This document shows positions 1-64,000 of a stretch of DNA of 64,000 nucleotides, in pieces. Every line of letters starts with the position of its first letter. The first letter of the stretch is position 1. The stretch is from Ignavibacteria bacterium (GTDB taxonomy: Bacteria > Bacteroidota > Ignavibacteria > Ignavibacteriales > SURF-24): NCBI GenBank assembly GCA_025612245.1, contig JAAXKQ010000003.1:1-64000 (forward strand). The letters are read 5' to 3'. A program made the translations under genes and the position numbers. The notes below the pieces were generated by a model, which did not search any database, was not told the DNA's origin, and was given only the letters and a program-made list of their open reading frames with translations.

Positions 1-528
1 TAAATCTTATGTTTAGGCCTGCATCGGTCAATTACACGGATTCTTGGACAGACTCAGTCTGAACGAAGGATTTTTTGCAGGTCCTACCATAACCTTACAA
101 AAAGGCTTATTTTCAGGGCCAGTAAGTTCTCAAAATGTTTGTCCCACTTGTCGGAGACCCTATTAAATCGGTATGAATTATATTTGAATTTGTCTAAACA
201 ATTTGGATCTGGCAATTTAACTGTCCTCCAGTTAAATAAGCTCTGGTATGTATGCTTTTTGAGAAGGATACTTCCCTGCCATTCTGCTCGAAGTATCCTA
301 TCTTCAAATCTTCTGACTGGTCCAGACTGTAGAACATCGATTTCTTCGCTGTTTGCAAGGTCATCATATCACCTTTTCCTAGATACTTAAGCTGATATGC
401 CAGCATTGAAGAATCTCAGCATTTTGATAATAGGAAAATGCTAATGCGGCAGTCGGTAGTCTCCATTTTTATATATTTCTCTATATAACAATATATTCTA
501 TTTTAGAGACTACCTTCCGCCTATTAGA
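1..528. other. Left flank with no convincing gene
   Basis: No gene can be supported here. A 70-codon reading frame on the minus strand (194-406) lies downstream of the integrase but has no ribosome binding site and no family I recognise. A plus-strand frame at 139-390 overlaps it and looks random. The stretch is AT-rich and probably belongs to the element that the adjacent integrase once mobilised, which would continue beyond the left edge. Confidence 0.5.
446..520 (-). terminator. Long-loop inverted repeat after the integrase
   Basis: GGTAGTCTC (455-463) is matched by its exact complement at 506-514, and outer GCGG/CCGC arms (446-449 and 517-520) extend the pairing. It begins 9 bases past the integrase stop, so it could end that transcript. 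The 42-base loop and the lack of a clean T run leave a recombination or protein-binding site as an alternative. Confidence 0.35.
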
Positions 529-1541
529 TCAGTCATTTAGCAAATCAGTTGATCCTCTGAGGTCATTCGGGCTCAAATGGCTGTAAATTTCTGTAGTTTT
601 AATATCGGCATGCCCTAAAAGCTTTGAAACTTCGTAAATGGATGCTCCCCTTTGCAGAAGCCAGGTGGCAAAGGTGTGTCTTAAGCTGTGGAAATTAAGC
701 TTGCTGTTAAGTCCCGCTTTCTTAATCAGCTTCTGGAATTTGTGGCTGATGAACTGCTGCTTAATCGGCTGTCCCTGATATGAAAACACAGTACCATGAT
801 CAGCGACATTTAGAATTCTCCTTTCCAGAATTTCCAGAACCTTCTGGTTTAACGGGATCGTGCGTACTTTGCCGCTTTTGGTTTTGTGCCCATTGTTAGC
901 AAGTATAACAAACTTCCCCGCTAAGTCTACCTGACTCCATTTTAAGGTCAGCAGCTCCATCTGCCTTAAGCCTGTGTTAACCGCAAAATACATCAGGTCT
1001 TTAAGATCTTGATCAGTTACAGAAGCGACTAGTAAATTAAACTCGGTCTTAGTGAAGTATATTGGCTGCTTTTCAGGGAGCCTGGCTGTCTTGATGTGCC
1101 TGCAAATGTTTTCAGTGTGGTACCCGTTAATGATTGCCCATTTATAAATCCCCGAGAGGTAAGCGGTTTCCCTTTTCCCGACATATACAGAGCTCTTCAG
1201 TACCCGCTGCCTAATGTATGTACTTAACGCATCATATGTAATGGACGTAAAAGGTATTTCACAAAAGTAGTCATTCAGAGAATTAACTGTGCTCTTGATT
1301 GACAAAGTGGTGTTCCAGCTGTGCACGGATTCAGAATACTTCAGATACTCTTCAAGAAGCTTCTTCAGCTTTATAGGTGTGACCTTTGCCTTCTGCTGGT
1401 CTTTTAGTTTGTTAGAGAATCGGCCAGGAATTTATTAGCTTCGCTTTTCAGCTTCGTATGCGTGGATACTTTGCTTTTCTTGCCGTCTTCTTTGTAGAAA
1501 TAAATGTAATAGTTGCCGTTATATAGCTTAGAAAGAAACAT
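529..1541 (-). pseudogene. Tyrosine recombinase/integrase, frameshifted
   Basis: Site-specific phage or genomic-island integrase. The ATG at 1541 has a good binding site (GGAGTAAAC) and starts a 45-codon frame that stops at 1404. The remaining SAM-like core-binding and catalytic domains continue in another frame, roughly from 1425 to 529. Conceptual repair gives about 337 residues, a normal length for the family. The catalytic part is complete: the first arginine in TGLRQMELL, HSLRHTFATW for the His-x-x-Arg pair, LLGHADIKTT for the second histidine, and the nucleophilic tyrosine in EIYSHL. The gene lies 228 bases from the 3' end of tRNA-Phe, the usual place for an island integrase. The shift may be a real mutation or a sequencing error. 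As written, the protein would lack its N-terminal arm-binding domain unless an internal start is used. Confidence 0.85.
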
Positions 1542-1577
1542 ATGTTTACTCCTTTCCAAGTTCTCTGAATCAGATAA

Positions 1578-1601
1578 AAAACGGTTACCAAAACGGTTAC
1601 C
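1578..1601. repeat. Tandem 12-base direct repeat upstream of the integrase
   Basis: Two perfect, abutting copies of AAAACGGTTACC lie 37 bases upstream of the integrase start and between that gene and tRNA-Phe. Short tandem repeats in this position are typical of integrase or excisionase arm sites or of an operator. The function here is inference. Confidence 0.6.
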
Positions 1602-1724
1602 ATTTCTTAATTTTTGTGAGTTTTGTAACGGTAGCGGAAGCCAGCGGGGGTATAATGTTGTGTTTTTATTTTAAGATATATGTCGAATAAAAGCCTTCAA
1701 ATCGGCCTGAATTCATCTTTCTTT

Positions 1725-1756
1725 AAAATAAAAAAGGCGCTGTCGGTATCAGCGCC
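1725..1756 (-). terminator. Intrinsic terminator of tRNA-Phe
   Basis: GGCGCTG (1736-1742) pairs with CAGCGCC (1750-1756) around a 7-base loop. On the minus strand the stem is followed by TTTTTATTTT, which is the expected form of a Rho-independent terminator just after the tRNA. Confidence 0.85.
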
Positions 1757-1769
1757 TTGTAGTTACCTG

Positions 1770-1842
1770 TGGGCAGAGACGGAATCGAACCGCCGACACA
1801 AGGATTTTCAGTCCTTTGCTCTACCGACTGAGCTATCTGCCC
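1770..1842 (-). tRNA. tRNA-Phe (anticodon GAA)
   Basis: Read on the minus strand, the 73 bases fold into a standard cloverleaf. The acceptor stem is GGGCAGA/TCTGCCC, the D arm is GCTCAGTCGGTAGAGC, the anticodon stem AAGGA/TCCTT holds the loop CTGAAAA with anticodon GAA, and the T arm contains GGTTCGATTCC. The discriminator base is A and CCA is not encoded. Its 3' end faces the broken integrase, so this gene is the likely attachment site of the element to the left. Confidence 0.97.
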
Positions 1843-1945
1843 TTAATTAGGTTATCAAATATAAGTATTTTCTCCAAAAACTCAAAACATTTTTTTCAGT
1901 CGCCCCGGAAATTTTATCCTCTTTTTTTCCAGACATTTTTCAGGT

Positions 1946-1997
1946 ATCAGGGGATAAAAACCGTAAATTACTTCATTACAGCCCTTTATCCCCTGAT
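1946..1997 (-). terminator. 13-bp inverted repeat after the phosphodiester glycosidase gene
   Basis: ATCAGGGGATAAA (1946-1958) and its perfect complement (1985-1997) are separated by 26 bases and lie 40 bases past the stop of the minus-strand gene. A transcript end is likely, but only scattered T residues follow the stem, so it is not a textbook terminator. Confidence 0.45.
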
Positions 1998-2037
1998 TAT
2001 ATTTCATAACCAAAATTCCCGAGGAGCTTATTCTGCC

Positions 2038-4536
2038 TTACCTTACAAGCATCATCTTCTTTATGTCAACCATGCTGCCCGACTGCAGCCTGTAGAAGTA
2101 TACTCCGCTTGCCAGATTCTGCGCATTGAAGTTCACCTTGTGGCTTCCCATCGGAAGATCCTTGTCAACTAAAACCGAAACTTCACGACCCAGCATGTCG
2201 TAAACCCTGAGGCTTACGTGTGAGAACTCTTTCGTCCTGAATTCAATCACTGTCGACGGGTTAAAAGGATTCGGGTAATTCTGCATCAGTCCGTAACCTT
2301 CAACCCTGGCGCCCTGAGAATTATTTTCTTCAACTACTGAAGATGTCTGCAACGGGTAGCGCGATCTTAAGTTATCCAGGTAAAATGTGCCCGTGTATGT
2401 CTGGCCTACTACCTTTTTCGAATCCAGGCTGACGTCAATCCTCGTGATCTTAATCGGGAACATAAAGTACCCGCCTGTAGTCAGAACTACGGATGCCTTG
2501 GCCGGAATCCTGACACTTCCGAATGAGCCTACCATGTTCATTGCGTTTGCGGGGTTTGCACGGAAAAGTTCGTTGTTATCGTCTGAAAGGTAAAGATAAA
2601 TCCTGTGATTCAACGTGCTGTCAACCCTTCCGTCAACTAGCAGTGTATCAGGAACGCCATAGACATCAAGAGGCGTCTTTGGCGTAAGAATAACCTTGTT
2701 CTCCGTATTTCCGTCGTATGTAAACTTGTAATCAACCTTAAGAGCACCCGCGCCCGAAGATTTAACGTCATTTACCACGCTCATCTTCGTGTTGTCCATA
2801 TCCACTCCGGAACCTGTCAGCGTCCAATCATCCAGGTTTTCCATCTCGCTGATCTGATGAGTGTCTTTCCCAACTGCAACCGTTACATTCAGCGTGTCGA
2901 GGACGCCATAATAGCTCGCTATGAGCTTGCCATGGCCTTCTTTCTTGCCGTGGAAGTAACTGTTTGCATCAACATAGCCCAGTGTGGAATCGGTATAGCT
3001 CCATTTGATCTCTTTTACCGGGATTGTTGTTCTCAAGGTGTTCTGGTCATCGTAAGCCTTGAGGTTAAAACGCACCGATTTTACCGTATCGGTCACAAAG
3101 TTTCCCGGTGTAATATCAATCTTCACGATAGGCCTGAAAGTTACAAGCGCAGAGTCTTTCAGGCTGCCGCTGGAAACATAGACATAACCGCTGCCGCTAT
3201 TAACAGGGCCGGCAGTAAATAATCCTTTGCTGTCAATAGTCCCTATTTTCGGATCACAGCTGTAGGTAATCTTTGAAATATCCACATTTACGGCATTATA
3301 ATATTTATCGCTTGTTATAGGAATAAACTGGAACTTGTCGCCCCTGAAGAGTTCTTTTTTTGAAGGCGAAATAGCAAGGTTGCTGAACTCTTCAACCGGA
3401 GCCGTAGAGACTACAAGAAGCGCGTTTGCAATTGAACGCTCTCCGCCATCTGAAGGAACATTCATGATAGAATTTCTGACCATCATTTCAGATGACCCTC
3501 CTCCATCAAAATTAAGTCCCTGGTAAACTCCTTCCTGGAGCATGATGTCGGCAAACTGCGGGAGTGTAACGCCATCCGAAACACCGGGGCTTCTTCCGTC
3601 GGCAACGAAAAGGAACATTTTTGTACTATCTTTGTCGAAACCAACTCCTGTACGCGGCTCCAAAAGGTATGTATGATCCGGTCCGCCTTCTTCCTGATAT
3701 CCCTCGTCGGCCCAGTTCTGTCCGTTAAAAACTATCTTAGGATACCCGCCAAGCATTTCTTTGAGCTTATTAATACCCGGGGTTACGCCAAGATAAATCT
3801 TTACGATATCCCCTTTTGCAACCTTTGTATTAAGAAGAGTGCTCATGGTTCCGTTTCCCGAAAGAACGGCCATTCCTGTTGGAACCGGCATACTGCCTGC
3901 CCCCGAAACGACCGTATCAACTACACAGACCACGGTATCATTGGCCAGCCACTGGCTTACAGGATGAACAAGAGCCTCGGTGCCATAGACGTTCGTGCCG
4001 GTTGTGGTGCCGCCGTAGCTGTTGTATAAAATCATCTGGTTTGTGGAACGCGACTGGTTTACGCCTGCAATTGTAACAGCGGTATCTTTCACGACAAGTT
4101 TTCCGCTTAATGTTACCCTGGCCAACATGGGCTTATTATTAACGTCGAATCCAATGGCCGAAAGGCCGTCAGGCTGCTGCAATATCTCTCCATTCTCAAT
4201 CTGGATGTTTAATTGCTGGCCTGTCCCCATGTTAAAAAAGTCGGAATTTACGCCAGCAACCACGGTATGTGCCGGGCCGGTATGGCGGTTAATCATAGAG
4301 CTCAAAACTTCGCTTCCAATCAGCTTCTCTTTACCCTTCACGCTTTCAACCTTAACGTAAGGGTTCTTCAGGTCCACTGTCAGCATATCCATGTTCAGAG
4401 GTATGGACGCAATGCGGATCTTAGTGTAGGTCATCCCCGGTCCAACCTTGTAGTTGCTGAGTGTATCAAGCTTATATTGAGCTTTCAATTGGACAAATGA
4501 CAAAAGAATCAGAACTAACAGTAATCGTTTTTTCAT
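2038..4536 (-). CDS. Secreted phosphodiester glycosidase (NAGPA family) with T9SS sorting domain
   Basis: The family relates to N-acetylglucosamine-1-phosphodiester alpha-N-acetylglucosaminidase and, in bacteria, acts on exopolysaccharide or cell-wall sugar phosphodiesters. Residues 1-19 are a Sec signal peptide ending at LKA/Q. The catalytic domain spans about 75-380 and shows the family hallmarks GVNSDFFN, FVADGR and LNFDGGGSSEMM. The middle (about 390-560) looks like Ig-like beta domains, and about 560-740 is a beta-rich, CBM-like segment. The last 85 residues are a type A sorting domain (NYPNPFNPSTVIEF to MMLVR), so the protein should cross the outer membrane through the type IX system and be released or anchored at the surface. 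At 832 residues it is longer than single-domain relatives because of the accessory domains. No close neighbour suggests its substrate. Confidence 0.85.
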   Translation of the reverse strand: MKKRLLLVLILLSFVQLKAQYKLDTLSNYKVGPGMTYTKIRIASIPLNMDMLTVDLKNPYVKVESVKGKEKLIGSEVLSSMINRHTGPAHTVVAGVNSDFFNMGTGQQLNIQIENGEILQQPDGLSAIGFDVNNKPMLARVTLSGKLVVKDTAVTIAGVNQSRSTNQMILYNSYGGTTTGTNVYGTEALVHPVSQWLANDTVVCVVDTVVSGAGSMPVPTGMAVLSGNGTMSTLLNTKVAKGDIVKIYLGVTPGINKLKEMLGGYPKIVFNGQNWADEGYQEEGGPDHTYLLEPRTGVGFDKDSTKMFLFVADGRSPGVSDGVTLPQFADIMLQEGVYQGLNFDGGGSSEMMVRNSIMNVPSDGGERSIANALLVVSTAPVEEFSNLAISPSKKELFRGDKFQFIPITSDKYYNAVNVDISKITYSCDPKIGTIDSKGLFTAGPVNSGSGYVYVSSGSLKDSALVTFRPIVKIDITPGNFVTDTVKSVRFNLKAYDDQNTLRTTIPVKEIKWSYTDSTLGYVDANSYFHGKKEGHGKLIASYYGVLDTLNVTVAVGKDTHQISEMENLDDWTLTGSGVDMDNTKMSVVNDVKSSGAGALKVDYKFTYDGNTENKVILTPKTPLDVYGVPDTLLVDGRVDSTLNHRIYLYLSDDNNELFRANPANAMNMVGSFGSVRIPAKASVVLTTGGYFMFPIKITRIDVSLDSKKVVGQTYTGTFYLDNLRSRYPLQTSSVVEENNSQGARVEGYGLMQNYPNPFNPSTVIEFRTKEFSHVSLRVYDMLGREVSVLVDKDLPMGSHKVNFNAQNLASGVYFYRLQSGSMVDIKKMMLVR

Positions 4537-4816
4537 CTTCAGGTGTTCCTCGATTTATTGTATTTTTCTTTCAATTGCACGGGAAAAAGGGTCGTAGGGC
4601 TTCGGCAGCCTGGCTAACGATCTACAGCAGGCTCTATGAGCGGGCTTAATCTGTGAAAGTTATTGCTTTTACTATTTTTTCCCCGGAACAATTCAGACAC
4701 GAAAAATTATATCTTTTTTCCAATAATTAAAAGCATTAATCTTCCTAATTTGACTTTTATGAAACTTTTTGCTATTTCTTTTATCGTTTACTTTTTACAA
4801 AATGCATAAATATTTT

Positions 4817-4824
4817 TATTTTTG
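4817..4824 (+). promoter_or_regulatory. Candidate Bacteroidota -7 element
   Basis: TATTTTTG matches the TAnnTTTG -7 consensus of Bacteroidota promoters and lies 62 bases before the 1156-residue gene. I see no well-spaced -33 TTTG. The rest of the 350-base gap 4537-4886 is AT-rich and holds no gene. Confidence 0.3.
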
Positions 4825-4886
4825 TATTGTGCGAAGAATGTTAATTTTCTGTTTTTATAATTCTTAAATGAAAATCGAGGTGAAAA

Positions 4887-7800
4887 ATGGATCTAAAGCG
4901 TTCACTCGGTTTTTTTCAGAAGGCATCTGCTTCCTGTCATGACGATGACAAATTAATTCAATATATCAACCTTAAGCTGGCTGCTCTGGGAGCTCCGGTT
5001 TTCGGACAAAAGGGTGAGAATTCTGAATTTATTGAAATTGCGCGTGATCTGATTGCAAATCATCAGGAAAAAAACCGTCTCCTTTCGAATTATCTTTGCC
5101 CGGCCGATCAGCGCGTCCAGAATTTCCTGGATCACTATCTGAGCGACCTAAAGCTGGAAGAGCCAATACGTCTCCCTGCAAATACTTTCATGCTCGACAG
5201 GCATGGTATAGCAAGAGTATTGTCGCTTCCGCCGGATAAAGGTGAGTTTGTCTCAGACATTATCAGTACATACAGAATTAAGCAGGGAATCCTGCATAAC
5301 CCGAAGAACGACCGCAGGACAACCAAGGGCGTCTTTCATATCTGCGAGGGCGGCCTGCCCATTCCGGATGACAAGATTGCCGTTCCCAAATCCGTCTTTG
5401 CAGGCCTCCTTCATAGGGCGCTGCACCCTCCAAAAGAAATAATGAAACTTCCCTTTACTTCATCGCAACAGTCACAGGCTGATGTTTTCGTCTCCCTGCT
5501 GCTTCGCCCTGTAGTATGCCCCGAAGTTGAAGGCTTTACGCCCGAAAAATCCATGGAAACCCGCTTTTTTGTTCCCGGCAGCCTCGTTGGCAACCTGGAT
5601 TTTGTGGAATCCATTTTCGGTAACGCAGGCGACCCTTACCTTCCGGAGAATGACGCCGGGCTTGACGTTGAACACTGGACGGGCCATACCGGATTCATAC
5701 TTCTTGCCCCGCAGCTTACTACGGTAAAAAAGAAGGAACTGGGGCTTCCGCACATAAGCCGGGCAACAGAACGCCAGAAGCGCGACGGGATGTGCTATGA
5801 AAACGATGACGAACTTTATAACGGCGGAAATGCATTTAAGGTTACTTGCCGTACTGAAGAAGGCGTCATTGTTACGCTTATTGCCGATAACTATTTCGGC
5901 TACTGCAAAAAGGAAATTAAAACACAAATCAGCTATTCGGCTAACCTCTTCGGCAACTGCGAGGAGGAACATTCCGGCGGCGCAATTGCTTTTGCCAGCT
6001 ACAACCTGGGCGATAAGTTCCACGACGATAACCAGGTCAGAAAGGAAGGCCATTCATTCAAAGAAGCAGGCGAGCTTTTCGGCGGCATAATGAAACTCAT
6101 GCCCGAAGGCTACGCAATCGACAAAAACTATCCCGATATCATATATGTCCCTGAGGATGCCAGGTTTAACCTTACAACCCAGACCGTGGGCTGGAAAAAA
6201 GACGACAAGGACGTTGTAATTAAACTGCTTACTTCCAATACTTACATACTCCCTGCCGGCTACAAGATACGCCTTGAAAGAAACCCATCTGTTCCTACGT
6301 GGCGGCTTATCGGTACGGTTGCCGAGGGTACGTTCTGCCATAAACCTTCTACGGTCTCGGGAGGCGGTAAGTCGGAGATCTCAAAATCCATTTCGGATTC
6401 AATTATATCGGGACCTTTCTTCATTGCCGACTTCCAGAAGGACCTGGAGCTTGTGGATAAGATAATCAACTACGATTACAGCAGGCGTTACAAAATTCCG
6501 GTAAAGAAAACCACTCCAAGCCGCCCTCTTCTGAGCACGCAGAGGTCGCTGGGTTCGGTAATCAAAATGCTTACCCCATCACCCAGCGAGTTTACGGATG
6601 AATACAATAAGTGGCTGGAGAGCATACCGCAGTACATTAAAGGACTCGTATTCATCATCAAGCGTTTTTACCGTCATGAATGGATGGGCAACTGGAGAGA
6701 GCATTTCAGCGTCGATATTGTAAACGGCACACCGGGTAACGAACTGAAATACGATAACCGAAAACTCGTTGCAAGCTACCTGAGGGTCGGTTTGCAGAAG
6801 GATAAATCGTGGCGAATTTATAAGCTCAGGCAGGATTTTATTGCCGCCGACAAGCTCCAGCTCGAGGATGACATAACGGCTTCGGTTGTTGTCCCGGCCG
6901 ACAAGCTCGTAACCGCCCTGAACAGCGATTACGACAACCAGAGCGTCAAATTTACCGCAAACTGCGAGTACCGCTTCTTCCAGCGCCCTGATGACGCAAT
7001 CATCAGGGGCTACGACAAGCAGGCCGAGAAGGATATTTCCTCTCCGGGAACTTTCATCTCAAACTTTGAGCCCCTGCAGGTCAAGGATGCCAAAGCTCTT
7101 GTTGAAGACGCCATAGGATTCGATGCATACAGCGAACCGATGAAGGCTTTCATTCAGGGCATGGCAAACCAGAACGAATGCAAGTACTTCGTTTCTTCGG
7201 CTCATCCCAGAATGGTAGGCGGCAAGCCTTCAAAGAACATGAGGTACCTGCAGAACAGGCCCGACATCATTAACCCGAGGGATAAGTACATTGCAGAGAT
7301 AGGCACAAGGCTATTCCGCCGCATTCCGGTGGATAAGCCCGTTTACTTCCCCGTCAATGCCGTGCTTCCCGGAAGGCGCAACAATCCGCCGGATAAGCAG
7401 TCGAACATACGCGCACTTGCAGTCTATAACCCGATACACTACCAGGAGCTTCCTGAAATGTTTATGGATTTTATCTGCAGCCTTACCGGAAAATCGCCTT
7501 CAACTACGGGAGCCGGTTCTGAAGGGGCCCTGACAAAGGGACCCTTTAACGCGCTGAGTCCCATAATTGACCTTAACAACGCGCTGGTTTCCTTTATTCT
7601 GACGGGCTATGACTGCTACACAACTGCTGCAGGATACGTTGGACCAAACGTCAGGGTCGAGCACGATATAAGCCTTCTTATTCCTGAAATCTGGACCCGC
7701 CTTTCGGTAAATGAAAGGGATCCCGAGTTTCTGATCACCGAAGGCTACCTTGAGAAAATGAACGACTTTGAATACAACAACCAGAAAGTCCTGGCCAGCC

Positions 7801-8357
7801 GTCTTGGCTACCGCATTACGGATAAGTTCGTTCACACGTATTTCGGCAGGGTGTTCGAAAACCCGAACTCTGTATTCAGCGACGAAATGCTGAAGCCGGA
7901 GATTCAGGATATGGATGTTTTTGCCGACGGCGTGAACAATATCGTAGAAGCTCAGCAGAGGGTTGCACAGTCATATTTCGACGACGGAAGCATAGAGGCT
8001 GCCTGCCCTGCTCTCAAGGCGCTGCTTTACATTATGGCAAAAGGAAGCTACGAAGGCAAAACGGCAGAGGATCCCGAAATCAGGAACATGTTTACTAAGT
8101 GGCACCTGCTTGCAAGTCAGTGGTACATGGACCGCCTGAAAACAAAGCAGGAAGGCGACATAGAACTCTGGGAGCGTCACGTAAGATATCTCCAGAATTT
8201 CATGCATAAGTCCAGTCACCTGGATGTCGCCGAAACCCTCAAGATCGACAAACGCCTGAAACATGCGCAGGCGCAGCTGAAAAAGGTCAAGTCGACGGCT
8301 TACCTCAAGGAGCTGCACGGCACAATTGGCACGGACCCGGCATTCCGCAAAAAATAA
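4887..8357 (+). CDS. Putative PPi-type phosphoenolpyruvate carboxykinase
   Basis: The 1156-residue length matches the diphosphate-dependent PEP carboxykinases (EC 4.1.1.38) known from Entamoeba and propionibacteria, which interconvert PEP, CO2 and phosphate with oxaloacetate and PPi. Those enzymes are about twice the size of ATP- or GTP-PEPCKs. I see a kinase-1-like glycine/lysine loop, STVSGGGKSEISKS, near residues 488-501, preceded by TFCHKP. Other conserved-looking blocks are GNCEEEHSGGAIAF, SSAHPRMVGGK and TGAGSEGALTKGP. No signal peptide or membrane segment is visible, so it should be cytosolic and link glycolysis to the C4 branch of the TCA cycle. The start has GAGGTG seven bases before ATG, and the gene stands alone between a promoter-like AT-rich gap and a strong hairpin. 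The assignment rests on recalled family size and motifs; a large uncharacterised family remains the alternative. Confidence 0.55.
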   Translation: MDLKRSLGFFQKASASCHDDDKLIQYINLKLAALGAPVFGQKGENSEFIEIARDLIANHQEKNRLLSNYLCPADQRVQNFLDHYLSDLKLEEPIRLPANTFMLDRHGIARVLSLPPDKGEFVSDIISTYRIKQGILHNPKNDRRTTKGVFHICEGGLPIPDDKIAVPKSVFAGLLHRALHPPKEIMKLPFTSSQQSQADVFVSLLLRPVVCPEVEGFTPEKSMETRFFVPGSLVGNLDFVESIFGNAGDPYLPENDAGLDVEHWTGHTGFILLAPQLTTVKKKELGLPHISRATERQKRDGMCYENDDELYNGGNAFKVTCRTEEGVIVTLIADNYFGYCKKEIKTQISYSANLFGNCEEEHSGGAIAFASYNLGDKFHDDNQVRKEGHSFKEAGELFGGIMKLMPEGYAIDKNYPDIIYVPEDARFNLTTQTVGWKKDDKDVVIKLLTSNTYILPAGYKIRLERNPSVPTWRLIGTVAEGTFCHKPSTVSGGGKSEISKSISDSIISGPFFIADFQKDLELVDKIINYDYSRRYKIPVKKTTPSRPLLSTQRSLGSVIKMLTPSPSEFTDEYNKWLESIPQYIKGLVFIIKRFYRHEWMGNWREHFSVDIVNGTPGNELKYDNRKLVASYLRVGLQKDKSWRIYKLRQDFIAADKLQLEDDITASVVVPADKLVTALNSDYDNQSVKFTANCEYRFFQRPDDAIIRGYDKQAEKDISSPGTFISNFEPLQVKDAKALVEDAIGFDAYSEPMKAFIQGMANQNECKYFVSSAHPRMVGGKPSKNMRYLQNRPDIINPRDKYIAEIGTRLFRRIPVDKPVYFPVNAVLPGRRNNPPDKQSNIRALAVYNPIHYQELPEMFMDFICSLTGKSPSTTGAGSEGALTKGPFNALSPIIDLNNALVSFILTGYDCYTTAAGYVGPNVRVEHDISLLIPEIWTRLSVNERDPEFLITEGYLEKMNDFEYNNQKVLASRLGYRITDKFVHTYFGRVFENPNSVFSDEMLKPEIQDMDVFADGVNNIVEAQQRVAQSYFDDGSIEAACPALKALLYIMAKGSYEGKTAEDPEIRNMFTKWHLLASQWYMDRLKTKQEGDIELWERHVRYLQNFMHKSSHLDVAETLKIDKRLKHAQAQLKKVKSTAYLKELHGTIGTDPAFRKK

Positions 8358-8365
8358 ATTCCATT

Positions 8366-8398
8366 GGCGCCGGGGAGGGAAAATTCTCCCCCGGCGCC
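8366..8398 (+). terminator. Very strong hairpin after the PEPCK-like gene
   Basis: GGCGCCGGGG (8366-8375) pairs with CCCCGGCGCC (8389-8398), and inner GGGA/TCCC pairing extends it. It starts 8 bases after the stop codon. There is no T run, so it may end or protect the transcript rather than act as a classical intrinsic terminator. Confidence 0.55.
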
Positions 8399-8694
8399 AT
8401 AACTGAATACCCATAATCCTGAATTTCTTTAGCGTCCTCCGGCCTGAAGGCCGGGACTACTCATAAGAACAGACAAAACCATTTATCTCGGGGGCAATAA
8501 TTTGCATACCCAGGAATATAGGAGTCTGAAGCCCCGACAAGGAGATGGCTTTTTCCGGTACCCATTGATAAAGCTATGAGCCGGTCCATCAATTCCTCAT
8601 TGAATAGCGCCGTATGGCAAAAGCCGGCCGCACTTGCTTCTTATCAGGCGCATTCATAAATTGCCGGCATTCACTTTTTTAAGGAAGGTTCTCT
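8399..8694. other. Intergenic stretch before gatE
   Basis: No gene is supported. It holds one short palindrome, CCGGCCT-GA-AGGCCGG (8439-8454), of the kind left by REP-like elements, and a few reading frames under 30 codons without family resemblance. The end of the gap provides the gatE binding site (GGAAGGT). Confidence 0.5.
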
Positions 8695-10620
8695 ATGCAA
8701 AACTTTCTCTTTAAGGCTTTTAGTGAAATGACTCCACAGGATTATGCCCTGGTCGGCTTCAAATCCGGCCTCGAAATCCACCAGCAGCTCCTTACAAAAA
8801 AGAAACTCTTCTGCCGCTGCCCCGCTGGCATCTACAGCACGGGCTATAATGCCGAAATCCTGCGCCATATGAGGCCCACACTATCTGAACTTGGCGAATA
8901 TGACGGCACGGCACTAATGGAATTTAAGACAAAAAAGGAGATCATATACCAGATCAACCGCGATACAGTCTGCACTTATGAAATGGATGATACGCCTCCT
9001 TTTGAAATAAACGACGAGGCACTCGATATAGCACTCGGCATAGGAATGCTCCTTAACTGCTCCATAATAGACGAAATCCACATCGCGCGCAAGCAATACC
9101 TGGACGGCAGCATACCAACGGGATTCCAGAGGACATCCATTATAGCGCTAGACGGCAGTATCCCCTTTAAGGACAGGCAGATCAGCATTGTTCAGCTTTC
9201 AATTGAAGAGGATTCCTGCCGCGAGGTAAGCGACATCGGCCACCGCAGGGTATACCTGTCGGATAGGCTCGGCATGCCGCTTATTGAAACCGTAACCGCT
9301 CCCGATATGCTAACGCCGCAGGAAGTGGCCGAGGCGGCAAATATCTGCCGGAAACTCGTTAAAAGCACGGGCATGGTCCGTACCGGCATCGGCTCTGCCA
9401 GGCAGGACGTCAATGTGAGCGTCGAAGGCGGCACCAGAATTGAGATCAAAGGCGTTCCTAAGATTCCCATGATCCCCATACTGACGTATAATGAGGCAAT
9501 GAGGCAGTGGAACCTCCTGCACTTAAAGGAAGAGCTCTTCAGGCGCGGCATTACCCCTTCTACGTTCCAGGCAAGGCATGAGGACGTGACCAAACTCCTT
9601 AAAAGGACTTACTTCCTCCCCGTTCAGAATGCACTTAACCAGGGAATGGTCGTTAAATGCGCACTCCTCAAAGGCTTCCGGGGACTGCTTAACTGGCCTA
9701 CGCAGACCGACACGTTTTTCTCAAAAGAAATTTCGGACCGCGTAAGGGTGATTGCCTGCCTTACCTCTCTTCCAAATATCATTCATTCCGACAGTAAGGG
9801 CGATACGCTTTCTTCAGCCGACTGGCAGAAAATCAAGAAAAGCATGGGGGCTGGTGAAGACGACGCTATGGTGCTCGTCTGGGGCAGCGCACAGGACGCC
9901 GAACTGGGTGCAAATGAAATCGTCATACGCGCCCGCGAAGCTACTCTTGGAGTGCCTTCTGAAACCAGGCAGGCACTGCACGACGGAACAAACGGGTTTG
10001 AACGCATTCTTCCCGGTCCCGACAGGATGTACCCCGATACGGACCTGCCGCCCAAAAGAATTACAAAAGAAAGGCTCTCAAAAATCCGGAAGAACCTGCC
10101 GGAACCAGTCTGGCAAAGAGAGGAGTGGTACAGGAGCCTTAAGGTGCCCATGGACGTTATTGAAGAGCTGGCCATTTCCAGGTTTGCAGCGCTCTTTAAG
10201 ATGCTCGTTACGAAGTGGCACATAGACCCCGTCCTGGCCTCTGTTGCACTGGTGCAGTTTCCCAAGCGCCTCTTTCACAAGGGGCTCGATGTCAGCTTTC
10301 TTACGGAACTAATTTTTGAAGAGCTATTTCTTGCCTTCATGCAGGGCCGGATCTCACGCGAAGGAATACTTCCACAGCTGGAATATGCCATACGTTCGGG
10401 AAGCTTTTCGGCAGATTCGCTTCCCCCTTCATGCCCGGAAAGCGAGCTTATGGAGGTGCTCTCTAAGGCAAAGAAAGACCTTGCCGAAATGAAGCTCCAT
10501 AACCCGGATAAAGAAAAAACCGTTCTAATGAGCCTTGTAATGAAAAGCCTCAGGGGCAGAATTGCAGGAAAGAAGGTAATGGAAAAAATTGAGAGTCTTT
10601 ACGAGGAGGCACAGCAATGA
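8695..10620 (+). CDS. gatE: Glutamyl-tRNA(Gln) amidotransferase subunit E
   Basis: GatE binds misacylated Glu-tRNA(Gln), phosphorylates the glutamyl group with ATP and amidates it with ammonia supplied by GatD, forming Gln-tRNA(Gln) in the cytosol. The cradle domain starts with GFKSGLEIHQQL (residues 22-33), followed by KLFCRCPA and YLDGSIPTGFQRTSI, which are hallmarks of the GatB/GatE superfamily. An AspRS-like insertion at about 290-410 (LLKRTYFLP to EIVIRAREA) separates GatE from GatB, and the C-terminal third is the helical YqeY-type tRNA-binding tail. The 641 residues are typical of archaeal GatE. The next gene, gatD, overlaps it by 4 bases (ATGA), so the two subunits are probably co-translated. 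The family is described as archaeal, so finding it here beside T9SS proteins is unexpected and suggests transfer. Confidence 0.92.
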   Translation: MQNFLFKAFSEMTPQDYALVGFKSGLEIHQQLLTKKKLFCRCPAGIYSTGYNAEILRHMRPTLSELGEYDGTALMEFKTKKEIIYQINRDTVCTYEMDDTPPFEINDEALDIALGIGMLLNCSIIDEIHIARKQYLDGSIPTGFQRTSIIALDGSIPFKDRQISIVQLSIEEDSCREVSDIGHRRVYLSDRLGMPLIETVTAPDMLTPQEVAEAANICRKLVKSTGMVRTGIGSARQDVNVSVEGGTRIEIKGVPKIPMIPILTYNEAMRQWNLLHLKEELFRRGITPSTFQARHEDVTKLLKRTYFLPVQNALNQGMVVKCALLKGFRGLLNWPTQTDTFFSKEISDRVRVIACLTSLPNIIHSDSKGDTLSSADWQKIKKSMGAGEDDAMVLVWGSAQDAELGANEIVIRAREATLGVPSETRQALHDGTNGFERILPGPDRMYPDTDLPPKRITKERLSKIRKNLPEPVWQREEWYRSLKVPMDVIEELAISRFAALFKMLVTKWHIDPVLASVALVQFPKRLFHKGLDVSFLTELIFEELFLAFMQGRISREGILPQLEYAIRSGSFSADSLPPSCPESELMEVLSKAKKDLAEMKLHNPDKEKTVLMSLVMKSLRGRIAGKKVMEKIESLYEEAQQ

Positions 10621-12002
10621 ACGGCAACATTTACAAAGGCTACAGGGGCGAGGCTCTAGAGGCTCTGAAGAATTTCGGGGCACAGGTCTGGAGCGACGTC
10701 GAGATAAAGACACAGACTGGTAAATTCACCGGCATAATTCTCCCCCGCTCGGAAACCGCCGATTCACTCCACGTAGTAATTAAGCTCCGTTCCGGCTACA
10801 ACATCGGAATCAATGCCTCCGGCATTCAGTCAATTACTGTTACCGGGCACAGGGAAGCCCATTATAAAATACCAGAGAAGGAATTTCCCTACAACCCGCA
10901 GAAACCAAAAGTAAAACTCCTGGGAACCGGAGGCACAATTGCAAGCCGCCTCGACTACAGGACGGGAGCCGTAATTCCGGCATTTTCACCCGGAGAACTC
11001 TATGGCTCGGTGCCTGAGCTGGCGGACATCTGTAACCTGGAGACAGAAAAACTCTACGGCGTCTTTAGCGAGAACATGGCACCCGAACAGTGGATCGGGA
11101 CGGCACAGGCAATAGGACGCGAAATTGAAAAAGGAGTGCAGGGAATCGTCATTGGCCACGGGACCGACACCATGCACCACACGGCCGCAATACTGTCCTT
11201 CATGGTGCAGAACTCTCCCATACCAATTGTCATGGTAGGCTCACAGCGCTCAAGCGACCGCCCTTCCTCCGACGCAGCCCTGAACCTCATGCACAGCGTC
11301 AAGACCGCCGCCGAGAGCGATATAGCTGAAATTATGGTTTGCATGTTCGGTCCTACTTCAGATGCATACGGACTTTTGCACCGCGGCACCAGGGTCAGAA
11401 AAATGCACTCCAGCTACAGGTCCACCTTCCGCACCATAGGCGACATACCGATTGCCATGGTAAGCCGCCAGAAGATTACACCCTTGAGGCAGGATTATAA
11501 AAGAAGGCGCCGAGACCGTAACGTAACCATAAATACGGCTTTTGAGGAAAAGGTAGGCATTGTTTATTATTATCCAAACATGCAGCCTGACATTATCGAC
11601 TCGATGATTGATAACGGTTATAAGGGAATTGTAATTGCGGGAACGGGCTTAGGCCACGTAAACAAGCCTCTTTACCCTGCCCTAAGGCGCGCCCATGAAA
11701 ATAACATTGCGGTATATATGACCGTACAGACGCTCTGGGGCTACGTGCAGATGTATGTTTATGACACGGGGCGCGACATGATGGAGCTTGGCGTGGTGCC
11801 TTCGGCCAACATGCTGCCCGAGGTGGCATACGTGAAACTCGGCTGGGCACTGGGGCAGACAAAAGACCCTGAGAAGGTAAAGGAAATAATGCTTACGCCT
11901 CTGGCAGGGGAAATTACCGAGCGAGAGCCCAGTAACGGATACCTGATCTTTCAAGGCGGCATTCCCGAGGTGGAGGAATTCATTTCGAAGTACGTCAAAT
12001 AG
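10617..12002 (+). CDS. gatD: Glutamyl-tRNA(Gln) amidotransferase subunit D
   Basis: GatD is the asparaginase-type glutaminase that supplies ammonia to GatE. An N-terminal beta domain of about 90 residues precedes the asparaginase fold. This extension and the partnership with GatE distinguish GatD from free asparaginases. The catalytic residues are all visible: Thr107 in GTGGTIAS, Thr183-Asp184 in HGTDTMHHT and Lys262 in RVRKMHSS. At 461 residues it is close to archaeal GatD. The start overlaps the gatE stop (ATGA), and a strong palindromic terminator follows, making a complete two-gene unit. I see no GatCAB or GlnRS gene in this window, so whether GatDE is the only route to Gln-tRNA(Gln) cannot be judged here. 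Confidence 0.93.
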   Translation: MNGNIYKGYRGEALEALKNFGAQVWSDVEIKTQTGKFTGIILPRSETADSLHVVIKLRSGYNIGINASGIQSITVTGHREAHYKIPEKEFPYNPQKPKVKLLGTGGTIASRLDYRTGAVIPAFSPGELYGSVPELADICNLETEKLYGVFSENMAPEQWIGTAQAIGREIEKGVQGIVIGHGTDTMHHTAAILSFMVQNSPIPIVMVGSQRSSDRPSSDAALNLMHSVKTAAESDIAEIMVCMFGPTSDAYGLLHRGTRVRKMHSSYRSTFRTIGDIPIAMVSRQKITPLRQDYKRRRRDRNVTINTAFEEKVGIVYYYPNMQPDIIDSMIDNGYKGIVIAGTGLGHVNKPLYPALRRAHENNIAVYMTVQTLWGYVQMYVYDTGRDMMELGVVPSANMLPEVAYVKLGWALGQTKDPEKVKEIMLTPLAGEITEREPSNGYLIFQGGIPEVEEFISKYVK

Positions 12003-12030
12003 CGCGCTGAAGTCTCAGGCATTCAATAGA

Positions 12031-12070
12031 AATGGCCCGGGACGTGCACGTCCCGGGCCATTTACTTTTT
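12031..12070 (+). terminator. Terminator of gatED
   Basis: The 32 bases from 12031 to 12062 (arms AATGGCCCGGGACGTG and its complement) form a perfect palindrome followed by TACTTTTTC. It begins 29 bases after gatD and ends well before the convergent Sel1 gene. Confidence 0.85.
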
Positions 12071-12148
12071 CTGAATATCTATATTAAAGACAAATTCCCC
12101 CGGCAGGCCATATATCCTTTGATATGCTCCAGTTGCTGAAGGAATTCG

Positions 12149-13765
12149 CTATTTGTCGTTATCGAAAACAACAAACTCTTTTTTGTCGGGCCTTATGCCG
12201 TCATAAAGCCTTTTAAGTGCTCTGTATGCCCCCTGGCTGCCTCTTTGCGTACAGACCTTGTAGAGGTGCAGTGCATTCAGCCTGTCCTGCTGAATGCCCG
12301 TGCCTGTTTCATAACAGTAGGCGAGAGCCATTTCGGCCAAAAGCGAGCCCGCCTCGGCGGCTTCCCTCAGGACTTTTATGGATTCCGTGGAATCCTGGTA
12401 AATGAAGTGTTCCTGCACGTTTGCAATTGCAATTCTTACCCTTGCCTCGCTGCTTCCAAGTTCTGCGGCCTGTTTCCAGATTGTTATTGCCTTGTTCTTA
12501 TCCTGACGCGTCATATTGCCCGTGTAATAGCAGAGTCCCATTTCAATGATTGCAGGGACGTACTTCACTTCGGAGGCCGCCTCGAGCATCCTTAATGCCT
12601 CAGGCTCTGTAACCTGTGAATTATAATGCAGCGCTACTAGTCCGGCATATATGAAATATGCCCCGGCCCTTTTTGCATTTATCATTGCATTCAGCTGTTT
12701 ATAGAATTCCGGCCGGCTTAAAAGCACAAGCAAGAGCTTCGGGGCGCGCCTGCTATCCAAACGGACGGCTCTTATGTACTGTACCGCCGCCTGAAGGAGG
12801 TCCTTTTTGAGGCCAATCCCCTTTTCATAGCACCTTCCAAGAAGTGTCTGTGCCTCGGGGCTTCCATTTTCCGCCGCCTCCTGAATCGTCTTTATTATTG
12901 AAATGTCTGCAACGAGCGAGGTGTCTCTTACAACAACCTTACCCAGTGCAAACTTCAGCTCATCGCTTCCTTCCCTAAGGACTTCTTTTAAGAGCGTTAT
13001 GTCGTCAGTTTTTGAAAGTGAATCGGGCCTGAAATCCATATAGTTAACGCCAAGCGCGGGATTGACTGCCGAAACGGAAACAGGCTTCCTCTCCTCAAGT
13101 TTAACGCTCCTGATCTCCGCTGAATCCAGCCCAAATTCCACGGGATTCTTCACAATTTCCTGCAGTATGTCTATGGCAAGCTTGTAGCCCTTCTTTGCGG
13201 CATCCCTTATGTTAAGAAATGCCTTCCTGTAATCCCGCGGCACAACCAGATTATCCAGGTACATAAGTCCCAGCACGTACTGCGCATCAGGCATTTTGCT
13301 CTCGGCGGCTATTTTGAACTGCTCATAAGCCTTAAAGGGATTCCATTCTATTCCCCAGCCGTTATTTAGGAATATGCCCAGGTTATACCTGGCCTCCGGC
13401 AGACCCAGGTCGGCGGCCTTTTTCGTCCAGTATAAGCTCTTTAGCGTATCGCACGGAAATCCCTGTCCTAAGAGGTAGCGCACAGCCAGTTCATGCTGCG
13501 CTCTCGGGTTGCCCTGATTAGCTTCCTTAATAAGATCATAGCTCTTATAGAGCTCATAGGAATCGTTTGTGCGCTTAAACAGGGAGGTTGAATCGGGCTC
13601 CTTATAATCCTTGTAGACCGGACTGTTGGCATGTGGTTCCTGTTTGTTGTTTTCATGCTTTGCAAGTCCGGAGGCTTCCTCTACGGTGTTATTACTTGAT
13701 ACGGGGTTCTTCCTGCGCTGCCTCTGTGCAAAGGCATCCTGCCCGAAAGAAAACAGGAATAGCAA
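12149..13765 (-). CDS. Secreted Sel1-repeat (TPR-like) protein
   Basis: Multiple Sel1-like helical repeats run through the protein (ARYNLGIFLNNGWGI, AQYVLGLMYLDN, AQTLLGRCYEKGIGL, AEMALAYCYETGTGI). They form a solenoid that usually mediates protein-protein contacts. The given start is TTG. The open frame continues upstream to about 13827 through a stretch reading as a signal peptide (KYIFGLAALLFLFSFGQDAFA), so the true start is probably an upstream non-ATG codon, for example CTG near 13804. The mature protein would begin near QRQRR in the periplasm or at the surface. About residues 210-280 are less repeat-like and may be a linker. The partner is unknown. Confidence 0.8.
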   Translation of the reverse strand: MLFLFSFGQDAFAQRQRRKNPVSSNNTVEEASGLAKHENNKQEPHANSPVYKDYKEPDSTSLFKRTNDSYELYKSYDLIKEANQGNPRAQHELAVRYLLGQGFPCDTLKSLYWTKKAADLGLPEARYNLGIFLNNGWGIEWNPFKAYEQFKIAAESKMPDAQYVLGLMYLDNLVVPRDYRKAFLNIRDAAKKGYKLAIDILQEIVKNPVEFGLDSAEIRSVKLEERKPVSVSAVNPALGVNYMDFRPDSLSKTDDITLLKEVLREGSDELKFALGKVVVRDTSLVADISIIKTIQEAAENGSPEAQTLLGRCYEKGIGLKKDLLQAAVQYIRAVRLDSRRAPKLLLVLLSRPEFYKQLNAMINAKRAGAYFIYAGLVALHYNSQVTEPEALRMLEAASEVKYVPAIIEMGLCYYTGNMTRQDKNKAITIWKQAAELGSSEARVRIAIANVQEHFIYQDSTESIKVLREAAEAGSLLAEMALAYCYETGTGIQQDRLNALHLYKVCTQRGSQGAYRALKRLYDGIRPDKKEFVVFDNDK

Positions 13766-13985
13766 GGCAGCAAGCCCGAAAATATATTTAAGATTTAATG
13801 ACAGAGTACTTTTCCCTTTTACATGTTACCACACATAAATACCTAAAACAAAACATTAATTCAATGTAGAACCATGTAATATTTTGCCGTAGGCATATTT
13901 CAATTTGTTCTTAGCTTTTATACCCGTCAGAAGCGCGCCGGTTCCTTATTTTCCCTGTATAAAAGGGGAATTCCCGAAAAACTAT

Positions 13986-14507
13986 TTATTTTCCACCGCG
14001 TTTCAGCTTTACAGCACCAATAAGGTAAACATATCCGCTTAGAATAAACATCGTTATTATCTGCAGATAAACAGGTGTTGTAATAAGTCCCGGCTCCAGG
14101 AGCCCAAGCAATATGAAAGTGTACTTCAGGCCGTAGTAAAACACCTTGCCTATGGAAATTGCAAGCAGTGCCGAGAAAAATCCGTTGAACTTTTTGCTGA
14201 ACTCATAAAAAAGCCATACATTCATGGCAAGCTCAGAGGTAAGCAGGATCGACTTTTCAATTGAAGGATGGTTTGAAACAAGAAAAGAGAACAAAGGGAG
14301 TGAAAAAGCAATGAGAAAACTGTTCAGTTTGCCTGAATGGGCCAAAGCCAGTATAAGCATGATCCTCATAGGTTCAAGCAGATAGAAAGGTATACTGAAC
14401 ATGTGCGAAATAGCAGGCACGAAGTAAATAAATGAAACTGCCGTTAAGTCCAGAAAGATGCTTTTAATTCCTTCTTTCGTTTTGATCAAAGATAAAATGT
14501 TTTCCAT
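13986..14507 (-). CDS. Small integral membrane protein, possibly ECF-transporter S-component-like
   Basis: The frame is open further upstream, but the ATG at 14507 has an excellent binding site (GGAAGGAG) and fits the hydrophobic profile, giving 173 residues. Five or so membrane segments are apparent (LTAVSFIYFVPAISHMF, MRIMLILALAHSG, FLIAFSLPLFSFLV, YYGLKYTFILLGLL, IITMFILSGYVYLIGAV). The size and spacing recall substrate-binding S components of energy-coupling-factor transporters, but no family motif settles this. It is transcribed away from the DUF362/ferredoxin pair, with a 194-base shared upstream region. Confidence 0.7.
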   Translation of the reverse strand: MENILSLIKTKEGIKSIFLDLTAVSFIYFVPAISHMFSIPFYLLEPMRIMLILALAHSGKLNSFLIAFSLPLFSFLVSNHPSIEKSILLTSELAMNVWLFYEFSKKFNGFFSALLAISIGKVFYYGLKYTFILLGLLEPGLITTPVYLQIITMFILSGYVYLIGAVKLKRGGK

Positions 14508-14701
14508 ATTATTTCTCCTTCCATAGCTAATTTCCGATAAGTGAATATAAATATTTTTTCTTTTTTTATAAATTAAATTGTAATTTTTAATAGGAATTTT
14601 GAAATACCCCCTCGTAATTCCACTTTCATTATTCCTTATTTCTATTAAATTGTTTTTCATCTTCAAAATCATTTCCATTAAATAAAAAGCGGACGGATAA
14701 G

Positions 14702-15631
14702 ATGGATAGAAGAGACTTTATCAGAAAAACTTTTGCAGCCTCGGCACTGGCGGCGGCAGGCCCGGCGCTTGCACCTGGAGATAAGAGCTACCTCTGGGCT
14801 TTTGGCAGCAGCCTTCTTCAAAACCCGTACGACCTGGTTGCAATAAAGGGCGGAGAAGCCGACGTGATGTTCGACCGTGCCATTGCTTCCATTGGCGGCA
14901 TGAAAAGGTTCGTCAAAAAAGGGCAAACCGTAGTGGTAAAACCAAATATCGGCTGGGACGTAGTGCCCGAAAAAGGAGCAAATACAAACCCCAAATTGGT
15001 AAAAAGAATCATTGAGCACTGCTTTAACGCGGGCGCAAAGGAGGTTTTTGTATTTGACCATACGTGCGACTACTGGACAAAATGCTACTCCAACAGCGGT
15101 ATTGAACGCGCCGCAAAGGATTCGGGCGCAAAGGTCGTCTCTGCCGCAAGCGAAAGCTATTACCAGCAGGTTAAAATTAAAAACGGCAAAAGGCTTACCA
15201 GCGCTAAGATTCACGAGCTCGTCCTGAGCGCAAACGTCTTTATTAACGTCCCCATACTCAAAAACCATGGAGGAGCCAAGGTGACGGCTTCAATGAAAAA
15301 CCTGATGGGAATTATATGGGACAGGGGCTATATGCACGAAAACGACCTACACCAGACGATTGCCGACCTGGCAAGCTTCCGCAAGCCGGACCTTAATGTT
15401 ATTGACGCGTATTATGTAATGAAAAATCACGGACCGAAGGGAGTATCAAAGGAGGACCTGTTGACAATGAAGTCGCAGATAATCTCTACGGATATTGTAG
15501 CCGCCGATGCCGCGGCAATAAAGCTCTTCGGCCTGGAGCCCGATAAAGTCGATTACCTCAGGCATGCCGCCGAAATGAGGCTGGGAAGAAAGGACCTGGA
15601 AAAACTAAACATAAACAGAATTAAAATTTAA
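14702..15631 (+). CDS. DUF362 protein with a twin-arginine signal
   Basis: The N-terminus DRRDFIRKTFAASALAAAG is a Tat signal, so the 309-residue protein should be exported folded, probably with a cofactor. The body is a DUF362 domain with the family motifs VVKPNIGWD, PILKNHGGAKVTASMKNLMG and NVIDAYYVMKNHGP. DUF362 proteins are usually tied to iron-sulfur redox proteins, and here the next gene, 17 bases downstream, encodes a membrane polyferredoxin. The cysteines in this protein do not form a ferredoxin motif, so electron transfer probably depends on that partner. The substrate is unknown. Confidence 0.88.
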   Translation: MDRRDFIRKTFAASALAAAGPALAPGDKSYLWAFGSSLLQNPYDLVAIKGGEADVMFDRAIASIGGMKRFVKKGQTVVVKPNIGWDVVPEKGANTNPKLVKRIIEHCFNAGAKEVFVFDHTCDYWTKCYSNSGIERAAKDSGAKVVSAASESYYQQVKIKNGKRLTSAKIHELVLSANVFINVPILKNHGGAKVTASMKNLMGIIWDRGYMHENDLHQTIADLASFRKPDLNVIDAYYVMKNHGPKGVSKEDLLTMKSQIISTDIVAADAAAIKLFGLEPDKVDYLRHAAEMRLGRKDLEKLNINRIKI

Positions 15632-15648
15632 TTTTCGGAATTCATTAG

Positions 15649-17223
15649 ATGTCACTTGCCCGGTTAAAGAAGGTCAGGATAGCCGTTTCAATTTTGTTTT
15701 TCGCTCTTACGGCATTTTTATTTCTGGATTTCAAGAGCTTCCTGCCCTTAACTGTTAATAAGTATGTACTTTATTTGCAGTTCGTACCCTCGGTCCTGAA
15801 ATTTATTAATGTTTTCAGCCTTCTTGCAGCCGCGGGTTTTATATTTGTCATAGTACTAAGCCTATTTTTCGGAAGGGTCTACTGCTCCACCATCTGCCCT
15901 CTTGGAACGCTTCAGGATTTGGCAATTTATTTTTCGCGGAAATTCAGGAGAAAGAAGAAAAGCCGTTTTCATTACCTGAAAGCAAATAACTTTTTAAGGT
16001 ACGGCTTTCTTGCTATTTCTGTAATCCCCGTATTCTTCGGGAGCATGTTTGCTTTGGACCTGCTGGATCCGTACAGCAACTTCGGTAAGATTAGTGCGAA
16101 CCTTTTCAGGCCGGTAGTGGTATTCTTAAATAATTCGGCAGCCTACGCGCTAGAAAAATTCCAGAACTACTCGCTTTATCCATTTGAGCTCAGGACGGTA
16201 AGCCTCCTTGGGGCGGTATTTTCCTTGTTTTTCCTGGCACTTGTCATCATTATGTCCGTAAGTAAAGGCAGGCTTTACTGCAATTCCATCTGCCCGGTTG
16301 GAACTTTGCTTGGGCTGTTGTCGAGGTTTTCCTTCTTCAAAATTGCCATCGACCAGAGCAGGTGCAAAGGCTGCGGTATATGCGAAAAGTCGTGCAAGTC
16401 GGGCTGCATCGATAACAAATCGCGCACTGTTGACTATTCAAGGTGCGTCAGCTGCTTCGACTGTTTTAACGTATGTCCGAGTCAAGGCATTGGTTACCTG
16501 AAGCCGTTCAAAAAGAAGAGTAATTCAGCCCAAAAGGAGACCGACTACGCCAAGCGCGAGTTTATTTTCAAGACATCGGCTTATATTCTTGGACTCAGCG
16601 GCTTTGCTTTTTTGCAGAAGAAGCCTAAGAGCTACAAGAACAACTCCGTTCCGACCACAAAGCAGACCCCATTGACTCCTCCGGGTTCCATGGGGATAGA
16701 GCACTTTACCAGTACATGCACTGCCTGCCACCTTTGCATTAGCGCCTGCCCGGCACAGGTGCTGCAGCCGTCTTACCTTGAATTTGGCCTCAGGGGCATG
16801 ATGCAGCCCCACATGGATTACAGGACCAGTTTCTGTAACTTTGAGTGCGTTGCCTGCACGGAGGTTTGCCCCAATGGCGCAATACTGCCTTTAACGCTTG
16901 AGCAAAAAAAGCTCACGCAGCTGGGCAAAGTCAGGTTCGTAAAGGACGACTGCATAGTTAAGACTGAAAACACGGACTGCGGTGCATGTTCAGAGCACTG
17001 CCCCACAAAGGCGGTCAACATGGTGCCATACATAGGAAAGCTTTCCATTCCCCAGGTAAACGATGAAATCTGCATTGGATGCGGTGCCTGTGAATATGCA
17101 TGCCCGGCAAAGCCATTTAAGGCAATTTATGTGGAAGGAAACCCGGTTCACCTGAAAGCCAAAAAGCCAGAAATTAAAAAGCTTGAAGAGAAGGTGGATT
17201 ATAAGGAAGATTTCCCGTTCTAA
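15649..17223 (+). CDS. Membrane polyferredoxin (NapH/MauN-like) fused to a multi-cluster ferredoxin
   Basis: Residues 1-230 contain several membrane helices with two CxxxCP boxes, GRVYCSTICPLGTLQD and GRLYCNSICPVGTLLG, as in NapH/MauN-type quinol dehydrogenase subunits. A run of 4Fe-4S motifs follows: CKGCGICEKSCKSGC, CVSCFDCFNVCP, CTACHLCISACP, CVACTEVCP, CGACSEHCP and CIGCGACEYACP. A second Tat-like stretch (KREFIFKTSAYILGLSGF) near residue 304 separates the two ferredoxin halves, which suggests that two ancestral genes fused. The protein probably passes electrons between the quinone pool and a periplasmic partner, plausibly the adjacent DUF362 protein. The final acceptor is not apparent. 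Confidence 0.88.
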   Translation: MSLARLKKVRIAVSILFFALTAFLFLDFKSFLPLTVNKYVLYLQFVPSVLKFINVFSLLAAAGFIFVIVLSLFFGRVYCSTICPLGTLQDLAIYFSRKFRRKKKSRFHYLKANNFLRYGFLAISVIPVFFGSMFALDLLDPYSNFGKISANLFRPVVVFLNNSAAYALEKFQNYSLYPFELRTVSLLGAVFSLFFLALVIIMSVSKGRLYCNSICPVGTLLGLLSRFSFFKIAIDQSRCKGCGICEKSCKSGCIDNKSRTVDYSRCVSCFDCFNVCPSQGIGYLKPFKKKSNSAQKETDYAKREFIFKTSAYILGLSGFAFLQKKPKSYKNNSVPTTKQTPLTPPGSMGIEHFTSTCTACHLCISACPAQVLQPSYLEFGLRGMMQPHMDYRTSFCNFECVACTEVCPNGAILPLTLEQKKLTQLGKVRFVKDDCIVKTENTDCGACSEHCPTKAVNMVPYIGKLSIPQVNDEICIGCGACEYACPAKPFKAIYVEGNPVHLKAKKPEIKKLEEKVDYKEDFPF

Positions 17224-17244
17224 TGAATGGGCACTTTTTTTAAG

Positions 17245-17276
17245 AGGCGGGCACAATTGGTGCTGCTAGCCCGCCT
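17245..17276. repeat. Inverted repeat between convergent genes
   Basis: AGGCGGGC (17245-17252) and GCCCGCCT (17269-17276) flank a 16-base loop between the polyferredoxin and GH5 genes. The T/A runs lie on the wrong side of the stem for both transcripts, so it is recorded as a repeat rather than an intrinsic terminator. Confidence 0.5.
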
Positions 17277-17297
17277 GAAGAAAAAAAAGAGACTTAA

Positions 17298-18368
17298 TTA
17301 AACACCCGCCGGAATCAGGGCGTCAATGAGTGGAACGTTCCACTCATCCTTATTCGGGTCAAATACACCGAAGCCGGAACAGAATTCCCAGTAAGACCAG
17401 CTAAAGCCCCTCAGCTCGGCCTGCCTTGAAATGAAATTTGTCCAGTTTGCGCGCGACTCCATGTCGGCTTTGTTGTATGAGCCGAACTCGCCTATATAAA
17501 CAGGGCGGTTATTCCTTTTTGACCAGCTCAGGAGGAGTTCCATGTCTCTCATTACGGCCTGCTTTTCAGCTTCGGTTGCCCTCCATGTAGTGCCAAGCCA
17601 CAAGTCGCTTGCAAAAACCCATTCGGCTCCCTGGTGTGTAAACGTAAAAGGGTCGTAATAGTGAACCGTTGCAATCACATTTTTCTCCGACGCCGGAATG
17701 CTGAGGCTGTTCATGGAGGCTATTCCATCCCAGTCGGCCCCGCCAATAATCAGCGTTCTAAAGGGATTCTTCTCCCTGATTGCGCTAATTGCCTCTTTTA
17801 AGTAGCTGTTCCAGACTTCGGGCGTAAGGTTTCCGTTGGGTTCGTTCAGAACCTCAAAAAAGAGGTTTGAGGTATAGTTGGCATAATGCTCCGAGATCTG
17901 CCTCCAGAGCGCGAGAAATCTCTCCTTGTTTGCCGCGGGCGAATCCATCAGGTCATCGTAGTGGTGCATGTTTATAACTACAGCCAGGCCCCTTGAAAGC
18001 GCCTGGTCTATTACCTCGTCAATTCTCTTAAAGAAGGCCGTATCGATCTGGTAAGGACCGTCAAGTGCTGCATGGTTCGACCACCGGACAGGAATTCTAA
18101 CAGAGTTAAAGCCCTTTTCTTTGATCAGCCTGAAAAAATCTTCCTTTACCGTAACGCCCCATTCCCCTTCCTTGGGGGCTTCCAGGGCATTGCCGATATT
18201 TATTCCCCGGCCAAGCTTTTTATTCTGTTCAAAAGGATCCGGCGCTTCAGCGATGCCTGATTTCCTGGGGTCCATTATTCCGTCTGAACTGACAGAACAT
18301 CCGCTGCTTGTCATTAAAAGTAATATGGTTAAAATAATAAATAAGGCATTTTTGCTATGGATAATCAT
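17298..18368 (-). CDS. GH5 family glycoside hydrolase (cellulase-like lipoprotein)
   Basis: Residues 1-24 are a lipoprotein signal with lipobox TSSGC (Cys24). The rest is a GH5 (alpha/beta)8 barrel with VINMHHYDD, the acid/base glutamate in FEVLNEPNG (Glu176) and the nucleophile in VYIGEFGSYN (Glu294). This is a retaining beta-glycosidase, most likely acting on beta-1,4-glucans or mannans. At 356 residues it is a single-domain enzyme without a carbohydrate-binding module. It is probably held in the outer membrane for plant or microbial polysaccharide breakdown. It stands alone, convergent with the polyferredoxin gene. Confidence 0.92.
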   Translation of the reverse strand: MIIHSKNALFIILTILLLMTSSGCSVSSDGIMDPRKSGIAEAPDPFEQNKKLGRGINIGNALEAPKEGEWGVTVKEDFFRLIKEKGFNSVRIPVRWSNHAALDGPYQIDTAFFKRIDEVIDQALSRGLAVVINMHHYDDLMDSPAANKERFLALWRQISEHYANYTSNLFFEVLNEPNGNLTPEVWNSYLKEAISAIREKNPFRTLIIGGADWDGIASMNSLSIPASEKNVIATVHYYDPFTFTHQGAEWVFASDLWLGTTWRATEAEKQAVMRDMELLLSWSKRNNRPVYIGEFGSYNKADMESRANWTNFISRQAELRGFSWSYWEFCSGFGVFDPNKDEWNVPLIDALIPAGV

Positions 18369-18516
18369 TGTTGCTCTTCAGGTTTAGTTTTAACAGCTCT
18401 GCAATTTTAAGAATGGTGCAAATTTAACACTAAATGCAGGATTATCAAAACTTTAAGCCTGAAGAGCCGGAGGCAAAAATCAGTACTCTTTTTTATTCAT
18501 AAATTGCTTCCTTGAA

Positions 18517-18969
18517 TTACTGCTTTGTAAACTCCAGTGTGGCCTTAAATGGGTTGCCCTGGTCATCGGCCAGTGTCTGTTCGGTTGTAAATTTATTGCC
18601 CGACATTGCAATGTCAACCGTTGTCTTTTCACCGTTGGTATTCGTCAGATTCAAAACGCCGTTATTGTATGTGTACGTTCCGCTTTCAGTTGTCGTCCCG
18701 GTACTGTCGATGGTGGTAATGGTAGCCGTATTATCGTTCCTGAATTCCATTGTAATTGAAAGCCCCAGATCCTGCGGTTTATATGAAGATGTTGTGCCAT
18801 CGGTATTTTTAACGGAAACACTGCTGAGTACCCACTTGCCCACGATTGGATTTGCAGGAGTAACCGGGGCTGCTGCGGGGTTACTGTCGTCCTTTTTGCA
18901 CCCTGAATACAAAGCCATACTTAACACGAAAAAACTAAACACAATAAAAGCCCTGGATCTTAAAAACAT
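18517..18969 (-). CDS. Lipocalin-like lipoprotein
   Basis: The ATG at 18969 follows GGAGGAGATTGAGT and is preferred over an in-frame TTG six bases upstream, giving 150 residues. A hydrophobic signal with a cysteine in LYSGCKKDD marks a lipoprotein. The mature part begins with PIVGKWVLSSVSV and continues in short beta strands (TMEFRNDNTATIT, GTYTYNNGVLNLT), the pattern of lipocalin-like/DUF4923-type domains common in Bacteroidota. The ligand is unknown. Confidence 0.8.
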   Translation of the reverse strand: MFLRSRAFIVFSFFVLSMALYSGCKKDDSNPAAAPVTPANPIVGKWVLSSVSVKNTDGTTSSYKPQDLGLSITMEFRNDNTATITTIDSTGTTTESGTYTYNNGVLNLTNTNGEKTTVDIAMSGNKFTTEQTLADDQGNPFKATLEFTKQ

Positions 18970-19132
18970 ACTCAATCTCCTCCCTACCTGTTAGTTGTTC
19001 TTGGGTGTGTATTTATTTTTCAGGAAAGTGTCAGATAAATATACAATAGACAAAAAGGACAATTTATTCAATTATAAAATGCCTGCATTCGCCCGGGGCA
19101 AGGAGACTAAAAATGAGAGATAGGGTAAAAAG

Positions 19133-19804
19133 TTACCGGTAGTCTTTCTTCAGCAGGAGTTTAATGCGGTTCAAGCCTTCCATGACCTCTTCTTTGGGAA
19201 GGTTACCATGCATGAGGTCTTCCTCGGGCTTTTCCATCAGCCTTATATAAAACTTTTCCGCCTTTTGCAGGTAGCTCGGGTCGCCCGATTCTGTAAGTTC
19301 AAACATCACGTCTTCGGCATCGGCGTAGCGCCCGGAGATCTCATAAAATCTGAAGAGCTTTTCCAGGATTTCAGACGGAATCTGAAAGCCAGAGACCTTT
19401 TCAAGCACCGTTTCCATGTCCCTTATGAAGCGTTCTGTCATCAATTCATCTTTATTTATCATAGCCTCCAAGAACAGGCTCAAGGAGTCGAAATACATTA
19501 CCACAGCCTCTTCGTTAGACTCCCCGTGTATCAGCTCGTCAACAGAAGCCTCCTCTTTAAGGAGTTCAGCTATCATAAGGCACCTTTCATACTGTGTTGA
19601 ACCCGTTATCTTCAGGAAACTAATGATCTCCCTGTCCGTCATAGATCGTATTAGTCCTGCGTCGAGTCCCAGCATATTCGGGTAGGCCTGGCGGATGATT
19701 TCCCTGGCCTCATCCAGATTTCTGGCACCTTTGCTAAAAAGAATTTTTGAAAGCACCTGCGTCAGCTGCTCAATTAGGCGTAATATATAATCCCGTTCAA
19801 ACAA
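19133..19804 (-). CDS. DUF6483-like helical protein
   Basis: This 223-residue protein is soluble and almost entirely helical, with no signal peptide. Its start, MFERDYILRLIEQLTQVL, resembles the opening of DUF6483 proteins, a family of unknown function. The second half (FRFYEISGRYADAEDVMF, YLQKAEKFYIRLM) reads like TPR-type helix pairs. No operon partner is evident. The family call is from memory of the N-terminal pattern. Confidence 0.65.
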   Translation of the reverse strand: MFERDYILRLIEQLTQVLSKILFSKGARNLDEAREIIRQAYPNMLGLDAGLIRSMTDREIISFLKITGSTQYERCLMIAELLKEEASVDELIHGESNEEAVVMYFDSLSLFLEAMINKDELMTERFIRDMETVLEKVSGFQIPSEILEKLFRFYEISGRYADAEDVMFELTESGDPSYLQKAEKFYIRLMEKPEEDLMHGNLPKEEVMEGLNRIKLLLKKDYR

Positions 19805-19941
19805 TTATGGTTCCACTTAAAAATGTATATAAAAATTAACTACAAAGGATTAAATCCACAAGCACAGAATTTACTGCTACTTTAACCATCGGGCAACTTT
19901 TATTACCGTGGCTGCTCCAAAGTCTTAATATCCGTTTCCAA

Positions 19942-21174
19942 TTAGCTGCCCTTCCTCAGGGTTATCACCGTAATTTCCGGGGTTGAGTTGTACCGGAAAG
20001 GAACAATCGACATTCCAAGTCCGCGCGTAACAATCATGAGCATATTGCCCATGTGGAAGTCCCCCTTTACGTATTTGGTCTCCAGCTGCGTAAAGGTAAA
20101 GTTATGGAACGGAAAAAGGAACGTAATCTGCCCTCCGTGTGTGTGGCCGGCAAGGAGCAAGTCGTAGTTTTCTTCCTTTGCCCGGTCAATTAAATACTGG
20201 CTGGGCTGGTGAGTAAGTAGTATTTTTATATTGCTGTGGTTTAGTTCAGTAAGCTGGTCCAACAGATTCGTTCCAATTCTTCCGGCGTAAGTGCTTGTAA
20301 CGAATGTCACTCCTATTTTTGCATCGCCCACGCTGAAAACCTTATTTTCATTATTCAGCATATCGACCTTTCTTTCACTTAAGGCGGCCGAGACTTCCCT
20401 GACGCTCCTCGGGTTGTCATCTCTATAGGCCCAGTTGTCGTGATCGCCCACGCATGAGTACACTCCAAGGCGGGATCTGATCTTTCCCAGGTATTCGGCT
20501 GCAAGGCCGATATATTCAGGCGTACTTGTAATTACGTCGCCGCCTACCAGTACGAGGTCGGGCTTTGTTTCATTTACCCTGTCGATATAGCGGCCAAGCC
20601 TTTTCCTGTTCGTATAAGGATCGGCCTGGGTATCTGAGATAAGGGTAATTCTGAAGTTATTAAGGCTCTCCGGAAGCCCGGGTTTCTTTAACTCCACGTG
20701 GCGGACTTCAATAGTGTTAAAGTCGTATATAATTCTTAAGGGGACGTACACAAAAAAGACAGACGAAATTCCAAGCACTATCCATGAAATGACCAGTTTT
20801 GCCTTTTCCCTGCGCTTTTTTATGAAAGGAAAGATAATCAGTCTCAGGACGTCAAGCGGCAGAATTATAAATAAAGATTGGACAATGATAAGTGTCAGGA
20901 TGATAAACGGGAAGAAGATTAGGTAGTCAAAAAATCCTCCCTGCGGCTGCTGATAAGGCCTGCCGTGCGTAAGCTGAATTAAAAGAAGGTTCAGTACCAG
21001 GTACAAAGGGTATATATTCACGAGGATGAGAAATACCAGGCTTCCCGCTCTTATCTTATTTTTGAAGGAGGGTCCCAGGGCTGTTCTTAATGAAGAAGAG
21101 AGCCTTTTCCAGAAATAAAATTCAAGCGCTATAAAAAGCAGCACAGCTAAGACTATCCGAAAAATAAATCCCAT
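19942..21174 (-). CDS. Membrane-anchored metallophosphoesterase (YkuE-like), copy 1
   Basis: Four or so N-terminal membrane helices (residues 1-165) precede a calcineurin-like phosphoesterase domain. Metal motifs are ISDTQADPY, VGGDVI, VGDHDNWAY, LTHQPSQY and AGHTHGGQ. The first motif has Gln where many relatives have His (DxQ instead of DxH), and the third is GDHD rather than GNHD. Related enzymes act on lipids or nucleotides at the membrane. The gene is a tandem paralogue of 21373-22599: the last 90 residues are nearly identical in both, including the two motif deviations. The substrate is unknown. Confidence 0.87.
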   Translation of the reverse strand: MGFIFRIVLAVLLFIALEFYFWKRLSSSLRTALGPSFKNKIRAGSLVFLILVNIYPLYLVLNLLLIQLTHGRPYQQPQGGFFDYLIFFPFIILTLIIVQSLFIILPLDVLRLIIFPFIKKRREKAKLVISWIVLGISSVFFVYVPLRIIYDFNTIEVRHVELKKPGLPESLNNFRITLISDTQADPYTNRKRLGRYIDRVNETKPDLVLVGGDVITSTPEYIGLAAEYLGKIRSRLGVYSCVGDHDNWAYRDDNPRSVREVSAALSERKVDMLNNENKVFSVGDAKIGVTFVTSTYAGRIGTNLLDQLTELNHSNIKILLTHQPSQYLIDRAKEENYDLLLAGHTHGGQITFLFPFHNFTFTQLETKYVKGDFHMGNMLMIVTRGLGMSIVPFRYNSTPEITVITLRKGS

Positions 21175-21315
21175 AAGGCTAAGGCCGATTTTTTAAAGTT
21201 TCAAAAGGAGTAAATTAAACCGCCTGAAAAGCCGCCAGGATTAGGGAAAATCAGACACAAGCCGCTTCAGGCGCTTAATATTAACAAAAGTTACTCATTT
21301 TTGGTTTTATATAAA

Positions 21316-21362
21316 AGCCCCGTGTACAGGAGAAAAGAATTTCTCTCCTCAAGCCGCGGGGC
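21316..21362 (-). terminator. Terminator between the two metallophosphoesterase genes
   Basis: On the minus strand AGCCCCG and CGGGGCT enclose an inner AGGAGA/TCTCCT stem, followed by TTTATAT. It lies 10 bases after copy 2, so the two paralogues appear to be separate transcripts. Confidence 0.75.
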
Positions 21363-21372
21363 TGAAACTTTA

Positions 21373-22599
21373 TCAGGAGGCTTTCTTTAGCGTAATAACC
21401 GTAATCTCCGGGGTTGAGTTATACCTGAAAGGGATGCTGGACATTCCGAGCCCGCGTGTAACAACCATGAGCATATTGCCGATGTGGAAGTCCCCTTTTA
21501 CGTATTTAGTTTCAATTTGAGTAAATGTCAGGTCATGAAAGGGAAAAAGAAACGTAATCTGCCCTCCGTGTGTGTGGCCGGCAAGGAACAAGTCGTAGTT
21601 TTCCTCTTTTGCCCTGTCAACAAGATACTGGCTGGGCTGGTGAGTAAGAAGAATCTTTACATCGCCCTTGTTACTTTTTGTAAGATCCTTCAGAATATCG
21701 GGGGCAATCCTGTCCACATAGGTATTTGTAACAAACGTGACGCCAATGGCCGATTCTCCGGCCTTAAAGACCCTGTTCTGGTTATCCAGCATGTCAACTT
21801 TTTTCCCGTGGAGTGCAGTTGAAACCGCCCTTATGCTCCTTGAATTGTCGTCTTTGTATGCCCAGTGGTCGTGGTCGCCTATGCAGGAAAATACTCCCAT
21901 GCGCGATTTGATATCGCCGAGGTATTCCGCGGCAAGGTCTATATAATCCGGTGTTTCCGTAATTACGTCACCGCCGACAAGAACAAGATCGGGTTTGGCC
22001 TCGTTTACCCTGTCCATGTACTTCCCGAGTCTTTTCCTGTTGTTATAGGAATCTGCCTGTACGTCTGCGATAAATGCAATTTTGTAGTTATTCAGGCTCT
22101 CCGGGAGTCCGGATTTCCTGAGTTCTACCTGACGCACCTCAATACCCTTATAGTCGTAGATTATTCTAAGTGGCACATAAACGAAAAATGCCGCTGAGAT
22201 TCCGACTATGGTCCAGGCAGAAATAAGCCCTACTTTTTGCCTGTGTTTTTTTAGAAATGGAGATATTACGAGCCTCAAAAGATCAACCGGCAGTATAAAC
22301 AGTAACGACTGCGCAATATACAGTACGAGAATGACAAAGGGAAAGAATATGAGGTAGTCAAAAAATCCTCCCTGAGGCTGCAAGTAGGTACTTCCATGAG
22401 TAAGGCGTACAATAAGAAGAGAAAAAAGCATGTACACAGGATAGAGGTTAATGATGCCCAGAAACACCAGGCTGCCCGTTCTTATCTTAGCTGAGGAACC
22501 CAGGAGGGTTTTTAAGGAGGCTGTAAGACGTTTGTAGAAATAAAATTCAATTATTATCAGAAGTGAAACCGCTAAAAAAAGCTGCAAAATAAAACTCAT
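21373..22599 (-). CDS. Membrane-anchored metallophosphoesterase (YkuE-like), copy 2
   Basis: The frame is open to 22668, but MSFILQLFLAVSLLIIIEF at 22599 aligns with the start of the tandem copy, so that ATG is preferred (408 residues). The layout is the same: N-terminal helices, then IADVQADSY, VGGDVI, IGDHDHWAY, LTHQPSQY and AGHTHGGQ. Divergence is concentrated in the membrane part and in the region between the third and fourth motifs, while the C-terminal metal site is nearly invariant. Both enzymes therefore probably remain active, perhaps with different lipid or nucleotide substrates. Confidence 0.87.
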   Translation of the reverse strand: MSFILQLFLAVSLLIIIEFYFYKRLTASLKTLLGSSAKIRTGSLVFLGIINLYPVYMLFSLLIVRLTHGSTYLQPQGGFFDYLIFFPFVILVLYIAQSLLFILPVDLLRLVISPFLKKHRQKVGLISAWTIVGISAAFFVYVPLRIIYDYKGIEVRQVELRKSGLPESLNNYKIAFIADVQADSYNNRKRLGKYMDRVNEAKPDLVLVGGDVITETPDYIDLAAEYLGDIKSRMGVFSCIGDHDHWAYKDDNSRSIRAVSTALHGKKVDMLDNQNRVFKAGESAIGVTFVTNTYVDRIAPDILKDLTKSNKGDVKILLTHQPSQYLVDRAKEENYDLFLAGHTHGGQITFLFPFHDLTFTQIETKYVKGDFHIGNMLMVVTRGLGMSSIPFRYNSTPEITVITLKKAS

Positions 22600-22743
22600 A
22601 AAACTATATCTGGCTAATATTATCCAAAAGCGTTTATTTAAGCACCTGAAGAAGTATAATATATTCATCTAAAACTAAAAAACACGGAATCGCATGCTTC
22701 AGGCACTGAAATGAAACATTAATAATGCCAGCTAAGTTTTAAC

Positions 22744-23133
22744 TTAAAGCCCGGTACCGAAAAATTCCTCCAGTGGAGTATCCGACCAATCCCCGTGCAC
22801 GGGTTTATATGGTATACCTGAGATTCCCGGGTCCCCCGGCTCTTCTGTAAGATCCTGGTCGGTTGGAATGAATTCGGAATTATCCGGGTCCCCGCCGTAG
22901 ATTTCATTAGTTGTCGGGACGTATCCTCTTCCGGTAGAAATTATTGCCATGAGCCTTCCGTCTGTATCGTAGATGGCGCCGTTTTCAAATATTCCCAGTG
23001 TTTCACCCGCAACTGACACCACTTTATCCCTTTCAAGCGTAGCTATTTCCTTGCCGCTTTTGCTGATGAATTTATCTTCATCCAAATAGAACTGAGCCTC
23101 ACCCATCTGGTCATAAAACCATTCTTCAACCAT
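22744..23133 (-). CDS. Small beta-rich protein, 4-fold beta flower-like
   Basis: This is a 129-residue soluble protein. Residues 1-70 are short repeated strand pairs (FYDQMGEAQFYLDEDKFI, SGKEIATLERDKVV, GETLGIFENGAIYDTDGRLM), the pattern I associate with the 4-fold beta flower domain, whose function is unknown. The tail from about 75 is proline- and acid-rich and probably disordered. The gene stands alone, and the match is by pattern only. Confidence 0.6.
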   Translation of the reverse strand: MVEEWFYDQMGEAQFYLDEDKFISKSGKEIATLERDKVVSVAGETLGIFENGAIYDTDGRLMAIISTGRGYVPTTNEIYGGDPDNSEFIPTDQDLTEEPGDPGISGIPYKPVHGDWSDTPLEEFFGTGL

Positions 23134-23430
23134 TTTTTACCTCGTAGAAATTGTTTGCCGGGTTCAGGAAGGCAAAAGAGCACTTTTCATATTCTCCAGA
23201 AAAAAAAGGACTTATTCAAGGTAGAGTCTCCTCCCTTTTTAGCAGATGCCATATTTTTATGAACAAATTCATAAAGCGGGTTGCTGTTTACATTTGTTCT
23301 TATTTATTTATATTAAAAATACACCCATCAAATTCATTTTTAACAGGGGTTTAAGGTTCTTCATTCTGGGGCGGGTGTAATTCCTCTTCGGATCCTAAAC
23401 ATACACGCACAAACATAAAAAGAGGGCAAA

Positions 23431-24783
23431 ATGGGAAATGCGACAATTGAAAGACCCCAGGGCAAGCTGGGAGTAATGATTGTAGGTATTAACGGGGCAG
23501 TTGCTACTACGTTTCTGGCAGGTGTTATGTCCATCCGAAAGGGCTTTGCAAAGCCTTTCGGATCACTGACTCAGATGGGAACCATCAGGCTCGGACACAG
23601 AAAGGAAGAAAAGTTTCCGATGATCAAGGACTTTGTTCCGCTTGCAGGTCTCGACGACCTGGTCTTCGGGGGCTGGGACATACGCGACGAGAACTGCTAT
23701 GAATCGGCATTGAATGCAAAGGTACTGGAGGAAAGAGACCTCATTAAAATCAGGGGGGACCTTGAGGCAATCCGCTCCATGCCCGGCGTATTTGAAAGAA
23801 AATTCGTAAAGCGCCTTAACGGCACGTGGATTAAAAAAGGCACGAGCAAATTCGACCTGATGGAACAGCTAAGAGACGACATCCGGACGTTCAAGGAAGC
23901 TCACGGTGTTGAGAGAATGGTGGTCATATGGTGCGGAAGCACTGAAATATTCCTGCCTGCAAACGGAGTTCACAAGAAGCTCGAGCTTTTTGAAGAAGGA
24001 ATGAAAAACAATAGCCCGAACATCCCGCCAAGTATGCTTTATGCCTATGCTGCAATTTCAGAGGGGGTGCCATTTATTAACGGGGCCCCGAACCTGACGG
24101 TCGATACACCTGCCATAATGGAGCTGGCCGAGAAAAAGCACGTCCCTGTAGCAGGCAAGGATTTCAAAACCGGGCAGACGCTCATAAAAACCGTCATCGC
24201 CCCGATGCTAAAGGCCAGAATGCTCGGCTTAAACGGCTGGTTCTCTAGCAACATACTCGGCAACCGCGACGGCGAGGTACTGGACGACCCGGGAAGCTTT
24301 AAGACAAAAGAAGAAAGCAAGCTATCCGTGCTTGAAGGCATACTTCAGCCCGAGCTTTACCCCGAGCTTTACGGCAACTTCTACCACAAGGTAAGAATCA
24401 ACTACTATCCGCCCAGGGGAGACAACAAGGAGGGATGGGATAATATAGACATATTCGGCTGGATGGGATACCAGATGCAGCTTAAGATCGATTTCCTCTG
24501 CAGGGATTCCATCTTAGCAGCCCCCATTGTGCTCGACCTCATTCTTTTTGCCGACCTGGCGCAAAGAAGCCGGATGTACGGCGTTCAGGACTGGCTGTCG
24601 TTCTACTTCAAGAGCCCAATGCACACGCCTGAGACCGTTGCAGAGCACGACCTCTTCATTCAGATGATGAGGCTAAAGAATAAGCTCAGGCAGATTATGG
24701 GTGAAGAGCTCATAACGCACCTTGAAGACGAAATGCCTTCAGGAAGGATTACACACAGAAAATTAAGAAAGGCCGTTAAATAA
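23431..24783 (+). CDS. ino1: Inositol-3-phosphate synthase
   Basis: This enzyme converts glucose 6-phosphate to 1D-myo-inositol 3-phosphate using tightly bound NAD. The Rossmann motif GVMIVGINGAVATTFLAG (residues 14-31) opens the protein. The family blocks VIWCGSTEIF, INGAPNLTVDTPA, VAGKDFKTGQT and NGWFSSNILGNRDGEVL follow, with the last containing the active-site region. The 450 residues fit the bacterial/archaeal branch. The start has AGAGGG before ATG. A clean terminator follows, so it is transcribed separately from the sugar cluster that begins 425 bases downstream. The location suggests that it supplies inositol phosphate to that cluster; this is inference. Confidence 0.9.
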   Translation: MGNATIERPQGKLGVMIVGINGAVATTFLAGVMSIRKGFAKPFGSLTQMGTIRLGHRKEEKFPMIKDFVPLAGLDDLVFGGWDIRDENCYESALNAKVLEERDLIKIRGDLEAIRSMPGVFERKFVKRLNGTWIKKGTSKFDLMEQLRDDIRTFKEAHGVERMVVIWCGSTEIFLPANGVHKKLELFEEGMKNNSPNIPPSMLYAYAAISEGVPFINGAPNLTVDTPAIMELAEKKHVPVAGKDFKTGQTLIKTVIAPMLKARMLGLNGWFSSNILGNRDGEVLDDPGSFKTKEESKLSVLEGILQPELYPELYGNFYHKVRINYYPPRGDNKEGWDNIDIFGWMGYQMQLKIDFLCRDSILAAPIVLDLILFADLAQRSRMYGVQDWLSFYFKSPMHTPETVAEHDLFIQMMRLKNKLRQIMGEELITHLEDEMPSGRITHRKLRKAVK

Positions 24784-24804
24784 CCGAAGGCTTACCGTGA
24801 AAAT

Positions 24805-24840
24805 AAGGAGAAGCATGAGTCTTATAATGCTTCTCCTTTT
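24805..24840 (+). terminator. Terminator of the inositol-3-phosphate synthase gene
   Basis: AAGGAGAAGCAT (24805-24816) pairs perfectly with ATGCTTCTCCTT (24827-24838), loops over 10 bases and is followed by further T residues. It starts 22 bases after the stop codon. Confidence 0.9.
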
Positions 24841-25021
24841 ACTCCCTTCTGCTAACCCCGCAGACTAAGGATGCCTGCTACCCCTTGAAAATAATCCAAA
24901 TTCAAAGGATTGCATGTAGGTTCTGAAATAATAACCTTGACTAAGTAGCTCAGACTTCATACACTTATTAAAAGAAGTCAATTTGTAATTAAAAGATACA
25001 TTGATGAAATTTTAACTTTTT

Positions 25022-25101
25022 GCAAAGATAAATTGTCAATATACCGCTTTGCTTTTCTAACCCTTTTCTCCACTGGCGGCATTTTGACAATTTTTCTTTG
25101 C
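25022..25101. repeat. 26-bp imperfect inverted repeat in the leader of the glycan cluster
   Basis: The arm GCAAAGATAAATTGTCAA (25022-25039) matches the complement of 25084-25101 at 17 of 18 positions. The pairing continues inward (TATACCGC against GCGGCATT) for 23 of 26 overall, leaving a 28-base loop. It lies 107 bases upstream of the first cluster gene. It could be a transcript structure, an operator for a dimeric regulator or a remnant of a small mobile element. The rest of the gap 24841-25207 holds no gene. Confidence 0.7.
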
Positions 25102-25207
25102 TCAGACGGGTTCTTTCCTCTCCTGTGACAGTAGATGATATGGTGTATATGTGCAAAGTTTGGTTATTCCAGGGGCTGCAGAGTTTACTTTTAAGAAAAG
25201 GAACGAT

Positions 25208-26356
25208 ATGAGTAAGAACATACTGGTCACAGGCGGAGCAGGCTTCATCGGTTCACACCTTTGCGATGAGCTCCTTCGCAGCGGCTACAACGTGCGCGTT
25301 TTAGATAATCTTTCTCCTCAGGTCCACGGCTCAGACAGCAAAAGATTCCCAAATGGAAACAGGCCCTCTCCTCCCGATTACTTAAACAAAGATGCCGAAT
25401 TTATATATGGCGACGTCCGTAACAAGGAAGTCCTCGAAGGCGCGCTGAGGGGAATAGATGCCGTATTCCACCTGGCGGCCATCGTTGGAGTCGGGCAGAG
25501 CATGTATGAAATTGAAAGCTACATGAGCGTCAACAACCTCGGGACTGCAGTTCTTCTGGAGGCACTGATAAAAAAGCCCGTCGAAAAGATTGTCGTCGCC
25601 TCCAGCATGAGCATCTACGGCGAAGGGCTTTATAAGACTACGGAAGGAAAACTTAAAGTTGGGGCCATGCGCTCCTTGGAGCAGCTGAAAAAAGGAGTAT
25701 GGGAACTCTACGACTCCCGCCGGGGCAGCATACTAAGGCCCGTCCCTACGCCTGAGAGCAAAACCCCGTCGCTTTCTTCGGTCTACGCCCTTTCCAAATT
25801 CGACCAGGAACGGCTCTGTTTGATGATCGGGCGGGCATACAATATTCCCACCGTGGCGCTCAGGTTTTTTAACGTTTTCGGAACCAGGCAGTCCCTTTCC
25901 AACCCTTATACGGGCGTCCTTGCAATTTTTGCCTCCAGGTACCTTAATAATAATCCCCCCGTCATTTTTGAGGATGGCAACCAGATGCGTGACTTTGTGA
26001 GCGTCTACGACGTTGCCCGCGCCTGTCGGCTGGCTCTCGAAGTACAAAAGGCGCAGGGGCGCGTGTTCAATATTGGAAGCGGGCATGCGTACAAAATCCG
26101 CGAAGTTGCCGATAAAATGGCGCAGGTGCTTTCTAAAGAAAATCTTGAGCCGGTAATCCGCGGCAAGTACCGCGTTGGAGACATCAGGCATTGCTTTGCC
26201 GATATCTCGCTTGCAAGATCAGTGCTGGGCTACAAGCCCGCGGTTTCACTCGAAGAAGGGCTCGTTGAACTCTCCGGGTGGCTTTCAGGACAGATTGCAC
26301 AGGACCAGGTGGATTCAGCAAACTCCGAGCTTGAGAAAAGAGGACTTACAATATGA
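25208..26356 (+). CDS. NAD-dependent sugar nucleotide epimerase/dehydratase
   Basis: Extended short-chain dehydrogenase (382 residues). The ATG at 25208 follows AAAGGAACGAT and sits directly before the Rossmann strand ILVTGGAGFIGSH. The catalytic residues are in SSVYALSKFDQERL (YxxxK). The substrate domain has FFNVFGTRQSLSNPYTGV, typical of UDP-glucose/dTDP-rhamnose 4-epimerase relatives. It probably makes or interconverts the nucleotide sugar used by the glycosyltransferases downstream. First gene of the long plus-strand cluster, overlapping the next by 4 bases (ATGA). Confidence 0.9.
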   Translation: MSKNILVTGGAGFIGSHLCDELLRSGYNVRVLDNLSPQVHGSDSKRFPNGNRPSPPDYLNKDAEFIYGDVRNKEVLEGALRGIDAVFHLAAIVGVGQSMYEIESYMSVNNLGTAVLLEALIKKPVEKIVVASSMSIYGEGLYKTTEGKLKVGAMRSLEQLKKGVWELYDSRRGSILRPVPTPESKTPSLSSVYALSKFDQERLCLMIGRAYNIPTVALRFFNVFGTRQSLSNPYTGVLAIFASRYLNNNPPVIFEDGNQMRDFVSVYDVARACRLALEVQKAQGRVFNIGSGHAYKIREVADKMAQVLSKENLEPVIRGKYRVGDIRHCFADISLARSVLGYKPAVSLEEGLVELSGWLSGQIAQDQVDSANSELEKRGLTI

Positions 26357-28452
26357 AAAAGTTAAAGCTAGATTATCTGCCTAAAAGAAAACATGCAATA
26401 ATTGGAATAGTGGAATGGTTCAGGATAGGCGAAAAAGAAAGAGTGGAAAACATACTCTCCGACCTTAAAGCGCTCGGCATTCAGGAAATCAGAACCGGCT
26501 TCTCATGGGCTGAATGGTACACAAAGGAAGGCGAGGAATGGTACAAGTGGCTCATCCCGCGCCTAAAAGAGGAAGTTAGCATTCTCCCCTGCTTTACTTA
26601 TACGCCTCCTAATCTGGGACTTGAGCCGAAGGTTTCCAGCCCGCCGCGCAACCCGAAGGATTATACGGAATTCCTGGAATCCGTCTTAAGGGTTTTTGAG
26701 GGATTCTTCGAATGGGCAGAACTCTGGAATGAGCCAAACAACCTCTACGACTGGGACTGGAGGCTGGATCCGAACTGGGAGGTTTTTACCGAGATGATCG
26801 GAAAAGCAGCGCAGCACCTGAGGAAAAGAGAAATTAAGACGGTTCTTGGCGGCATGTCGCCTATCGATCCTAACTGGATTGAGCTCCTTTGCCAGAGAAA
26901 CATCATGCAGCATTTTGATGCCGTTGGAATTCACGGGTTTCCGGGCACGTGGGAATTTGACTGGAGCGAGTGGCCGCAGGCTATAAGCAAGGTGCGTGAA
27001 GTCCTCAGCCGCAACAAAATGACGCCTGAGATCTGGATTACGGCGGCAGGATATTCCACCTGGCGGCACGACGAATTCAGGCAGCTCAGAAATTTTGCCA
27101 ATTTCATGGAGGCACCAGTACAAAGGGCTTACTGGCATTCGGCGCAGGACATACACCCCGACCTGCCGTTCCAGGAAGTGTTCCACGGCGATGAGAGGCA
27201 TTACCACTTCGGCATTAAATATGCCGACGGACGCCCGAAGCTTCTTTACCGAGTCTGGGCAAAAGAGGGCTTAAACGGCGTAAAGCAGATGGCAAAGTTC
27301 GGCACAATTAAGGACACCAACCTCACTGAAAAGACAAAGATCATTGAGGTAAAGAAACCAAAGAGCACAGGACTGCAAAGGCGTAAAAAAGAAGAAAGCC
27401 GCCCCGTACTCATTACAGGCGGAGCAGGCTTTATTGGGACAAACCTTGCCCACAGGCTCCTTTCTGCCGGTACACCGGTAATCATATATGACAACCTTTC
27501 CAGACCCGGTGTCGAGGAAAACCTCCAGTGGCTTATTGACACGCACGGCGAAATGCTGCAGGTAAAGGTTGCCGACGTGCGCGACCCTTATGCCGTGCGC
27601 GAGTGCGTGCAGCAGGCAAAAAGCGTGTTCCACTTTGCAGCCCAGGTTGCCGTAACAACCAGCCTTGAAAATCCGGTAAATGACTTCGAGGTAAACCTAA
27701 GAGGGACATTAAACCTGCTTGAGGCCTTAAGATCACTCAGCAAGCCGATACCGCTTTTATTTACTTCGACAAACAAGGTCTATGGCGAGCTTACGGACAT
27801 AAAAATGCAGAAAGACACCATGCGCTATTACCCTGCCGATCAATCTGTAAAAATGCAGGGAATTAGCGAAAAAAGGCATCTCGATTTTCACAGCCCCTAC
27901 GGGTGTTCAAAAGGATCGGCCGACCAGTATATTATAGATTACGCGCGCATATACAACATACCTAACGTCGTCTTCCGTATGAGCTGCATATACGGAACTC
28001 ACCAGTTCGGAACAGAAGACCAGGGCTGGGTGGCATTCTTCCTTCTCAAGGCCCTAAGAGGTGAACCTATTACGATCTATGGCGACGGGCTTCAGGTAAG
28101 AGACATTCTTTTTGTCGACGACCTGATAGACGCCATGCTCAAGGCGCACGAGCAAATAGACATAACGCGCGGCAACGCATATAATATCGGAGGCGGCCCG
28201 GCAAATACGGTAAGCCTTCTGGAACTCCTTGAAATGATTGAGCAGCTCCACGGGCAGAAGCCCAAGGTAAACTTCAGCTCCTGGCGCCAGGGCGACCAGA
28301 GGTACTATGTTTCCAATACGGAATCTTTTCGCGCCGTCACCGGCTGGCTCCCGCAGATTTCAGCACGCGAAGGCGTTGGAAAACTCTACCACTGGCTCTT
28401 AAAAAACAGAAAGAGCTCTTCTTTCCACAGAATGAAAAAGGTGGCACAATGA
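26353..28452 (+). CDS. Fusion of a glycosidase-like barrel and a CDP-paratose-2-epimerase-like SDR
   Basis: Residues 15-315 form a clan-A-type TIM barrel related to beta-xylosidases. The acid/base glutamate is present in ELWNEPNN (Glu127), but at the strand where the nucleophile is expected the sequence reads IWITAAGYS, with Ala231 in place of Glu, so hydrolysis by the usual retaining mechanism is unlikely. A basic linker (about 325-350) joins it to an SDR domain: VLITGGAGFIGTNL from 352, STNKVYGE and SPYGCSKGSADQ with Tyr516/Lys520. The SDR resembles CDP-paratose 2-epimerase and related nucleotide-sugar epimerases. The barrel may hold or sense the glycan product while the epimerase acts; this is inference. 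Overlaps of 4 bases on both sides place it in the operon. The circularly permuted protein at 36691 is its closest relative in the window. Confidence 0.85.
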   Translation: MKKLKLDYLPKRKHAIIGIVEWFRIGEKERVENILSDLKALGIQEIRTGFSWAEWYTKEGEEWYKWLIPRLKEEVSILPCFTYTPPNLGLEPKVSSPPRNPKDYTEFLESVLRVFEGFFEWAELWNEPNNLYDWDWRLDPNWEVFTEMIGKAAQHLRKREIKTVLGGMSPIDPNWIELLCQRNIMQHFDAVGIHGFPGTWEFDWSEWPQAISKVREVLSRNKMTPEIWITAAGYSTWRHDEFRQLRNFANFMEAPVQRAYWHSAQDIHPDLPFQEVFHGDERHYHFGIKYADGRPKLLYRVWAKEGLNGVKQMAKFGTIKDTNLTEKTKIIEVKKPKSTGLQRRKKEESRPVLITGGAGFIGTNLAHRLLSAGTPVIIYDNLSRPGVEENLQWLIDTHGEMLQVKVADVRDPYAVRECVQQAKSVFHFAAQVAVTTSLENPVNDFEVNLRGTLNLLEALRSLSKPIPLLFTSTNKVYGELTDIKMQKDTMRYYPADQSVKMQGISEKRHLDFHSPYGCSKGSADQYIIDYARIYNIPNVVFRMSCIYGTHQFGTEDQGWVAFFLLKALRGEPITIYGDGLQVRDILFVDDLIDAMLKAHEQIDITRGNAYNIGGGPANTVSLLELLEMIEQLHGQKPKVNFSSWRQGDQRYYVSNTESFRAVTGWLPQISAREGVGKLYHWLLKNRKSSSFHRMKKVAQ

Positions 28453-29618
28453 ACGACGAAAACTTAAATAATAACGGCGAAATCCTTAAGACCGGAGAAC
28501 CCATTCCGGTAGAAAGCAAAAAGGATAAACCAGGTAATACCCCGGCTTCAGGCACGACACCTCTGGCCCCACCTGAAGAAGGCATACCAGACTTTGCCGC
28601 CCGCGAAGAGGATAAAATTAAAACCGAAGAAGAAAAAAACGAAAGCATATGGACCGATATCATGCGGAGCGCAATTTTCCAGGGACCAGGGCAGGTTGCA
28701 GTAAGGTACGTGGCAAAGCCGGAGCCCGCGCAGAATGAAGTGCTCATACGCCTTTTGGGCTGCGGGCTCTGCTCGTCCAACCTGCCTGTCTTTGAAGGAA
28801 GGTCATGGTTTAATTACCCCTTTGAACCCGGCGCGCCCGGGCACGAGGGCTGGGGCATAATTGAGGAAGTTGGAAAAGACGTAAAAGATCTTGAGCCCGG
28901 ACAAAGCGTTGCGGCACTTTCATACCACGCCTACGCCGAATACGACACCGCTCCTGCTGAAAACGTTGTCAGGCTTCCGGATGAATTAAAAGACCGCCCT
29001 TTCCCCGGCGAACCCCTGGGATGCGCAATGAATATCTTTAAGAGGAGCCTCATAAAGGAAGGCCAGACAGTGGCAATAATCGGTATCGGCTTCCTGGGTG
29101 CCCTTTTGAGCAACCTGGCTTCAAAACAGGGAGCCCGTGTAATTGCAATTTCCAGGCGCCCTTTCTCCCTTGAAATTGCAAAAGACTACGGGGCTTCTGA
29201 ATCAATACTTATGGATGACCATTGGAGAATAATTGAAGAGGTCAGGTCGCTTACAGGCGGAGAATTCTGCGACTGCGTCATTGAAGCTACGGGCCACCAG
29301 TGGCCGCTCGACCTGGCAGGAGAGCTTACCAGGGTAAGAGGCAGGCTAATAATTGCGGGCTACCACCAGGACGGGCCCAGGCAGGTAAACATGCAGCTCT
29401 GGAACTGGAGAGGCCTGGACGTCATCAACACGCACGAACGGGAACAGAAAGTTTACATGGACGGGATCCGCGCGGCAGTAGACGCCGTAATTGACGGAAA
29501 GATGGACCCTTTCCCCCTTATTACGCACTCATTTACCCTTGACCAGATATCAAAGGCCTTTGAGGTAACGGCACAAAGGCCGGAGGGATTTCTAAAGGCG
29601 GTAATTAACCTCAAATAA
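28449..29618 (+). CDS. Zinc-type medium-chain dehydrogenase with an acidic N-terminal extension
   Basis: Alcohol/polyol dehydrogenase of the MDR superfamily. The first 65 residues are low-complexity, rich in Glu, Lys, Asn and Pro, and lack any domain. The ATG at 28449 has AAAGGTGG upstream and overlaps the previous stop by 4 bases, so the extension seems real. The catalytic domain follows: CGLCSSNLP and PGHEGWG supply the usual catalytic-zinc ligands, and the NAD fold has VAIIGIGFLGALL. The four-cysteine structural-zinc lobe is absent. In this cluster it could oxidise a sugar or cyclitol hydroxyl. Confidence 0.85.
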   Translation: MNDENLNNNGEILKTGEPIPVESKKDKPGNTPASGTTPLAPPEEGIPDFAAREEDKIKTEEEKNESIWTDIMRSAIFQGPGQVAVRYVAKPEPAQNEVLIRLLGCGLCSSNLPVFEGRSWFNYPFEPGAPGHEGWGIIEEVGKDVKDLEPGQSVAALSYHAYAEYDTAPAENVVRLPDELKDRPFPGEPLGCAMNIFKRSLIKEGQTVAIIGIGFLGALLSNLASKQGARVIAISRRPFSLEIAKDYGASESILMDDHWRIIEEVRSLTGGEFCDCVIEATGHQWPLDLAGELTRVRGRLIIAGYHQDGPRQVNMQLWNWRGLDVINTHEREQKVYMDGIRAAVDAVIDGKMDPFPLITHSFTLDQISKAFEVTAQRPEGFLKAVINLK

Positions 29619-29664
29619 ATAACTATTAATAATTGTTTAGGTATGAATAAATGGCGGGATTAGT

Positions 29665-30708
29665 ATGAATAACGAAGTGCTGCAGCAAAAGACCATTTCA
29701 GCTCCGGTAAGCCTGAAGCCCCGCCTGGGCTTTCTTGGCGTGGGCTGGATCGGGCGCAACAGAATGGAATCCATACTTAAAGGCGGCAATGCCGAGGCTC
29801 TCTACATTGTGGATCCCATAAATGAGATGGCACTTACGGCGAAAAAACTTGCACCCAAAGCCTCTGTCCTCAAAAACCTGAAGGAGCTCCTAAAGAAAAC
29901 AGACATAGAAGGAATTGTAATTGCAACGCCAAGCGCGCTTCATGCCGAAGAAAGCATTATGGCGCTAGAATCCGGTAAGGCAGTATTCTGCCAGAAACCC
30001 CTGGGGAGGAATAATAAAGAGGTCAGAGAAGTAATTGAAGCCGCCAGGAAAGCAGACAGGCTCCTTGGCGTGGACCTTTCTTACAGGTTCTTAAATGGCA
30101 TACGCAAGATGAAACAGATAATAGACGATAAGGCAATAGGCCATGTTTATGCAGTGGACCTCGTTTTCCACAACGCATACGGACCCGACAAGGATTGGTT
30201 CTATAACCCGCAGCTTTCAGGCGGCGGATGCGTAATGGACCTCGGGATTCACCTGATCGACCTTGCTTTATGGATGCTGGACTATCCGGAGGTTGAATTG
30301 GTTACAAGCCGCCTTTTTACCAAAGGCAGTTTTTTTAAGGGCTCAGAAGACACTGTGGAGGATTATGCATCGGCAAGAATAGACCTCAGGGGGGATACAA
30401 CTGTGAACCTCTCATGCTCATGGAGGCAGTCGGCAGGCCGCGACGCCGTAATCGAGGCTTCATTTTACGGCACCGAAGGCGGAGTCTCGCTTAAAAATCT
30501 GAACGGAACGTTCTACGACTTTAAGGCCGAACGCTACCGCTGGACGGCCCACGAGACCTTATCTGAGCCTCCAGAGGACTGGGGAAAGGGCGCAGCACTC
30601 AACTGGACAGAAAAGATGTCTAAAAGCACGAAATATGATCCTGAGATCGAACAGATTATCAGGGTCTCCGAAGTAATTGATGCAATTTATGGAAGGAACA
30701 ATCATTAG
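29665..30708 (+). CDS. Gfo/Idh/MocA family oxidoreductase
   Basis: NAD(P)-dependent sugar or inositol dehydrogenase family. The dinucleotide fold is GFLGVGWIGRNRM (residues 23-35). The conserved EKP motif is CQKPLGRNN here, so Glu is replaced by Gln while the key Lys remains. The substrate-side histidine block is VMDLGIHLIDLALWML. The 347 residues are standard. With the MDR dehydrogenase immediately upstream and inositol-3-phosphate synthase nearby, an oxidised sugar or inositol intermediate is plausible, though no aminotransferase is present to turn a ketone into an amine. Confidence 0.9.
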   Translation: MNNEVLQQKTISAPVSLKPRLGFLGVGWIGRNRMESILKGGNAEALYIVDPINEMALTAKKLAPKASVLKNLKELLKKTDIEGIVIATPSALHAEESIMALESGKAVFCQKPLGRNNKEVREVIEAARKADRLLGVDLSYRFLNGIRKMKQIIDDKAIGHVYAVDLVFHNAYGPDKDWFYNPQLSGGGCVMDLGIHLIDLALWMLDYPEVELVTSRLFTKGSFFKGSEDTVEDYASARIDLRGDTTVNLSCSWRQSAGRDAVIEASFYGTEGGVSLKNLNGTFYDFKAERYRWTAHETLSEPPEDWGKGAALNWTEKMSKSTKYDPEIEQIIRVSEVIDAIYGRNNH

Positions 30709-30720
30709 CTGAGGTACATC

Positions 30721-31035
30721 ATGCCCGAATCCAATAATACGACTGACCATAATCTTATCAGGAAGTGGGTTGAAGAAAGAAAAGGAAAACCGGCAACCGT
30801 AAAGGGCACGGAAAGCAAGGGCGAGGAGGCAGGACTACTGAGGATAGATTTTCCGGGATATTCAGGAGAGGGCAAGCTGGAGGAAATATCCTGGGAGGAG
30901 TTCTTCAATAAATTTGAGGAATCGAAGCTTGCTTTCCTCTACCAGGATAAGACACACGACGGCAAGCAGAGCAGGTTTAATAAGTTCCTCAGCCGCGAAG
31001 GCGAGCAGGCACAGGGAGCAGGGAAAAAGCAGTAA
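30721..31035 (+). CDS. Small conserved hypothetical protein of the glycan cluster
   Basis: A 104-residue soluble protein with a good start (GAGGTACATC before ATG). The conserved-looking core is HNLIRKWVEERKGKPATVKG, then LLRIDFPGYSG and LEEISWEEFFNKF followed by LAFLYQD and SRFNKFLSR. I recall similar small proteins from other bacteria that are mislabelled as 1,4-alpha-glucan branching enzyme, although the size rules that activity out. Its stop overlaps the next start by one base (TAATG), which suggests translational coupling with the glycosyltransferase. Function unknown. Confidence 0.8.
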   Translation: MPESNNTTDHNLIRKWVEERKGKPATVKGTESKGEEAGLLRIDFPGYSGEGKLEEISWEEFFNKFEESKLAFLYQDKTHDGKQSRFNKFLSREGEQAQGAGKKQ

Positions 31036-32192
31036 TGGCCTTCGACTTAAACAGTCCGCACAGCATTCCAAAGCTCCGCCGCATACTCATGACGGCAGAC
31101 ACCATAGGAGGCGTATGGACTTATGCGCTCGAACTTTCAGAGGCCCTGAAGCCTTACGGAGTTGAAATATACCTGGCAACCATGGGTTCTCCCCTCACTG
31201 AAAAGCAAAAGGAAGCTCTCGGAATGGCCGGTAACATCAGACTCTTTGAAAGTTCATACAAGCTCGAATGGATGGAAGAGCCCTGGAAGGACGTTGAAGA
31301 AGCGGGGAAATGGCTACTGGAGCTTGAAGCCGCCGTTCAGCCCGATGTAATTCACCTGAACGGATACTCGCACGGCGCAACCCCCTTCCGGTCCCCTAAA
31401 CTCGTCGTCGGGCATTCATGCGTTTATTCCTGGTATTATGCCGTAAAACAGCATGCACCACACGAGGCGTGGCATGAGTATAAAAGAAAAGTTAGCGAAG
31501 GACTTATTAAGGCGGATCTTGTAACTGCTCCCACAAAGGCAATGCTTTCCATGCTGAGGCGTCACTACGGGAGTTTCAGGACTGCGGGTGCCGTTTATAA
31601 TGCCCGGAAGGCCGAAGATTTTCTGCCTGGCATTAAGGAAGAAATGGTTCTTTCTGCCGGAAGGCTCTGGGATGAGGCCAAGAACGTTTCAATGCTGGCC
31701 TATATATCGCCCCGCCTTAAGTGGCCCGTTTATATGGCCGGGGAAAAAGAAGACCCCGAGGGACGCTTTATTCAGACGTTTAATGACGTCAACTGGCTTG
31801 GGAGGCTTCCTTCGGTTGAACTTGCAGCCTGGATGAAAAAGGCTTCCATATTCGCGCTTCCTGCAAGATATGAGCCTTTCGGGCTTTCGCCCCTAGAGGC
31901 GGCTTTGTCGGGCTGCGCGCTCGTCCTTGGGGATATACCGAGCCTGCGTGAAGTGTGGCAGGATGCAGCTCTTTTTATAAAGCCGGACGACCATGAGGGG
32001 CTCAAGAAAACGATAAATGCCCTTATTGGTAATGAAGAGCTAAGGCTAAATAACGTGAAGAAGGTCAGAAAACGCGCCTTATTCTTCACGCCTGAAAGGA
32101 TGGCCAGGGGCTATCTTTCGCTTTACGAGAACATATTACAAAGGCATAAGGCATATTCCCCGGGCGTTAGGCGCCAGGCAAAATGCCCATGA
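31035..32192 (+). CDS. GT4-family glycosyltransferase
   Basis: A GT-B fold enzyme of 385 residues. The N-terminal donor/acceptor loop is ADTIGGVWTYALELSEAL, and VIHLNGYSHG follows. The C-terminal nucleotide-sugar site has LSAGRLWDEAKN and the ExxE-like ALPARYEPFGLSPLEAALSGC. It transfers a sugar from a nucleotide donor and is probably cytosolic. The start follows GGAGCAGGGAAAAAG and is coupled to the small protein upstream. Which sugar is used cannot be read from the sequence. Confidence 0.9.
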   Translation: MAFDLNSPHSIPKLRRILMTADTIGGVWTYALELSEALKPYGVEIYLATMGSPLTEKQKEALGMAGNIRLFESSYKLEWMEEPWKDVEEAGKWLLELEAAVQPDVIHLNGYSHGATPFRSPKLVVGHSCVYSWYYAVKQHAPHEAWHEYKRKVSEGLIKADLVTAPTKAMLSMLRRHYGSFRTAGAVYNARKAEDFLPGIKEEMVLSAGRLWDEAKNVSMLAYISPRLKWPVYMAGEKEDPEGRFIQTFNDVNWLGRLPSVELAAWMKKASIFALPARYEPFGLSPLEAALSGCALVLGDIPSLREVWQDAALFIKPDDHEGLKKTINALIGNEELRLNNVKKVRKRALFFTPERMARGYLSLYENILQRHKAYSPGVRRQAKCP

Positions 32193-32338
32193 AGTTAATT
32201 AGCACATAAAAACATGGTTTTATGGCTGCACGGTAATTTAAGTCCCCGGTAGACGCTCTGTCAGTAGTACTCTTCGGCACACACATTTCAGAGCCCTGAA
32301 GGGGCTTGGAACTATTTTAATAATTTTCAGAGGGCTCA

Positions 32339-33496
32339 ATGAAAATAGTGCTGTTTTATCATTCACTTGTTTCAGACTGGAACCATGGCAACGCACATTT
32401 TTTGAGGGGAATTCTAGCCGAGCTCATGCACAGGGGGCACGAGGTGAAGGTCTTTGAGCCGCGTGGAGGCTGGAGCAGGGAAAACCTCGTCTCTCTTTAC
32501 GGGGAAGAACCCATCAGGCAATTCCACAGAACTTTCCCGGATATGCAGAGCACAGAATATACCTTGGATGCTCTTGACCTTGAGCGGGAGCTCCAGGGAG
32601 CAAGCCTCGTAATCGTACACGAGTGGAATGATCCTGAACTGGTAAGGAAAATCGGCAGCCACAGAAAATTGAACCCTGGCTATAAGCTTTTATTCCACGA
32701 TACTCACCACCGCTCACTTACCGAACCTGAAAAGATGAGACAGTTCGACCTCTCCGGTTACGACGGCGTTCTTGCATACGGGGAAGTAATAAAGGAAATT
32801 TATCTTTCCAGGGGATGGATACAAAGGGCATGGACCTGGCATGAGGCGGCTGACGTAAGGATATTTCACCCTATTGAAGGCGTTGAAAAGACTGGGGACC
32901 TCATCTGGATCGGCAACTGGGGAGACGAGGAAAGGACGCAGGAATTGTATGAATACCTGCTGAAACCCGTAAGAAACCTCAGCCTTAAGGCTATGGTGCA
33001 CGGAGTGCGCTATCCGGAAAGCGCCTTAAGAAACCTGGAGGAAGCGGGAATTGAATATGGCGGCTGGCTGCCCAATTACATGGTACCCGAAGTCTTCGCC
33101 CGCTTTAGGCTTACGGTCCACATTCCCCGCAAACCTTACGCCAAAGCCCTAAAAGGCATTCCAACGATCAGGCCCTTTGAGGCCCTGGCGTGCGGAATAC
33201 CACTTGTCTCATCCCCGTGGGAAGACTCCGAAGGGCTTTTTACTTCCGGTGAAGACTTTCTCATGGCCAGCAATGAAAAGCAGATGGAAAGCCATATCAA
33301 GGAAGTCCTTAACGATAAATCCCTGGCCGAGTCACTCTCAAGGCACGGGCGGCTTACAATCCTTAAACGCCACACCTGCGGCCACCGCGTCGATGAGCTC
33401 CTGAAGATATACAGGCAGATGGGCATTGAATCAGCCTTCAGCAGTGAAGAGGGCCCCTCCCCAATTCAGCCAAATAAAAACGAGGAAGTTAAATGA
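32339..33496 (+). CDS. CgeB-like glycosyltransferase 1
   Basis: One of four related proteins in this cluster, named for the Bacillus spore-surface protein CgeB and containing a C-terminal glycosyltransferase-1-like domain. The N-terminal loop is SDWNHGNAHFLRGIL. The C-terminal half has IWIGNWGDEERTQEL and the donor-site helix IRPFEALACGIPLVSSPWED. The start follows AGAGGGCTCA after a 146-base gap, the largest gap in this part of the cluster, so a second promoter could lie there. Copies 1, 2 and 3 overlap by 4 bases each, which implies co-translation. It is the most divergent of the four. Confidence 0.85.
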   Translation: MKIVLFYHSLVSDWNHGNAHFLRGILAELMHRGHEVKVFEPRGGWSRENLVSLYGEEPIRQFHRTFPDMQSTEYTLDALDLERELQGASLVIVHEWNDPELVRKIGSHRKLNPGYKLLFHDTHHRSLTEPEKMRQFDLSGYDGVLAYGEVIKEIYLSRGWIQRAWTWHEAADVRIFHPIEGVEKTGDLIWIGNWGDEERTQELYEYLLKPVRNLSLKAMVHGVRYPESALRNLEEAGIEYGGWLPNYMVPEVFARFRLTVHIPRKPYAKALKGIPTIRPFEALACGIPLVSSPWEDSEGLFTSGEDFLMASNEKQMESHIKEVLNDKSLAESLSRHGRLTILKRHTCGHRVDELLKIYRQMGIESAFSSEEGPSPIQPNKNEEVK

Positions 33497-34602
33497 AAAG
33501 AGTCTTGAAAATTTCTTTTTTCGGGTCGAGCCTGGTCTCGGCATACTGGAATGGCGCAGCCACTTACTACAGGGGCATTCTTAAGGCGCTTTTCGAAAAG
33601 GGGCACGACATTACCTTCTTTGAACCCGATTTCTTTGAGCGCCAGCAGCACAGGGATATACCGGACCCAGAGTATTCAAAAAGCGTCGTCTACCCCGCCT
33701 TCGATGAATCCGGCGTCAGGAAGGCGCTCGAAGATGCCGGCAGCTCAGACATAATAATTAAGGCCAGCGGCGTCGGTATATTCGACGAACTCCTTGAAAA
33801 AGAGGTGCTTACTTTAAGAAGGCCCGGGACCAAGATAATCTTCTGGGACGTGGATGCTCCGGCCACGCTTGACCGCGTGCAGACTAACCCTCAGGACCCG
33901 TTCAGGGAGCTGATTCCACAGTACGACTTAATTCTCACCTATGGCGGGGGTGACCCGGTTGTAGGTGCCTACACGGAACTCGGGGCAAAAAAGTGCGTAC
34001 CAATATATAACGCGCTTGACCCAACGACACACTTCCCTGCTGCGCCTGAGGACAGGTTCAAAGGAAAGCTCGGCTTTCTGGGCAACCGTATGCCCGACCG
34101 GGAGATGAGGGTATGGGAGTTTTTCTTCAAGCCCGCACAGATGCTTCCCATGGAGCATTTCATATTGGGCGGCTCCGGCTGGCGCGAGTGGGCTCCCGAG
34201 GTTCCGAACGTCGACTTCCTCGGGCATGTTTATACAAAGGACCACAATGCATTTAACTGCTCTACGGATGCCGTGCTTAATATCAGCCGCGAAAGCATGG
34301 CGCGCTATGGATTCTCCCCCGCTACCAGGATATTTGAAGCCGCTGGAGCAGGAGCCTGCATAATAACGGATAAGTGGGATGGTATTGAGCTATTCCTGGA
34401 GCCCGGGAAAGAAATACTGGTTGCAGAACGGGGCGAGGACGTGGTAAGAATATTAAAGGAAACCGACAGGGATTTGTCACAAAAGATCGGGCAGGCGGCA
34501 AAGGAAAGGGTCCTCAAGGAACACACCTATTCGCACAGGGCCACACAGCTTGAAAAGCTTCTTCTTCATGCCGGAGAAGAAAAAAAGGAGGCCCAAAGAT
34601 GA
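33493..34602 (+). CDS. CgeB-like glycosyltransferase 2
   Basis: 369 residues with the shared opening SAYWNGAATYYRGIL and the donor-site block RIFEAAGAGACIITDKWDGI. The middle has IIFWDVDAPATLDRVQ and the GLP-like LGFLGNRMPDREMRV, which match copies 3 and 4 more closely than copy 1. Overlaps of 4 bases on both sides. The separate but related copies probably add successive sugars or act on different acceptors. Confidence 0.87.
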   Translation: MKRVLKISFFGSSLVSAYWNGAATYYRGILKALFEKGHDITFFEPDFFERQQHRDIPDPEYSKSVVYPAFDESGVRKALEDAGSSDIIIKASGVGIFDELLEKEVLTLRRPGTKIIFWDVDAPATLDRVQTNPQDPFRELIPQYDLILTYGGGDPVVGAYTELGAKKCVPIYNALDPTTHFPAAPEDRFKGKLGFLGNRMPDREMRVWEFFFKPAQMLPMEHFILGGSGWREWAPEVPNVDFLGHVYTKDHNAFNCSTDAVLNISRESMARYGFSPATRIFEAAGAGACIITDKWDGIELFLEPGKEILVAERGEDVVRILKETDRDLSQKIGQAAKERVLKEHTYSHRATQLEKLLLHAGEEKKEAQR

Positions 34603-35681
34603 AAAGCCGGGAGCTTCAAATTGTAATACTCGGGCTTTCAATTACTTCGGCCTGGGGTAACGGGCATGCAACAACTTACAGGGGGCTGGTAAGAGAACTT
34701 GCCCGAAGGGGTCACAATGTACTTTTTCTTGAACGCGACCTCCCCTGGTACGCTTCAAACAGGGACATGCCGCAGCCGCCATTCGGATGCACCAGGATTT
34801 ATTCAAGCCTTGAGGAGCTCAAGGAAGTCTACCAAGACGAAATAAAAAAAGCCGACATGGTAATCGTGGGCTCTTACGTCCCCGAGGGCGTTGAGGTGGG
34901 CAAATGGGTAAACCTGGTGGCCCGAAATACTGCTTTCTACGACATCGATACTCCCGTCACGCTTTCAAAACTTGAACGGAAAGACTACGAGTATCTTTCC
35001 CCGGAACTCATACCGCGCTACAGGCTTTATCTTTCTTTTACCGGGGGCCCCACGCTTATGCGCCTTGAAAAAGATTTCGGCAGCCCGATGGCAAGAGCTC
35101 TTTACTGCTCGGTTGACCCAGAAAAGTACTACCCTGAGAACGGCTCTATAAAATATGACCTTGGATACCTGGGCACGTACAGCAACGACCGCCAGCCCGT
35201 ACTTGAACATCTGTTGCTTCAACCGGCCAGGTTATGGGAAGAAGGGCGCTTTATTGTAGCGGGTCCGCAGTACCCTGAAAGTATCCGGTGGCCCGGAAAC
35301 GTCGAACGCGTATATCACCTGAATCCTTCAGAGCACAGGAAGTTTTATAACTCGCAGCGCTTTACCCTTAACGTTACAAGAGCCGACATGACTAAGGCCG
35401 GATATTCGCCAAGCGTAAGGCTCTTTGAGGCAGCCGCCTGCAGTACACCCATTATAAGTGACTACTGGGAAGGGCTAAATACAATTTTCACACTTAACGA
35501 GGAGATACTCATCAGCCATTCACCCGAAGAGACTCTTAAGTACTTAAGAGCCTTCCCCGAGGAAACAAGGATTAAGATGGCTGAAAAAGCAAGAGAGCGC
35601 GTTCTTCACTCCCATACAGCGGCCCAAAGAGCCGAAGAGCTCGAAGGCTACATTCTGGAAGCGCTTGGAAGTAAACTCTGA
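34599..35681 (+). CDS. CgeB-like glycosyltransferase 3
   Basis: 360 residues with SITSAWGNGHATTYRGLV, FYDIDTPVTLSKL, LGYLGTYSNDRQPVLEHLL and RLFEAAACSTPIISDYWEGL. It is clearly the closest relative of copy 4 at 37719, with which it shares the WGNGHAT loop, the YDIDTPVTL block and the TYxxDRQ motif. The two probably arose by duplication and were then separated by the methyltransferase and permuted-barrel genes. Confidence 0.88.
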   Translation: MKSRELQIVILGLSITSAWGNGHATTYRGLVRELARRGHNVLFLERDLPWYASNRDMPQPPFGCTRIYSSLEELKEVYQDEIKKADMVIVGSYVPEGVEVGKWVNLVARNTAFYDIDTPVTLSKLERKDYEYLSPELIPRYRLYLSFTGGPTLMRLEKDFGSPMARALYCSVDPEKYYPENGSIKYDLGYLGTYSNDRQPVLEHLLLQPARLWEEGRFIVAGPQYPESIRWPGNVERVYHLNPSEHRKFYNSQRFTLNVTRADMTKAGYSPSVRLFEAAACSTPIISDYWEGLNTIFTLNEEILISHSPEETLKYLRAFPEETRIKMAEKARERVLHSHTAAQRAEELEGYILEALGSKL

Positions 35682-35796
35682 AAGTGTAAATGGGTAAGAA
35701 AGTAAAAATTAGTAACCTGAACTTTAGTAACATAGATTATTGACACTTTGAATAAATAAATATCTACGAGACAGGCATATATAGAGAGATGACGGA

Positions 35797-36627
35797 ATGA
35801 ACAGGACTGAGACGGCATTTGAAACTCTGGAGACTTTTATCAGTGATCCTAAAACACCGCTGGAGCGGAAGATATTCGACATTGGTCCCTGGTTCCATAA
35901 CCTCCACCTTCCAGATGGAACCCAGACGGCGCCAAACCACCCTCTGGGTGACTTCCCTTCCTTCAAGTGGGAGAAAATTTCAGGGGCAATCCCCAAAAGC
36001 CTCAAAGGCTGGAATGTGCTCGACATAGGATGCAACGCGGGCTTTTACAGTTTTGAACTTGCCAGGCGAGGCGCTTATGTTACGGGAATTGACCTGGACG
36101 GCCATTACCTGAGGCAGGCGCGCTGGGCTGCCAGGCAGTTCGGTCTGCAGGAAAAGGTAAAGTTCAGAAAAATGCAGATCTACGACCTTGCCCATTCCGG
36201 CACCACATACGACATGGTCGTCTTTATGGGGGTTTTCTATCACCTGCGATATCCCCTTCTTGCACTCGACATTGTGGCGCAGAAGTTCAAGAAGCTCCTG
36301 CTTTTCCAGACGCTTACAATGCCAGGTGAAGAGGTAATGGAAATGGTTGATGACCTGCCTATTGAAAACCGGGAAGTGATGCTTAATTCCGGCTGGCCCA
36401 AGATGGCATTTATTGAAAACAGCCTTGCCGGGGATGCAACAAACTGGTGGGCCCCGAACCATGCTGCCGTTGAAGCAATGCTCCGCTCCGGGGGACTTGA
36501 GGTCGTAAAGCGTCCCGATCATGAAGTCTACCTCTGCACGCATTCAGGCATTGAAAAGTCCGGGAATTATGAGCCCGAGGAGCTTTCTTCCGCCGCTAAA
36601 AGTGTCAGGAGTGTCATAACCGGATAA
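35797..36627 (+). CDS. SAM-dependent methyltransferase
   Basis: Class I methyltransferase of 276 residues. Motif I is VLDIGCNAGFYSFELA (near residue 73), followed by VTGIDLDGHYLRQARWAA and a post-motif block with FMGVFYHLRYPLLALD. The N-terminal WFHNLHLPDG and NHPLGDFPSFKW recall a methyltransferase family that accompanies sugar clusters of this type (TIGR04290, from memory). It probably O-methylates a sugar in the product. It is separated by 115 bases from the upstream CgeB gene and by 63 bases from the permuted-barrel gene. Confidence 0.87.
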   Translation: MNRTETAFETLETFISDPKTPLERKIFDIGPWFHNLHLPDGTQTAPNHPLGDFPSFKWEKISGAIPKSLKGWNVLDIGCNAGFYSFELARRGAYVTGIDLDGHYLRQARWAARQFGLQEKVKFRKMQIYDLAHSGTTYDMVVFMGVFYHLRYPLLALDIVAQKFKKLLLFQTLTMPGEEVMEMVDDLPIENREVMLNSGWPKMAFIENSLAGDATNWWAPNHAAVEAMLRSGGLEVVKRPDHEVYLCTHSGIEKSGNYEPEELSSAAKSVRSVITG

Positions 36628-36690
36628 ATGTGTCATGACCAAACGAATATAATCCGCTCTTGAAAAAGATGATTTTGGAAAGGAGTTCTG

Positions 36691-37638
36691 ATGATTGAAG
36701 CTATTAAGTTCTGGAACGAGCCAAATAATCTTTCGCACTGGGACTTTCAGATGGACCCCCAGTGGAAAGAATTCAGCTACATGATTAAGCTTGCGGCTGA
36801 TTCGGTTAGGAATCTCGCTCCCGATTTGAAACTGGTGCTGGGAGGTATCTCACCAATTGACCCTTTGTTTATACAGCTCTTAAAAGGCCATGGACTCCTG
36901 GATTCACTCGATGCAGTTGCCATACATGGGTTTCCGCTGGACTGGAATCACTGGTCAATATACGACTGGCCCAAAAAGATTGAGGAAATTGAGGCCGTGG
37001 CAGAGCTTCCCATCTGGGTTACCGAAGTGGGGGTCTCTTCTTTCGGAGCCGACGAAGTTCAGGTATTCGGGCTTAATAAAACCGCTGAACTTCTTCTAAA
37101 GCGAGCCGAAAGAGTTTACTGGTACAGCCTGCTTGACCTGCCCCCGGCCTGGGAGGCTACCACCAGGCACAAGGAAAGCGAAGGCAGCGCTTATTACAGG
37201 CACTTTTACATGGGACTCATACGTGCCGACGGCACGCCAAAGCCCGCCGTGGAGCATTTTAATCCTGAAATGGGAATCTGCCAGTGGATCCATTTTGAGG
37301 ACCACAGGCTAGAGGAGATAGTAGGGTGGCTGAGAAAACTGAAAGTTAAAAAGCTGAGAACAGGCATAAGCTGGGCCGACTGGTTCCGCCCTAATGCGCT
37401 CGAATGGTTCGACAGGCAGATGCAGGCAATCAGTGAGTTTGATACAACCGTTACGCTTTGCTTTACTCCCCCCTCGCGCGGCAAAAGACCCCACCATACA
37501 AGCCCGCCCGAGGACCCGGGCGAGTTTGCTTACTTTGCCGAAGAGGTGGTAAAGCGCTATGTCCTGAAGGACAGGGCTTCGGCAGATGAAAGCACAGGGG
37601 GCGGCAAGCTTAAAAGGGGGAATTCTGAAGAAGCATAG
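36691..37638 (+). CDS. Circularly permuted glycosidase-like TIM barrel
   Basis: The 315-residue protein starts directly at the acid/base strand (KFWNEPNNLSHWDF, Glu10) and proceeds through GGISPIDP, AIHGFPLDW and the nucleophile strand IWVTEVGVS (Glu112). After the last barrel element (MGLIRADGTPKPAVE) come the strands that open the barrel in the fusion protein at 26353: MGICQWIHFED, LKVKKLRTGISWADWF and VTLCFTPPSRGKRPHHTS, residues 194-290. The order is therefore B-A instead of A-B. A strong binding site (AAAGGAG, 5 bases before ATG) and only 63 bases to the previous gene argue against a truncated N-terminus. Both catalytic glutamates are kept, so unlike the fusion it may be an active beta-glycosidase or transglycosidase. 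The last 25 residues are a charged tail. Confidence 0.85.
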   Translation: MIEAIKFWNEPNNLSHWDFQMDPQWKEFSYMIKLAADSVRNLAPDLKLVLGGISPIDPLFIQLLKGHGLLDSLDAVAIHGFPLDWNHWSIYDWPKKIEEIEAVAELPIWVTEVGVSSFGADEVQVFGLNKTAELLLKRAERVYWYSLLDLPPAWEATTRHKESEGSAYYRHFYMGLIRADGTPKPAVEHFNPEMGICQWIHFEDHRLEEIVGWLRKLKVKKLRTGISWADWFRPNALEWFDRQMQAISEFDTTVTLCFTPPSRGKRPHHTSPPEDPGEFAYFAEEVVKRYVLKDRASADESTGGGKLKRGNSEEA

Positions 37639-37718
37639 CCCGAAACCGGGCAATTTCAGCTGGTTAATTGGTTTAGAATATCTGTTCTCAGGCTAACATT
37701 AAGCTCTTAGGTTAAAAT

Positions 37719-38804
37719 ATGAAACTTGTAATATTTGGACTTACCATCAGTTCTTCCTGGGGCAACGGGCATGCTACTATATGGCGAGGACTCTGCCGTG
37801 CAATGATAAGAAGGGGCTATAAGATAACTTTCTTTGAGCACGACGTGCCCTACTATGCAGCACACAGGGATTTGCATGAGATGCCGGGAATGGAAATTAT
37901 TCTCTACGGCAACTGGCAGGATGTAAGATCTACCGCCCATGAAAAGCTCAAAGACGCCGACATTGGAATGGTTACTTCTTACTGCCCCGATGCTATTGAA
38001 GCAGGCAGACTGCTCCTTTCTTCCAGGTGCGGCCTTAAGGTGTTCTACGACCTGGATACACCCGTTACATTAAAGTGCCTTTCCGCAGGAGAGAAGGTTG
38101 CGTACGTAGGTCCCGGGGGATTTGAAGACTACGACCTTGTTCTCAGCTATACCGGCGGCATTGCACTTGAAGAATTAAAAACCAAGCTCAGGGCCAGGAA
38201 AACGGCTGCCCTTTACGGCAGCGCTGACCCCGAGACTCATAAGCCAGTCCCGGAAGTTGAAAAATTCAGGTGCGACCTATCTTACCTAGGCACCTACGCC
38301 AGTGACCGCCAGGACGCACTTAACAGGTATTTCATTGTGCCGGCAGAAATGCTGCCCGGGAAACGCTTTATAATCGGGGGATCCCAGTATCCGGAGCTCT
38401 TCCCATGGCGCAGCAACATCTGGTACCTGGCTCACATTGCCCCTCCGGAGCACCCGGCATTCTACTCATCCTCACACTTTACCCTTAACGTTACGCGCGG
38501 TGCAATGGCGGAGATGGGTTACTGCCCTTCAGGAAGGCTCTTTGAGGCTGCCTCATGCGGAGTTCCAATTATCAGCGACAGCTGGCAGGGGCTGGAAGAG
38601 TTCTTTACCCCGGGGAAGGAAATCGTTACAGTGCAAAGTTCGCAGGACGTCGTGGATGCGCTGAATATGACAGAAGAGGAAAGGCAAAAAATTATACGAG
38701 CTGCGAGACAAAGGGTCCTTTCCGAGCACACACCGCAGCAGAGGCTCAAAAAGCTGGAGAAGATTCTAGAGGAGTACTACGAAAACAACAGAAAGGAGAA
38801 GTAA
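37719..38804 (+). CDS. CgeB-like glycosyltransferase 4
   Basis: 361 residues. SSSWGNGHATIWRGLC, VFYDLDTPVTLKCL, LSYLGTYASDRQDALNRYF and RLFEAASCGVPIISDSWQGL place it next to copy 3. The stop codon is one base before the ATG of the nucleotidyltransferase, so the two are probably translated together. The start has AGG upstream at a slightly long spacing. Confidence 0.88.
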   Translation: MKLVIFGLTISSSWGNGHATIWRGLCRAMIRRGYKITFFEHDVPYYAAHRDLHEMPGMEIILYGNWQDVRSTAHEKLKDADIGMVTSYCPDAIEAGRLLLSSRCGLKVFYDLDTPVTLKCLSAGEKVAYVGPGGFEDYDLVLSYTGGIALEELKTKLRARKTAALYGSADPETHKPVPEVEKFRCDLSYLGTYASDRQDALNRYFIVPAEMLPGKRFIIGGSQYPELFPWRSNIWYLAHIAPPEHPAFYSSSHFTLNVTRGAMAEMGYCPSGRLFEAASCGVPIISDSWQGLEEFFTPGKEIVTVQSSQDVVDALNMTEEERQKIIRAARQRVLSEHTPQQRLKKLEKILEEYYENNRKEK

Positions 38805-38805
38805 C

Positions 38806-39546
38806 ATGTGGGGTATTATTCCGGCAGCAGGCTCCGGAAGCAGGATCCAGCCGCTTGCTTTTTCAAAGGAACTCCTGCCCGTTGGCAGCAGACTGGACGG
38901 GCAGATGGAAAGGCCCAAAGCTGTAAGCGAATACCTGGTGGAAAGAATGATTACGGCAGGAGCAAAGAAAATCTTAATTGTCATCTCCCCCGGAAAGTCA
39001 GACATAATGGAATACTACGGGCAGGGCACCCAGTCCGCAAATTTCTGCTATACGGTCCAGCAGCACCCGAAAGGTCTTTGCGACGCCATCTTCAGCGCGC
39101 TTCCCTTTATCGGGAAAAATGAAAGCGTGCTCATTGGGCTTCCCGACACCATCTGGTTCCCGGAAGAAGGGCTTTGCGACCTTCCCGAGGATAAGCTATC
39201 GTTTCTCCTCTTCCCGGTCAGTCACCCCGAGTTTTTTGATGCCGTTGTAACCGACGAGAAAGGTAGCGTCAAAAAAATTGAAGTCAAGCAGAAAGAGGCC
39301 CATTCAAACTGGATCTGGGGGGCTTTCAAGATGCCGGGAAGCGTGCTTCATGAACTCCACAGCCTCTGGCTTCAAAGAGGAAAAAAAGACGAGTACATAG
39401 GTACACTTGTGAACTCTTATTTATCGCTTGGAGGTGAGGCCCGGGGCCTAAGGAAAGGGCAGTCGTATGTTGACGTCGGAACGCTCAACGGCTACCGCGA
39501 GGCGATAAACCTTCTTTACTCAAAGCAGAAAACCGTACTGGAATGA
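38806..39546 (+). CDS. Sugar-1-phosphate nucleotidyltransferase
   Basis: It makes NDP-sugars from NTP and a sugar 1-phosphate. The signature loop IIPAAGSGSRIQPLAFSKELLP (about residues 4-25) and YLVERMITAGAKKILIVI are the standard pyrophosphorylase fold. The metal-site region is VLIGLPDTIWFP, and VKKIEVKQKE and WIWGAFKMPGSV follow. At 246 residues it lacks the C-terminal left-handed helix of bifunctional enzymes. GGAGAAGTAAC before ATG gives a firm start. It probably activates the sugar donor used by the neighbouring transferases. Confidence 0.9.
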   Translation: MWGIIPAAGSGSRIQPLAFSKELLPVGSRLDGQMERPKAVSEYLVERMITAGAKKILIVISPGKSDIMEYYGQGTQSANFCYTVQQHPKGLCDAIFSALPFIGKNESVLIGLPDTIWFPEEGLCDLPEDKLSFLLFPVSHPEFFDAVVTDEKGSVKKIEVKQKEAHSNWIWGAFKMPGSVLHELHSLWLQRGKKDEYIGTLVNSYLSLGGEARGLRKGQSYVDVGTLNGYREAINLLYSKQKTVLE

Positions 39547-39595
39547 CTATCCAAAGTGTGAATTTTCTGTAAATGAATTTAATTAAAAGAAATTT

Positions 39596-40453
39596 ATGAA
39601 AGAGCTTAACATGAATACGATATTGGATTCCAGGGCAGAGAATAACGCTGACTCCGACGTCCTGGAATTTTTCTGCGGCAATGAAGATATACTCCTGAAA
39701 ACTGCAATCATTGCGGCTCATCCAGATGATGAGGTCATAGGTGCCTCAAGCAGGCTTCCGCTGTTAAAAAATGTCTATATTGTTCACACTACAGACGGCG
39801 CACCGCGTAACATGCTGGATGCCAGGGCATCGGGCTTTCATAATCTGAGCGACTATGCAGCGGCACGGCGCAAGGAACTATTCTCGGCGCTTGAAATTGC
39901 GGGCGTTCCGCCCAACAGGTGCCTTGAGCTGGGCTTTAAGGACCAGGAGGCTTCTTTTAACCTTATAGAACTGTCAAAAAGGCTTGAAGAGCTCTTAAGG
40001 GAATTGCGCCCGGAGATAATTCTTACGCACGCATACGAAGGCGGGCACCCCGACCACGACTCGACAGCCTTTGCCGTGCACACGGCCTGCGCTTCCATAT
40101 ACGGCAAGGGGTTTGCTCCGCCTCTTATAGTGGAGTTCACCTCTTATCACGACAGCCGCGGCTCCATAGTGACTTCCGAATTCCTTTCAGGAATTGAGGC
40201 ACGAACCTGCACAATTCTCCTGTCGGAAGAAGAAAAGGCCATAAAAAAAAGAATGGTGGATTGCTTTGTGACGCAGAAGAATGTGCTTACGCTTTTTAAG
40301 ACTGAAAAGGAGGCTTTCCGCTTTGCGCCGGCCTACGATTTTATTAAACCTCCGCACGAAGGCACTCTTTATTATGAGCACTTCGACTGGGGTATTGACG
40401 GAAAAAGCTGGAGGCGGCTTGCCGCAGAGGCTCTGGAACTCTTAAACAGGTAA
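39596..40453 (+). CDS. PIG-L family N-deacetylase
   Basis: Zinc-dependent de-N-acetylase for GlcNAc-type sugars, the family of MshB, BshB and PIG-L. The metal motif is AAHPDDEVIG (His42, Asp44, Asp45) and the second ligand region is THAYEGGHPDHDS. At 285 residues it has a 30-residue leader before the fold. A second in-frame ATG at 39611 is equally possible because neither start has a strong binding site. It would uncover an amine on a glucosaminyl unit, which the FemAB-like protein encoded two genes downstream could then acylate. Confidence 0.9.
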   Translation: MKELNMNTILDSRAENNADSDVLEFFCGNEDILLKTAIIAAHPDDEVIGASSRLPLLKNVYIVHTTDGAPRNMLDARASGFHNLSDYAAARRKELFSALEIAGVPPNRCLELGFKDQEASFNLIELSKRLEELLRELRPEIILTHAYEGGHPDHDSTAFAVHTACASIYGKGFAPPLIVEFTSYHDSRGSIVTSEFLSGIEARTCTILLSEEEKAIKKRMVDCFVTQKNVLTLFKTEKEAFRFAPAYDFIKPPHEGTLYYEHFDWGIDGKSWRRLAAEALELLNR

Positions 40454-40467
40454 GAAATGCATTTGAA

Positions 40468-41568
40468 ATGAAACATGCAGGAAAACTTAACATATTGAGC
40501 GTCGCATTTCCTTTTGCGCCCGTAAGGACCGATACGGCAGGCGGAGCTGAACAGGTGCTTGCAATGATTGATGAGGCTTTGTGTGAAGCCGGGCACAATT
40601 CAACTGTTATTGCCTCTGAAGGCTCATGCGTAAAAGGAAGGCTCATTAAGACTCCCGGCGTTAAGGGCTCAATTGATCCAAATGCGGCTGAATTCTTCGA
40701 GGAGCACCACCTTCTTGCAATTGAACAGGCGCTTGGGCGCAGGGAAATAGACCTTGTTCACATGCACGGCATTGACTTTGCACAATACATCCCCAGAACC
40801 CGTGTACCCATTCTTGTAACGCTTCACCTCCCTTTATCCTGGTATCCGCAGGACAAGCTGACTAATCCCCCCGAAGGGGTTTATTTTAACTGCGTATCTA
40901 ATTCGCAGTATGAAAGCCGTCCTGAAATGCCAACGCTGCTTGGTTTTGTTGATAACGGCGTAAAGCTAAAGAATTTCAAAGTCAGCGTAAGCAAGCATAA
41001 TTACGCCCTTTCGCTTGGAAGGATATGCTGGGAAAAAGGTTATCACGCGTCGCTTGATGCCGCAAAGAAAGCAGGCATACCGCTCATAATTGCGGGAGAG
41101 CTCTTCCCTTATGAATACCACAAGGAGTACTACAACAGTGAAATATTGCCCAGGCTTGACGGGGAAAGTTATAAATTTATTGGTCCCGTGGGTCTTGAGA
41201 AAAAGAAAAGGCTTCTGTCGGCGGCAAAGTGCCTGCTCGTTCCAAGCCTGGTTCCCGAGACCAGTTCCCTTGTAGCAATGGAGGCTCTGGCCTGCGGAAC
41301 CCCGGTTATTGCTTATCCTGCAGGAGCACTGTGTGAAATAGTTGAGGACGGTAAAACAGGATTCATCGTAAACAGCATAGATGAAATGGCTGAAGCAATT
41401 AAAATGGCGGATAAAATAGATCCCGCGGTCTGCCGCAGGACAGCCCGTAAAAGGTTCTCTTCTGAAAAAACAATCAGGAAATACTTCAACCTGTACAGAA
41501 GAATAATAGCAGATTTTAATTCTGCCCCGTTAAGAAAAGAATCAAAAAAAAGGATTCTTAATGGATGA
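40468..41568 (+). CDS. GT4-family glycosyltransferase
   Basis: GT-B enzyme of 366 residues. It opens with SVAFPFAPVRTDTAGGAEQVL, the acceptor-side glycine loop of GT4 enzymes such as MshA and BshA. The donor side has SLGRICWEKGYH and the ExxE region LVPSLVPETSSLVAMEALACG. Its neighbours on either side are a PIG-L deacetylase and an acyltransferase, the same gene trio seen in mycothiol and bacillithiol synthesis, although no cysteine ligase is visible. The stop overlaps the next start by 8 bases. Confidence 0.9.
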   Translation: MKHAGKLNILSVAFPFAPVRTDTAGGAEQVLAMIDEALCEAGHNSTVIASEGSCVKGRLIKTPGVKGSIDPNAAEFFEEHHLLAIEQALGRREIDLVHMHGIDFAQYIPRTRVPILVTLHLPLSWYPQDKLTNPPEGVYFNCVSNSQYESRPEMPTLLGFVDNGVKLKNFKVSVSKHNYALSLGRICWEKGYHASLDAAKKAGIPLIIAGELFPYEYHKEYYNSEILPRLDGESYKFIGPVGLEKKKRLLSAAKCLLVPSLVPETSSLVAMEALACGTPVIAYPAGALCEIVEDGKTGFIVNSIDEMAEAIKMADKIDPAVCRRTARKRFSSEKTIRKYFNLYRRIIADFNSAPLRKESKKRILNG

Positions 41569-42595
41569 TAACCCTGGAATTTCTCTTCATTTAAGAGAAT
41601 TAAAAACATTACCTGAGCTTACGGAAATAAGCAGCGAATGGAATGAGCTCTATGAAGCTTCCCCTGTGGCCACGCCTTTTCAGTCCCCTTCCTGGATAAT
41701 TAACTGGTGGAAGCATTTTGGAAATGAGAAGCTGTGGGTAGTTGCTGTCTATAACCGCAGAGTCCTCGCCGGATTTTTGCCAATATACATATTTAATTTC
41801 GAAAGCGGCAATGAATCTCTCAGGCAGCTTACTTTTATCGGCACCGGGAATACCGATTACATGGATATTCTTTGCCGGCCTGAACTGGAGGCTGAAACCA
41901 TCCGTATGGTCTCTGAATTCCTTGCCGGCAGCAGCAATAGCTGGGATATTTGCGACTTCCAGGAGCTGAGGCAATCCTCCCCAATGCTCAATATCAAATT
42001 AGGCGAAGAATTTGAAATTAAAACTACTCATTCCGGCGTATGCCCTGTTACAGTCCTGCCCGAATCCTTGGATAAATATCTTCACAGCCTGCCGGTTTCA
42101 TTCAGGAAAAATATCATCCGTGCGCGGCGGCAGCTTAGTGATTTGGGAGAGCTCAGCCTGGAGGTTGCAAAAGAAGAAAACCTGGATGAATATATGGCCT
42201 GGCTTTTCAGGCTCCACAACGCCAGCTGGCACAAAAGGAATATGCCGGGATTACTTGCTGAATCGGCACTGCAGGACTTTCACAGGGAAACCGCAAAAGA
42301 ACTCTTTCAAAACAAAATTATGCGCCTTTACGTGCTAAAGCATAATGGCAAAGTTATATCTGCCGTCTATTCACTTATCAAAGACAGCAGGTTATACTAT
42401 TACATTGGAGGCTTTGACCCTGTGTTCTCAAAATTCAGCCCCGGTTCAGTAATACTGCTTGAGATCATTAAAAATGCGATTTCAGAAGGAATAAGGAAAT
42501 TCGATTTTTTAAGGGGGTCTGAAGACTATAAATATAAATGGAACGCAGAAGACAGGAGTAACTTCAGAATGTTCATTAAAAAGAAGGATCACTAA
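41561..42595 (+). CDS. FemAB/BioF2-like GNAT acyltransferase
   Basis: 344 residues with two GNAT-related folds. The hallmarks are FQSPSWIINWWKHFG, the RKNIIRARRQL basic helix and, near the end, FDPVFSKFSPGSVILLEII and FDFLRGSEDYKYKW, as in the acetyltransferase_6 family. Members transfer acyl or aminoacyl groups to amines in envelope or exopolysaccharide pathways. Downstream of a PIG-L deacetylase, N-acylation of a freed amino sugar is a reasonable inference. The acyl donor is unknown. Confidence 0.88.
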   Translation: MDDNPGISLHLRELKTLPELTEISSEWNELYEASPVATPFQSPSWIINWWKHFGNEKLWVVAVYNRRVLAGFLPIYIFNFESGNESLRQLTFIGTGNTDYMDILCRPELEAETIRMVSEFLAGSSNSWDICDFQELRQSSPMLNIKLGEEFEIKTTHSGVCPVTVLPESLDKYLHSLPVSFRKNIIRARRQLSDLGELSLEVAKEENLDEYMAWLFRLHNASWHKRNMPGLLAESALQDFHRETAKELFQNKIMRLYVLKHNGKVISAVYSLIKDSRLYYYIGGFDPVFSKFSPGSVILLEIIKNAISEGIRKFDFLRGSEDYKYKWNAEDRSNFRMFIKKKDH

Positions 42596-42600
42596 GCAAT

Positions 42601-43212
42601 ATGACGACTTTTTATCTCATGCGTCATGGCAACACGACCGCCGGAGACACTATTCCCGGAAGACTGCCCGGCGTGCATTTAAGCCCAAGCGGGCACGATC
42701 AGGCACTCCGCCTTACTGAAAGGCTTGCCGAGGTTCCTTTTGAGGCAATTTTCTCCAGCCCTCTTGAAAGAGCACGGGAGACTGCGGCGCCCTTGTGTGA
42801 GCGCCGGAATGTGAGTCCTGTAATTCTGGAGAGTATAATTGAAATTGACTTCGGGGACTGGACAGGTAAGAGCTTTAGCGAACTGGAGCCAGATGAAAGG
42901 TGGAAGCAATTCCATAGCTTCAGAAGCGGGACACGCCCCCCGAACGGGGAACTTATGGCAGACGTACAGAAAAGAATGGTAGACCAGATTGAACGCCTGC
43001 AGCATCAGTATCCCAACGGCATACTGGCCCTTTTCAGCCATGGTGACCCAATAAAGGTAGCTATCGCGCACTACGCCGGAATTCCTCTGGATTTTATACT
43101 GCGGATAAAAATAAATACCGGCTCCTTCAGCGTCATTTCAGTTGATGACTGGGGACCTAAGATCCATTGCATTAACCAGACGGGCGAACTGCCTGACCTT
43201 AAACCATTCTAA
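42601..43212 (+). CDS. Histidine phosphatase (phosphoglycerate mutase-like)
   Basis: 203 residues with YLMRHGNT at the N-terminus (phosphohistidine His8/9 region), SSPLERARETA and ALFSHGDPI for the second catalytic histidine. The family removes phosphate from sugars and small metabolites. In this cluster it could dephosphorylate a sugar- or inositol-phosphate intermediate. It starts 5 bases after the acyltransferase and is followed at 7 bases by the last cluster gene. Confidence 0.9.
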   Translation: MTTFYLMRHGNTTAGDTIPGRLPGVHLSPSGHDQALRLTERLAEVPFEAIFSSPLERARETAAPLCERRNVSPVILESIIEIDFGDWTGKSFSELEPDERWKQFHSFRSGTRPPNGELMADVQKRMVDQIERLQHQYPNGILALFSHGDPIKVAIAHYAGIPLDFILRIKINTGSFSVISVDDWGPKIHCINQTGELPDLKPF

Positions 43213-43219
43213 AGGAACT

Positions 43220-44983
43220 ATGATTATTTACGGTGACACCAAGGAAAAAGTAACTTACACTGAAGGCCTAAAAAGACTTGAAGCTCTGGCCATGGGCTTT
43301 AAGGGAAATGGACCTTCAGGCCATGAACCGGCTACTGAACTTCTTATCAACACGGGAGAATTTGAAGCCGCACTGACTGACTTCCTCTTTCCTGAATGCG
43401 ACTTCATAAACAACCTTCTTTGCATTGTACGTGAGCTCTCTACGGCTGCAGGACACATATTTATTCATTCACTGAACAAAAATGTTCCTCTATCCAACAG
43501 ATGGCTTTACACCTTTAAGGAAGTTCTCTCACGGCTAAAGAAGTTTAACGTCTCCCCGTCTTTAACGTACAGCCTTCCCGAAGGCTACGCTTTTTATTCA
43601 CTCTACCCCGAAATGTATCTGAGGTCGGTAGAAAAGTTTTGCCGCGAATTCCACCCCACGGAAGTAACAGTAATCGGAATTCGGAGCATTGGAACGAGCC
43701 TCTCGGCACTGGTTTCAGCACGAATGGAAGAAACCGGGCCGGTAGCGGTTCATTCCTTTACTGTAAGACCAAGAGGGTTTTATTTCGACAGGAAGATCGT
43801 TCTTGACACTTTTATGGAAGAAGAGCTGAAAAAATTTAACAAGGGATTTTATCTCATTGTTGATGAGGGGCCAGGGCTAAGCGGCACATCCTTTACCTCG
43901 GTTGCAGAAAAGCTAACGGGTCTTGGAATAAGTGATGAAAAGATAATTTTCTTCCCCGGTCACCGTAATGACGGAGATAGTTTTGTCTCGGAAAAGGCAA
44001 GATCTGTTTGGAAAAAGCACAGGCAGTTTACTTCAGAGTTTGAAGAGGTAATTTCAGTAAAGAATCTTTTCCCCGGATTTATTAAAGAAGTAAAAGACGT
44101 TTCAGCAGGCATGTGGAGGGATGTTCTATTTAAGAATCATGAAGAGTTCCCCCCTGTTTACCCCAATTTCGAGCAGAGAAAATACCTTTCGCAGGATAAC
44201 AAATACCTCATTAAATTTGCGGGACTCGGGCGCTATGGAAGGGATCTTTATGAAAGAGGGAAAGTGCTGTGGGAGGCAGGCTTTTCACCCGAGGTTCTGG
44301 CACTTGAGAACGGGTTTATTTTAAGCCGGTTTAGTGAAGAAAAACCCCTTGCGGCACATGATGTAAACCGCGCTCTTCTTGATAGGGCAGCTTCTTACAT
44401 ATCTTTTTTGGGAAAAACATTTCAGGCTGAATCAGGCAGAAATTTCAATGAGATTGAAGAGATGATCCAGGTTAACCTGCTGAAAGGCATGGGAGAAGAA
44501 TGGGCAGAGCGCTTCAGCAATATCAGCAGCAGCTTTAAGCCCTTATTCAGCACGCATGCTACAGCCGTAGACGGAAGGATGCTTCCATGTGAATGGCTTT
44601 ATAGCAATGGGGCCTACCTAAAAACCGATTCAGTACAGCACCATAAAGATCATTTCTTTCCGGGCTGCCAGGACGTTGCGTATGACATCGCCGGATTCCT
44701 GACAGAATTTTCCTTAGGCAAAGAAGAAAAACAATATTTCGTAAAAAGCTATATAAAGCAAAGCGGTGACAAAGAAATTGAAGCCCGCCTCCCCTTTTAT
44801 TATATCTTTTACAACGCCTTCCGCCTGGGGATGACACTCTTCTCCGCCCAGATGTCGATGGAGCCGGAAAAACGGAAATTTAATTTTCTTTCCGGCAAAT
44901 ACTCGGATAATCTGAAAATTAGATTAATAAATATAGGGACGGGCAGCAGCTCACCAGCCTCTGGCATGGGCTCCCTGCCCTGA
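43220..44983 (+). CDS. Phosphoribosyltransferase-like and kinase-like fusion protein
   Basis: The preferred ATG at 43220 follows AAAGGAACT and gives 587 residues. A longer frame that overlaps the phosphatase gene is less likely. The first half (about 150-280) resembles a PRTase: VTVIGIRSIGTSLSALV and, at about 210, FYLIVDEGPGLSGTSFTSVA, which looks like the PRPP-binding loop with the family's acidic pair altered to Asp-Glu. The second half (about 320-510) recalls aminoglycoside/choline-type kinases: YLIKFAGLGRYGRDLYERG for an N-lobe lysine, and QDVAYDIAGFLTEF for the C-lobe. The likely catalytic loop around MLPCEWLYSNGAYLKTD is unusual. I do not recognise a named family. It is the last gene of the cluster. 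Confidence 0.6.
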   Translation: MIIYGDTKEKVTYTEGLKRLEALAMGFKGNGPSGHEPATELLINTGEFEAALTDFLFPECDFINNLLCIVRELSTAAGHIFIHSLNKNVPLSNRWLYTFKEVLSRLKKFNVSPSLTYSLPEGYAFYSLYPEMYLRSVEKFCREFHPTEVTVIGIRSIGTSLSALVSARMEETGPVAVHSFTVRPRGFYFDRKIVLDTFMEEELKKFNKGFYLIVDEGPGLSGTSFTSVAEKLTGLGISDEKIIFFPGHRNDGDSFVSEKARSVWKKHRQFTSEFEEVISVKNLFPGFIKEVKDVSAGMWRDVLFKNHEEFPPVYPNFEQRKYLSQDNKYLIKFAGLGRYGRDLYERGKVLWEAGFSPEVLALENGFILSRFSEEKPLAAHDVNRALLDRAASYISFLGKTFQAESGRNFNEIEEMIQVNLLKGMGEEWAERFSNISSSFKPLFSTHATAVDGRMLPCEWLYSNGAYLKTDSVQHHKDHFFPGCQDVAYDIAGFLTEFSLGKEEKQYFVKSYIKQSGDKEIEARLPFYYIFYNAFRLGMTLFSAQMSMEPEKRKFNFLSGKYSDNLKIRLINIGTGSSSPASGMGSLP

Positions 44984-45045
44984 ACGGTTATAAAATAACT
45001 CTCCCCAAGAATTATTTTTAGGTGTTTTTCTAATGTTTATTACGC

Positions 45046-45588
45046 TTATAAGAGCTTAACTATATCTTCTTCATGATGTGAATGATGCTTATGCTCCCAT
45101 TTGGCCGGATTTGTTTGGATATATTGTTGAATACGATAAAGATCCTTTTCATTACGAATTATGTGTTCATAATAATTTCTCTGCCATATTACCAGTTGTG
45201 ATCCGGATAAGATTCTTGCTTTTGTAGTAACAGCAGACTTAAATCCCGCAATAAAGGCGGAAAGTGATTTTGCAGGACATCCGGCAAGCGGTCGCTTCAT
45301 CTTATTGGATGAGTCAATTTTTAATGGAGGTTGTGGATTGCTAATAATAACAATGGCATGTATATGGTTTGGCATTATTACATACTCATCATAAGATATT
45401 TCCTTTCTTATCATTTTAGAATTAAGCCACTCCTCTAAAGCTATATCCCCAAGAGGGTTCAATTCTACCTTCCCGTTTTTTACACTTCCCAAAAGGTTTC
45501 TATGCTCATATGTACAGATTGTAACGAAATAGTATCCATTTGAACTATAATCATACTCTTTTAATCTGATTGAACGTCTGGTATTCAT
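45046..45588 (-). CDS. REP-associated tyrosine transposase (RAYT, IS200-like Y1 family)
   Basis: 180 residues. The opening SIRLKEYDYSSNGYYFVTI is typical of RAYTs. The HUH metal motif is MPNHIHAIV (His75, His77), and the active tyrosine is in the NYYEHIIRNEKDLYRI segment. RAYTs are single-copy, domesticated relatives of IS200 transposases that act on REP palindromes. A palindrome of that type lies 70 bases upstream. No IS200 ends are visible, so this is not a mobile IS. Confidence 0.9.
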   Translation of the reverse strand: MNTRRSIRLKEYDYSSNGYYFVTICTYEHRNLLGSVKNGKVELNPLGDIALEEWLNSKMIRKEISYDEYVIMPNHIHAIVIISNPQPPLKIDSSNKMKRPLAGCPAKSLSAFIAGFKSAVTTKARILSGSQLVIWQRNYYEHIIRNEKDLYRIQQYIQTNPAKWEHKHHSHHEEDIVKLL

Positions 45589-45657
45589 AATGCATTTTTA
45601 TTGTAATTATTACAAAAACCTTACAATTCTCTGTGTGCTAAATGTCACGAAATTATA

Positions 45658-45681
45658 AGGGGCGAGCCGCCGCTCGCCCCT
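45658..45681. repeat. REP-like palindrome near the RAYT gene
   Basis: AGGGGCGAGC-CGCC-GCTCGCCCCT is a perfect 10-bp stem with a 4-base loop. It is the only palindrome of this type in the gap 45589-45897, which otherwise holds no gene except a 13-codon frame (45853-45894) just before the ABC transporter. It is the likely substrate of the RAYT; other copies elsewhere in the genome would confirm this. Confidence 0.75.
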
Positions 45682-45897
45682 ACAACTACATTCGCTTATA
45701 CTTCGCTACACCGCTCAATATTAATCCTGAAAATATGGCGGCTTTTCAATGATTTTAACTCACTTTACTTATCCAATGTTGTACACCCGAAGTCAATACT
45801 TTTAGATTTGACCGCAAAAAACACTTAAGTTTTCTCTTAATCTGCCGAAAATATGCTTGAAGAGATGATTGTGAAAAACCGATTGAATGGATAAACT

Positions 45898-47679
45898 TTG
45901 AATTTGAAAAATATAAATATTAAGAAAAACAAATCACAGTACTGGAACAAACTCCTCAGAGCACTCTCATTTACACGCGAATACCGAATGTTCCTTTTCC
46001 TGATTCTGGGCCTGACCTTAATTGTTGCCACTGCCAACGCACTTGAGCCGCTTATCATGAAATATATTTTCGACAGGCTAGGCGGAAGTGCAACGACTAA
46101 GACTATCATTGTGGGCGCGGGCTTGCTTCTGGGATTGGGACTTTTCCGAGATATCATTGGCGGATTCTCGAACTGGCTCAGCTGGCGCACCAGGCTTAAT
46201 ATTCAATATGGACTTCTTGAAGCTACCGTAGCCAAGCTCCACAGGCTCCCGGCTGACCTTCAGCGTAAAGAAGGCGTAGGCGCTATTATGACGCGGCTGG
46301 ACAGAGGCATTACGGGCTTCATGTCCGCAATTACCGAAATTTCCTTTAATGTTCTGCCGGCTTTAACATATCTTGTTATGGCTGTCATTCTAATGCTGCA
46401 GCTCGACTGGCGTCTTACAATTCTTGTAAGCCTTTTTGCCCCGCTTCCTGCAATAATTGCCGCCTATGCGGCTCCCAAACAGACGCAGCGTGAGCAGAAT
46501 CTGCTGGACCGCTGGGTGCGAATTTATTCGAGGTTTAACGAGGTGCTTTCAGGAATTATAACCGTAAGAAGCTTTGCAATGGAAGACGCCGAAAAGCAGC
46601 GTTTCTTAGGCAACGTCAAAGACGCTAATAATCTCGTGGTCAGGGGTATAGGCTTTGATTCCGGCGTCAGCATCGCTCAGAGCGTTACAATTACTGTTGC
46701 CAGAATTGCAGCCATTGGATTTGGCGGATTCCTCGTCCTTAAAGGACAGGCAACCCTCGGTACACTCGTTGCATTCATATCCTATGTCGGCGGCCTTTTC
46801 GGTCCCGTACAGGGACTTACAGGTATTTACAGGACTATCAGAACGGCTTCGGTTTCACTCGACCAGATTTTCTCAATCCTCGACACTGAAGATTTCTTGA
46901 GTGATAAGCCGGATGCTTTTGAGCTGAAGCAGTGCAATGGAGAAATTGCCTTTGAAGACGTCTGCTTTAAGTACAATAAAGCAAATAATGAAATCCTTAA
47001 AGGTGTTAGACTCAATGTTAAGCCCGGTGAAATGGTTGCAATAGTAGGGCCCAGCGGTTCCGGGAAAACAACGCTCATGGCCTTACTAATGAGGTTTTAT
47101 GACCCTAGCAATGGCAGAATTACGATGGATGGTGTGGACCTTAAGGACTTAAAGCAGAACTGGGTCCGCAAACAAATTGGCGTTGTTCTGCAGGATGCGC
47201 TGCTGTTTAATGAGTCAATAAGGAACAACATAGCCTATGGGCGCCCCAATGCCTCACAATCTGAAATTGAAGCAGCCGCAAAAGCGGCCAATGCTCATGA
47301 ATTTATCATGAAGCTTGAAAACGGGTATGACACCGTTGCCGGGGAGCGTGGGAGCCGCCTTTCGGGCGGTGAACGCCAGAGGATTGCAATTGCAAGGGCT
47401 TTACTCAAAGACGCCCCGATTCTCATTCTTGACGAGGCTACCTCGGCGCTGGATGCCGAACTGGAAGCGCAGGTACAGGAAGCGCTCGACAGGCTGGTCA
47501 AAGGGCGAACAACATTCGTTATTGCACACAGGCTTTCGACCGTAGTAAATGCAGACAGGATTCTAGTCCTAAAGAACGGACGTATTGTTGAAGAAGGATG
47601 CCACAGGGATCTTTTGTCGGCCACCGGCTACTATGCTTCTCTGGTTGAAAAGCAGATGAAGGGACTTGCAGTAAATTAA
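45898..47679 (+). CDS. MsbA-type ABC exporter (fused permease and ATPase)
   Basis: A 593-residue half-transporter that would work as a dimer in the inner membrane. Residues 30-330 contain the six-helix exporter domain. The ATPase part has Walker A GPSGSGKTT (about 384), LSGGERQRIAIARALL, Walker B ILILDEATSALD and the switch AHRLSTV. The start is TTG at 45898 or possibly 45904; a stop codon lies directly upstream in frame, and the first in-frame ATG falls inside the first membrane helix. Substrates of this family are lipids, peptides or drugs. The glycan cluster upstream could supply cargo, but a transposase and 900 bases intervene. Confidence 0.93.
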   Translation: MNLKNINIKKNKSQYWNKLLRALSFTREYRMFLFLILGLTLIVATANALEPLIMKYIFDRLGGSATTKTIIVGAGLLLGLGLFRDIIGGFSNWLSWRTRLNIQYGLLEATVAKLHRLPADLQRKEGVGAIMTRLDRGITGFMSAITEISFNVLPALTYLVMAVILMLQLDWRLTILVSLFAPLPAIIAAYAAPKQTQREQNLLDRWVRIYSRFNEVLSGIITVRSFAMEDAEKQRFLGNVKDANNLVVRGIGFDSGVSIAQSVTITVARIAAIGFGGFLVLKGQATLGTLVAFISYVGGLFGPVQGLTGIYRTIRTASVSLDQIFSILDTEDFLSDKPDAFELKQCNGEIAFEDVCFKYNKANNEILKGVRLNVKPGEMVAIVGPSGSGKTTLMALLMRFYDPSNGRITMDGVDLKDLKQNWVRKQIGVVLQDALLFNESIRNNIAYGRPNASQSEIEAAAKAANAHEFIMKLENGYDTVAGERGSRLSGGERQRIAIARALLKDAPILILDEATSALDAELEAQVQEALDRLVKGRTTFVIAHRLSTVVNADRILVLKNGRIVEEGCHRDLLSATGYYASLVEKQMKGLAVN

Positions 47680-47708
47680 CTTTTGGTTAAAATGCCCGTA
47701 AAATGAGA

Positions 47709-47763
47709 GAATGTTTAATGTTGAACGCAGGAAAAAGCTTTTTCCGTTCAACATTAAACATTC
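47709..47763. terminator. Bidirectional terminator
   Basis: GAATGTTTAATGTTGAACG (47709-47727) pairs perfectly with 47745-47763, and the inner palindrome GAAAAAGCTTTTTC extends the hairpin. T-rich stretches follow on both strands (TTTATTTTTTAG on plus, CATTTTAC on minus). It separates the ABC exporter from the convergent 56-codon gene. Confidence 0.9.
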
Positions 47764-47774
47764 AGCTTTATTTT

Positions 47775-47945
47775 TTAGATCTTTCCGCCTAAGATCTCCC
47801 CGTTACCGTCATCCATATCCCTGTCGTGTGGATTATTCGGCTCGGGTTGATGCGCTTTATTTTTTTCCTGGTGCGATTTATTTCCTTTGCGCATATTTTT
47901 CTGCTGGTTATGCTGCTCATCCTGGAAATTGCGTTTCTTATTCAT
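47775..47945 (-). CDS. Small hydrophilic protein of 56 residues
   Basis: The ATG at 47945 has AGAAAGAAGGGTAAG upstream, and the frame stops at 47775, directly before the bidirectional terminator. The product is extremely polar and rich in Asn, Gln, Lys, His and Asp (MNKKRNFQDEQHNQQKN at the start, DRDMDDGNGEILGGKI at the end), with no membrane segment, and is probably disordered. I know no family for it. The good binding site and the terminator support it as a gene despite its length. Confidence 0.5.
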   Translation of the reverse strand: MNKKRNFQDEQHNQQKNMRKGNKSHQEKNKAHQPEPNNPHDRDMDDGNGEILGGKI

Positions 47946-48041
47946 CTTACCCTTCTTTCTTTTATAGTTATGGATACAATCTTAATTTAGGCACAGACGA
48001 ATAAAACAGTCAACCCTTGGATTTTCCCCTTTCTTTTAGCC

Positions 48042-48233
48042 TTATTCTTCTTCCTGTTCATCGTCATTATGTTCAATTATGCGCTTAATTTTAATTTTCA
48101 GCTCGGGATGCGTCTGGCTTCCGGCCTGAATAACTTCCTTAACGGCCTTAATTGTGGATTTTGCAAAGTCATGTGCCGGTTCATCCTCGCCCTCAATCCA
48201 GAGGCTGACTTTAAGTGATATGGCCTTACGCAT
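48042..48233 (-). CDS. Small hypothetical protein
   Basis: 63 residues, start supported by GAGGCGG before ATG. It overlaps the stop of the upstream gene by 8 bases, so the two are likely co-translated. AISLKVSLWIEGEDEP then a helix with HDFAKSTIKAVKEVIQAG and an acidic end. No family recognised and no membrane segment. Confidence 0.65.
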   Translation of the reverse strand: MRKAISLKVSLWIEGEDEPAHDFAKSTIKAVKEVIQAGSQTHPELKIKIKRIIEHNDDEQEEE

Positions 48234-49056
48234 TGCCGCCTCTTTTCCTGAAGTTCAGGTCATCAATATTTACCCATTTGCCATCCTCTTCAACTTCAAT
48301 CATCATAATGGGATGGATTTCCCAGATAGTACCCCGCGTTTTATTTATCTGGTCCGGATGCTCGGGGTCGAACATGAGCCAGCCGCTTATTCTGACTTTC
48401 TGTTTTTGCCTGGCAATTTTGTTGAGATTTTTCAGCTCCCAGTTCGGATGCTTTTCCCTTAGTGACGGAGTCACCTCAGTAACTATTGATTTTGTCCTGT
48501 CATCTCCCTGCGTCTTAACGAGCCAGACGTGGTAATCGCGAAATTCCTTATCGGCACCGTGACAGTTGCAGGATTCTGGTCCGGACTGTTTAGCTCCGAA
48601 TAAATATCCCTCCACGGCAACAGGGATTCCCTCATACTTCCCGATTTCACGGCGTGCCTGTGCGGGCCAGTTCTTGTGGTCGCGTCTCTCAATATCTCTG
48701 GGCCAGGAGAGCCCAAGTATTGCGTCAAACTCAACCGGTATATAATCCCCCTCATCAATGCGGTTTTTGTTCCGGTTTAGTTCCGGGTCGCCCCCGTCCC
48801 CCTCGGGCGGGCAGCCCCTGAAAGAGGCGTAACGAGGCTGAGGCTTATTCTTCATTTCAGGGAGCTCTTTCCGGGGCTCGGAGGAAATAACCGTCCCCCG
48901 GCTCTTTCCGGATGGAGGTTTTACTTCCCTGTTTGCCGAACTGAAATACAGGATGGCCACGATTATAAGTATGACGATAACTGCTACGGTTGTCCATACA
49001 ATAAGCGAGGAATACCTATTTGCACCCCCGCTTCTATTGGGTTGCCTGCTGTTCAT
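48226..49056 (-). CDS. Membrane-anchored hypothetical protein with a conserved C-terminal domain
   Basis: 276 residues. A single membrane helix (SLIVWTTVAVIVILIIVAIL, residues 17-36) leads to a proline-rich linker and then a conserved-looking domain: GCPPEGDGGDPELNRNKNR, VAVEGYLFGAK, ESCNCHG, DYHVWLV and VRISGWLMFDPEH with TRGTIWEIHPI. I recall this domain from hypothetical proteins in diverse bacteria; the strand pattern could be an OB-like barrel, and the cysteine/histidine cluster ESCNCHG might bind metal. The large domain should be periplasmic. Co-translated with the 63-residue gene that follows. Confidence 0.75.
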   Translation of the reverse strand: MNSRQPNRSGGANRYSSLIVWTTVAVIVILIIVAILYFSSANREVKPPSGKSRGTVISSEPRKELPEMKNKPQPRYASFRGCPPEGDGGDPELNRNKNRIDEGDYIPVEFDAILGLSWPRDIERRDHKNWPAQARREIGKYEGIPVAVEGYLFGAKQSGPESCNCHGADKEFRDYHVWLVKTQGDDRTKSIVTEVTPSLREKHPNWELKNLNKIARQKQKVRISGWLMFDPEHPDQINKTRGTIWEIHPIMMIEVEEDGKWVNIDDLNFRKRGGNA

Positions 49057-49262
49057 TTTTATATCCTCAAATTAAATAAAGCAGCTTTTCAAAAGATACA
49101 AGAACTTGAAAAAAGCCAAAAGGCAAAGCCGGATAAGCAGAAGTAATGCCGGACATATAAATATATTATAAATCCCGCCCTTCTCTATCAAGTAAGGTGA
49201 TGAAATATGGGACTGTTGGAAGACAGCTGAAGACTTTTTTTAAGTAAAAAATATAGCTGAAC

Positions 49263-49463
49263 TTAATTCTGGCTGAAGCTGATTATTTTTTTAATTTCGG
49301 CAATTTTCAGGATGAGGTATTTCTCGTAGGAATCCAGGAACTTCATAATGTTTGTCACATTTCCGAAGCTCTGCAGCAGGTGAATTTTCTGGCCTGCATT
49401 CCTGACTTTATAAAGTTCAGTATAAAGCCTGTCCAGTTCGGTTTCGTCTACTTTTTGTTCCAT
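49263..49463 (-). CDS. Small helical hypothetical protein
   Basis: 66 residues, helical throughout (DETELDRLYTELYKV, FLDSYEKYLILKIAEIKKI). It lies 20 bases downstream of the 78-residue gene on the same strand, which suggests a two-gene unit. No clear binding site. No family recognised. Confidence 0.5.
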   Translation of the reverse strand: MEQKVDETELDRLYTELYKVRNAGQKIHLLQSFGNVTNIMKFLDSYEKYLILKIAEIKKIISFSQN

Positions 49464-49483
49464 AAGATTCGAGTCTATGATTT

Positions 49484-49720
49484 TTATTTACCGTATTTGG
49501 AGGCAATAACGGCAAGTATTTCATACTTCATTTGTTTCATTGTATCGTTAAACTCCTGGTACAATTCCTCTTCCGGCTTCCCGGTTCTGGAGAGGATGTC
49601 CTCAAATATATATTTGCCCAGAGTTTTAGTATATGCAAAATTCTGTACCAGCAGATCGATCATAATATCCTGTTTTATATAATGAGGCAGCTCGATCTTA
49701 AAGTCGTCCTTATTAATCAT
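49484..49720 (-). CDS. Small helical hypothetical protein
   Basis: 78 residues, start supported by AGGAGATGT before ATG. Helical (HYIKQDIMIDLLVQNFAY, EELYQEFNDTMKQMKYEIL) with no membrane segment. Probably forms a unit with the 66-residue gene that follows, possibly as interacting partners. No family recognised. Confidence 0.65.
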   Translation of the reverse strand: MINKDDFKIELPHYIKQDIMIDLLVQNFAYTKTLGKYIFEDILSRTGKPEEELYQEFNDTMKQMKYEILAVIASKYGK

Positions 49721-49873
49721 ACATCTCCTGGTCTAACGTAATTCTGTATATGTTCCCGCTCTTACTAAATGATAAATATTCTCAATTAAAATTCAAAATT
49801 TAATTGTATTAATAGTATCTTTAATGCTTAAAAAATCAACTAATTGTATACTGCATCACAATTAAGAAAAATT

Positions 49874-50497
49874 ATGGAACCACTTGAACTCATAGGCTAT
49901 CTTGCATCACTGCTCGTTGCAGCTTCACTTACAATGAGCAATATTTGGAAACTGCGCTGGATAAATCTTACCGGTGCTTTGATGTTTGTTATCTATGCAC
50001 TTTCAGTACATGCATACCCGGTTTTTGCCGTTAACGGTTTTATCGTAATAGTAGATATTTATTATCTTCTGCAGCTGTCAAAAAAGAAAGATTATTTTAC
50101 GCACATCTCAACTTCTATGTCTGATCCCCTGATGAAGAAGTTCCTTAGCTTTTATGAAAATGACATTCAAAAGTACTTCCCCGGTTTTGAACCCGGCAGC
50201 CTGAAAACCCCGGAATGCTTTTTTATCCTAAGGAACCTCATCCCCGTTGGGCTTTTTATCTATGAGTCCGATGGCGAAGGCAGGGCCATTGTAAAGCTGG
50301 ATTACGTGATTCCGGAATACCGCGATTTCAAGAACGCAAACTTTGTTTACACCTCCAAATCGGACCTGTTCAAGGAAAAAAGATTCAGATCTTTTGTTAC
50401 ACAAAGCAGCGTAAAAGAACACCAGCAGTACCTGAAGAAAATCGGCTTCAGGCAAAGCGCTGCCGACAGCACGCTGTTTGAAAGAAAAATTGATTAA
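49874..50497 (+). CDS. YgjV-like membrane protein with a GNAT-like tail
   Basis: The ATG at 49874 is preferred over an in-frame TTG 30 bases upstream, giving 207 residues. Residues 1-75 contain three membrane helices (LIGYLASLLVAASLTMS, ALMFVIYALSVHAYP, VNGFIVIVDIYYLL) as in YgjV. From about 85 the sequence turns soluble; LDYVIPEYRDFKNANFVY and HQQYLKKIGFRQ resemble the core of an acetyltransferase. Combined membrane/GNAT proteins of this type are known only as uncharacterised. Confidence 0.75.
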   Translation: MEPLELIGYLASLLVAASLTMSNIWKLRWINLTGALMFVIYALSVHAYPVFAVNGFIVIVDIYYLLQLSKKKDYFTHISTSMSDPLMKKFLSFYENDIQKYFPGFEPGSLKTPECFFILRNLIPVGLFIYESDGEGRAIVKLDYVIPEYRDFKNANFVYTSKSDLFKEKRFRSFVTQSSVKEHQQYLKKIGFRQSAADSTLFERKID

Positions 50498-50514
50498 AAA
50501 CAGGCCGAAAGACT

Positions 50515-50557
50515 AATAAACAGAAGGTGCCTCACCCAGAGGCACCTTCTGTTTATT
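50515..50557 (+). terminator. Terminator after the YgjV-like gene
   Basis: AATAAACAGAAGGTGCCTC (50515-50533) pairs perfectly with 50539-50557 over a 5-base loop. The arms carry their own A and T runs, so it can act on both strands. Confidence 0.85.
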
Positions 50558-50726
50558 GGGATATATGCCAAGTGACCATGTTTGACCCAGCCGGCATTAA
50601 AGGCTGTAGTTAAGGCTTTCCCCTTCCTCACTTCCCGGAGAGTAGGACGAATTTATAAATTGAATAAATCCGTGTTACTTGATACCCTATTAATGAATAC
50701 AATATGTATCATGAAAGGAGTTTCTT

Positions 50727-50959
50727 ATGCGTCCTGTATGGTCAGGAACAGTCAGTTTCGGACTAGTCAACTTCCCGGTAAAAATGTACAGCGCTTCTCA
50801 TAGCCACACCTTAAATCTCGACCTGTTAAGCAAGGACGAGCACTGTCCAATCAGTTTCAAGAGAGTCTGCCGTTCAAACGAAAAGGAAGTCCCTTATGTA
50901 TCGATATTATGACTATGCTCAAGAAGAGCCTCAGGACCAGAAAGGGCCAGGCTGCATAA
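50727..50959 (+). pseudogene. ku: Ku gene with internal deletion
   Basis: Ku binds broken DNA ends and recruits LigD in bacterial end joining. The start is intact (AAAGGAG, then ATG) and the first 57 residues are a clear Ku N-terminus: MRPVWSGTVSFGLVNFPVKM, ISFKRVCR and EKEVPY. The frame then ends after VSIL. In another frame, from 50903, comes DIMTMLKKSLRTRKGQAA and a stop, which matches the extreme C-terminus of Ku. About 190 central residues, including the DNA-encircling ring, are missing and the join is out of frame. The intact ligD gene follows 107 bases later. A deletion in this strain or an assembly collapse are both possible. Confidence 0.85.
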
Positions 50960-51066
50960 AATAAGGCTCGTAGCAGGGGAAAAAGGTAAACTGGCAAGTT
51001 GTACACAGACTTTACTTTTGTTCTGCATGTGCAATTTCTTAAAAAAGAAGAAAGAGGGCAAAATCT

Positions 51067-53619
51067 ATGGGATTAAATACATATAAGCAAAAAAGAAAGT
51101 TCGAGGAAACTCCTGAGCCTGAAGGCATGGAAAGATCCACGGGCGGAAAAGAACTCCATTTTGTAGTACAAAAGCATAATGCAACACATCTGCATTACGA
51201 CTTCCGCCTGGAGATAGACGGGGTGCTTAAAAGCTGGGCAATTCCCAAAGGTCCTTCATTAAATCCCAGGGATAAACGCCTTGCAATGGAAGTTGAGGAC
51301 CATCCGCTTGAATACAGGAAGTTTGAGGGCAAAATCCCCGAGGGCAACTACGGCGCAGGAGACGTGATAATATGGGATGAAGGCACCTACTCTACCCCAG
51401 GCTCCGGGGGTAAGGAAGAAAGCGAAAAAATACTAAGGGAAGGCTACCGCTCAGGCAGCTTCGATTTTGTGCTTCATGGCAAAAAATTAAACGGACAGTT
51501 CCACTTAAGAAAATTCAACTCTGGCGGAAAGAACACCTGGCTGCTCATTAAGGCTAAAGACAACTTTTCGTCGGACGAGGATATTACAGAACAGGAGGCT
51601 TCTGTCGTCTCGGGCAAAAGCATGCCCACGCTTAAAAATACCAGAAAAGGCCTCCTCAAACCGGGGCAGGACAAGATACTAAAAACCGAATTAAGCAACT
51701 TCTCCACCAGCAAAATGCCGCATAGTGCAGAGCCTATGCTGGCTGAGCTGGTTGAAGAGCCTTTTAATGACAGAAACTGGATTTTTGAAGTCAAATGGGA
51801 CGGCTACCGCGCTATAGCTGAAATCGAGAAGAGTGAAGTAAGCCTTCTTTCCAGGGGAAAAAACTCCTTTAATGAAAAGTACCCCGAAATTGTTGAAGCA
51901 CTTAAAGGCATAAAGCACGACGCAGTTTTGGATGGTGAAGTAGTTGCCCTGGATAAGACGGGTAAGTCAAATTTCCAGCTGCTGCAGAACTATTCCAGGA
52001 CAAAAGAGGGCGAACTAATTTACTATGTTTTTGACCTCCTTTATCTCGACGGCTACGACCTGAGGGATCTGCCATTAAAGGACAGGAAAGATATGCTTAG
52101 AAAACTCCTGCCTGAACTAAGGCACGTGCGCTTTAGCGACCACGTAAAGGAATCGGGAATAGATTTCTTCATGGCCGCACAGGAAAAGCAGCAGGAAGGG
52201 ATTATGGCAAAGGATCTGCGCAGCCCGTACCGCAGTGGGCAGAGGACGGGAGAATGGCAGAAGATAAAAACCCACATGAGGCAGGAGGCGGTAATTGCAG
52301 GATTTACCGAACCCAGGGGAACCAGAAAATATCTTGGGGCTCTTGTTCTTGGAATGTACGACAAAAACCATGAACTGCATTATGTCGGGCACGCCGGAGG
52401 AGGCTTCGACCGCGAGAGCCTTCTGGAAATGAGAAAGCGCCTGGATCCGTTGGTTCAGGATGATCCCCCCTTTGCCAGGCCGCCCAGGACAAATATGCCG
52501 GTCAAATGGGTCAGACCGGAGCTCGTCTGTGAAGTGAGTTTCTCAGAGTGGACGGAAAAAGGAATAATGCGGCAGCCCATTTTTATGGGACTCAGGGAGG
52601 ACAAAAAACCTCTGGAGGTAAAACGCGAGGAATACATGAACAAAGTTACCGAAAGAAAAACCAGAAAGCCAGCCGTAAGAAAGCCTCAAAAAGAAAACGA
52701 AGAGGAAATTACGGTTTCAAAAGGGAAGCTTACACTGACCAATCTGGATAAGGTTTACTGGCCCGATGAAGGTTACACAAAGCGTGACCTTATTGATTAT
52801 TACAGAAATGTTCTAGAATATATTCTTCCATACCTCAAAGATAGGCCGCACACACTCTTAAGGCATCCGAACGGAATTGAAGGCGAAAGTTTTTTCCAGA
52901 AAGACATGGGCAGTAACGTTCCCGGCTGGATAAAGACGGTAAAAATACCGTCGGAATCCACAAAAAAAGAAGTAGAGTACCTGGTCTGCACAAATGAAGC
53001 TTCCCTGCTTTATATGGTTAACCTTGGCTGCATTGAAATCAACCCATGGTTTTCAAGGGTAAGAAAGCTGGATAAGCCCGACTATATGGTAATTGACCTG
53101 GACCCACTGGAAGTTTCTTTTGATAATGTCGTAGAAACTGCCCTGGCAGTCAGGGAGGTAATTGTGGATGAGGCAAAAGCAAAGTGTTTCTGCAAAACCT
53201 CAGGTGCCACGGGGCTGCACATCTATGTCCCGTTAAATTCAAAGTACAATTTTGAGATATCCAAGGAATTCGCCCATCTCATTGCCCGTGTAGTGCATGA
53301 AAAGCTGCCGGATACGACAAGTCTTGAAAGGAGCCCCGAGAAGCGCAAAGGGAAAGTATACCTGGATTATCTTCAGAACAAGACCGGGGCTACGGTTGCA
53401 GCGCCATACAGTATAAGGCCCAGGCCGGGAGCGCCCGTTTCCACTCCACTAGACTGGGAGGAAGTAAGGCGCGGGCTTGATCCGATGGAGTTCACACTTA
53501 AGACGGTTCGGAAAAGGCTTAACAAGCTGGGTGACATTTTCCTGCCCGCTTTAGGCCAGGAGATTAACGTTGTAAAATGCATTAACAACCTTGAGGCAGC
53601 AGAGAGGCTGAATAAGTAG
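51067..53619 (+). CDS. ligD: Multifunctional NHEJ DNA ligase LigD
   Basis: All three LigD activities are present in one 850-residue protein, ordered PE-ligase-polymerase. The 3'-phosphoesterase (about 30-160) has FVVQKHNATHLHYDFRLE and GNYGAGDVIIWD. The ATP-dependent ligase (about 215-520) has FEVKWDGYRA with the adenylated Lys243, DGEVVALD and EGIMAKDLRSPYR. The primase/polymerase (about 560-850) has KVYWPDEGYTKRDLIDYY and the metal-binding VIDLDPLEVSFD near residue 677, then GLHIYVPL. It repairs double-strand breaks with Ku. Its own start has AAAGAGGGC upstream. It is intact, although the adjacent Ku gene is not. Confidence 0.95.
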   Translation: MGLNTYKQKRKFEETPEPEGMERSTGGKELHFVVQKHNATHLHYDFRLEIDGVLKSWAIPKGPSLNPRDKRLAMEVEDHPLEYRKFEGKIPEGNYGAGDVIIWDEGTYSTPGSGGKEESEKILREGYRSGSFDFVLHGKKLNGQFHLRKFNSGGKNTWLLIKAKDNFSSDEDITEQEASVVSGKSMPTLKNTRKGLLKPGQDKILKTELSNFSTSKMPHSAEPMLAELVEEPFNDRNWIFEVKWDGYRAIAEIEKSEVSLLSRGKNSFNEKYPEIVEALKGIKHDAVLDGEVVALDKTGKSNFQLLQNYSRTKEGELIYYVFDLLYLDGYDLRDLPLKDRKDMLRKLLPELRHVRFSDHVKESGIDFFMAAQEKQQEGIMAKDLRSPYRSGQRTGEWQKIKTHMRQEAVIAGFTEPRGTRKYLGALVLGMYDKNHELHYVGHAGGGFDRESLLEMRKRLDPLVQDDPPFARPPRTNMPVKWVRPELVCEVSFSEWTEKGIMRQPIFMGLREDKKPLEVKREEYMNKVTERKTRKPAVRKPQKENEEEITVSKGKLTLTNLDKVYWPDEGYTKRDLIDYYRNVLEYILPYLKDRPHTLLRHPNGIEGESFFQKDMGSNVPGWIKTVKIPSESTKKEVEYLVCTNEASLLYMVNLGCIEINPWFSRVRKLDKPDYMVIDLDPLEVSFDNVVETALAVREVIVDEAKAKCFCKTSGATGLHIYVPLNSKYNFEISKEFAHLIARVVHEKLPDTTSLERSPEKRKGKVYLDYLQNKTGATVAAPYSIRPRPGAPVSTPLDWEEVRRGLDPMEFTLKTVRKRLNKLGDIFLPALGQEINVVKCINNLEAAERLNK

Positions 53620-53669
53620 GAAATGGCAAATCCTCAATTTCAACCTCCCTTCCTCCTTTTGCTTTTAAC

Positions 53670-55136
53670 TTATTCTTCTATCAGCCTAACTTCCACCCTC
53701 CTGTTCATTGCACGGCCTTCAGACGTGTTATTTGGTGCAATGGGACGCGTGCTTCCGTATGGAATTATTTCAAACCTGCTCCTTTCTATTCCCATACTTG
53801 AAAGATAATCTGCAACAGCTTCAGCACGCCTTTGTGAGAGCTTCATGTTCGATTCGCTGGAGCCCCTGGAATCCGTGTGGCCTTCAATTCTCCACCTGGT
53901 CTCCGGGTTATTTTTCATTACATCAGCCAGACGGTTAAGCTGCGTGTATGCCGCAGGCAAAAGCTGTGCCTTATTGCTCTCGAAATTTGTGTCACCGGAT
54001 AAAATGATCTTCTTTGTAATCGTAACTTTTTCTTTTTCAATAGGACACCCATTTTGATCTACCTGCACACCTTTGGGCGTGTTCGGGCATTTGTCCAGGT
54101 AATCAGGAACTCCATCCATATCGCCATCCAATGGACAGCCGTTTCTGTCAACCCTGGCTTCTTTTGGGGTATCTGGACACTTGTCCATGTAATCGGCAAC
54201 GCCATCACCATCCGTATCCAGAGGGCAGCCGCTGTTGTCTACCTGCACGCCTTCCGGCGTGTTGGGACATTTATCGGCGTAATCGGGCACCCCGTCCATG
54301 TCAGTATCCAGAGGGCATCCGTTTTTATCCACCCTCACTCCTTTTGGTGTATCGGGACATTTATCCTGGTAGTCCGGCACTTTATCGCCGTCGCTATCCA
54401 GAGGGCATCCGAACTGGTCGACCTTTACTCCCGCGGGCGTATCGGGACACATATCCTTTGAGTCCTCCACCCCGTCGCCATCGGAGTCAATCTTTGTAAA
54501 AAAGGAATAAGAAAAGCCAATCATTCCCTGAAGCATCATGTCGTTATTGCCCTTTGCAATAACATCATCCCAGTTATCATTAGGGCTGAACTGCACGCCG
54601 GCAGATATGTTAAAACTGATCTGGTCTGTCAGGAGTGTTCGGAGGCCAATCTCACCGTTATAATTTACTTCATACCTGTTATACTGCCCAAGTGCGTTTC
54701 TTGGAAGCCGGTTTCTGTTGACATCCGTGGGGTCGAAATGCATATAGGATGCTCCCGCAAAGATGTATGGGAATACTATATTGATGATTGCGAAGTTATA
54801 TGCAACCCCGCCACCCAGGCTGTAGAAGCTTGTCCTGAATGATTCCGGCGTCCTGTAGACATCTCTGCCTTTTATATACCCTCCCGAGCCAAAAGCCCTT
54901 ATGCTGAAGATTCCGGAAGAGGATGACGGGAAGAAATATTCAAGCGCTGTGCGGCCCATTATATCCGGCTTAAGTTTGCCGTAGTCTGTAATGCCCATCG
55001 TAACGCCGCCATCAACGCCAAACATTAAAGTCCCAGAAAACGCATGGCCCCGCCTGAAGGCCCTCTGCTCCTGTGCAAAAAGCGGCCCCCCGAAAACAAG
55101 AATCATCATTGTCAGACACAGTATATATCTCTTCAT
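53670..55136 (-). CDS. OmpA-family outer membrane protein with thrombospondin-type-3 repeats
   Basis: 488 residues. Signal peptide to about 22 (LVFGGPLFAQ), an eight-strand-type N-terminal barrel (about 40-210, with FPYIFAGASYM and FGFSYSFFTK-like strands), then five calcium-binding repeats of the form DSDGDGVEDSKDMCPDTP from about 215 to 355. The C-terminal OmpA domain (380-488) has FESNKAQLLPAAYTQL, IEGHTDSRGSSESN and LSQRRAEAVADYL and should bind peptidoglycan. The protein links the outer membrane to the cell wall. It is convergent with ligD, with 50 bases between the stops. Confidence 0.95.
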   Translation of the reverse strand: MKRYILCLTMMILVFGGPLFAQEQRAFRRGHAFSGTLMFGVDGGVTMGITDYGKLKPDIMGRTALEYFFPSSSSGIFSIRAFGSGGYIKGRDVYRTPESFRTSFYSLGGGVAYNFAIINIVFPYIFAGASYMHFDPTDVNRNRLPRNALGQYNRYEVNYNGEIGLRTLLTDQISFNISAGVQFSPNDNWDDVIAKGNNDMMLQGMIGFSYSFFTKIDSDGDGVEDSKDMCPDTPAGVKVDQFGCPLDSDGDKVPDYQDKCPDTPKGVRVDKNGCPLDTDMDGVPDYADKCPNTPEGVQVDNSGCPLDTDGDGVADYMDKCPDTPKEARVDRNGCPLDGDMDGVPDYLDKCPNTPKGVQVDQNGCPIEKEKVTITKKIILSGDTNFESNKAQLLPAAYTQLNRLADVMKNNPETRWRIEGHTDSRGSSESNMKLSQRRAEAVADYLSSMGIERSRFEIIPYGSTRPIAPNNTSEGRAMNRRVEVRLIEE

Positions 55137-55377
55137 AAGATTACCCTCTTATTCTCTAAACCTCATATTACCATCCCCCTGGCACAACACAGCATAAAAA
55201 ACTACCTATTCCGAAATCAGCGTCAGTTTGCCAGTCGGAGTCCGGGTGAGCGTAAGGCTCACGGGTTAATTAAATATAAATTTATCGGCGAATTATTCAA
55301 TTTACATCGGCATTCCGGGTAAAATGGTCTTGAGGCAGTAACATGGGAGTCAGTTGAAAAAGAGACAAGGAGGAAGG

Positions 55378-55426
55378 GGAAAAAATGAGGCTGAAAGGAG
55401 CTCATAAAAAGATCATCTTTCAGCCT
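55378..55426 (-). terminator. Terminator of the cyclophilin gene
   Basis: AGGCTGAAAG (55388-55397) pairs with CTTTCAGCCT (55417-55426). On the minus strand CATTTTTTCCCC follows the stem. It lies 38 bases after the stop. The rest of the gap 55137-55464 has one more short palindrome (GTGAGC-GTAAG-GCTCAC, 55246-55262) and no gene. Confidence 0.85.
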
Positions 55427-55464
55427 TCTCAAAAAACTATTCTTTGAAACCGTATTCTAAGCTG

Positions 55465-55905
55465 TTACGCTTCGTCCAGAACTACAATTTTTTCAATTTT
55501 GTCGCCCTGGCGGATACTATCAACTACTTCCAGGCCTCCGACAACTTTACCGAAGCAGGTATGAACGCGGTCCAGGTGTTTTGTATTTTCCCGGTTATGG
55601 CAGATAAAAAACTGTGAGCCGCCCGTATCCTTTCCGGCGTGTGCCATTGAGAGCACTCCGCGGTCGTGGTACTGGTTGCCGCCCGAGGTTTCGCATTTAA
55701 TTTTGTATCCGGGTCCGCCTGTGCCGTCACCTTTGGGGCATCCTCCCTGAATTACAAAGTTCGGAATAACCCTGTGGAAAGTAAGTCCGTTATAGAAGCC
55801 TTTTTCAGCCAGTGAGATAAAATTCTTCACGGTATTTGGAGCGTCTTTTTCATAGAACTCCACCTTCATTACACCCTTTTCGGTATGGATCTCTGCTTTT
55901 TTCAT
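55465..55905 (-). CDS. Cyclophilin-type peptidylprolyl isomerase
   Basis: 146-residue single-domain cyclophilin, cytosolic because no signal is present. [24 protein letters not shown] holds the catalytic arginine and substrate loop, and [19 protein letters not shown] and [12 protein letters not shown] complete the active site. The common Trp of the human protein is His here, as in many bacterial members. It speeds cis-trans isomerisation of prolyl bonds. Stands alone. Confidence 0.95.
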
Positions 55906-56039
55906 GTTTTCCTTTATAGTTTACGTTTGATAATATTAGTTAATAAATGGCTTGTTCCATCAGCGGAACAGAATTATGCTTAGTATAATTCCGTAAAAAT
56001 TTATATAAGATAACTTTAATTTCCCAAAAAAGAAAAGGA

Positions 56040-56075
56040 TAAATAAAAAGGGGCGGAATGTAACTCCCGCCCCTT
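56040..56075 (-). terminator. Terminator of the 1230-residue T9SS protein gene
   Basis: AAGGGGCGG (56048-56056) pairs with CCGCCCCTT (56067-56075). On the minus strand TTTATTT follows the stem. It begins 25 bases after the stop codon. Confidence 0.88.
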
Positions 56076-56100
56076 AAATATGGATCTATTTCCTGTTATC

Positions 56101-59100
56101 TTACTTCATCAGCACCATCTTCTTTGTCATGCTGAGTCCGTCTCCCTGCAGGTGATAAATATAGATGCCCGTAGAAAGCTTTTCAGCATTAAAGCTTAGA
56201 GTGTATTTGCCTTCTGCAAGTCCGCCATTTATAAGAACGGCTACTTCCTTGCCCAGAACGTCGTATACTTTAAGTGAGTAATTACCTGCCTTAGGTATAC
56301 TGAACTTAATTGTAGTTGACGGGTTGAACGGGTTCGGGTAGTTCTGCTCTAAGTCGAATCTGGCAGGAACTTCCTTCTTTGCTCCTTCTACTGAAGTCAC
56401 GCTGAAGTCGGTCTTGTAAACAGCACCGCTACTTGTTCCGACAAGCAATGAACCGGTACTTGGATTCACCGCAACTGAGCTTACACCCTGACCGGCCATA
56501 CCGAGAGCATTCCATATCTCGCCGTTACTTGGAGCAGTGTAAACGCCGCCTGCCCATGAAGAGAGATATACGTTGTCCTTACTGTCTACTGTCACCGAAT
56601 AGATATAGAGCGAAGCAAGGCCGTTATTTGATTTTGACCAAGTCGATCCGCCATCAGCCGAATAGTAAACGCCGTCGCCGTATGTTCCGGCATAAAGAGT
56701 TCCGTTCGAGGTAGTACCAAGCGCCCAGATGAACGGATAACCGGCCTTCAGGTCTGCCCAGTTCAGGCCGTTGTCAGCCGATTTGAATACTCCGCCGCCA
56801 AATGTACCGGCAAAAATTTCGCCATTCCTGTTAACCGTAAGTGCGTGTACTGCAAGAGAGGTAAGCCCCTTGTTGACTGCTGTCCAGGTCTGGGCGTTAT
56901 CTTCCGATTTATAGACGCCCTTACCCCAGGTTCCTGCATAAAGGACGCCGGAAACCCGAACCAATGAACGAACGTCTGTATCGTTGAGGCCCGCTTCTTT
57001 CCAGGATTTTCCATCATCTGAAGAGCTGAAGATGCCTTTTTCTGTTCCGGCAAAGATCTGGTTTTCCGGGGTAACAACTATGGACCAGATAAATGCAGCT
57101 TTCATGCCCGGATTCTGGACAGTCCAGCTTTGGCCGTTATCTTCTGTCTTATATATCTTACCGCCCCATGTACCTGCAAGTGTATTTCCGGTATTGTCGA
57201 AAGCCATGGTCCAGATCATTTCATTGCTCATAAAGTCGGCAACGTGCTGCCAGCTATGGCTGCTGCCCTGCTTTATGCCGCCGTTGCTGCCGTCACTCAG
57301 AGGACTTACAGTAACAAGAACCTTAGCAAAGTCGTCTTCTGTTTCAAGGCCGTTACCGGGAGTTGAATCCGGATCGCGTTCAACTGCAGATGAAACCTCA
57401 GCAATGTTATAGATTTTTCTTTCAGACGGGATATTGCCGATGAAGCGGACGTTATTGAACTGTGCCTGTCCTGTAAGCGAATTACAGATCATCTGTCCAT
57501 TCTGAACACCGCTTGAGAATTCAACATCGGCAAAGGGCGCCAGAATTGATCCTCTCACGTCAATGCCATGAATTTTAAGCACTCTTGCCTGATAGAAGTT
57601 ATAGAGCACGTTTGATTCATCTGTACCATTGACCGTAAGGCCGCCCTGCCAGCTTACGCTGTCGCCATCAACATTGACAAGAACGACCGCGCCGTTAGGA
57701 ACATCAATGGCCATGCTGCTTGACTTTGAAAGGTCAGCGCCTGAGATGTTAAACACATTCAGCAAAGGAGTTGAACCCCTGAGAACCAGGCTGCTCCATT
57801 CGAATTTAGCAGTATCGTTTGCTGCCTGGGTTGAAAGCTGGCTGGATAAGTTTCTTAAGTACGTCTTTGCCGCATCGAAATCAACCGGACTAGCCTGCCT
57901 TAATGTGCCGTCAATACTTACCATATCTATGGGAAGATTTGTCGAATTTCCATAGGCAACGTTGCCGTAATAAACGGCACCGCTTGTAAAGCTAAGATTC
58001 CTTCCAACTACAAGAACGTCACTTCCGGGAGTAGCTGAAAGCTGGTCGCCGACGCTATAGTTTGCGAGTTTGGCATCCCTTCCAACAGCCAGACGTCCCT
58101 GTGTATCGCAGGAAGGCTGTACAAGGTCGCCAAAAACAAACAGGTTGTAGTTTGAAGCAACACCCAGGTCAACTGTACCTGTTGTAATACTTCCGGCATT
58201 TACTTTTACCACAACTACCAGACTTGCAGAAGCCTTGGAATCAACGGTTCCAACGTTCCAGGCACCCGTAGTTTTGTCGTAGCTTCCCTGTGAAGCTGTA
58301 GCAGAAATGAAATCCAGCCCCTGGACCAAAAGGTCGGAGACCACAACACCGTGAGCCGCATCCGGACCGTCATTGGAAAGAGTAACCGTAAAGCTTACCC
58401 TGTCGCCGTTCTTTGGATTTGCATTGTCCACGGTTTTCTTCAGGCTGAGGTCAGCCTTTAATTCCTGCTGAGGAAGTATCATACCGGCATCAACTGAGTT
58501 ATTTACATCGCCACCCTTGAGCGTATAGCATCCGGTAAGACCTGTTGATTGGTCCGCATCCGAATCAGTTTCGTCGTTTGCCGCTGAAGCATCTTTGGAT
58601 GTGAATGCATAGTTTTCTGGCAGAATGAATTTAACTTTATAGTCGCCTTCATTCAGGTTGGTAAAGCTGTAAATACCGTTTGAATTTGTACTTACAGTAG
58701 CAACAGGTTCAGTCCCGCTGCACTGGTAAAGTTCAACCGTAACGTTAGCAATACCCGGTTCGCCGTCATCCTGCAAGCCGTTTTTGTTCACGTCATTCCA
58801 GACCAGATTTCCAAGTGATGCCTTTGGAGCAGGTATTTCGCAAATGCCGGCATCAATTGTATAGTTATTTTCGCCTGAAGTGAGTGTGTAGCAGGTTGTA
58901 AAGCCTGTAGTCAGGTCTGCATCGGAATCCTTATCGTCACCGCTAACGTCAATTTTAGTAAAGAGATAACCATTAGGAAGAACAAACTTTACTTTGTAGC
59001 TGCCCGGGTTAAGGTTCTTAAAGTAATAATTTCCGTTAAAATCCGTTTCTGTTTCTTTAATGAATGCACCGCTGCAGTCATAGAGCTGTACAGTCACGTC

Positions 59101-59793
59101 TTCAATGCCCGACTCAGTTGCGCCCTGAATGCCGTCCATATCGGAATCGAGCCATACCTTGTCGCCCAAAGAAACAGGCTTTGGAGTGGAAGGACAGGTA
59201 AGGTATCCTTTATCAACCGTCCCATTATCGAAATTTTCGTTAATGGCAGTTGCCGCATCATTGATTATTGAATAGGTGATGCCGTCCGGAAGAGCCTCGC
59301 CGCCTAAAGCCCCGTTTGCAAGAGAAAGAAATTCAGCAACGGTTTTTCCGGCAAACTTACCGGAAACAATGACAAGATCTTTCAATGCAAGTGTGTTAGA
59401 CCCAATCTTTCCGGCAGCATCAAAATAGACGTTAAGTGTAAGAGCAACTAACTGTACGCCTAAATTACCGGATTCGGATGAAGTCGGATTAGTATAACTG
59501 TGTGAAAGCGGGCTAGGTGTTCCCCCACCCTGGAGATAATTTTTTATATCTGAAGAGTTGTTAAACTTCATCGAATAAGTACCGCCAACAGTAAGCCCGC
59601 CTGGGAATACACTGGAAAAATACTTATCGCGAGTCTTGCCGGGGTTATTCCCGTGCGCAACAGTCCCCCACCCGCCCTGGGTAAAGGTCAAAAATCCGCT
59701 CAGGTCGCAGTTTCCGCTTTGTGCCTGGACAAAACTAGAAGTCGCAAACACGAACGCGAAAACCAAAAGAAGTCTGAACGTAAAAGATTTCAT
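56101..59793 (-). CDS. Large secreted multidomain protein with T9SS sorting domain
   Basis: 1230 residues. Signal peptide ends near FVQAQ (25). Two SdrD B-like domains follow (about 205-440: SLGDKVWLDSDMDGIQ, ASLGNLVWNDVNKNGLQDDG). A DUF11 domain with DLSLKKTVDNANPKNGD is at about 445-545. A choice-of-anchor-A domain with NLFVFGDLVQPSCDTQG and VVGRNLSFTSGAVYYGN is at about 550-830. Then come BNR/sialidase-like repeats (SSDDGKSWKEAG, YKSEDNAQTWTAVN, YYSADGGSTWSKSN), about 870-1130. The last 80 residues are a type A sorting domain (NYPNPFNPSTTIKF to KKMVLMK). It is a probable surface or secreted adhesin of unknown ligand. The repeats suggest a beta-propeller. Confidence 0.9.
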   Translation of the reverse strand: MKSFTFRLLLVFAFVFATSSFVQAQSGNCDLSGFLTFTQGGWGTVAHGNNPGKTRDKYFSSVFPGGLTVGGTYSMKFNNSSDIKNYLQGGGTPSPLSHSYTNPTSSESGNLGVQLVALTLNVYFDAAGKIGSNTLALKDLVIVSGKFAGKTVAEFLSLANGALGGEALPDGITYSIINDAATAINENFDNGTVDKGYLTCPSTPKPVSLGDKVWLDSDMDGIQGATESGIEDVTVQLYDCSGAFIKETETDFNGNYYFKNLNPGSYKVKFVLPNGYLFTKIDVSGDDKDSDADLTTGFTTCYTLTSGENNYTIDAGICEIPAPKASLGNLVWNDVNKNGLQDDGEPGIANVTVELYQCSGTEPVATVSTNSNGIYSFTNLNEGDYKVKFILPENYAFTSKDASAANDETDSDADQSTGLTGCYTLKGGDVNNSVDAGMILPQQELKADLSLKKTVDNANPKNGDRVSFTVTLSNDGPDAAHGVVVSDLLVQGLDFISATASQGSYDKTTGAWNVGTVDSKASASLVVVVKVNAGSITTGTVDLGVASNYNLFVFGDLVQPSCDTQGRLAVGRDAKLANYSVGDQLSATPGSDVLVVGRNLSFTSGAVYYGNVAYGNSTNLPIDMVSIDGTLRQASPVDFDAAKTYLRNLSSQLSTQAANDTAKFEWSSLVLRGSTPLLNVFNISGADLSKSSSMAIDVPNGAVVLVNVDGDSVSWQGGLTVNGTDESNVLYNFYQARVLKIHGIDVRGSILAPFADVEFSSGVQNGQMICNSLTGQAQFNNVRFIGNIPSERKIYNIAEVSSAVERDPDSTPGNGLETEDDFAKVLVTVSPLSDGSNGGIKQGSSHSWQHVADFMSNEMIWTMAFDNTGNTLAGTWGGKIYKTEDNGQSWTVQNPGMKAAFIWSIVVTPENQIFAGTEKGIFSSSDDGKSWKEAGLNDTDVRSLVRVSGVLYAGTWGKGVYKSEDNAQTWTAVNKGLTSLAVHALTVNRNGEIFAGTFGGGVFKSADNGLNWADLKAGYPFIWALGTTSNGTLYAGTYGDGVYYSADGGSTWSKSNNGLASLYIYSVTVDSKDNVYLSSWAGGVYTAPSNGEIWNALGMAGQGVSSVAVNPSTGSLLVGTSSGAVYKTDFSVTSVEGAKKEVPARFDLEQNYPNPFNPSTTIKFSIPKAGNYSLKVYDVLGKEVAVLINGGLAEGKYTLSFNAEKLSTGIYIYHLQGDGLSMTKKMVLMK

Positions 59794-59992
59794 TATTTAT
59801 CCTTCATATTTTGATTCGCCTTCGTGCTGCAAAAATAATACCATAAAATAAATGTGCGGAAAATCACTTTTAAAGCGGTTTTTCTGTGACGCACAGCATT
59901 GTACATGTCCCAAATTGAGATAATACTATTGTCTGGGCTTCTTTTTGAGCCGTTTTGCTTCAACCGGGCGTAAGCTTTTAGTAAATAAGTAC

Positions 59993-61342
59993 TTAACGCG
60001 CTTTTCTGCCCAGCAAGGACAGCAAATGAATGAAAGGTGAAAGAGGCGGTGTATAATTATAATACAATTCGCCTAAAGTGCGGACATCGAGTCCTGAATG
60101 TATGAAAGAAGAAATCAGGTCGCCGTAGCCGGTGACTTCCTTTCCTCCCAGGAAGGAGGCTCCAAGTATTTTATATGAGGTACTGTCGTAGACAATCTTG
60201 CCAAAGACCTTTTTGCTCCCGGGCATCACTTTTACCAGGTTAGGGGCTAACTCATAGACAGATTGTGCCTTAAAGCCGATATTTACGGCTTCTTCAAGCC
60301 TCAGCCCTACGCTTACATACGAAATATCGAATACCCTGAGGGCAATGTTTTTAATTACGGGTTTCATAAAGCTGTTTCCGCCGGCGGCATTCTCCCCTGC
60401 AATGTAACCAGAATTATGTGCAACCGTAGCAAGAGGAAGATAAACCGGCTTTCCTGAAACTTTCTCCAGGACTTCAATACTATCCCCTGCAGCATATATG
60501 TTCTGCTCACTAGTTCTAAGCCTGTTGTCGACCTTAATTGCGCCGCTGCGGCCCAGTTCGAGTCTGCTTTTAACTGCAAGCGAGACATTGGGAATAAAGC
60601 CCACGGCAACCAGGACGAGGTCAGCCTCCAGCCTCAAGCCTTCAATTCTAAAAGCCTTCACTCGGCTGCCTTCGGTAATTGGCCTCAGTTCAGAAATGCC
60701 GCCATAAAATTCAATACCCCTTTCTTTCAGCTCTTCCAGAATCAGGTGCTGAACCTCAGGCTCTGACAAAGGAAGCGGAAGGCTTCCTTTTTCCAGCAAT
60801 GTAACGCTGCAGCCTAGACTGTTAAAGGATTCAGCCATTTCAAGGCCTATATAACCCGCACCAAAAATAACAACCGACTTAACGGCTTTATCCCTGATAT
60901 AGGTTCTTATTGCTATCAGATCGCGCACGGATTTAAGGCAGAAGACGTTCTCAAGCTCTGCCGGGAGCCACGGAAGCCTTCTAGCCAATGAGCCCGTAGC
61001 AAGCACGAGCTTGTCGTAATTGAACTTAAGGAGCCTGTTTTCTTCAAGACTTCTAACCAAAATGCTTTTTCCGGTCCTGTCAATCTCTTCGACCCTGTGC
61101 CTGATGAAAACCTCGACCCCTTTTTCCTGACGGAAAGTCTCCGGAGTAAAAAATACCAGATTCTTATAACATGAGATCTCTTTTGAAACGACATACGGAA
61201 GCTCGCATGTACCGGTTGAGATGAACTCCCCTTCCTCAAACATAATGACCCCAGCCTCAGGATTGGTTCGCCTGGCCTTGGCCGCGGCAGCGGGCCCGGC
61301 GGCATTTCCGCCTATGACAATTATATTCGCTGGCTTTATCAT
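59993..61342 (-). CDS. FAD-dependent CoA-disulfide reductase/NADH oxidase-like flavoprotein
   Basis: 449 residues. FAD-binding start NIIVIGGNAAGPAAA, redox cysteine in GTCELPYVV (Cys46), the conserved VLATGSLARR, and the NAD(P) fold VVIFGAGYIGLEMAE. DSIEVLEKVSG belongs to the second FAD-binding stretch. The single active cysteine and the size place it with CoA-disulfide reductases and related NADH oxidases, used against oxidative or thiol stress. The exact substrate cannot be read. It is divergent from the beta-helix lipoprotein gene. Confidence 0.9.
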   Translation of the reverse strand: MIKPANIIVIGGNAAGPAAAAKARRTNPEAGVIMFEEGEFISTGTCELPYVVSKEISCYKNLVFFTPETFRQEKGVEVFIRHRVEEIDRTGKSILVRSLEENRLLKFNYDKLVLATGSLARRLPWLPAELENVFCLKSVRDLIAIRTYIRDKAVKSVVIFGAGYIGLEMAESFNSLGCSVTLLEKGSLPLPLSEPEVQHLILEELKERGIEFYGGISELRPITEGSRVKAFRIEGLRLEADLVLVAVGFIPNVSLAVKSRLELGRSGAIKVDNRLRTSEQNIYAAGDSIEVLEKVSGKPVYLPLATVAHNSGYIAGENAAGGNSFMKPVIKNIALRVFDISYVSVGLRLEEAVNIGFKAQSVYELAPNLVKVMPGSKKVFGKIVYDSTSYKILGASFLGGKEVTGYGDLISSFIHSGLDVRTLGELYYNYTPPLSPFIHLLSLLGRKAR

Positions 61343-61415
61343 CTGGTGGACTCTTTTGGAATAAGTAAGGTAATTTAGTAAATTTGATCCAAATTAAACA
61401 AACAAAATATTAGAA

Positions 61416-62375
61416 ATGAAAAAATATTCAGTTTTCCTCATCTTCCTTATCATAACCCTGAGCTGTATAGGCTGTTCAAGGCGCGAAAGCGGCCTTTCAG
61501 TGGACCCTGAATCTACACTTGATGAGTCCAGCATTCTAAAAGGAAAAGTTTCAGGCGTACTTACAACCGAACACTCCCCTTACAGGGTAAAAGGGAATAT
61601 CGAAGTCGATTCACTTTCCACGCTCACAATTGAAGCCGGCGTCAGCATTCTCTTTAGCGACTCATCATCCCTGCTTGTAAGAGGCAGACTAATAGCAGAT
61701 GGGAAGCCCGGCGAGCCGGTAACCTTTACAGCTGATAACGGTACTTGGAAGGGAATCCAATTCGTAGGCTCCCGGCAGAATTCCAGCATCAGCTATGCCA
61801 TAATTGAGAAGATTAGCCTCAGCCTGAATATTCCGGAAGAAACCGGTGCAATTGACATGGAAAATTCCATTCTTACAATTCACAATTCAATAATAAGAAA
61901 TAACGTTTCATATGAAGGAGGAGGGATTTACCTTAAGGGTTCCCAGGCAGAAATAAAAAACAGCCTTTTCATAAACAACCATGCCGGAATCTTTGGCGGA
62001 GCCGTTCTTTCAGCGGGTTCGGAAATTGCATTCATAAATAACACCGTATACAAGAACTGGACGGATAACTTTGGCGGCGGCCTAGTCATAAGGGGTTCAG
62101 AGAATGCAAGGGTAGAAAACAACATTTTCTACATGAATACTGGGCGCCAGGGCAACCCGGGAGTAGATTTTTCGGGCGATTCCTCAAAAGTCCTGATTAA
62201 ATATAATTATCCTGGCTACGGCACTTCTTCACCTCTGTTTACTTCAGAGACAAATCTGCACCTTCAAAATGGCTCCCCATGTATAGACCAGGGTGACCCG
62301 GATCCTGCTTTTAACGATACTGATAAGTCGAGGAACGATCAGGGAGCCTATGGTGGCCCGCTCGGTAACTGGTAG
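61416..62375 (+). CDS. Right-handed beta-helix lipoprotein
   Basis: 319 residues. Lipoprotein signal with cysteine in LSCIGCSRRES. The rest reads as a parallel beta-helix with repeated strands rich in Asn and Ser (IEAGVSILFSDSSSLLVRG, IHNSIIRNNVSYEGGGIYL, IKNSLFINNHAGIFGGAVL, VENNIFYMNTG), as in pectate-lyase-type or copper-binding NosD-like proteins. The end contains NGSPCIDQGDPDP, typical of such families in Bacteroidota. No catalytic motif is apparent. Confidence 0.88.
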   Translation: MKKYSVFLIFLIITLSCIGCSRRESGLSVDPESTLDESSILKGKVSGVLTTEHSPYRVKGNIEVDSLSTLTIEAGVSILFSDSSSLLVRGRLIADGKPGEPVTFTADNGTWKGIQFVGSRQNSSISYAIIEKISLSLNIPEETGAIDMENSILTIHNSIIRNNVSYEGGGIYLKGSQAEIKNSLFINNHAGIFGGAVLSAGSEIAFINNTVYKNWTDNFGGGLVIRGSENARVENNIFYMNTGRQGNPGVDFSGDSSKVLIKYNYPGYGTSSPLFTSETNLHLQNGSPCIDQGDPDPAFNDTDKSRNDQGAYGGPLGNW

Positions 62376-62391
62376 TAAAAAGCCTGTCATA

Positions 62392-62427
62392 TAAAAAAAA
62401 ATGCAGGTCCCTAAAGAGGGGCCTGCA
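62392..62427 (-). terminator. Terminator of der
   Basis: TGCAGGTCCC (62402-62411) and GGGGCCTGCA (62418-62427) pair except for one wobble. The minus strand continues with eight or more T residues. It lies 20 bases after the der stop. Confidence 0.92.
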
Positions 62428-62446
62428 CATTCATGACCTAACTTAT

Positions 62447-63760
62447 TTATTTTGCCTTGAAGGCTAATACAACCGGAACGCCTTCGAAGCCGAAGTTGCG
62501 CCTCAGTGCTTTTTCAAGGTAACGCTTATAGTTATCCGGAACGTACTTCGGCTCATTTGTAAAGAATAGGAATGCCGGATAGCTGTCCCCTACCTGCGTA
62601 ATGTATTTGATTTTAATTTCCTTTCCCGTTGGAGTCGACGGAGGCGGGAAATTCTTTATTTCTTCCAGCATCACGTCATTAAGCCGGCTCGTGGGAATTT
62701 TCTTTTTCCTTTCCTCGTTGACTTTCTTGCACAGCTCGATGAGGTTATAGATGCGCTGTTTTGTAAGAGCGGAAATAAAGGTAATTGGGATAAAATCAAT
62801 AGAGCCCATCTTTGACCTGATCTGCTCCTCGTAGTGCTTTGCAGTATTGGAATCCTTTTCAATCAGATCCCACTTGTTCACGGCGATAATAACGCCCTTT
62901 CTTCTTATAAGGGCTTCGTCTATGATTTTCTGATCCTGCCCTTCCAGGCCGTTCGTGCTGTCGAGCATTACAACGGCAATGTCGCACTCGCCTAAAGCCT
63001 TCATGGTCCTTACCATGGAGTAAAACTCAATGTTCTCCTTGATCTTACTTTTTCTCCTTAAGCCTGCCGTATCGACCAGAATGATCTCCTCGCCGTAGTA
63101 TTTGAGGTAAGAATCCAGGCTGTCGCGCGTGGTGCCGGGGATGTTAGTTACAATGCTCCTGTCATATCCAAGGAGGGCATTTGTAAGAGAAGACTTGCCT
63201 ACGTTCGGCTTTCCCACCATTGCAATTCTAAGCCTTGTATCCTCGCCTTTAGTGCTGCTTGAGAAGTCAAGCCTTGCAATGATCTCATCCAGCAAGTCGC
63301 CGATTTTCCTTCCGGCCATGGCGGAAATGTCGAAGAGGTCGTCAAAGCCAAGGCTGTAAAATTCGCCAGCGTTTGGTTCATCTGCCTGTGAGTCGACTTT
63401 ATTTACGATCAGTATCGTTTTTTTGTTTGATTCCCTGAGCATTCTTGCAATTATTGAATCCATTGGGGAAAGTCCCTGCTTGGCATCAACAACAAACAAG
63501 ACCAGGTCGGCCTCGGTTATTGCAATTTCAACCTGCTCCCTTATGGCTGTTTCAAAAAGGTCCGGTGAATCGGGCACATAGCCGCCCGTATCAATAAGCC
63601 TGAAGATTTTTCCGCTCCAGTCCACCTCGCCATACTTTCTGTCGCGTGTAACACCGCTAAGGTCATCAACGATTGCTTCGCTGCTGCCCGTAAGGCGGTT
63701 AAAGAATGTGGATTTACCTACGTTTGGCCTGCCCACTATAACAACAATTGGATCTTTCAT
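62447..63760 (-). CDS. der: Ribosome-associated GTPase Der (EngA)
   Basis: 437 residues, standard length. Two GTPase domains in tandem: [14 protein letters not shown] (residues 9-22) with DTGG and NKVD, and [15 protein letters not shown] (near 183) with [18 protein letters not shown] and [11 protein letters not shown]-terminal KH-like domain follows from about 355 ([33 protein letters not shown]). It is essential for assembly of the large ribosomal subunit. Transcribed alongside the partial gene upstream, with 29 bases between them. Confidence 0.97.
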
Positions 63761-63789
63761 TTCATTCCGAATAATTTACTAAAGTACCA

Positions 63790-64000
63790 TTAAAAACTAT
63801 ATGTTAAATTTACCTGGGGATAAAGCTCCGAAACGCCGTAGAGTTCAACCTGCTTTAACTGCATATTCACCGCCAGACTCTTATTGTACCTGCTTGCGGT
63901 CCAAGCGGCGTCAAAGGCGCTTAAGACGTGGTTAATAACCATGGCAACCACTGCTCTTTGAGAATACTTATAAAAAGTATCGTCGGGTTTTATGTGCATC
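63790..64000 (-). CDS. C-terminal part of a DUF5683-like protein (cut by the window edge)
   Basis: Only the last 69 or so residues are present, and the frame continues past base 64000. VAMVINHVLSAFDAAWTAS and a strand-rich end (VNLTYSF) match the C-terminal part of DUF5683 proteins, secreted or membrane proteins of unknown function usual in Bacteroidota. The methionine at 63999 is probably internal. It precedes der on the same strand. Confidence 0.7.
   Translation of the reverse strand, partial: MHIKPDDTFYKYSQRAVVAMVINHVLSAFDAAWTASRYNKSLAVNMQLKQVELYGVSELYPQVNLTYSF

Follow-up and report, generated by a model that had tools for sequence, protein, structure and literature searches.

The gene at 36691–37638 of the window, the whole stretch of 64,000 nucleotides of Ignavibacteria bacterium DNA analysed here, encodes a protein that is circularly permuted relative to the N-terminal domain of a fusion protein whose own gene lies at 26353–28452; no segment of the barrel is missing from the permuted protein. 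Taken as a whole, our observations are best explained by a genuine, functional and naturally permuted TIM barrel of the PslG/GH39 type, and we hold this reading with considerable confidence. The gene sits in a biosynthetic cassette; the members of the cassette and the parts of the two barrels are as follows.

23431–24783, + strand: inositol-3-phosphate synthase-like gene (own sequence and annotated cassette counterparts in relatives)
25151–26356, + strand: first NAD-dependent epimerase of the cassette
26353–28452, + strand: fusion protein, a linear (β1–β8) GH39-like domain (residues ~16–310) and an NAD-dependent epimerase (residues ~350–690)
27043–27045, + strand: Ala231 (GCG), which takes the place of the nucleophile in the linear domain; the acid/base Glu127 is retained there
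28449–29618, + strand: Zn-dependent dehydrogenase of the cassette
29665–30708, + strand: Gfo/Idh/MocA oxidoreductase of the cassette
31035–35681, + strand: run of glycosyltransferases (31035, 32339, 33493, 34599; annotated counterparts in relatives)
35797–36627, + strand: methyltransferase of the TIGR04290 (Rta_06860) family (343.9 bits, cut-off 300), whose gene usually lies just upstream of the permuted one
36691–37638, + strand: circularly permuted GH39/PslG-like (β/α)8 glycosidase of 315 aa, P0001 (BLASTP, alignments and model)
36691–37257, + strand: segment X of P0001, residues 1–189, β4 to β8/α8, equivalent to fusion residues ~118–300
36718–36720, + strand: Glu10, predicted acid/base on strand β4, aligned with PslG Glu165
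37024–37026, + strand: Glu112, predicted nucleophile on strand β7, aligned with PslG Glu276
37258–37563, + strand: segment Y of P0001, residues 190–291, β1 to β3/α3, equivalent to fusion residues ~16–115
37564–37635, + strand: non-conserved C-terminal tail, residues 292–315, outside the matches to most relatives
37719–38804, + strand: further glycosyltransferase directly downstream of the permuted gene

An earlier note on this DNA had proposed that P0001 is a barrel with its halves in swapped order relative to the product of 26353–28452. The coordinates and the motifs that it quoted are exact, and BLASTP returns two matches in swapped order: residues 3–184 of P0001 correspond to residues 120–296 of the fusion protein (38% identity, E 4e-36), and residues 194–288 to residues 17–113 (34% identity, E 1e-17). 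Both parts lie well above chance, the N-terminal block scoring 309 against a mean of 33 and a maximum of 64 in 1000 composition-preserving shuffles, and the C-terminal block 171 against a mean of 28 and a maximum of 59 in 2000 such shuffles. The order is thus swapped as proposed, but the pieces are not halves, as five strands stand in front and three behind. The note had put its own reading at risk on two points. It would have given way if the C-terminal ~95 residues were unrelated to the fusion protein, and these are clearly homologous to residues 17–113; a segment missing upstream of 36691 was the other concern, and there is none, relatives having the same start and order. In alignments with permuted relatives, segments X and Y tile the linear domain almost fully, with few residues lost at the cut. 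The new termini fall between α3 and β4, and the old termini are joined via the α8–β1 linker. The strong ribosome binding site claimed for the start is also present, an AAGGAG 5 nt 5' of the ATG, and the same Met is the annotated start in relatives, where it usually overlaps the methyltransferase stop by 4 nt. An in-frame stop lies 7 codons 5' of the ATG and leaves no room for an in-frame barrel segment before the start.

Structure prediction, which the note had suggested as a check, gives two complete eight-stranded barrels with cyclically shifted strand order. The AlphaFold2 model of the permuted protein (pLDDT 89.7, pTM 0.88) orders its strands β4–β8, β1–β3, whereas that of the linear domain (pLDDT 85.2, pTM 0.86), built on an input alignment consisting mainly of fragments of permuted relatives, has the canonical order. 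In the permuted model the fold is complete, the old termini are joined and the new termini open the chain at one point; the barrel is predicted to close as in the linear form. Order-dependent aligners place the linear model on PslG (Z 27.3 over 291 residues; Foldseek E 7e-16), whereas the permuted model yields only generic TIM barrels (Z 13.2 at best; Foldseek E 6e-4) along with a match to PslG over just 176 residues, in searches that rule out no other clan GH-A family and in which the absence of a row is uninformative. With the predicted models, this is the result expected for a permutation.

The sequence profile leads to the same family. A profile of the permuted proteins matches PslG in swapped stretches, residues 192–290 with 19–128 and residues 2–153 with 131–301 (E 1.1e-6; E 0.0026 with P0001 as a single sequence), and thereby ties the protein to a classified GH39/PslG-like member. 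E10 aligns with PslG Glu165 and E112 with Glu276, and the two glutamates stand at the catalytic positions, at the ends of β4 (NEP) and β7. In PslG, Glu165 is the acid/base and Glu276 the nucleophile, the latter having been trapped covalently in a crystal (PMC11912335). Known GH39 members run from β1 to β8, while P0001 runs β4–β8–β1–β3, and for this reason we call it a permuted relative and do not file it as an ordinary GH39 member. The Pfam Glyco_hydro_cc match of P0001 scores 20, below the gathering score of 21, and none of the NCBIfam models matched it. P0001 shows neither the GH-H clan motifs I–IV nor homology to GH13 or GH70: Pfam and PDB sequence searches list no such match, and its catalytic residues align with those of PslG, an enzyme of clan GH-A. 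Weak or generic matches from family models and from order-dependent structure aligners account for the vague names carried by hundreds of database proteins; the label ‘beta-xylosidase’ on relatives in PLSDB records is an automatic NCBI name.

The permuted form is an old, intact and conserved family, not a local curiosity. Hundreds of genomes, which represent 13 phyla or more, encode proteins with the same start (MIEA..xWNEPNN) and about 60–92% identity. A homologue search of the kind that the note had recommended finds the same order in them, the gene usually overlapping the stop codon of a TIGR04290 methyltransferase gene. Two other genomes of the window's family have homologues of P0001 that are 92% and 79% identical over ~300 residues. 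A scan of one genome per species yielded 525 stretches encoding relatives, the best 80 of which all match from residue 1 to at least residue 290 at 59–78% identity; the titles range over Bacteroidota, Verrucomicrobiota, Chloroflexota, Pseudomonadota, Nitrospirota, Thermodesulfobacteriota, Bdellovibrionota, Fibrobacterota, Gemmatimonadota, Planctomycetota, Acidobacteriota, Armatimonadota and Myxococcota. A plasmid collection holds 147 records that match P0001 (94 at 60–80% identity), while no relatives were found in the viral contigs searched. The permuted order is kept in independent genomes, complete replicons included. Among open reading frames with both barrel segments we counted 102 distinct permuted genes, and the start motif MIEA..WNEPNN of the permuted proteins is invariant or nearly so. 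Two permuted copies per genome occur in G1099 (C34, C17) and in Bradyrhizobium sp. 195 (plasmids H1, H105). Homologues are also present in Azospirillum and Sinorhizobium, and in S. meliloti the permuted gene is carried on pSymB. The window's permuted gene groups with those of Verrucomicrobiota, Chloroflexota and Desulfuromonadales, not with those of other Bacteroidota, and the gene is absent from most genomes of the window's order; horizontal transfer is therefore likely.

The family travels in recognisable company. Directly 3' of a TIGR04290-like methyltransferase gene stand 60 of the 102 permuted genes, mostly with a 4 nt overlap. The cassettes of relatives carry genes annotated as encoding an inositol-3-phosphate synthase, a histidine phosphatase, the TIGR04290 methyltransferase, a TIGR04295 radical SAM protein, two epimerases, several glycosyltransferases, a UDP-glucuronate decarboxylase, a zinc-binding dehydrogenase and a Gfo/Idh/MocA oxidoreductase, and counterparts of many of these genes are present in the window. 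The glycosidase domain occurs in this setting in three arrangements. In R. etli, Tistrella, Paracoccus sp. AK26 and Geminicoccaceae it is linear and fused to the second epimerase. Elsewhere it is free and permuted, with the second epimerase unfused in 40 of the 42 loci that have that epimerase nearby. The window combines the fused linear and the permuted forms, as do 13 of the 57 genomes behind permuted loci. Across 385 alphaproteobacterial genomes, eight have the permuted form, six the fused form and none both; one Rhizobium plasmid has the two together.

What does the linear copy do where a permuted copy is present? Both catalytic residues are retained in 19 of 32 fused linear domains; the R. 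etli fusion is an example of an intact copy. The losses take several forms, namely a change of the nucleophile from E to A and the replacement of NEP by ANP, NQP and others, and some copies have lost the acid/base too, or the acid/base instead of the nucleophile. The relatives of the window's fused domain also lack the nucleophile. In the Myxococcota, the fused domains L072, L229 and L232 read WNEPD(K/R) and I(S/T)ATG, a loss of the nucleophile in a lineage separate from that of the window. To explain the losses, the best tree needs five changes or more, or three if only well-supported branches are counted. Each loss whose context is known falls in a genome that also has a permuted gene, and the fused-only genomes that were searched whole, G1843 included, have intact catalytic residues. 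This association is a pattern, not proof: the comparison offers only two lineage-independent pairs, and there are genomes in which both copies are intact. In the window genome, we propose, the permuted copy would be the catalytic one, while the linear domain without its nucleophile would be non-hydrolytic and serve in binding or scaffolding. A different arrangement, in which the two copies are both active and carry out two different sugar reactions of the pathway, is rather unlikely. Bacteroidota L098, L213–L216 and L218 and Rhizobium sp. CB3090 (L248) do keep an intact fused copy beside the permuted one, but the fused domains of the window, of its relatives and of the Myxococcota cited above have no nucleophile, in others the acid/base has gone as well or instead, and the sampled alphaproteobacterial genomes carry one form or the other. 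A fused GH–epimerase gene on a Xanthomonas sacchari plasmid (L026, ~9990–12090) is apparently frameshifted, with β1–β3 and β4–β8 in different frames.

How the permutation arose can be approached from a tree of sequences rotated into a common order. Rooted with linear GH39-like enzymes, this tree supports three groups, though not their mutual branching order: all permuted proteins fall together (100/100), and so do the fused domains (95/87) and the free-standing linear proteins (99/94). A single permuted clade with a linear outgroup indicates that the linear order is ancestral and that, going by these sequences, the permutation probably arose once. A second GH39-like protein of ordinary order, from a ~510 aa open frame elsewhere in the window genome (G000:C42:60145–60495, L004), was used as outgroup. 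In one genome (L223) the place of the permuted gene, directly after a TIGR04290-like methyltransferase gene, is taken by a free-standing linear gene. L283 has, at ~5980–6558 on the minus strand, the remnant of a free-standing linear glycosidase with an internal deletion of roughly β2–β5, in a cassette of the same kind. We suggest that a linear gene gave rise to the permuted one on a single occasion, when it was duplicated and then partly truncated. By fission, a linear gene could instead have split into pieces that later fused again in the same permuted order; we judge this route unlikely. No tandem intermediate with extra barrel segments before or after the permuted gene was flagged among the permuted and linear open reading frames screened, a result that favours fission. 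Long stop-to-stop frames upstream of some relatives contain no β1–β3 segment and coincide with the overlapping methyltransferase gene in another frame, and no tandem repeats were found around the genes. Against fission, the join is the natural α8-to-β1 linker without a foreign insert and few residues are lost at the cut. Both features are what a duplication with later truncation should leave, and the same model has been put forward for GH70 (PMC4919382).

Is the permuted barrel an enzyme? The catalytic Glu pair is present in 102 of 102 permuted proteins, and across very divergent hosts the NEP, HGFP and W(V/I)(T/S)E.G motifs hardly vary, if at all. By this conservation the protein appears functional, and enzymatic activity is likely. 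We predict a retaining mechanism, either of a β-glycosidase or of a transglycosidase, in which Glu10 serves as acid/base and Glu112 as nucleophile. The probable task of the protein is to trim or transfer a sugar on a glycan or glycoside intermediate in the cytoplasm; the chain leaves no room for a signal peptide and the gene is located in a biosynthetic cassette, both of which point to a cytoplasmic biosynthetic role. It is improbable that the protein is instead a pseudo-enzyme, or a regulatory or binding protein whose barrel folds without hydrolysing glycosides. The cluster is biosynthetic and not degradative, a signal peptide is absent and the Pfam score falls just short of gathering, all of which would suit such a protein; yet both glutamates and their neighbouring motifs are near-invariant, whereas the fused copies show what decay looks like. 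The chance of an assembly error or local rearrangement, by which a misassembled repeat could in principle have put fragments of a broken linear barrel in the wrong order in one genome, is negligible, because start, order and length are the same in the two family members (92% and 79%) and in hundreds of genomes, complete replicons of other phyla carry the permuted form, and the frame is uninterrupted, with catalytic residues in every one of the 102 proteins and no tandem repeats nearby. The earlier note was right to argue against two broken fragments: the same start and order, in the two window relatives and in independent genomes at large, rule out a broken or misassembled linear barrel.

How does the permuted barrel relate to known systems? 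PslG (GH39, clan GH-A; PDB 5bx9, 4zn2 and 9g17) is the nearest solved relative by profile and by the fold of the linear copy, and it shares the catalytic pair, Glu165/Glu276 aligning with E10/E112. It differs in having the order β1–β8 and extra C-terminal residues where P0001 has β4–β8, β1–β3, and sequence identity between the two is low (16–20%). Together with the free-standing linear form, the fused linear GH39-like domain is the nearest homologous group; it shares the cassette and the catalytic positions but has the ordinary strand order, the epimerase fusion and, in many genomes, catalytic decay. To our knowledge, only a few TIM-barrel enzymes are circularly permuted in nature, and among glycosidases the most familiar example is GH70. 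This family is permuted relative to GH13, its order running from α3–β4 to β8–α8–β1 to β3, and a linear counterpart, GTFC, exists (PMC4919382). P0001, which starts at β4 and ends at α3, is likewise a permuted glycosidase TIM barrel, and by its model it would be cut between β3 and β4, nearly where GH70 is cut (PMC4919382). GH70 belongs to clan GH-H, which is unrelated to clan GH-A, and its catalytic residues are unrelated to those of P0001; its members are large secreted multidomain transglucosidases, whereas P0001 consists of one barrel of 315 aa and is encoded in a biosynthetic cassette. Circular permutation also relates the TIM barrels of transaldolase and class I aldolase (PMC2213659); these are different enzymes, with a shift of two units, and do not lie side by side in a single gene cluster. 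A search of mainly open-access literature found no description of a permuted barrel in GH39 or elsewhere in clan GH-A.

The case adds an independent glycosidase permutation, in a clan other than that of GH70 and at nearly the same cut. Here linear and permuted copies stand in one gene cluster and a free-standing linear counterpart is found in another genome, so that the permutation becomes testable as an evolutionary event, with one cassette, the same catalytic positions and three chain arrangements. We tentatively bring these threads together in a wider scenario that is somewhat less likely than not: a single permutation in clan GH-A would have spread across bacterial phyla with a biosynthetic cassette and taken over catalysis, its linear relative would repeatedly and independently have become an epimerase-borne pseudo-enzyme domain, and the cut would have converged with that of GH70. 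If this is true, the convergence suggests that glycosidase barrels open preferentially at the α3/β4 junction. The cassette itself appears to be uncharacterised; no paper on it was found under TIGR04290, TIGR04295 or Rta_06860 in the same mainly open-access literature. Genes for manganese catalase, DUF1003, ferritin-like or hemerythrin proteins are found close to the plasmid cassettes L020, L022, L025 and L027, and several of the hosts were isolated from desert or soil; the cassette product may have a connection with desiccation or oxidative stress.
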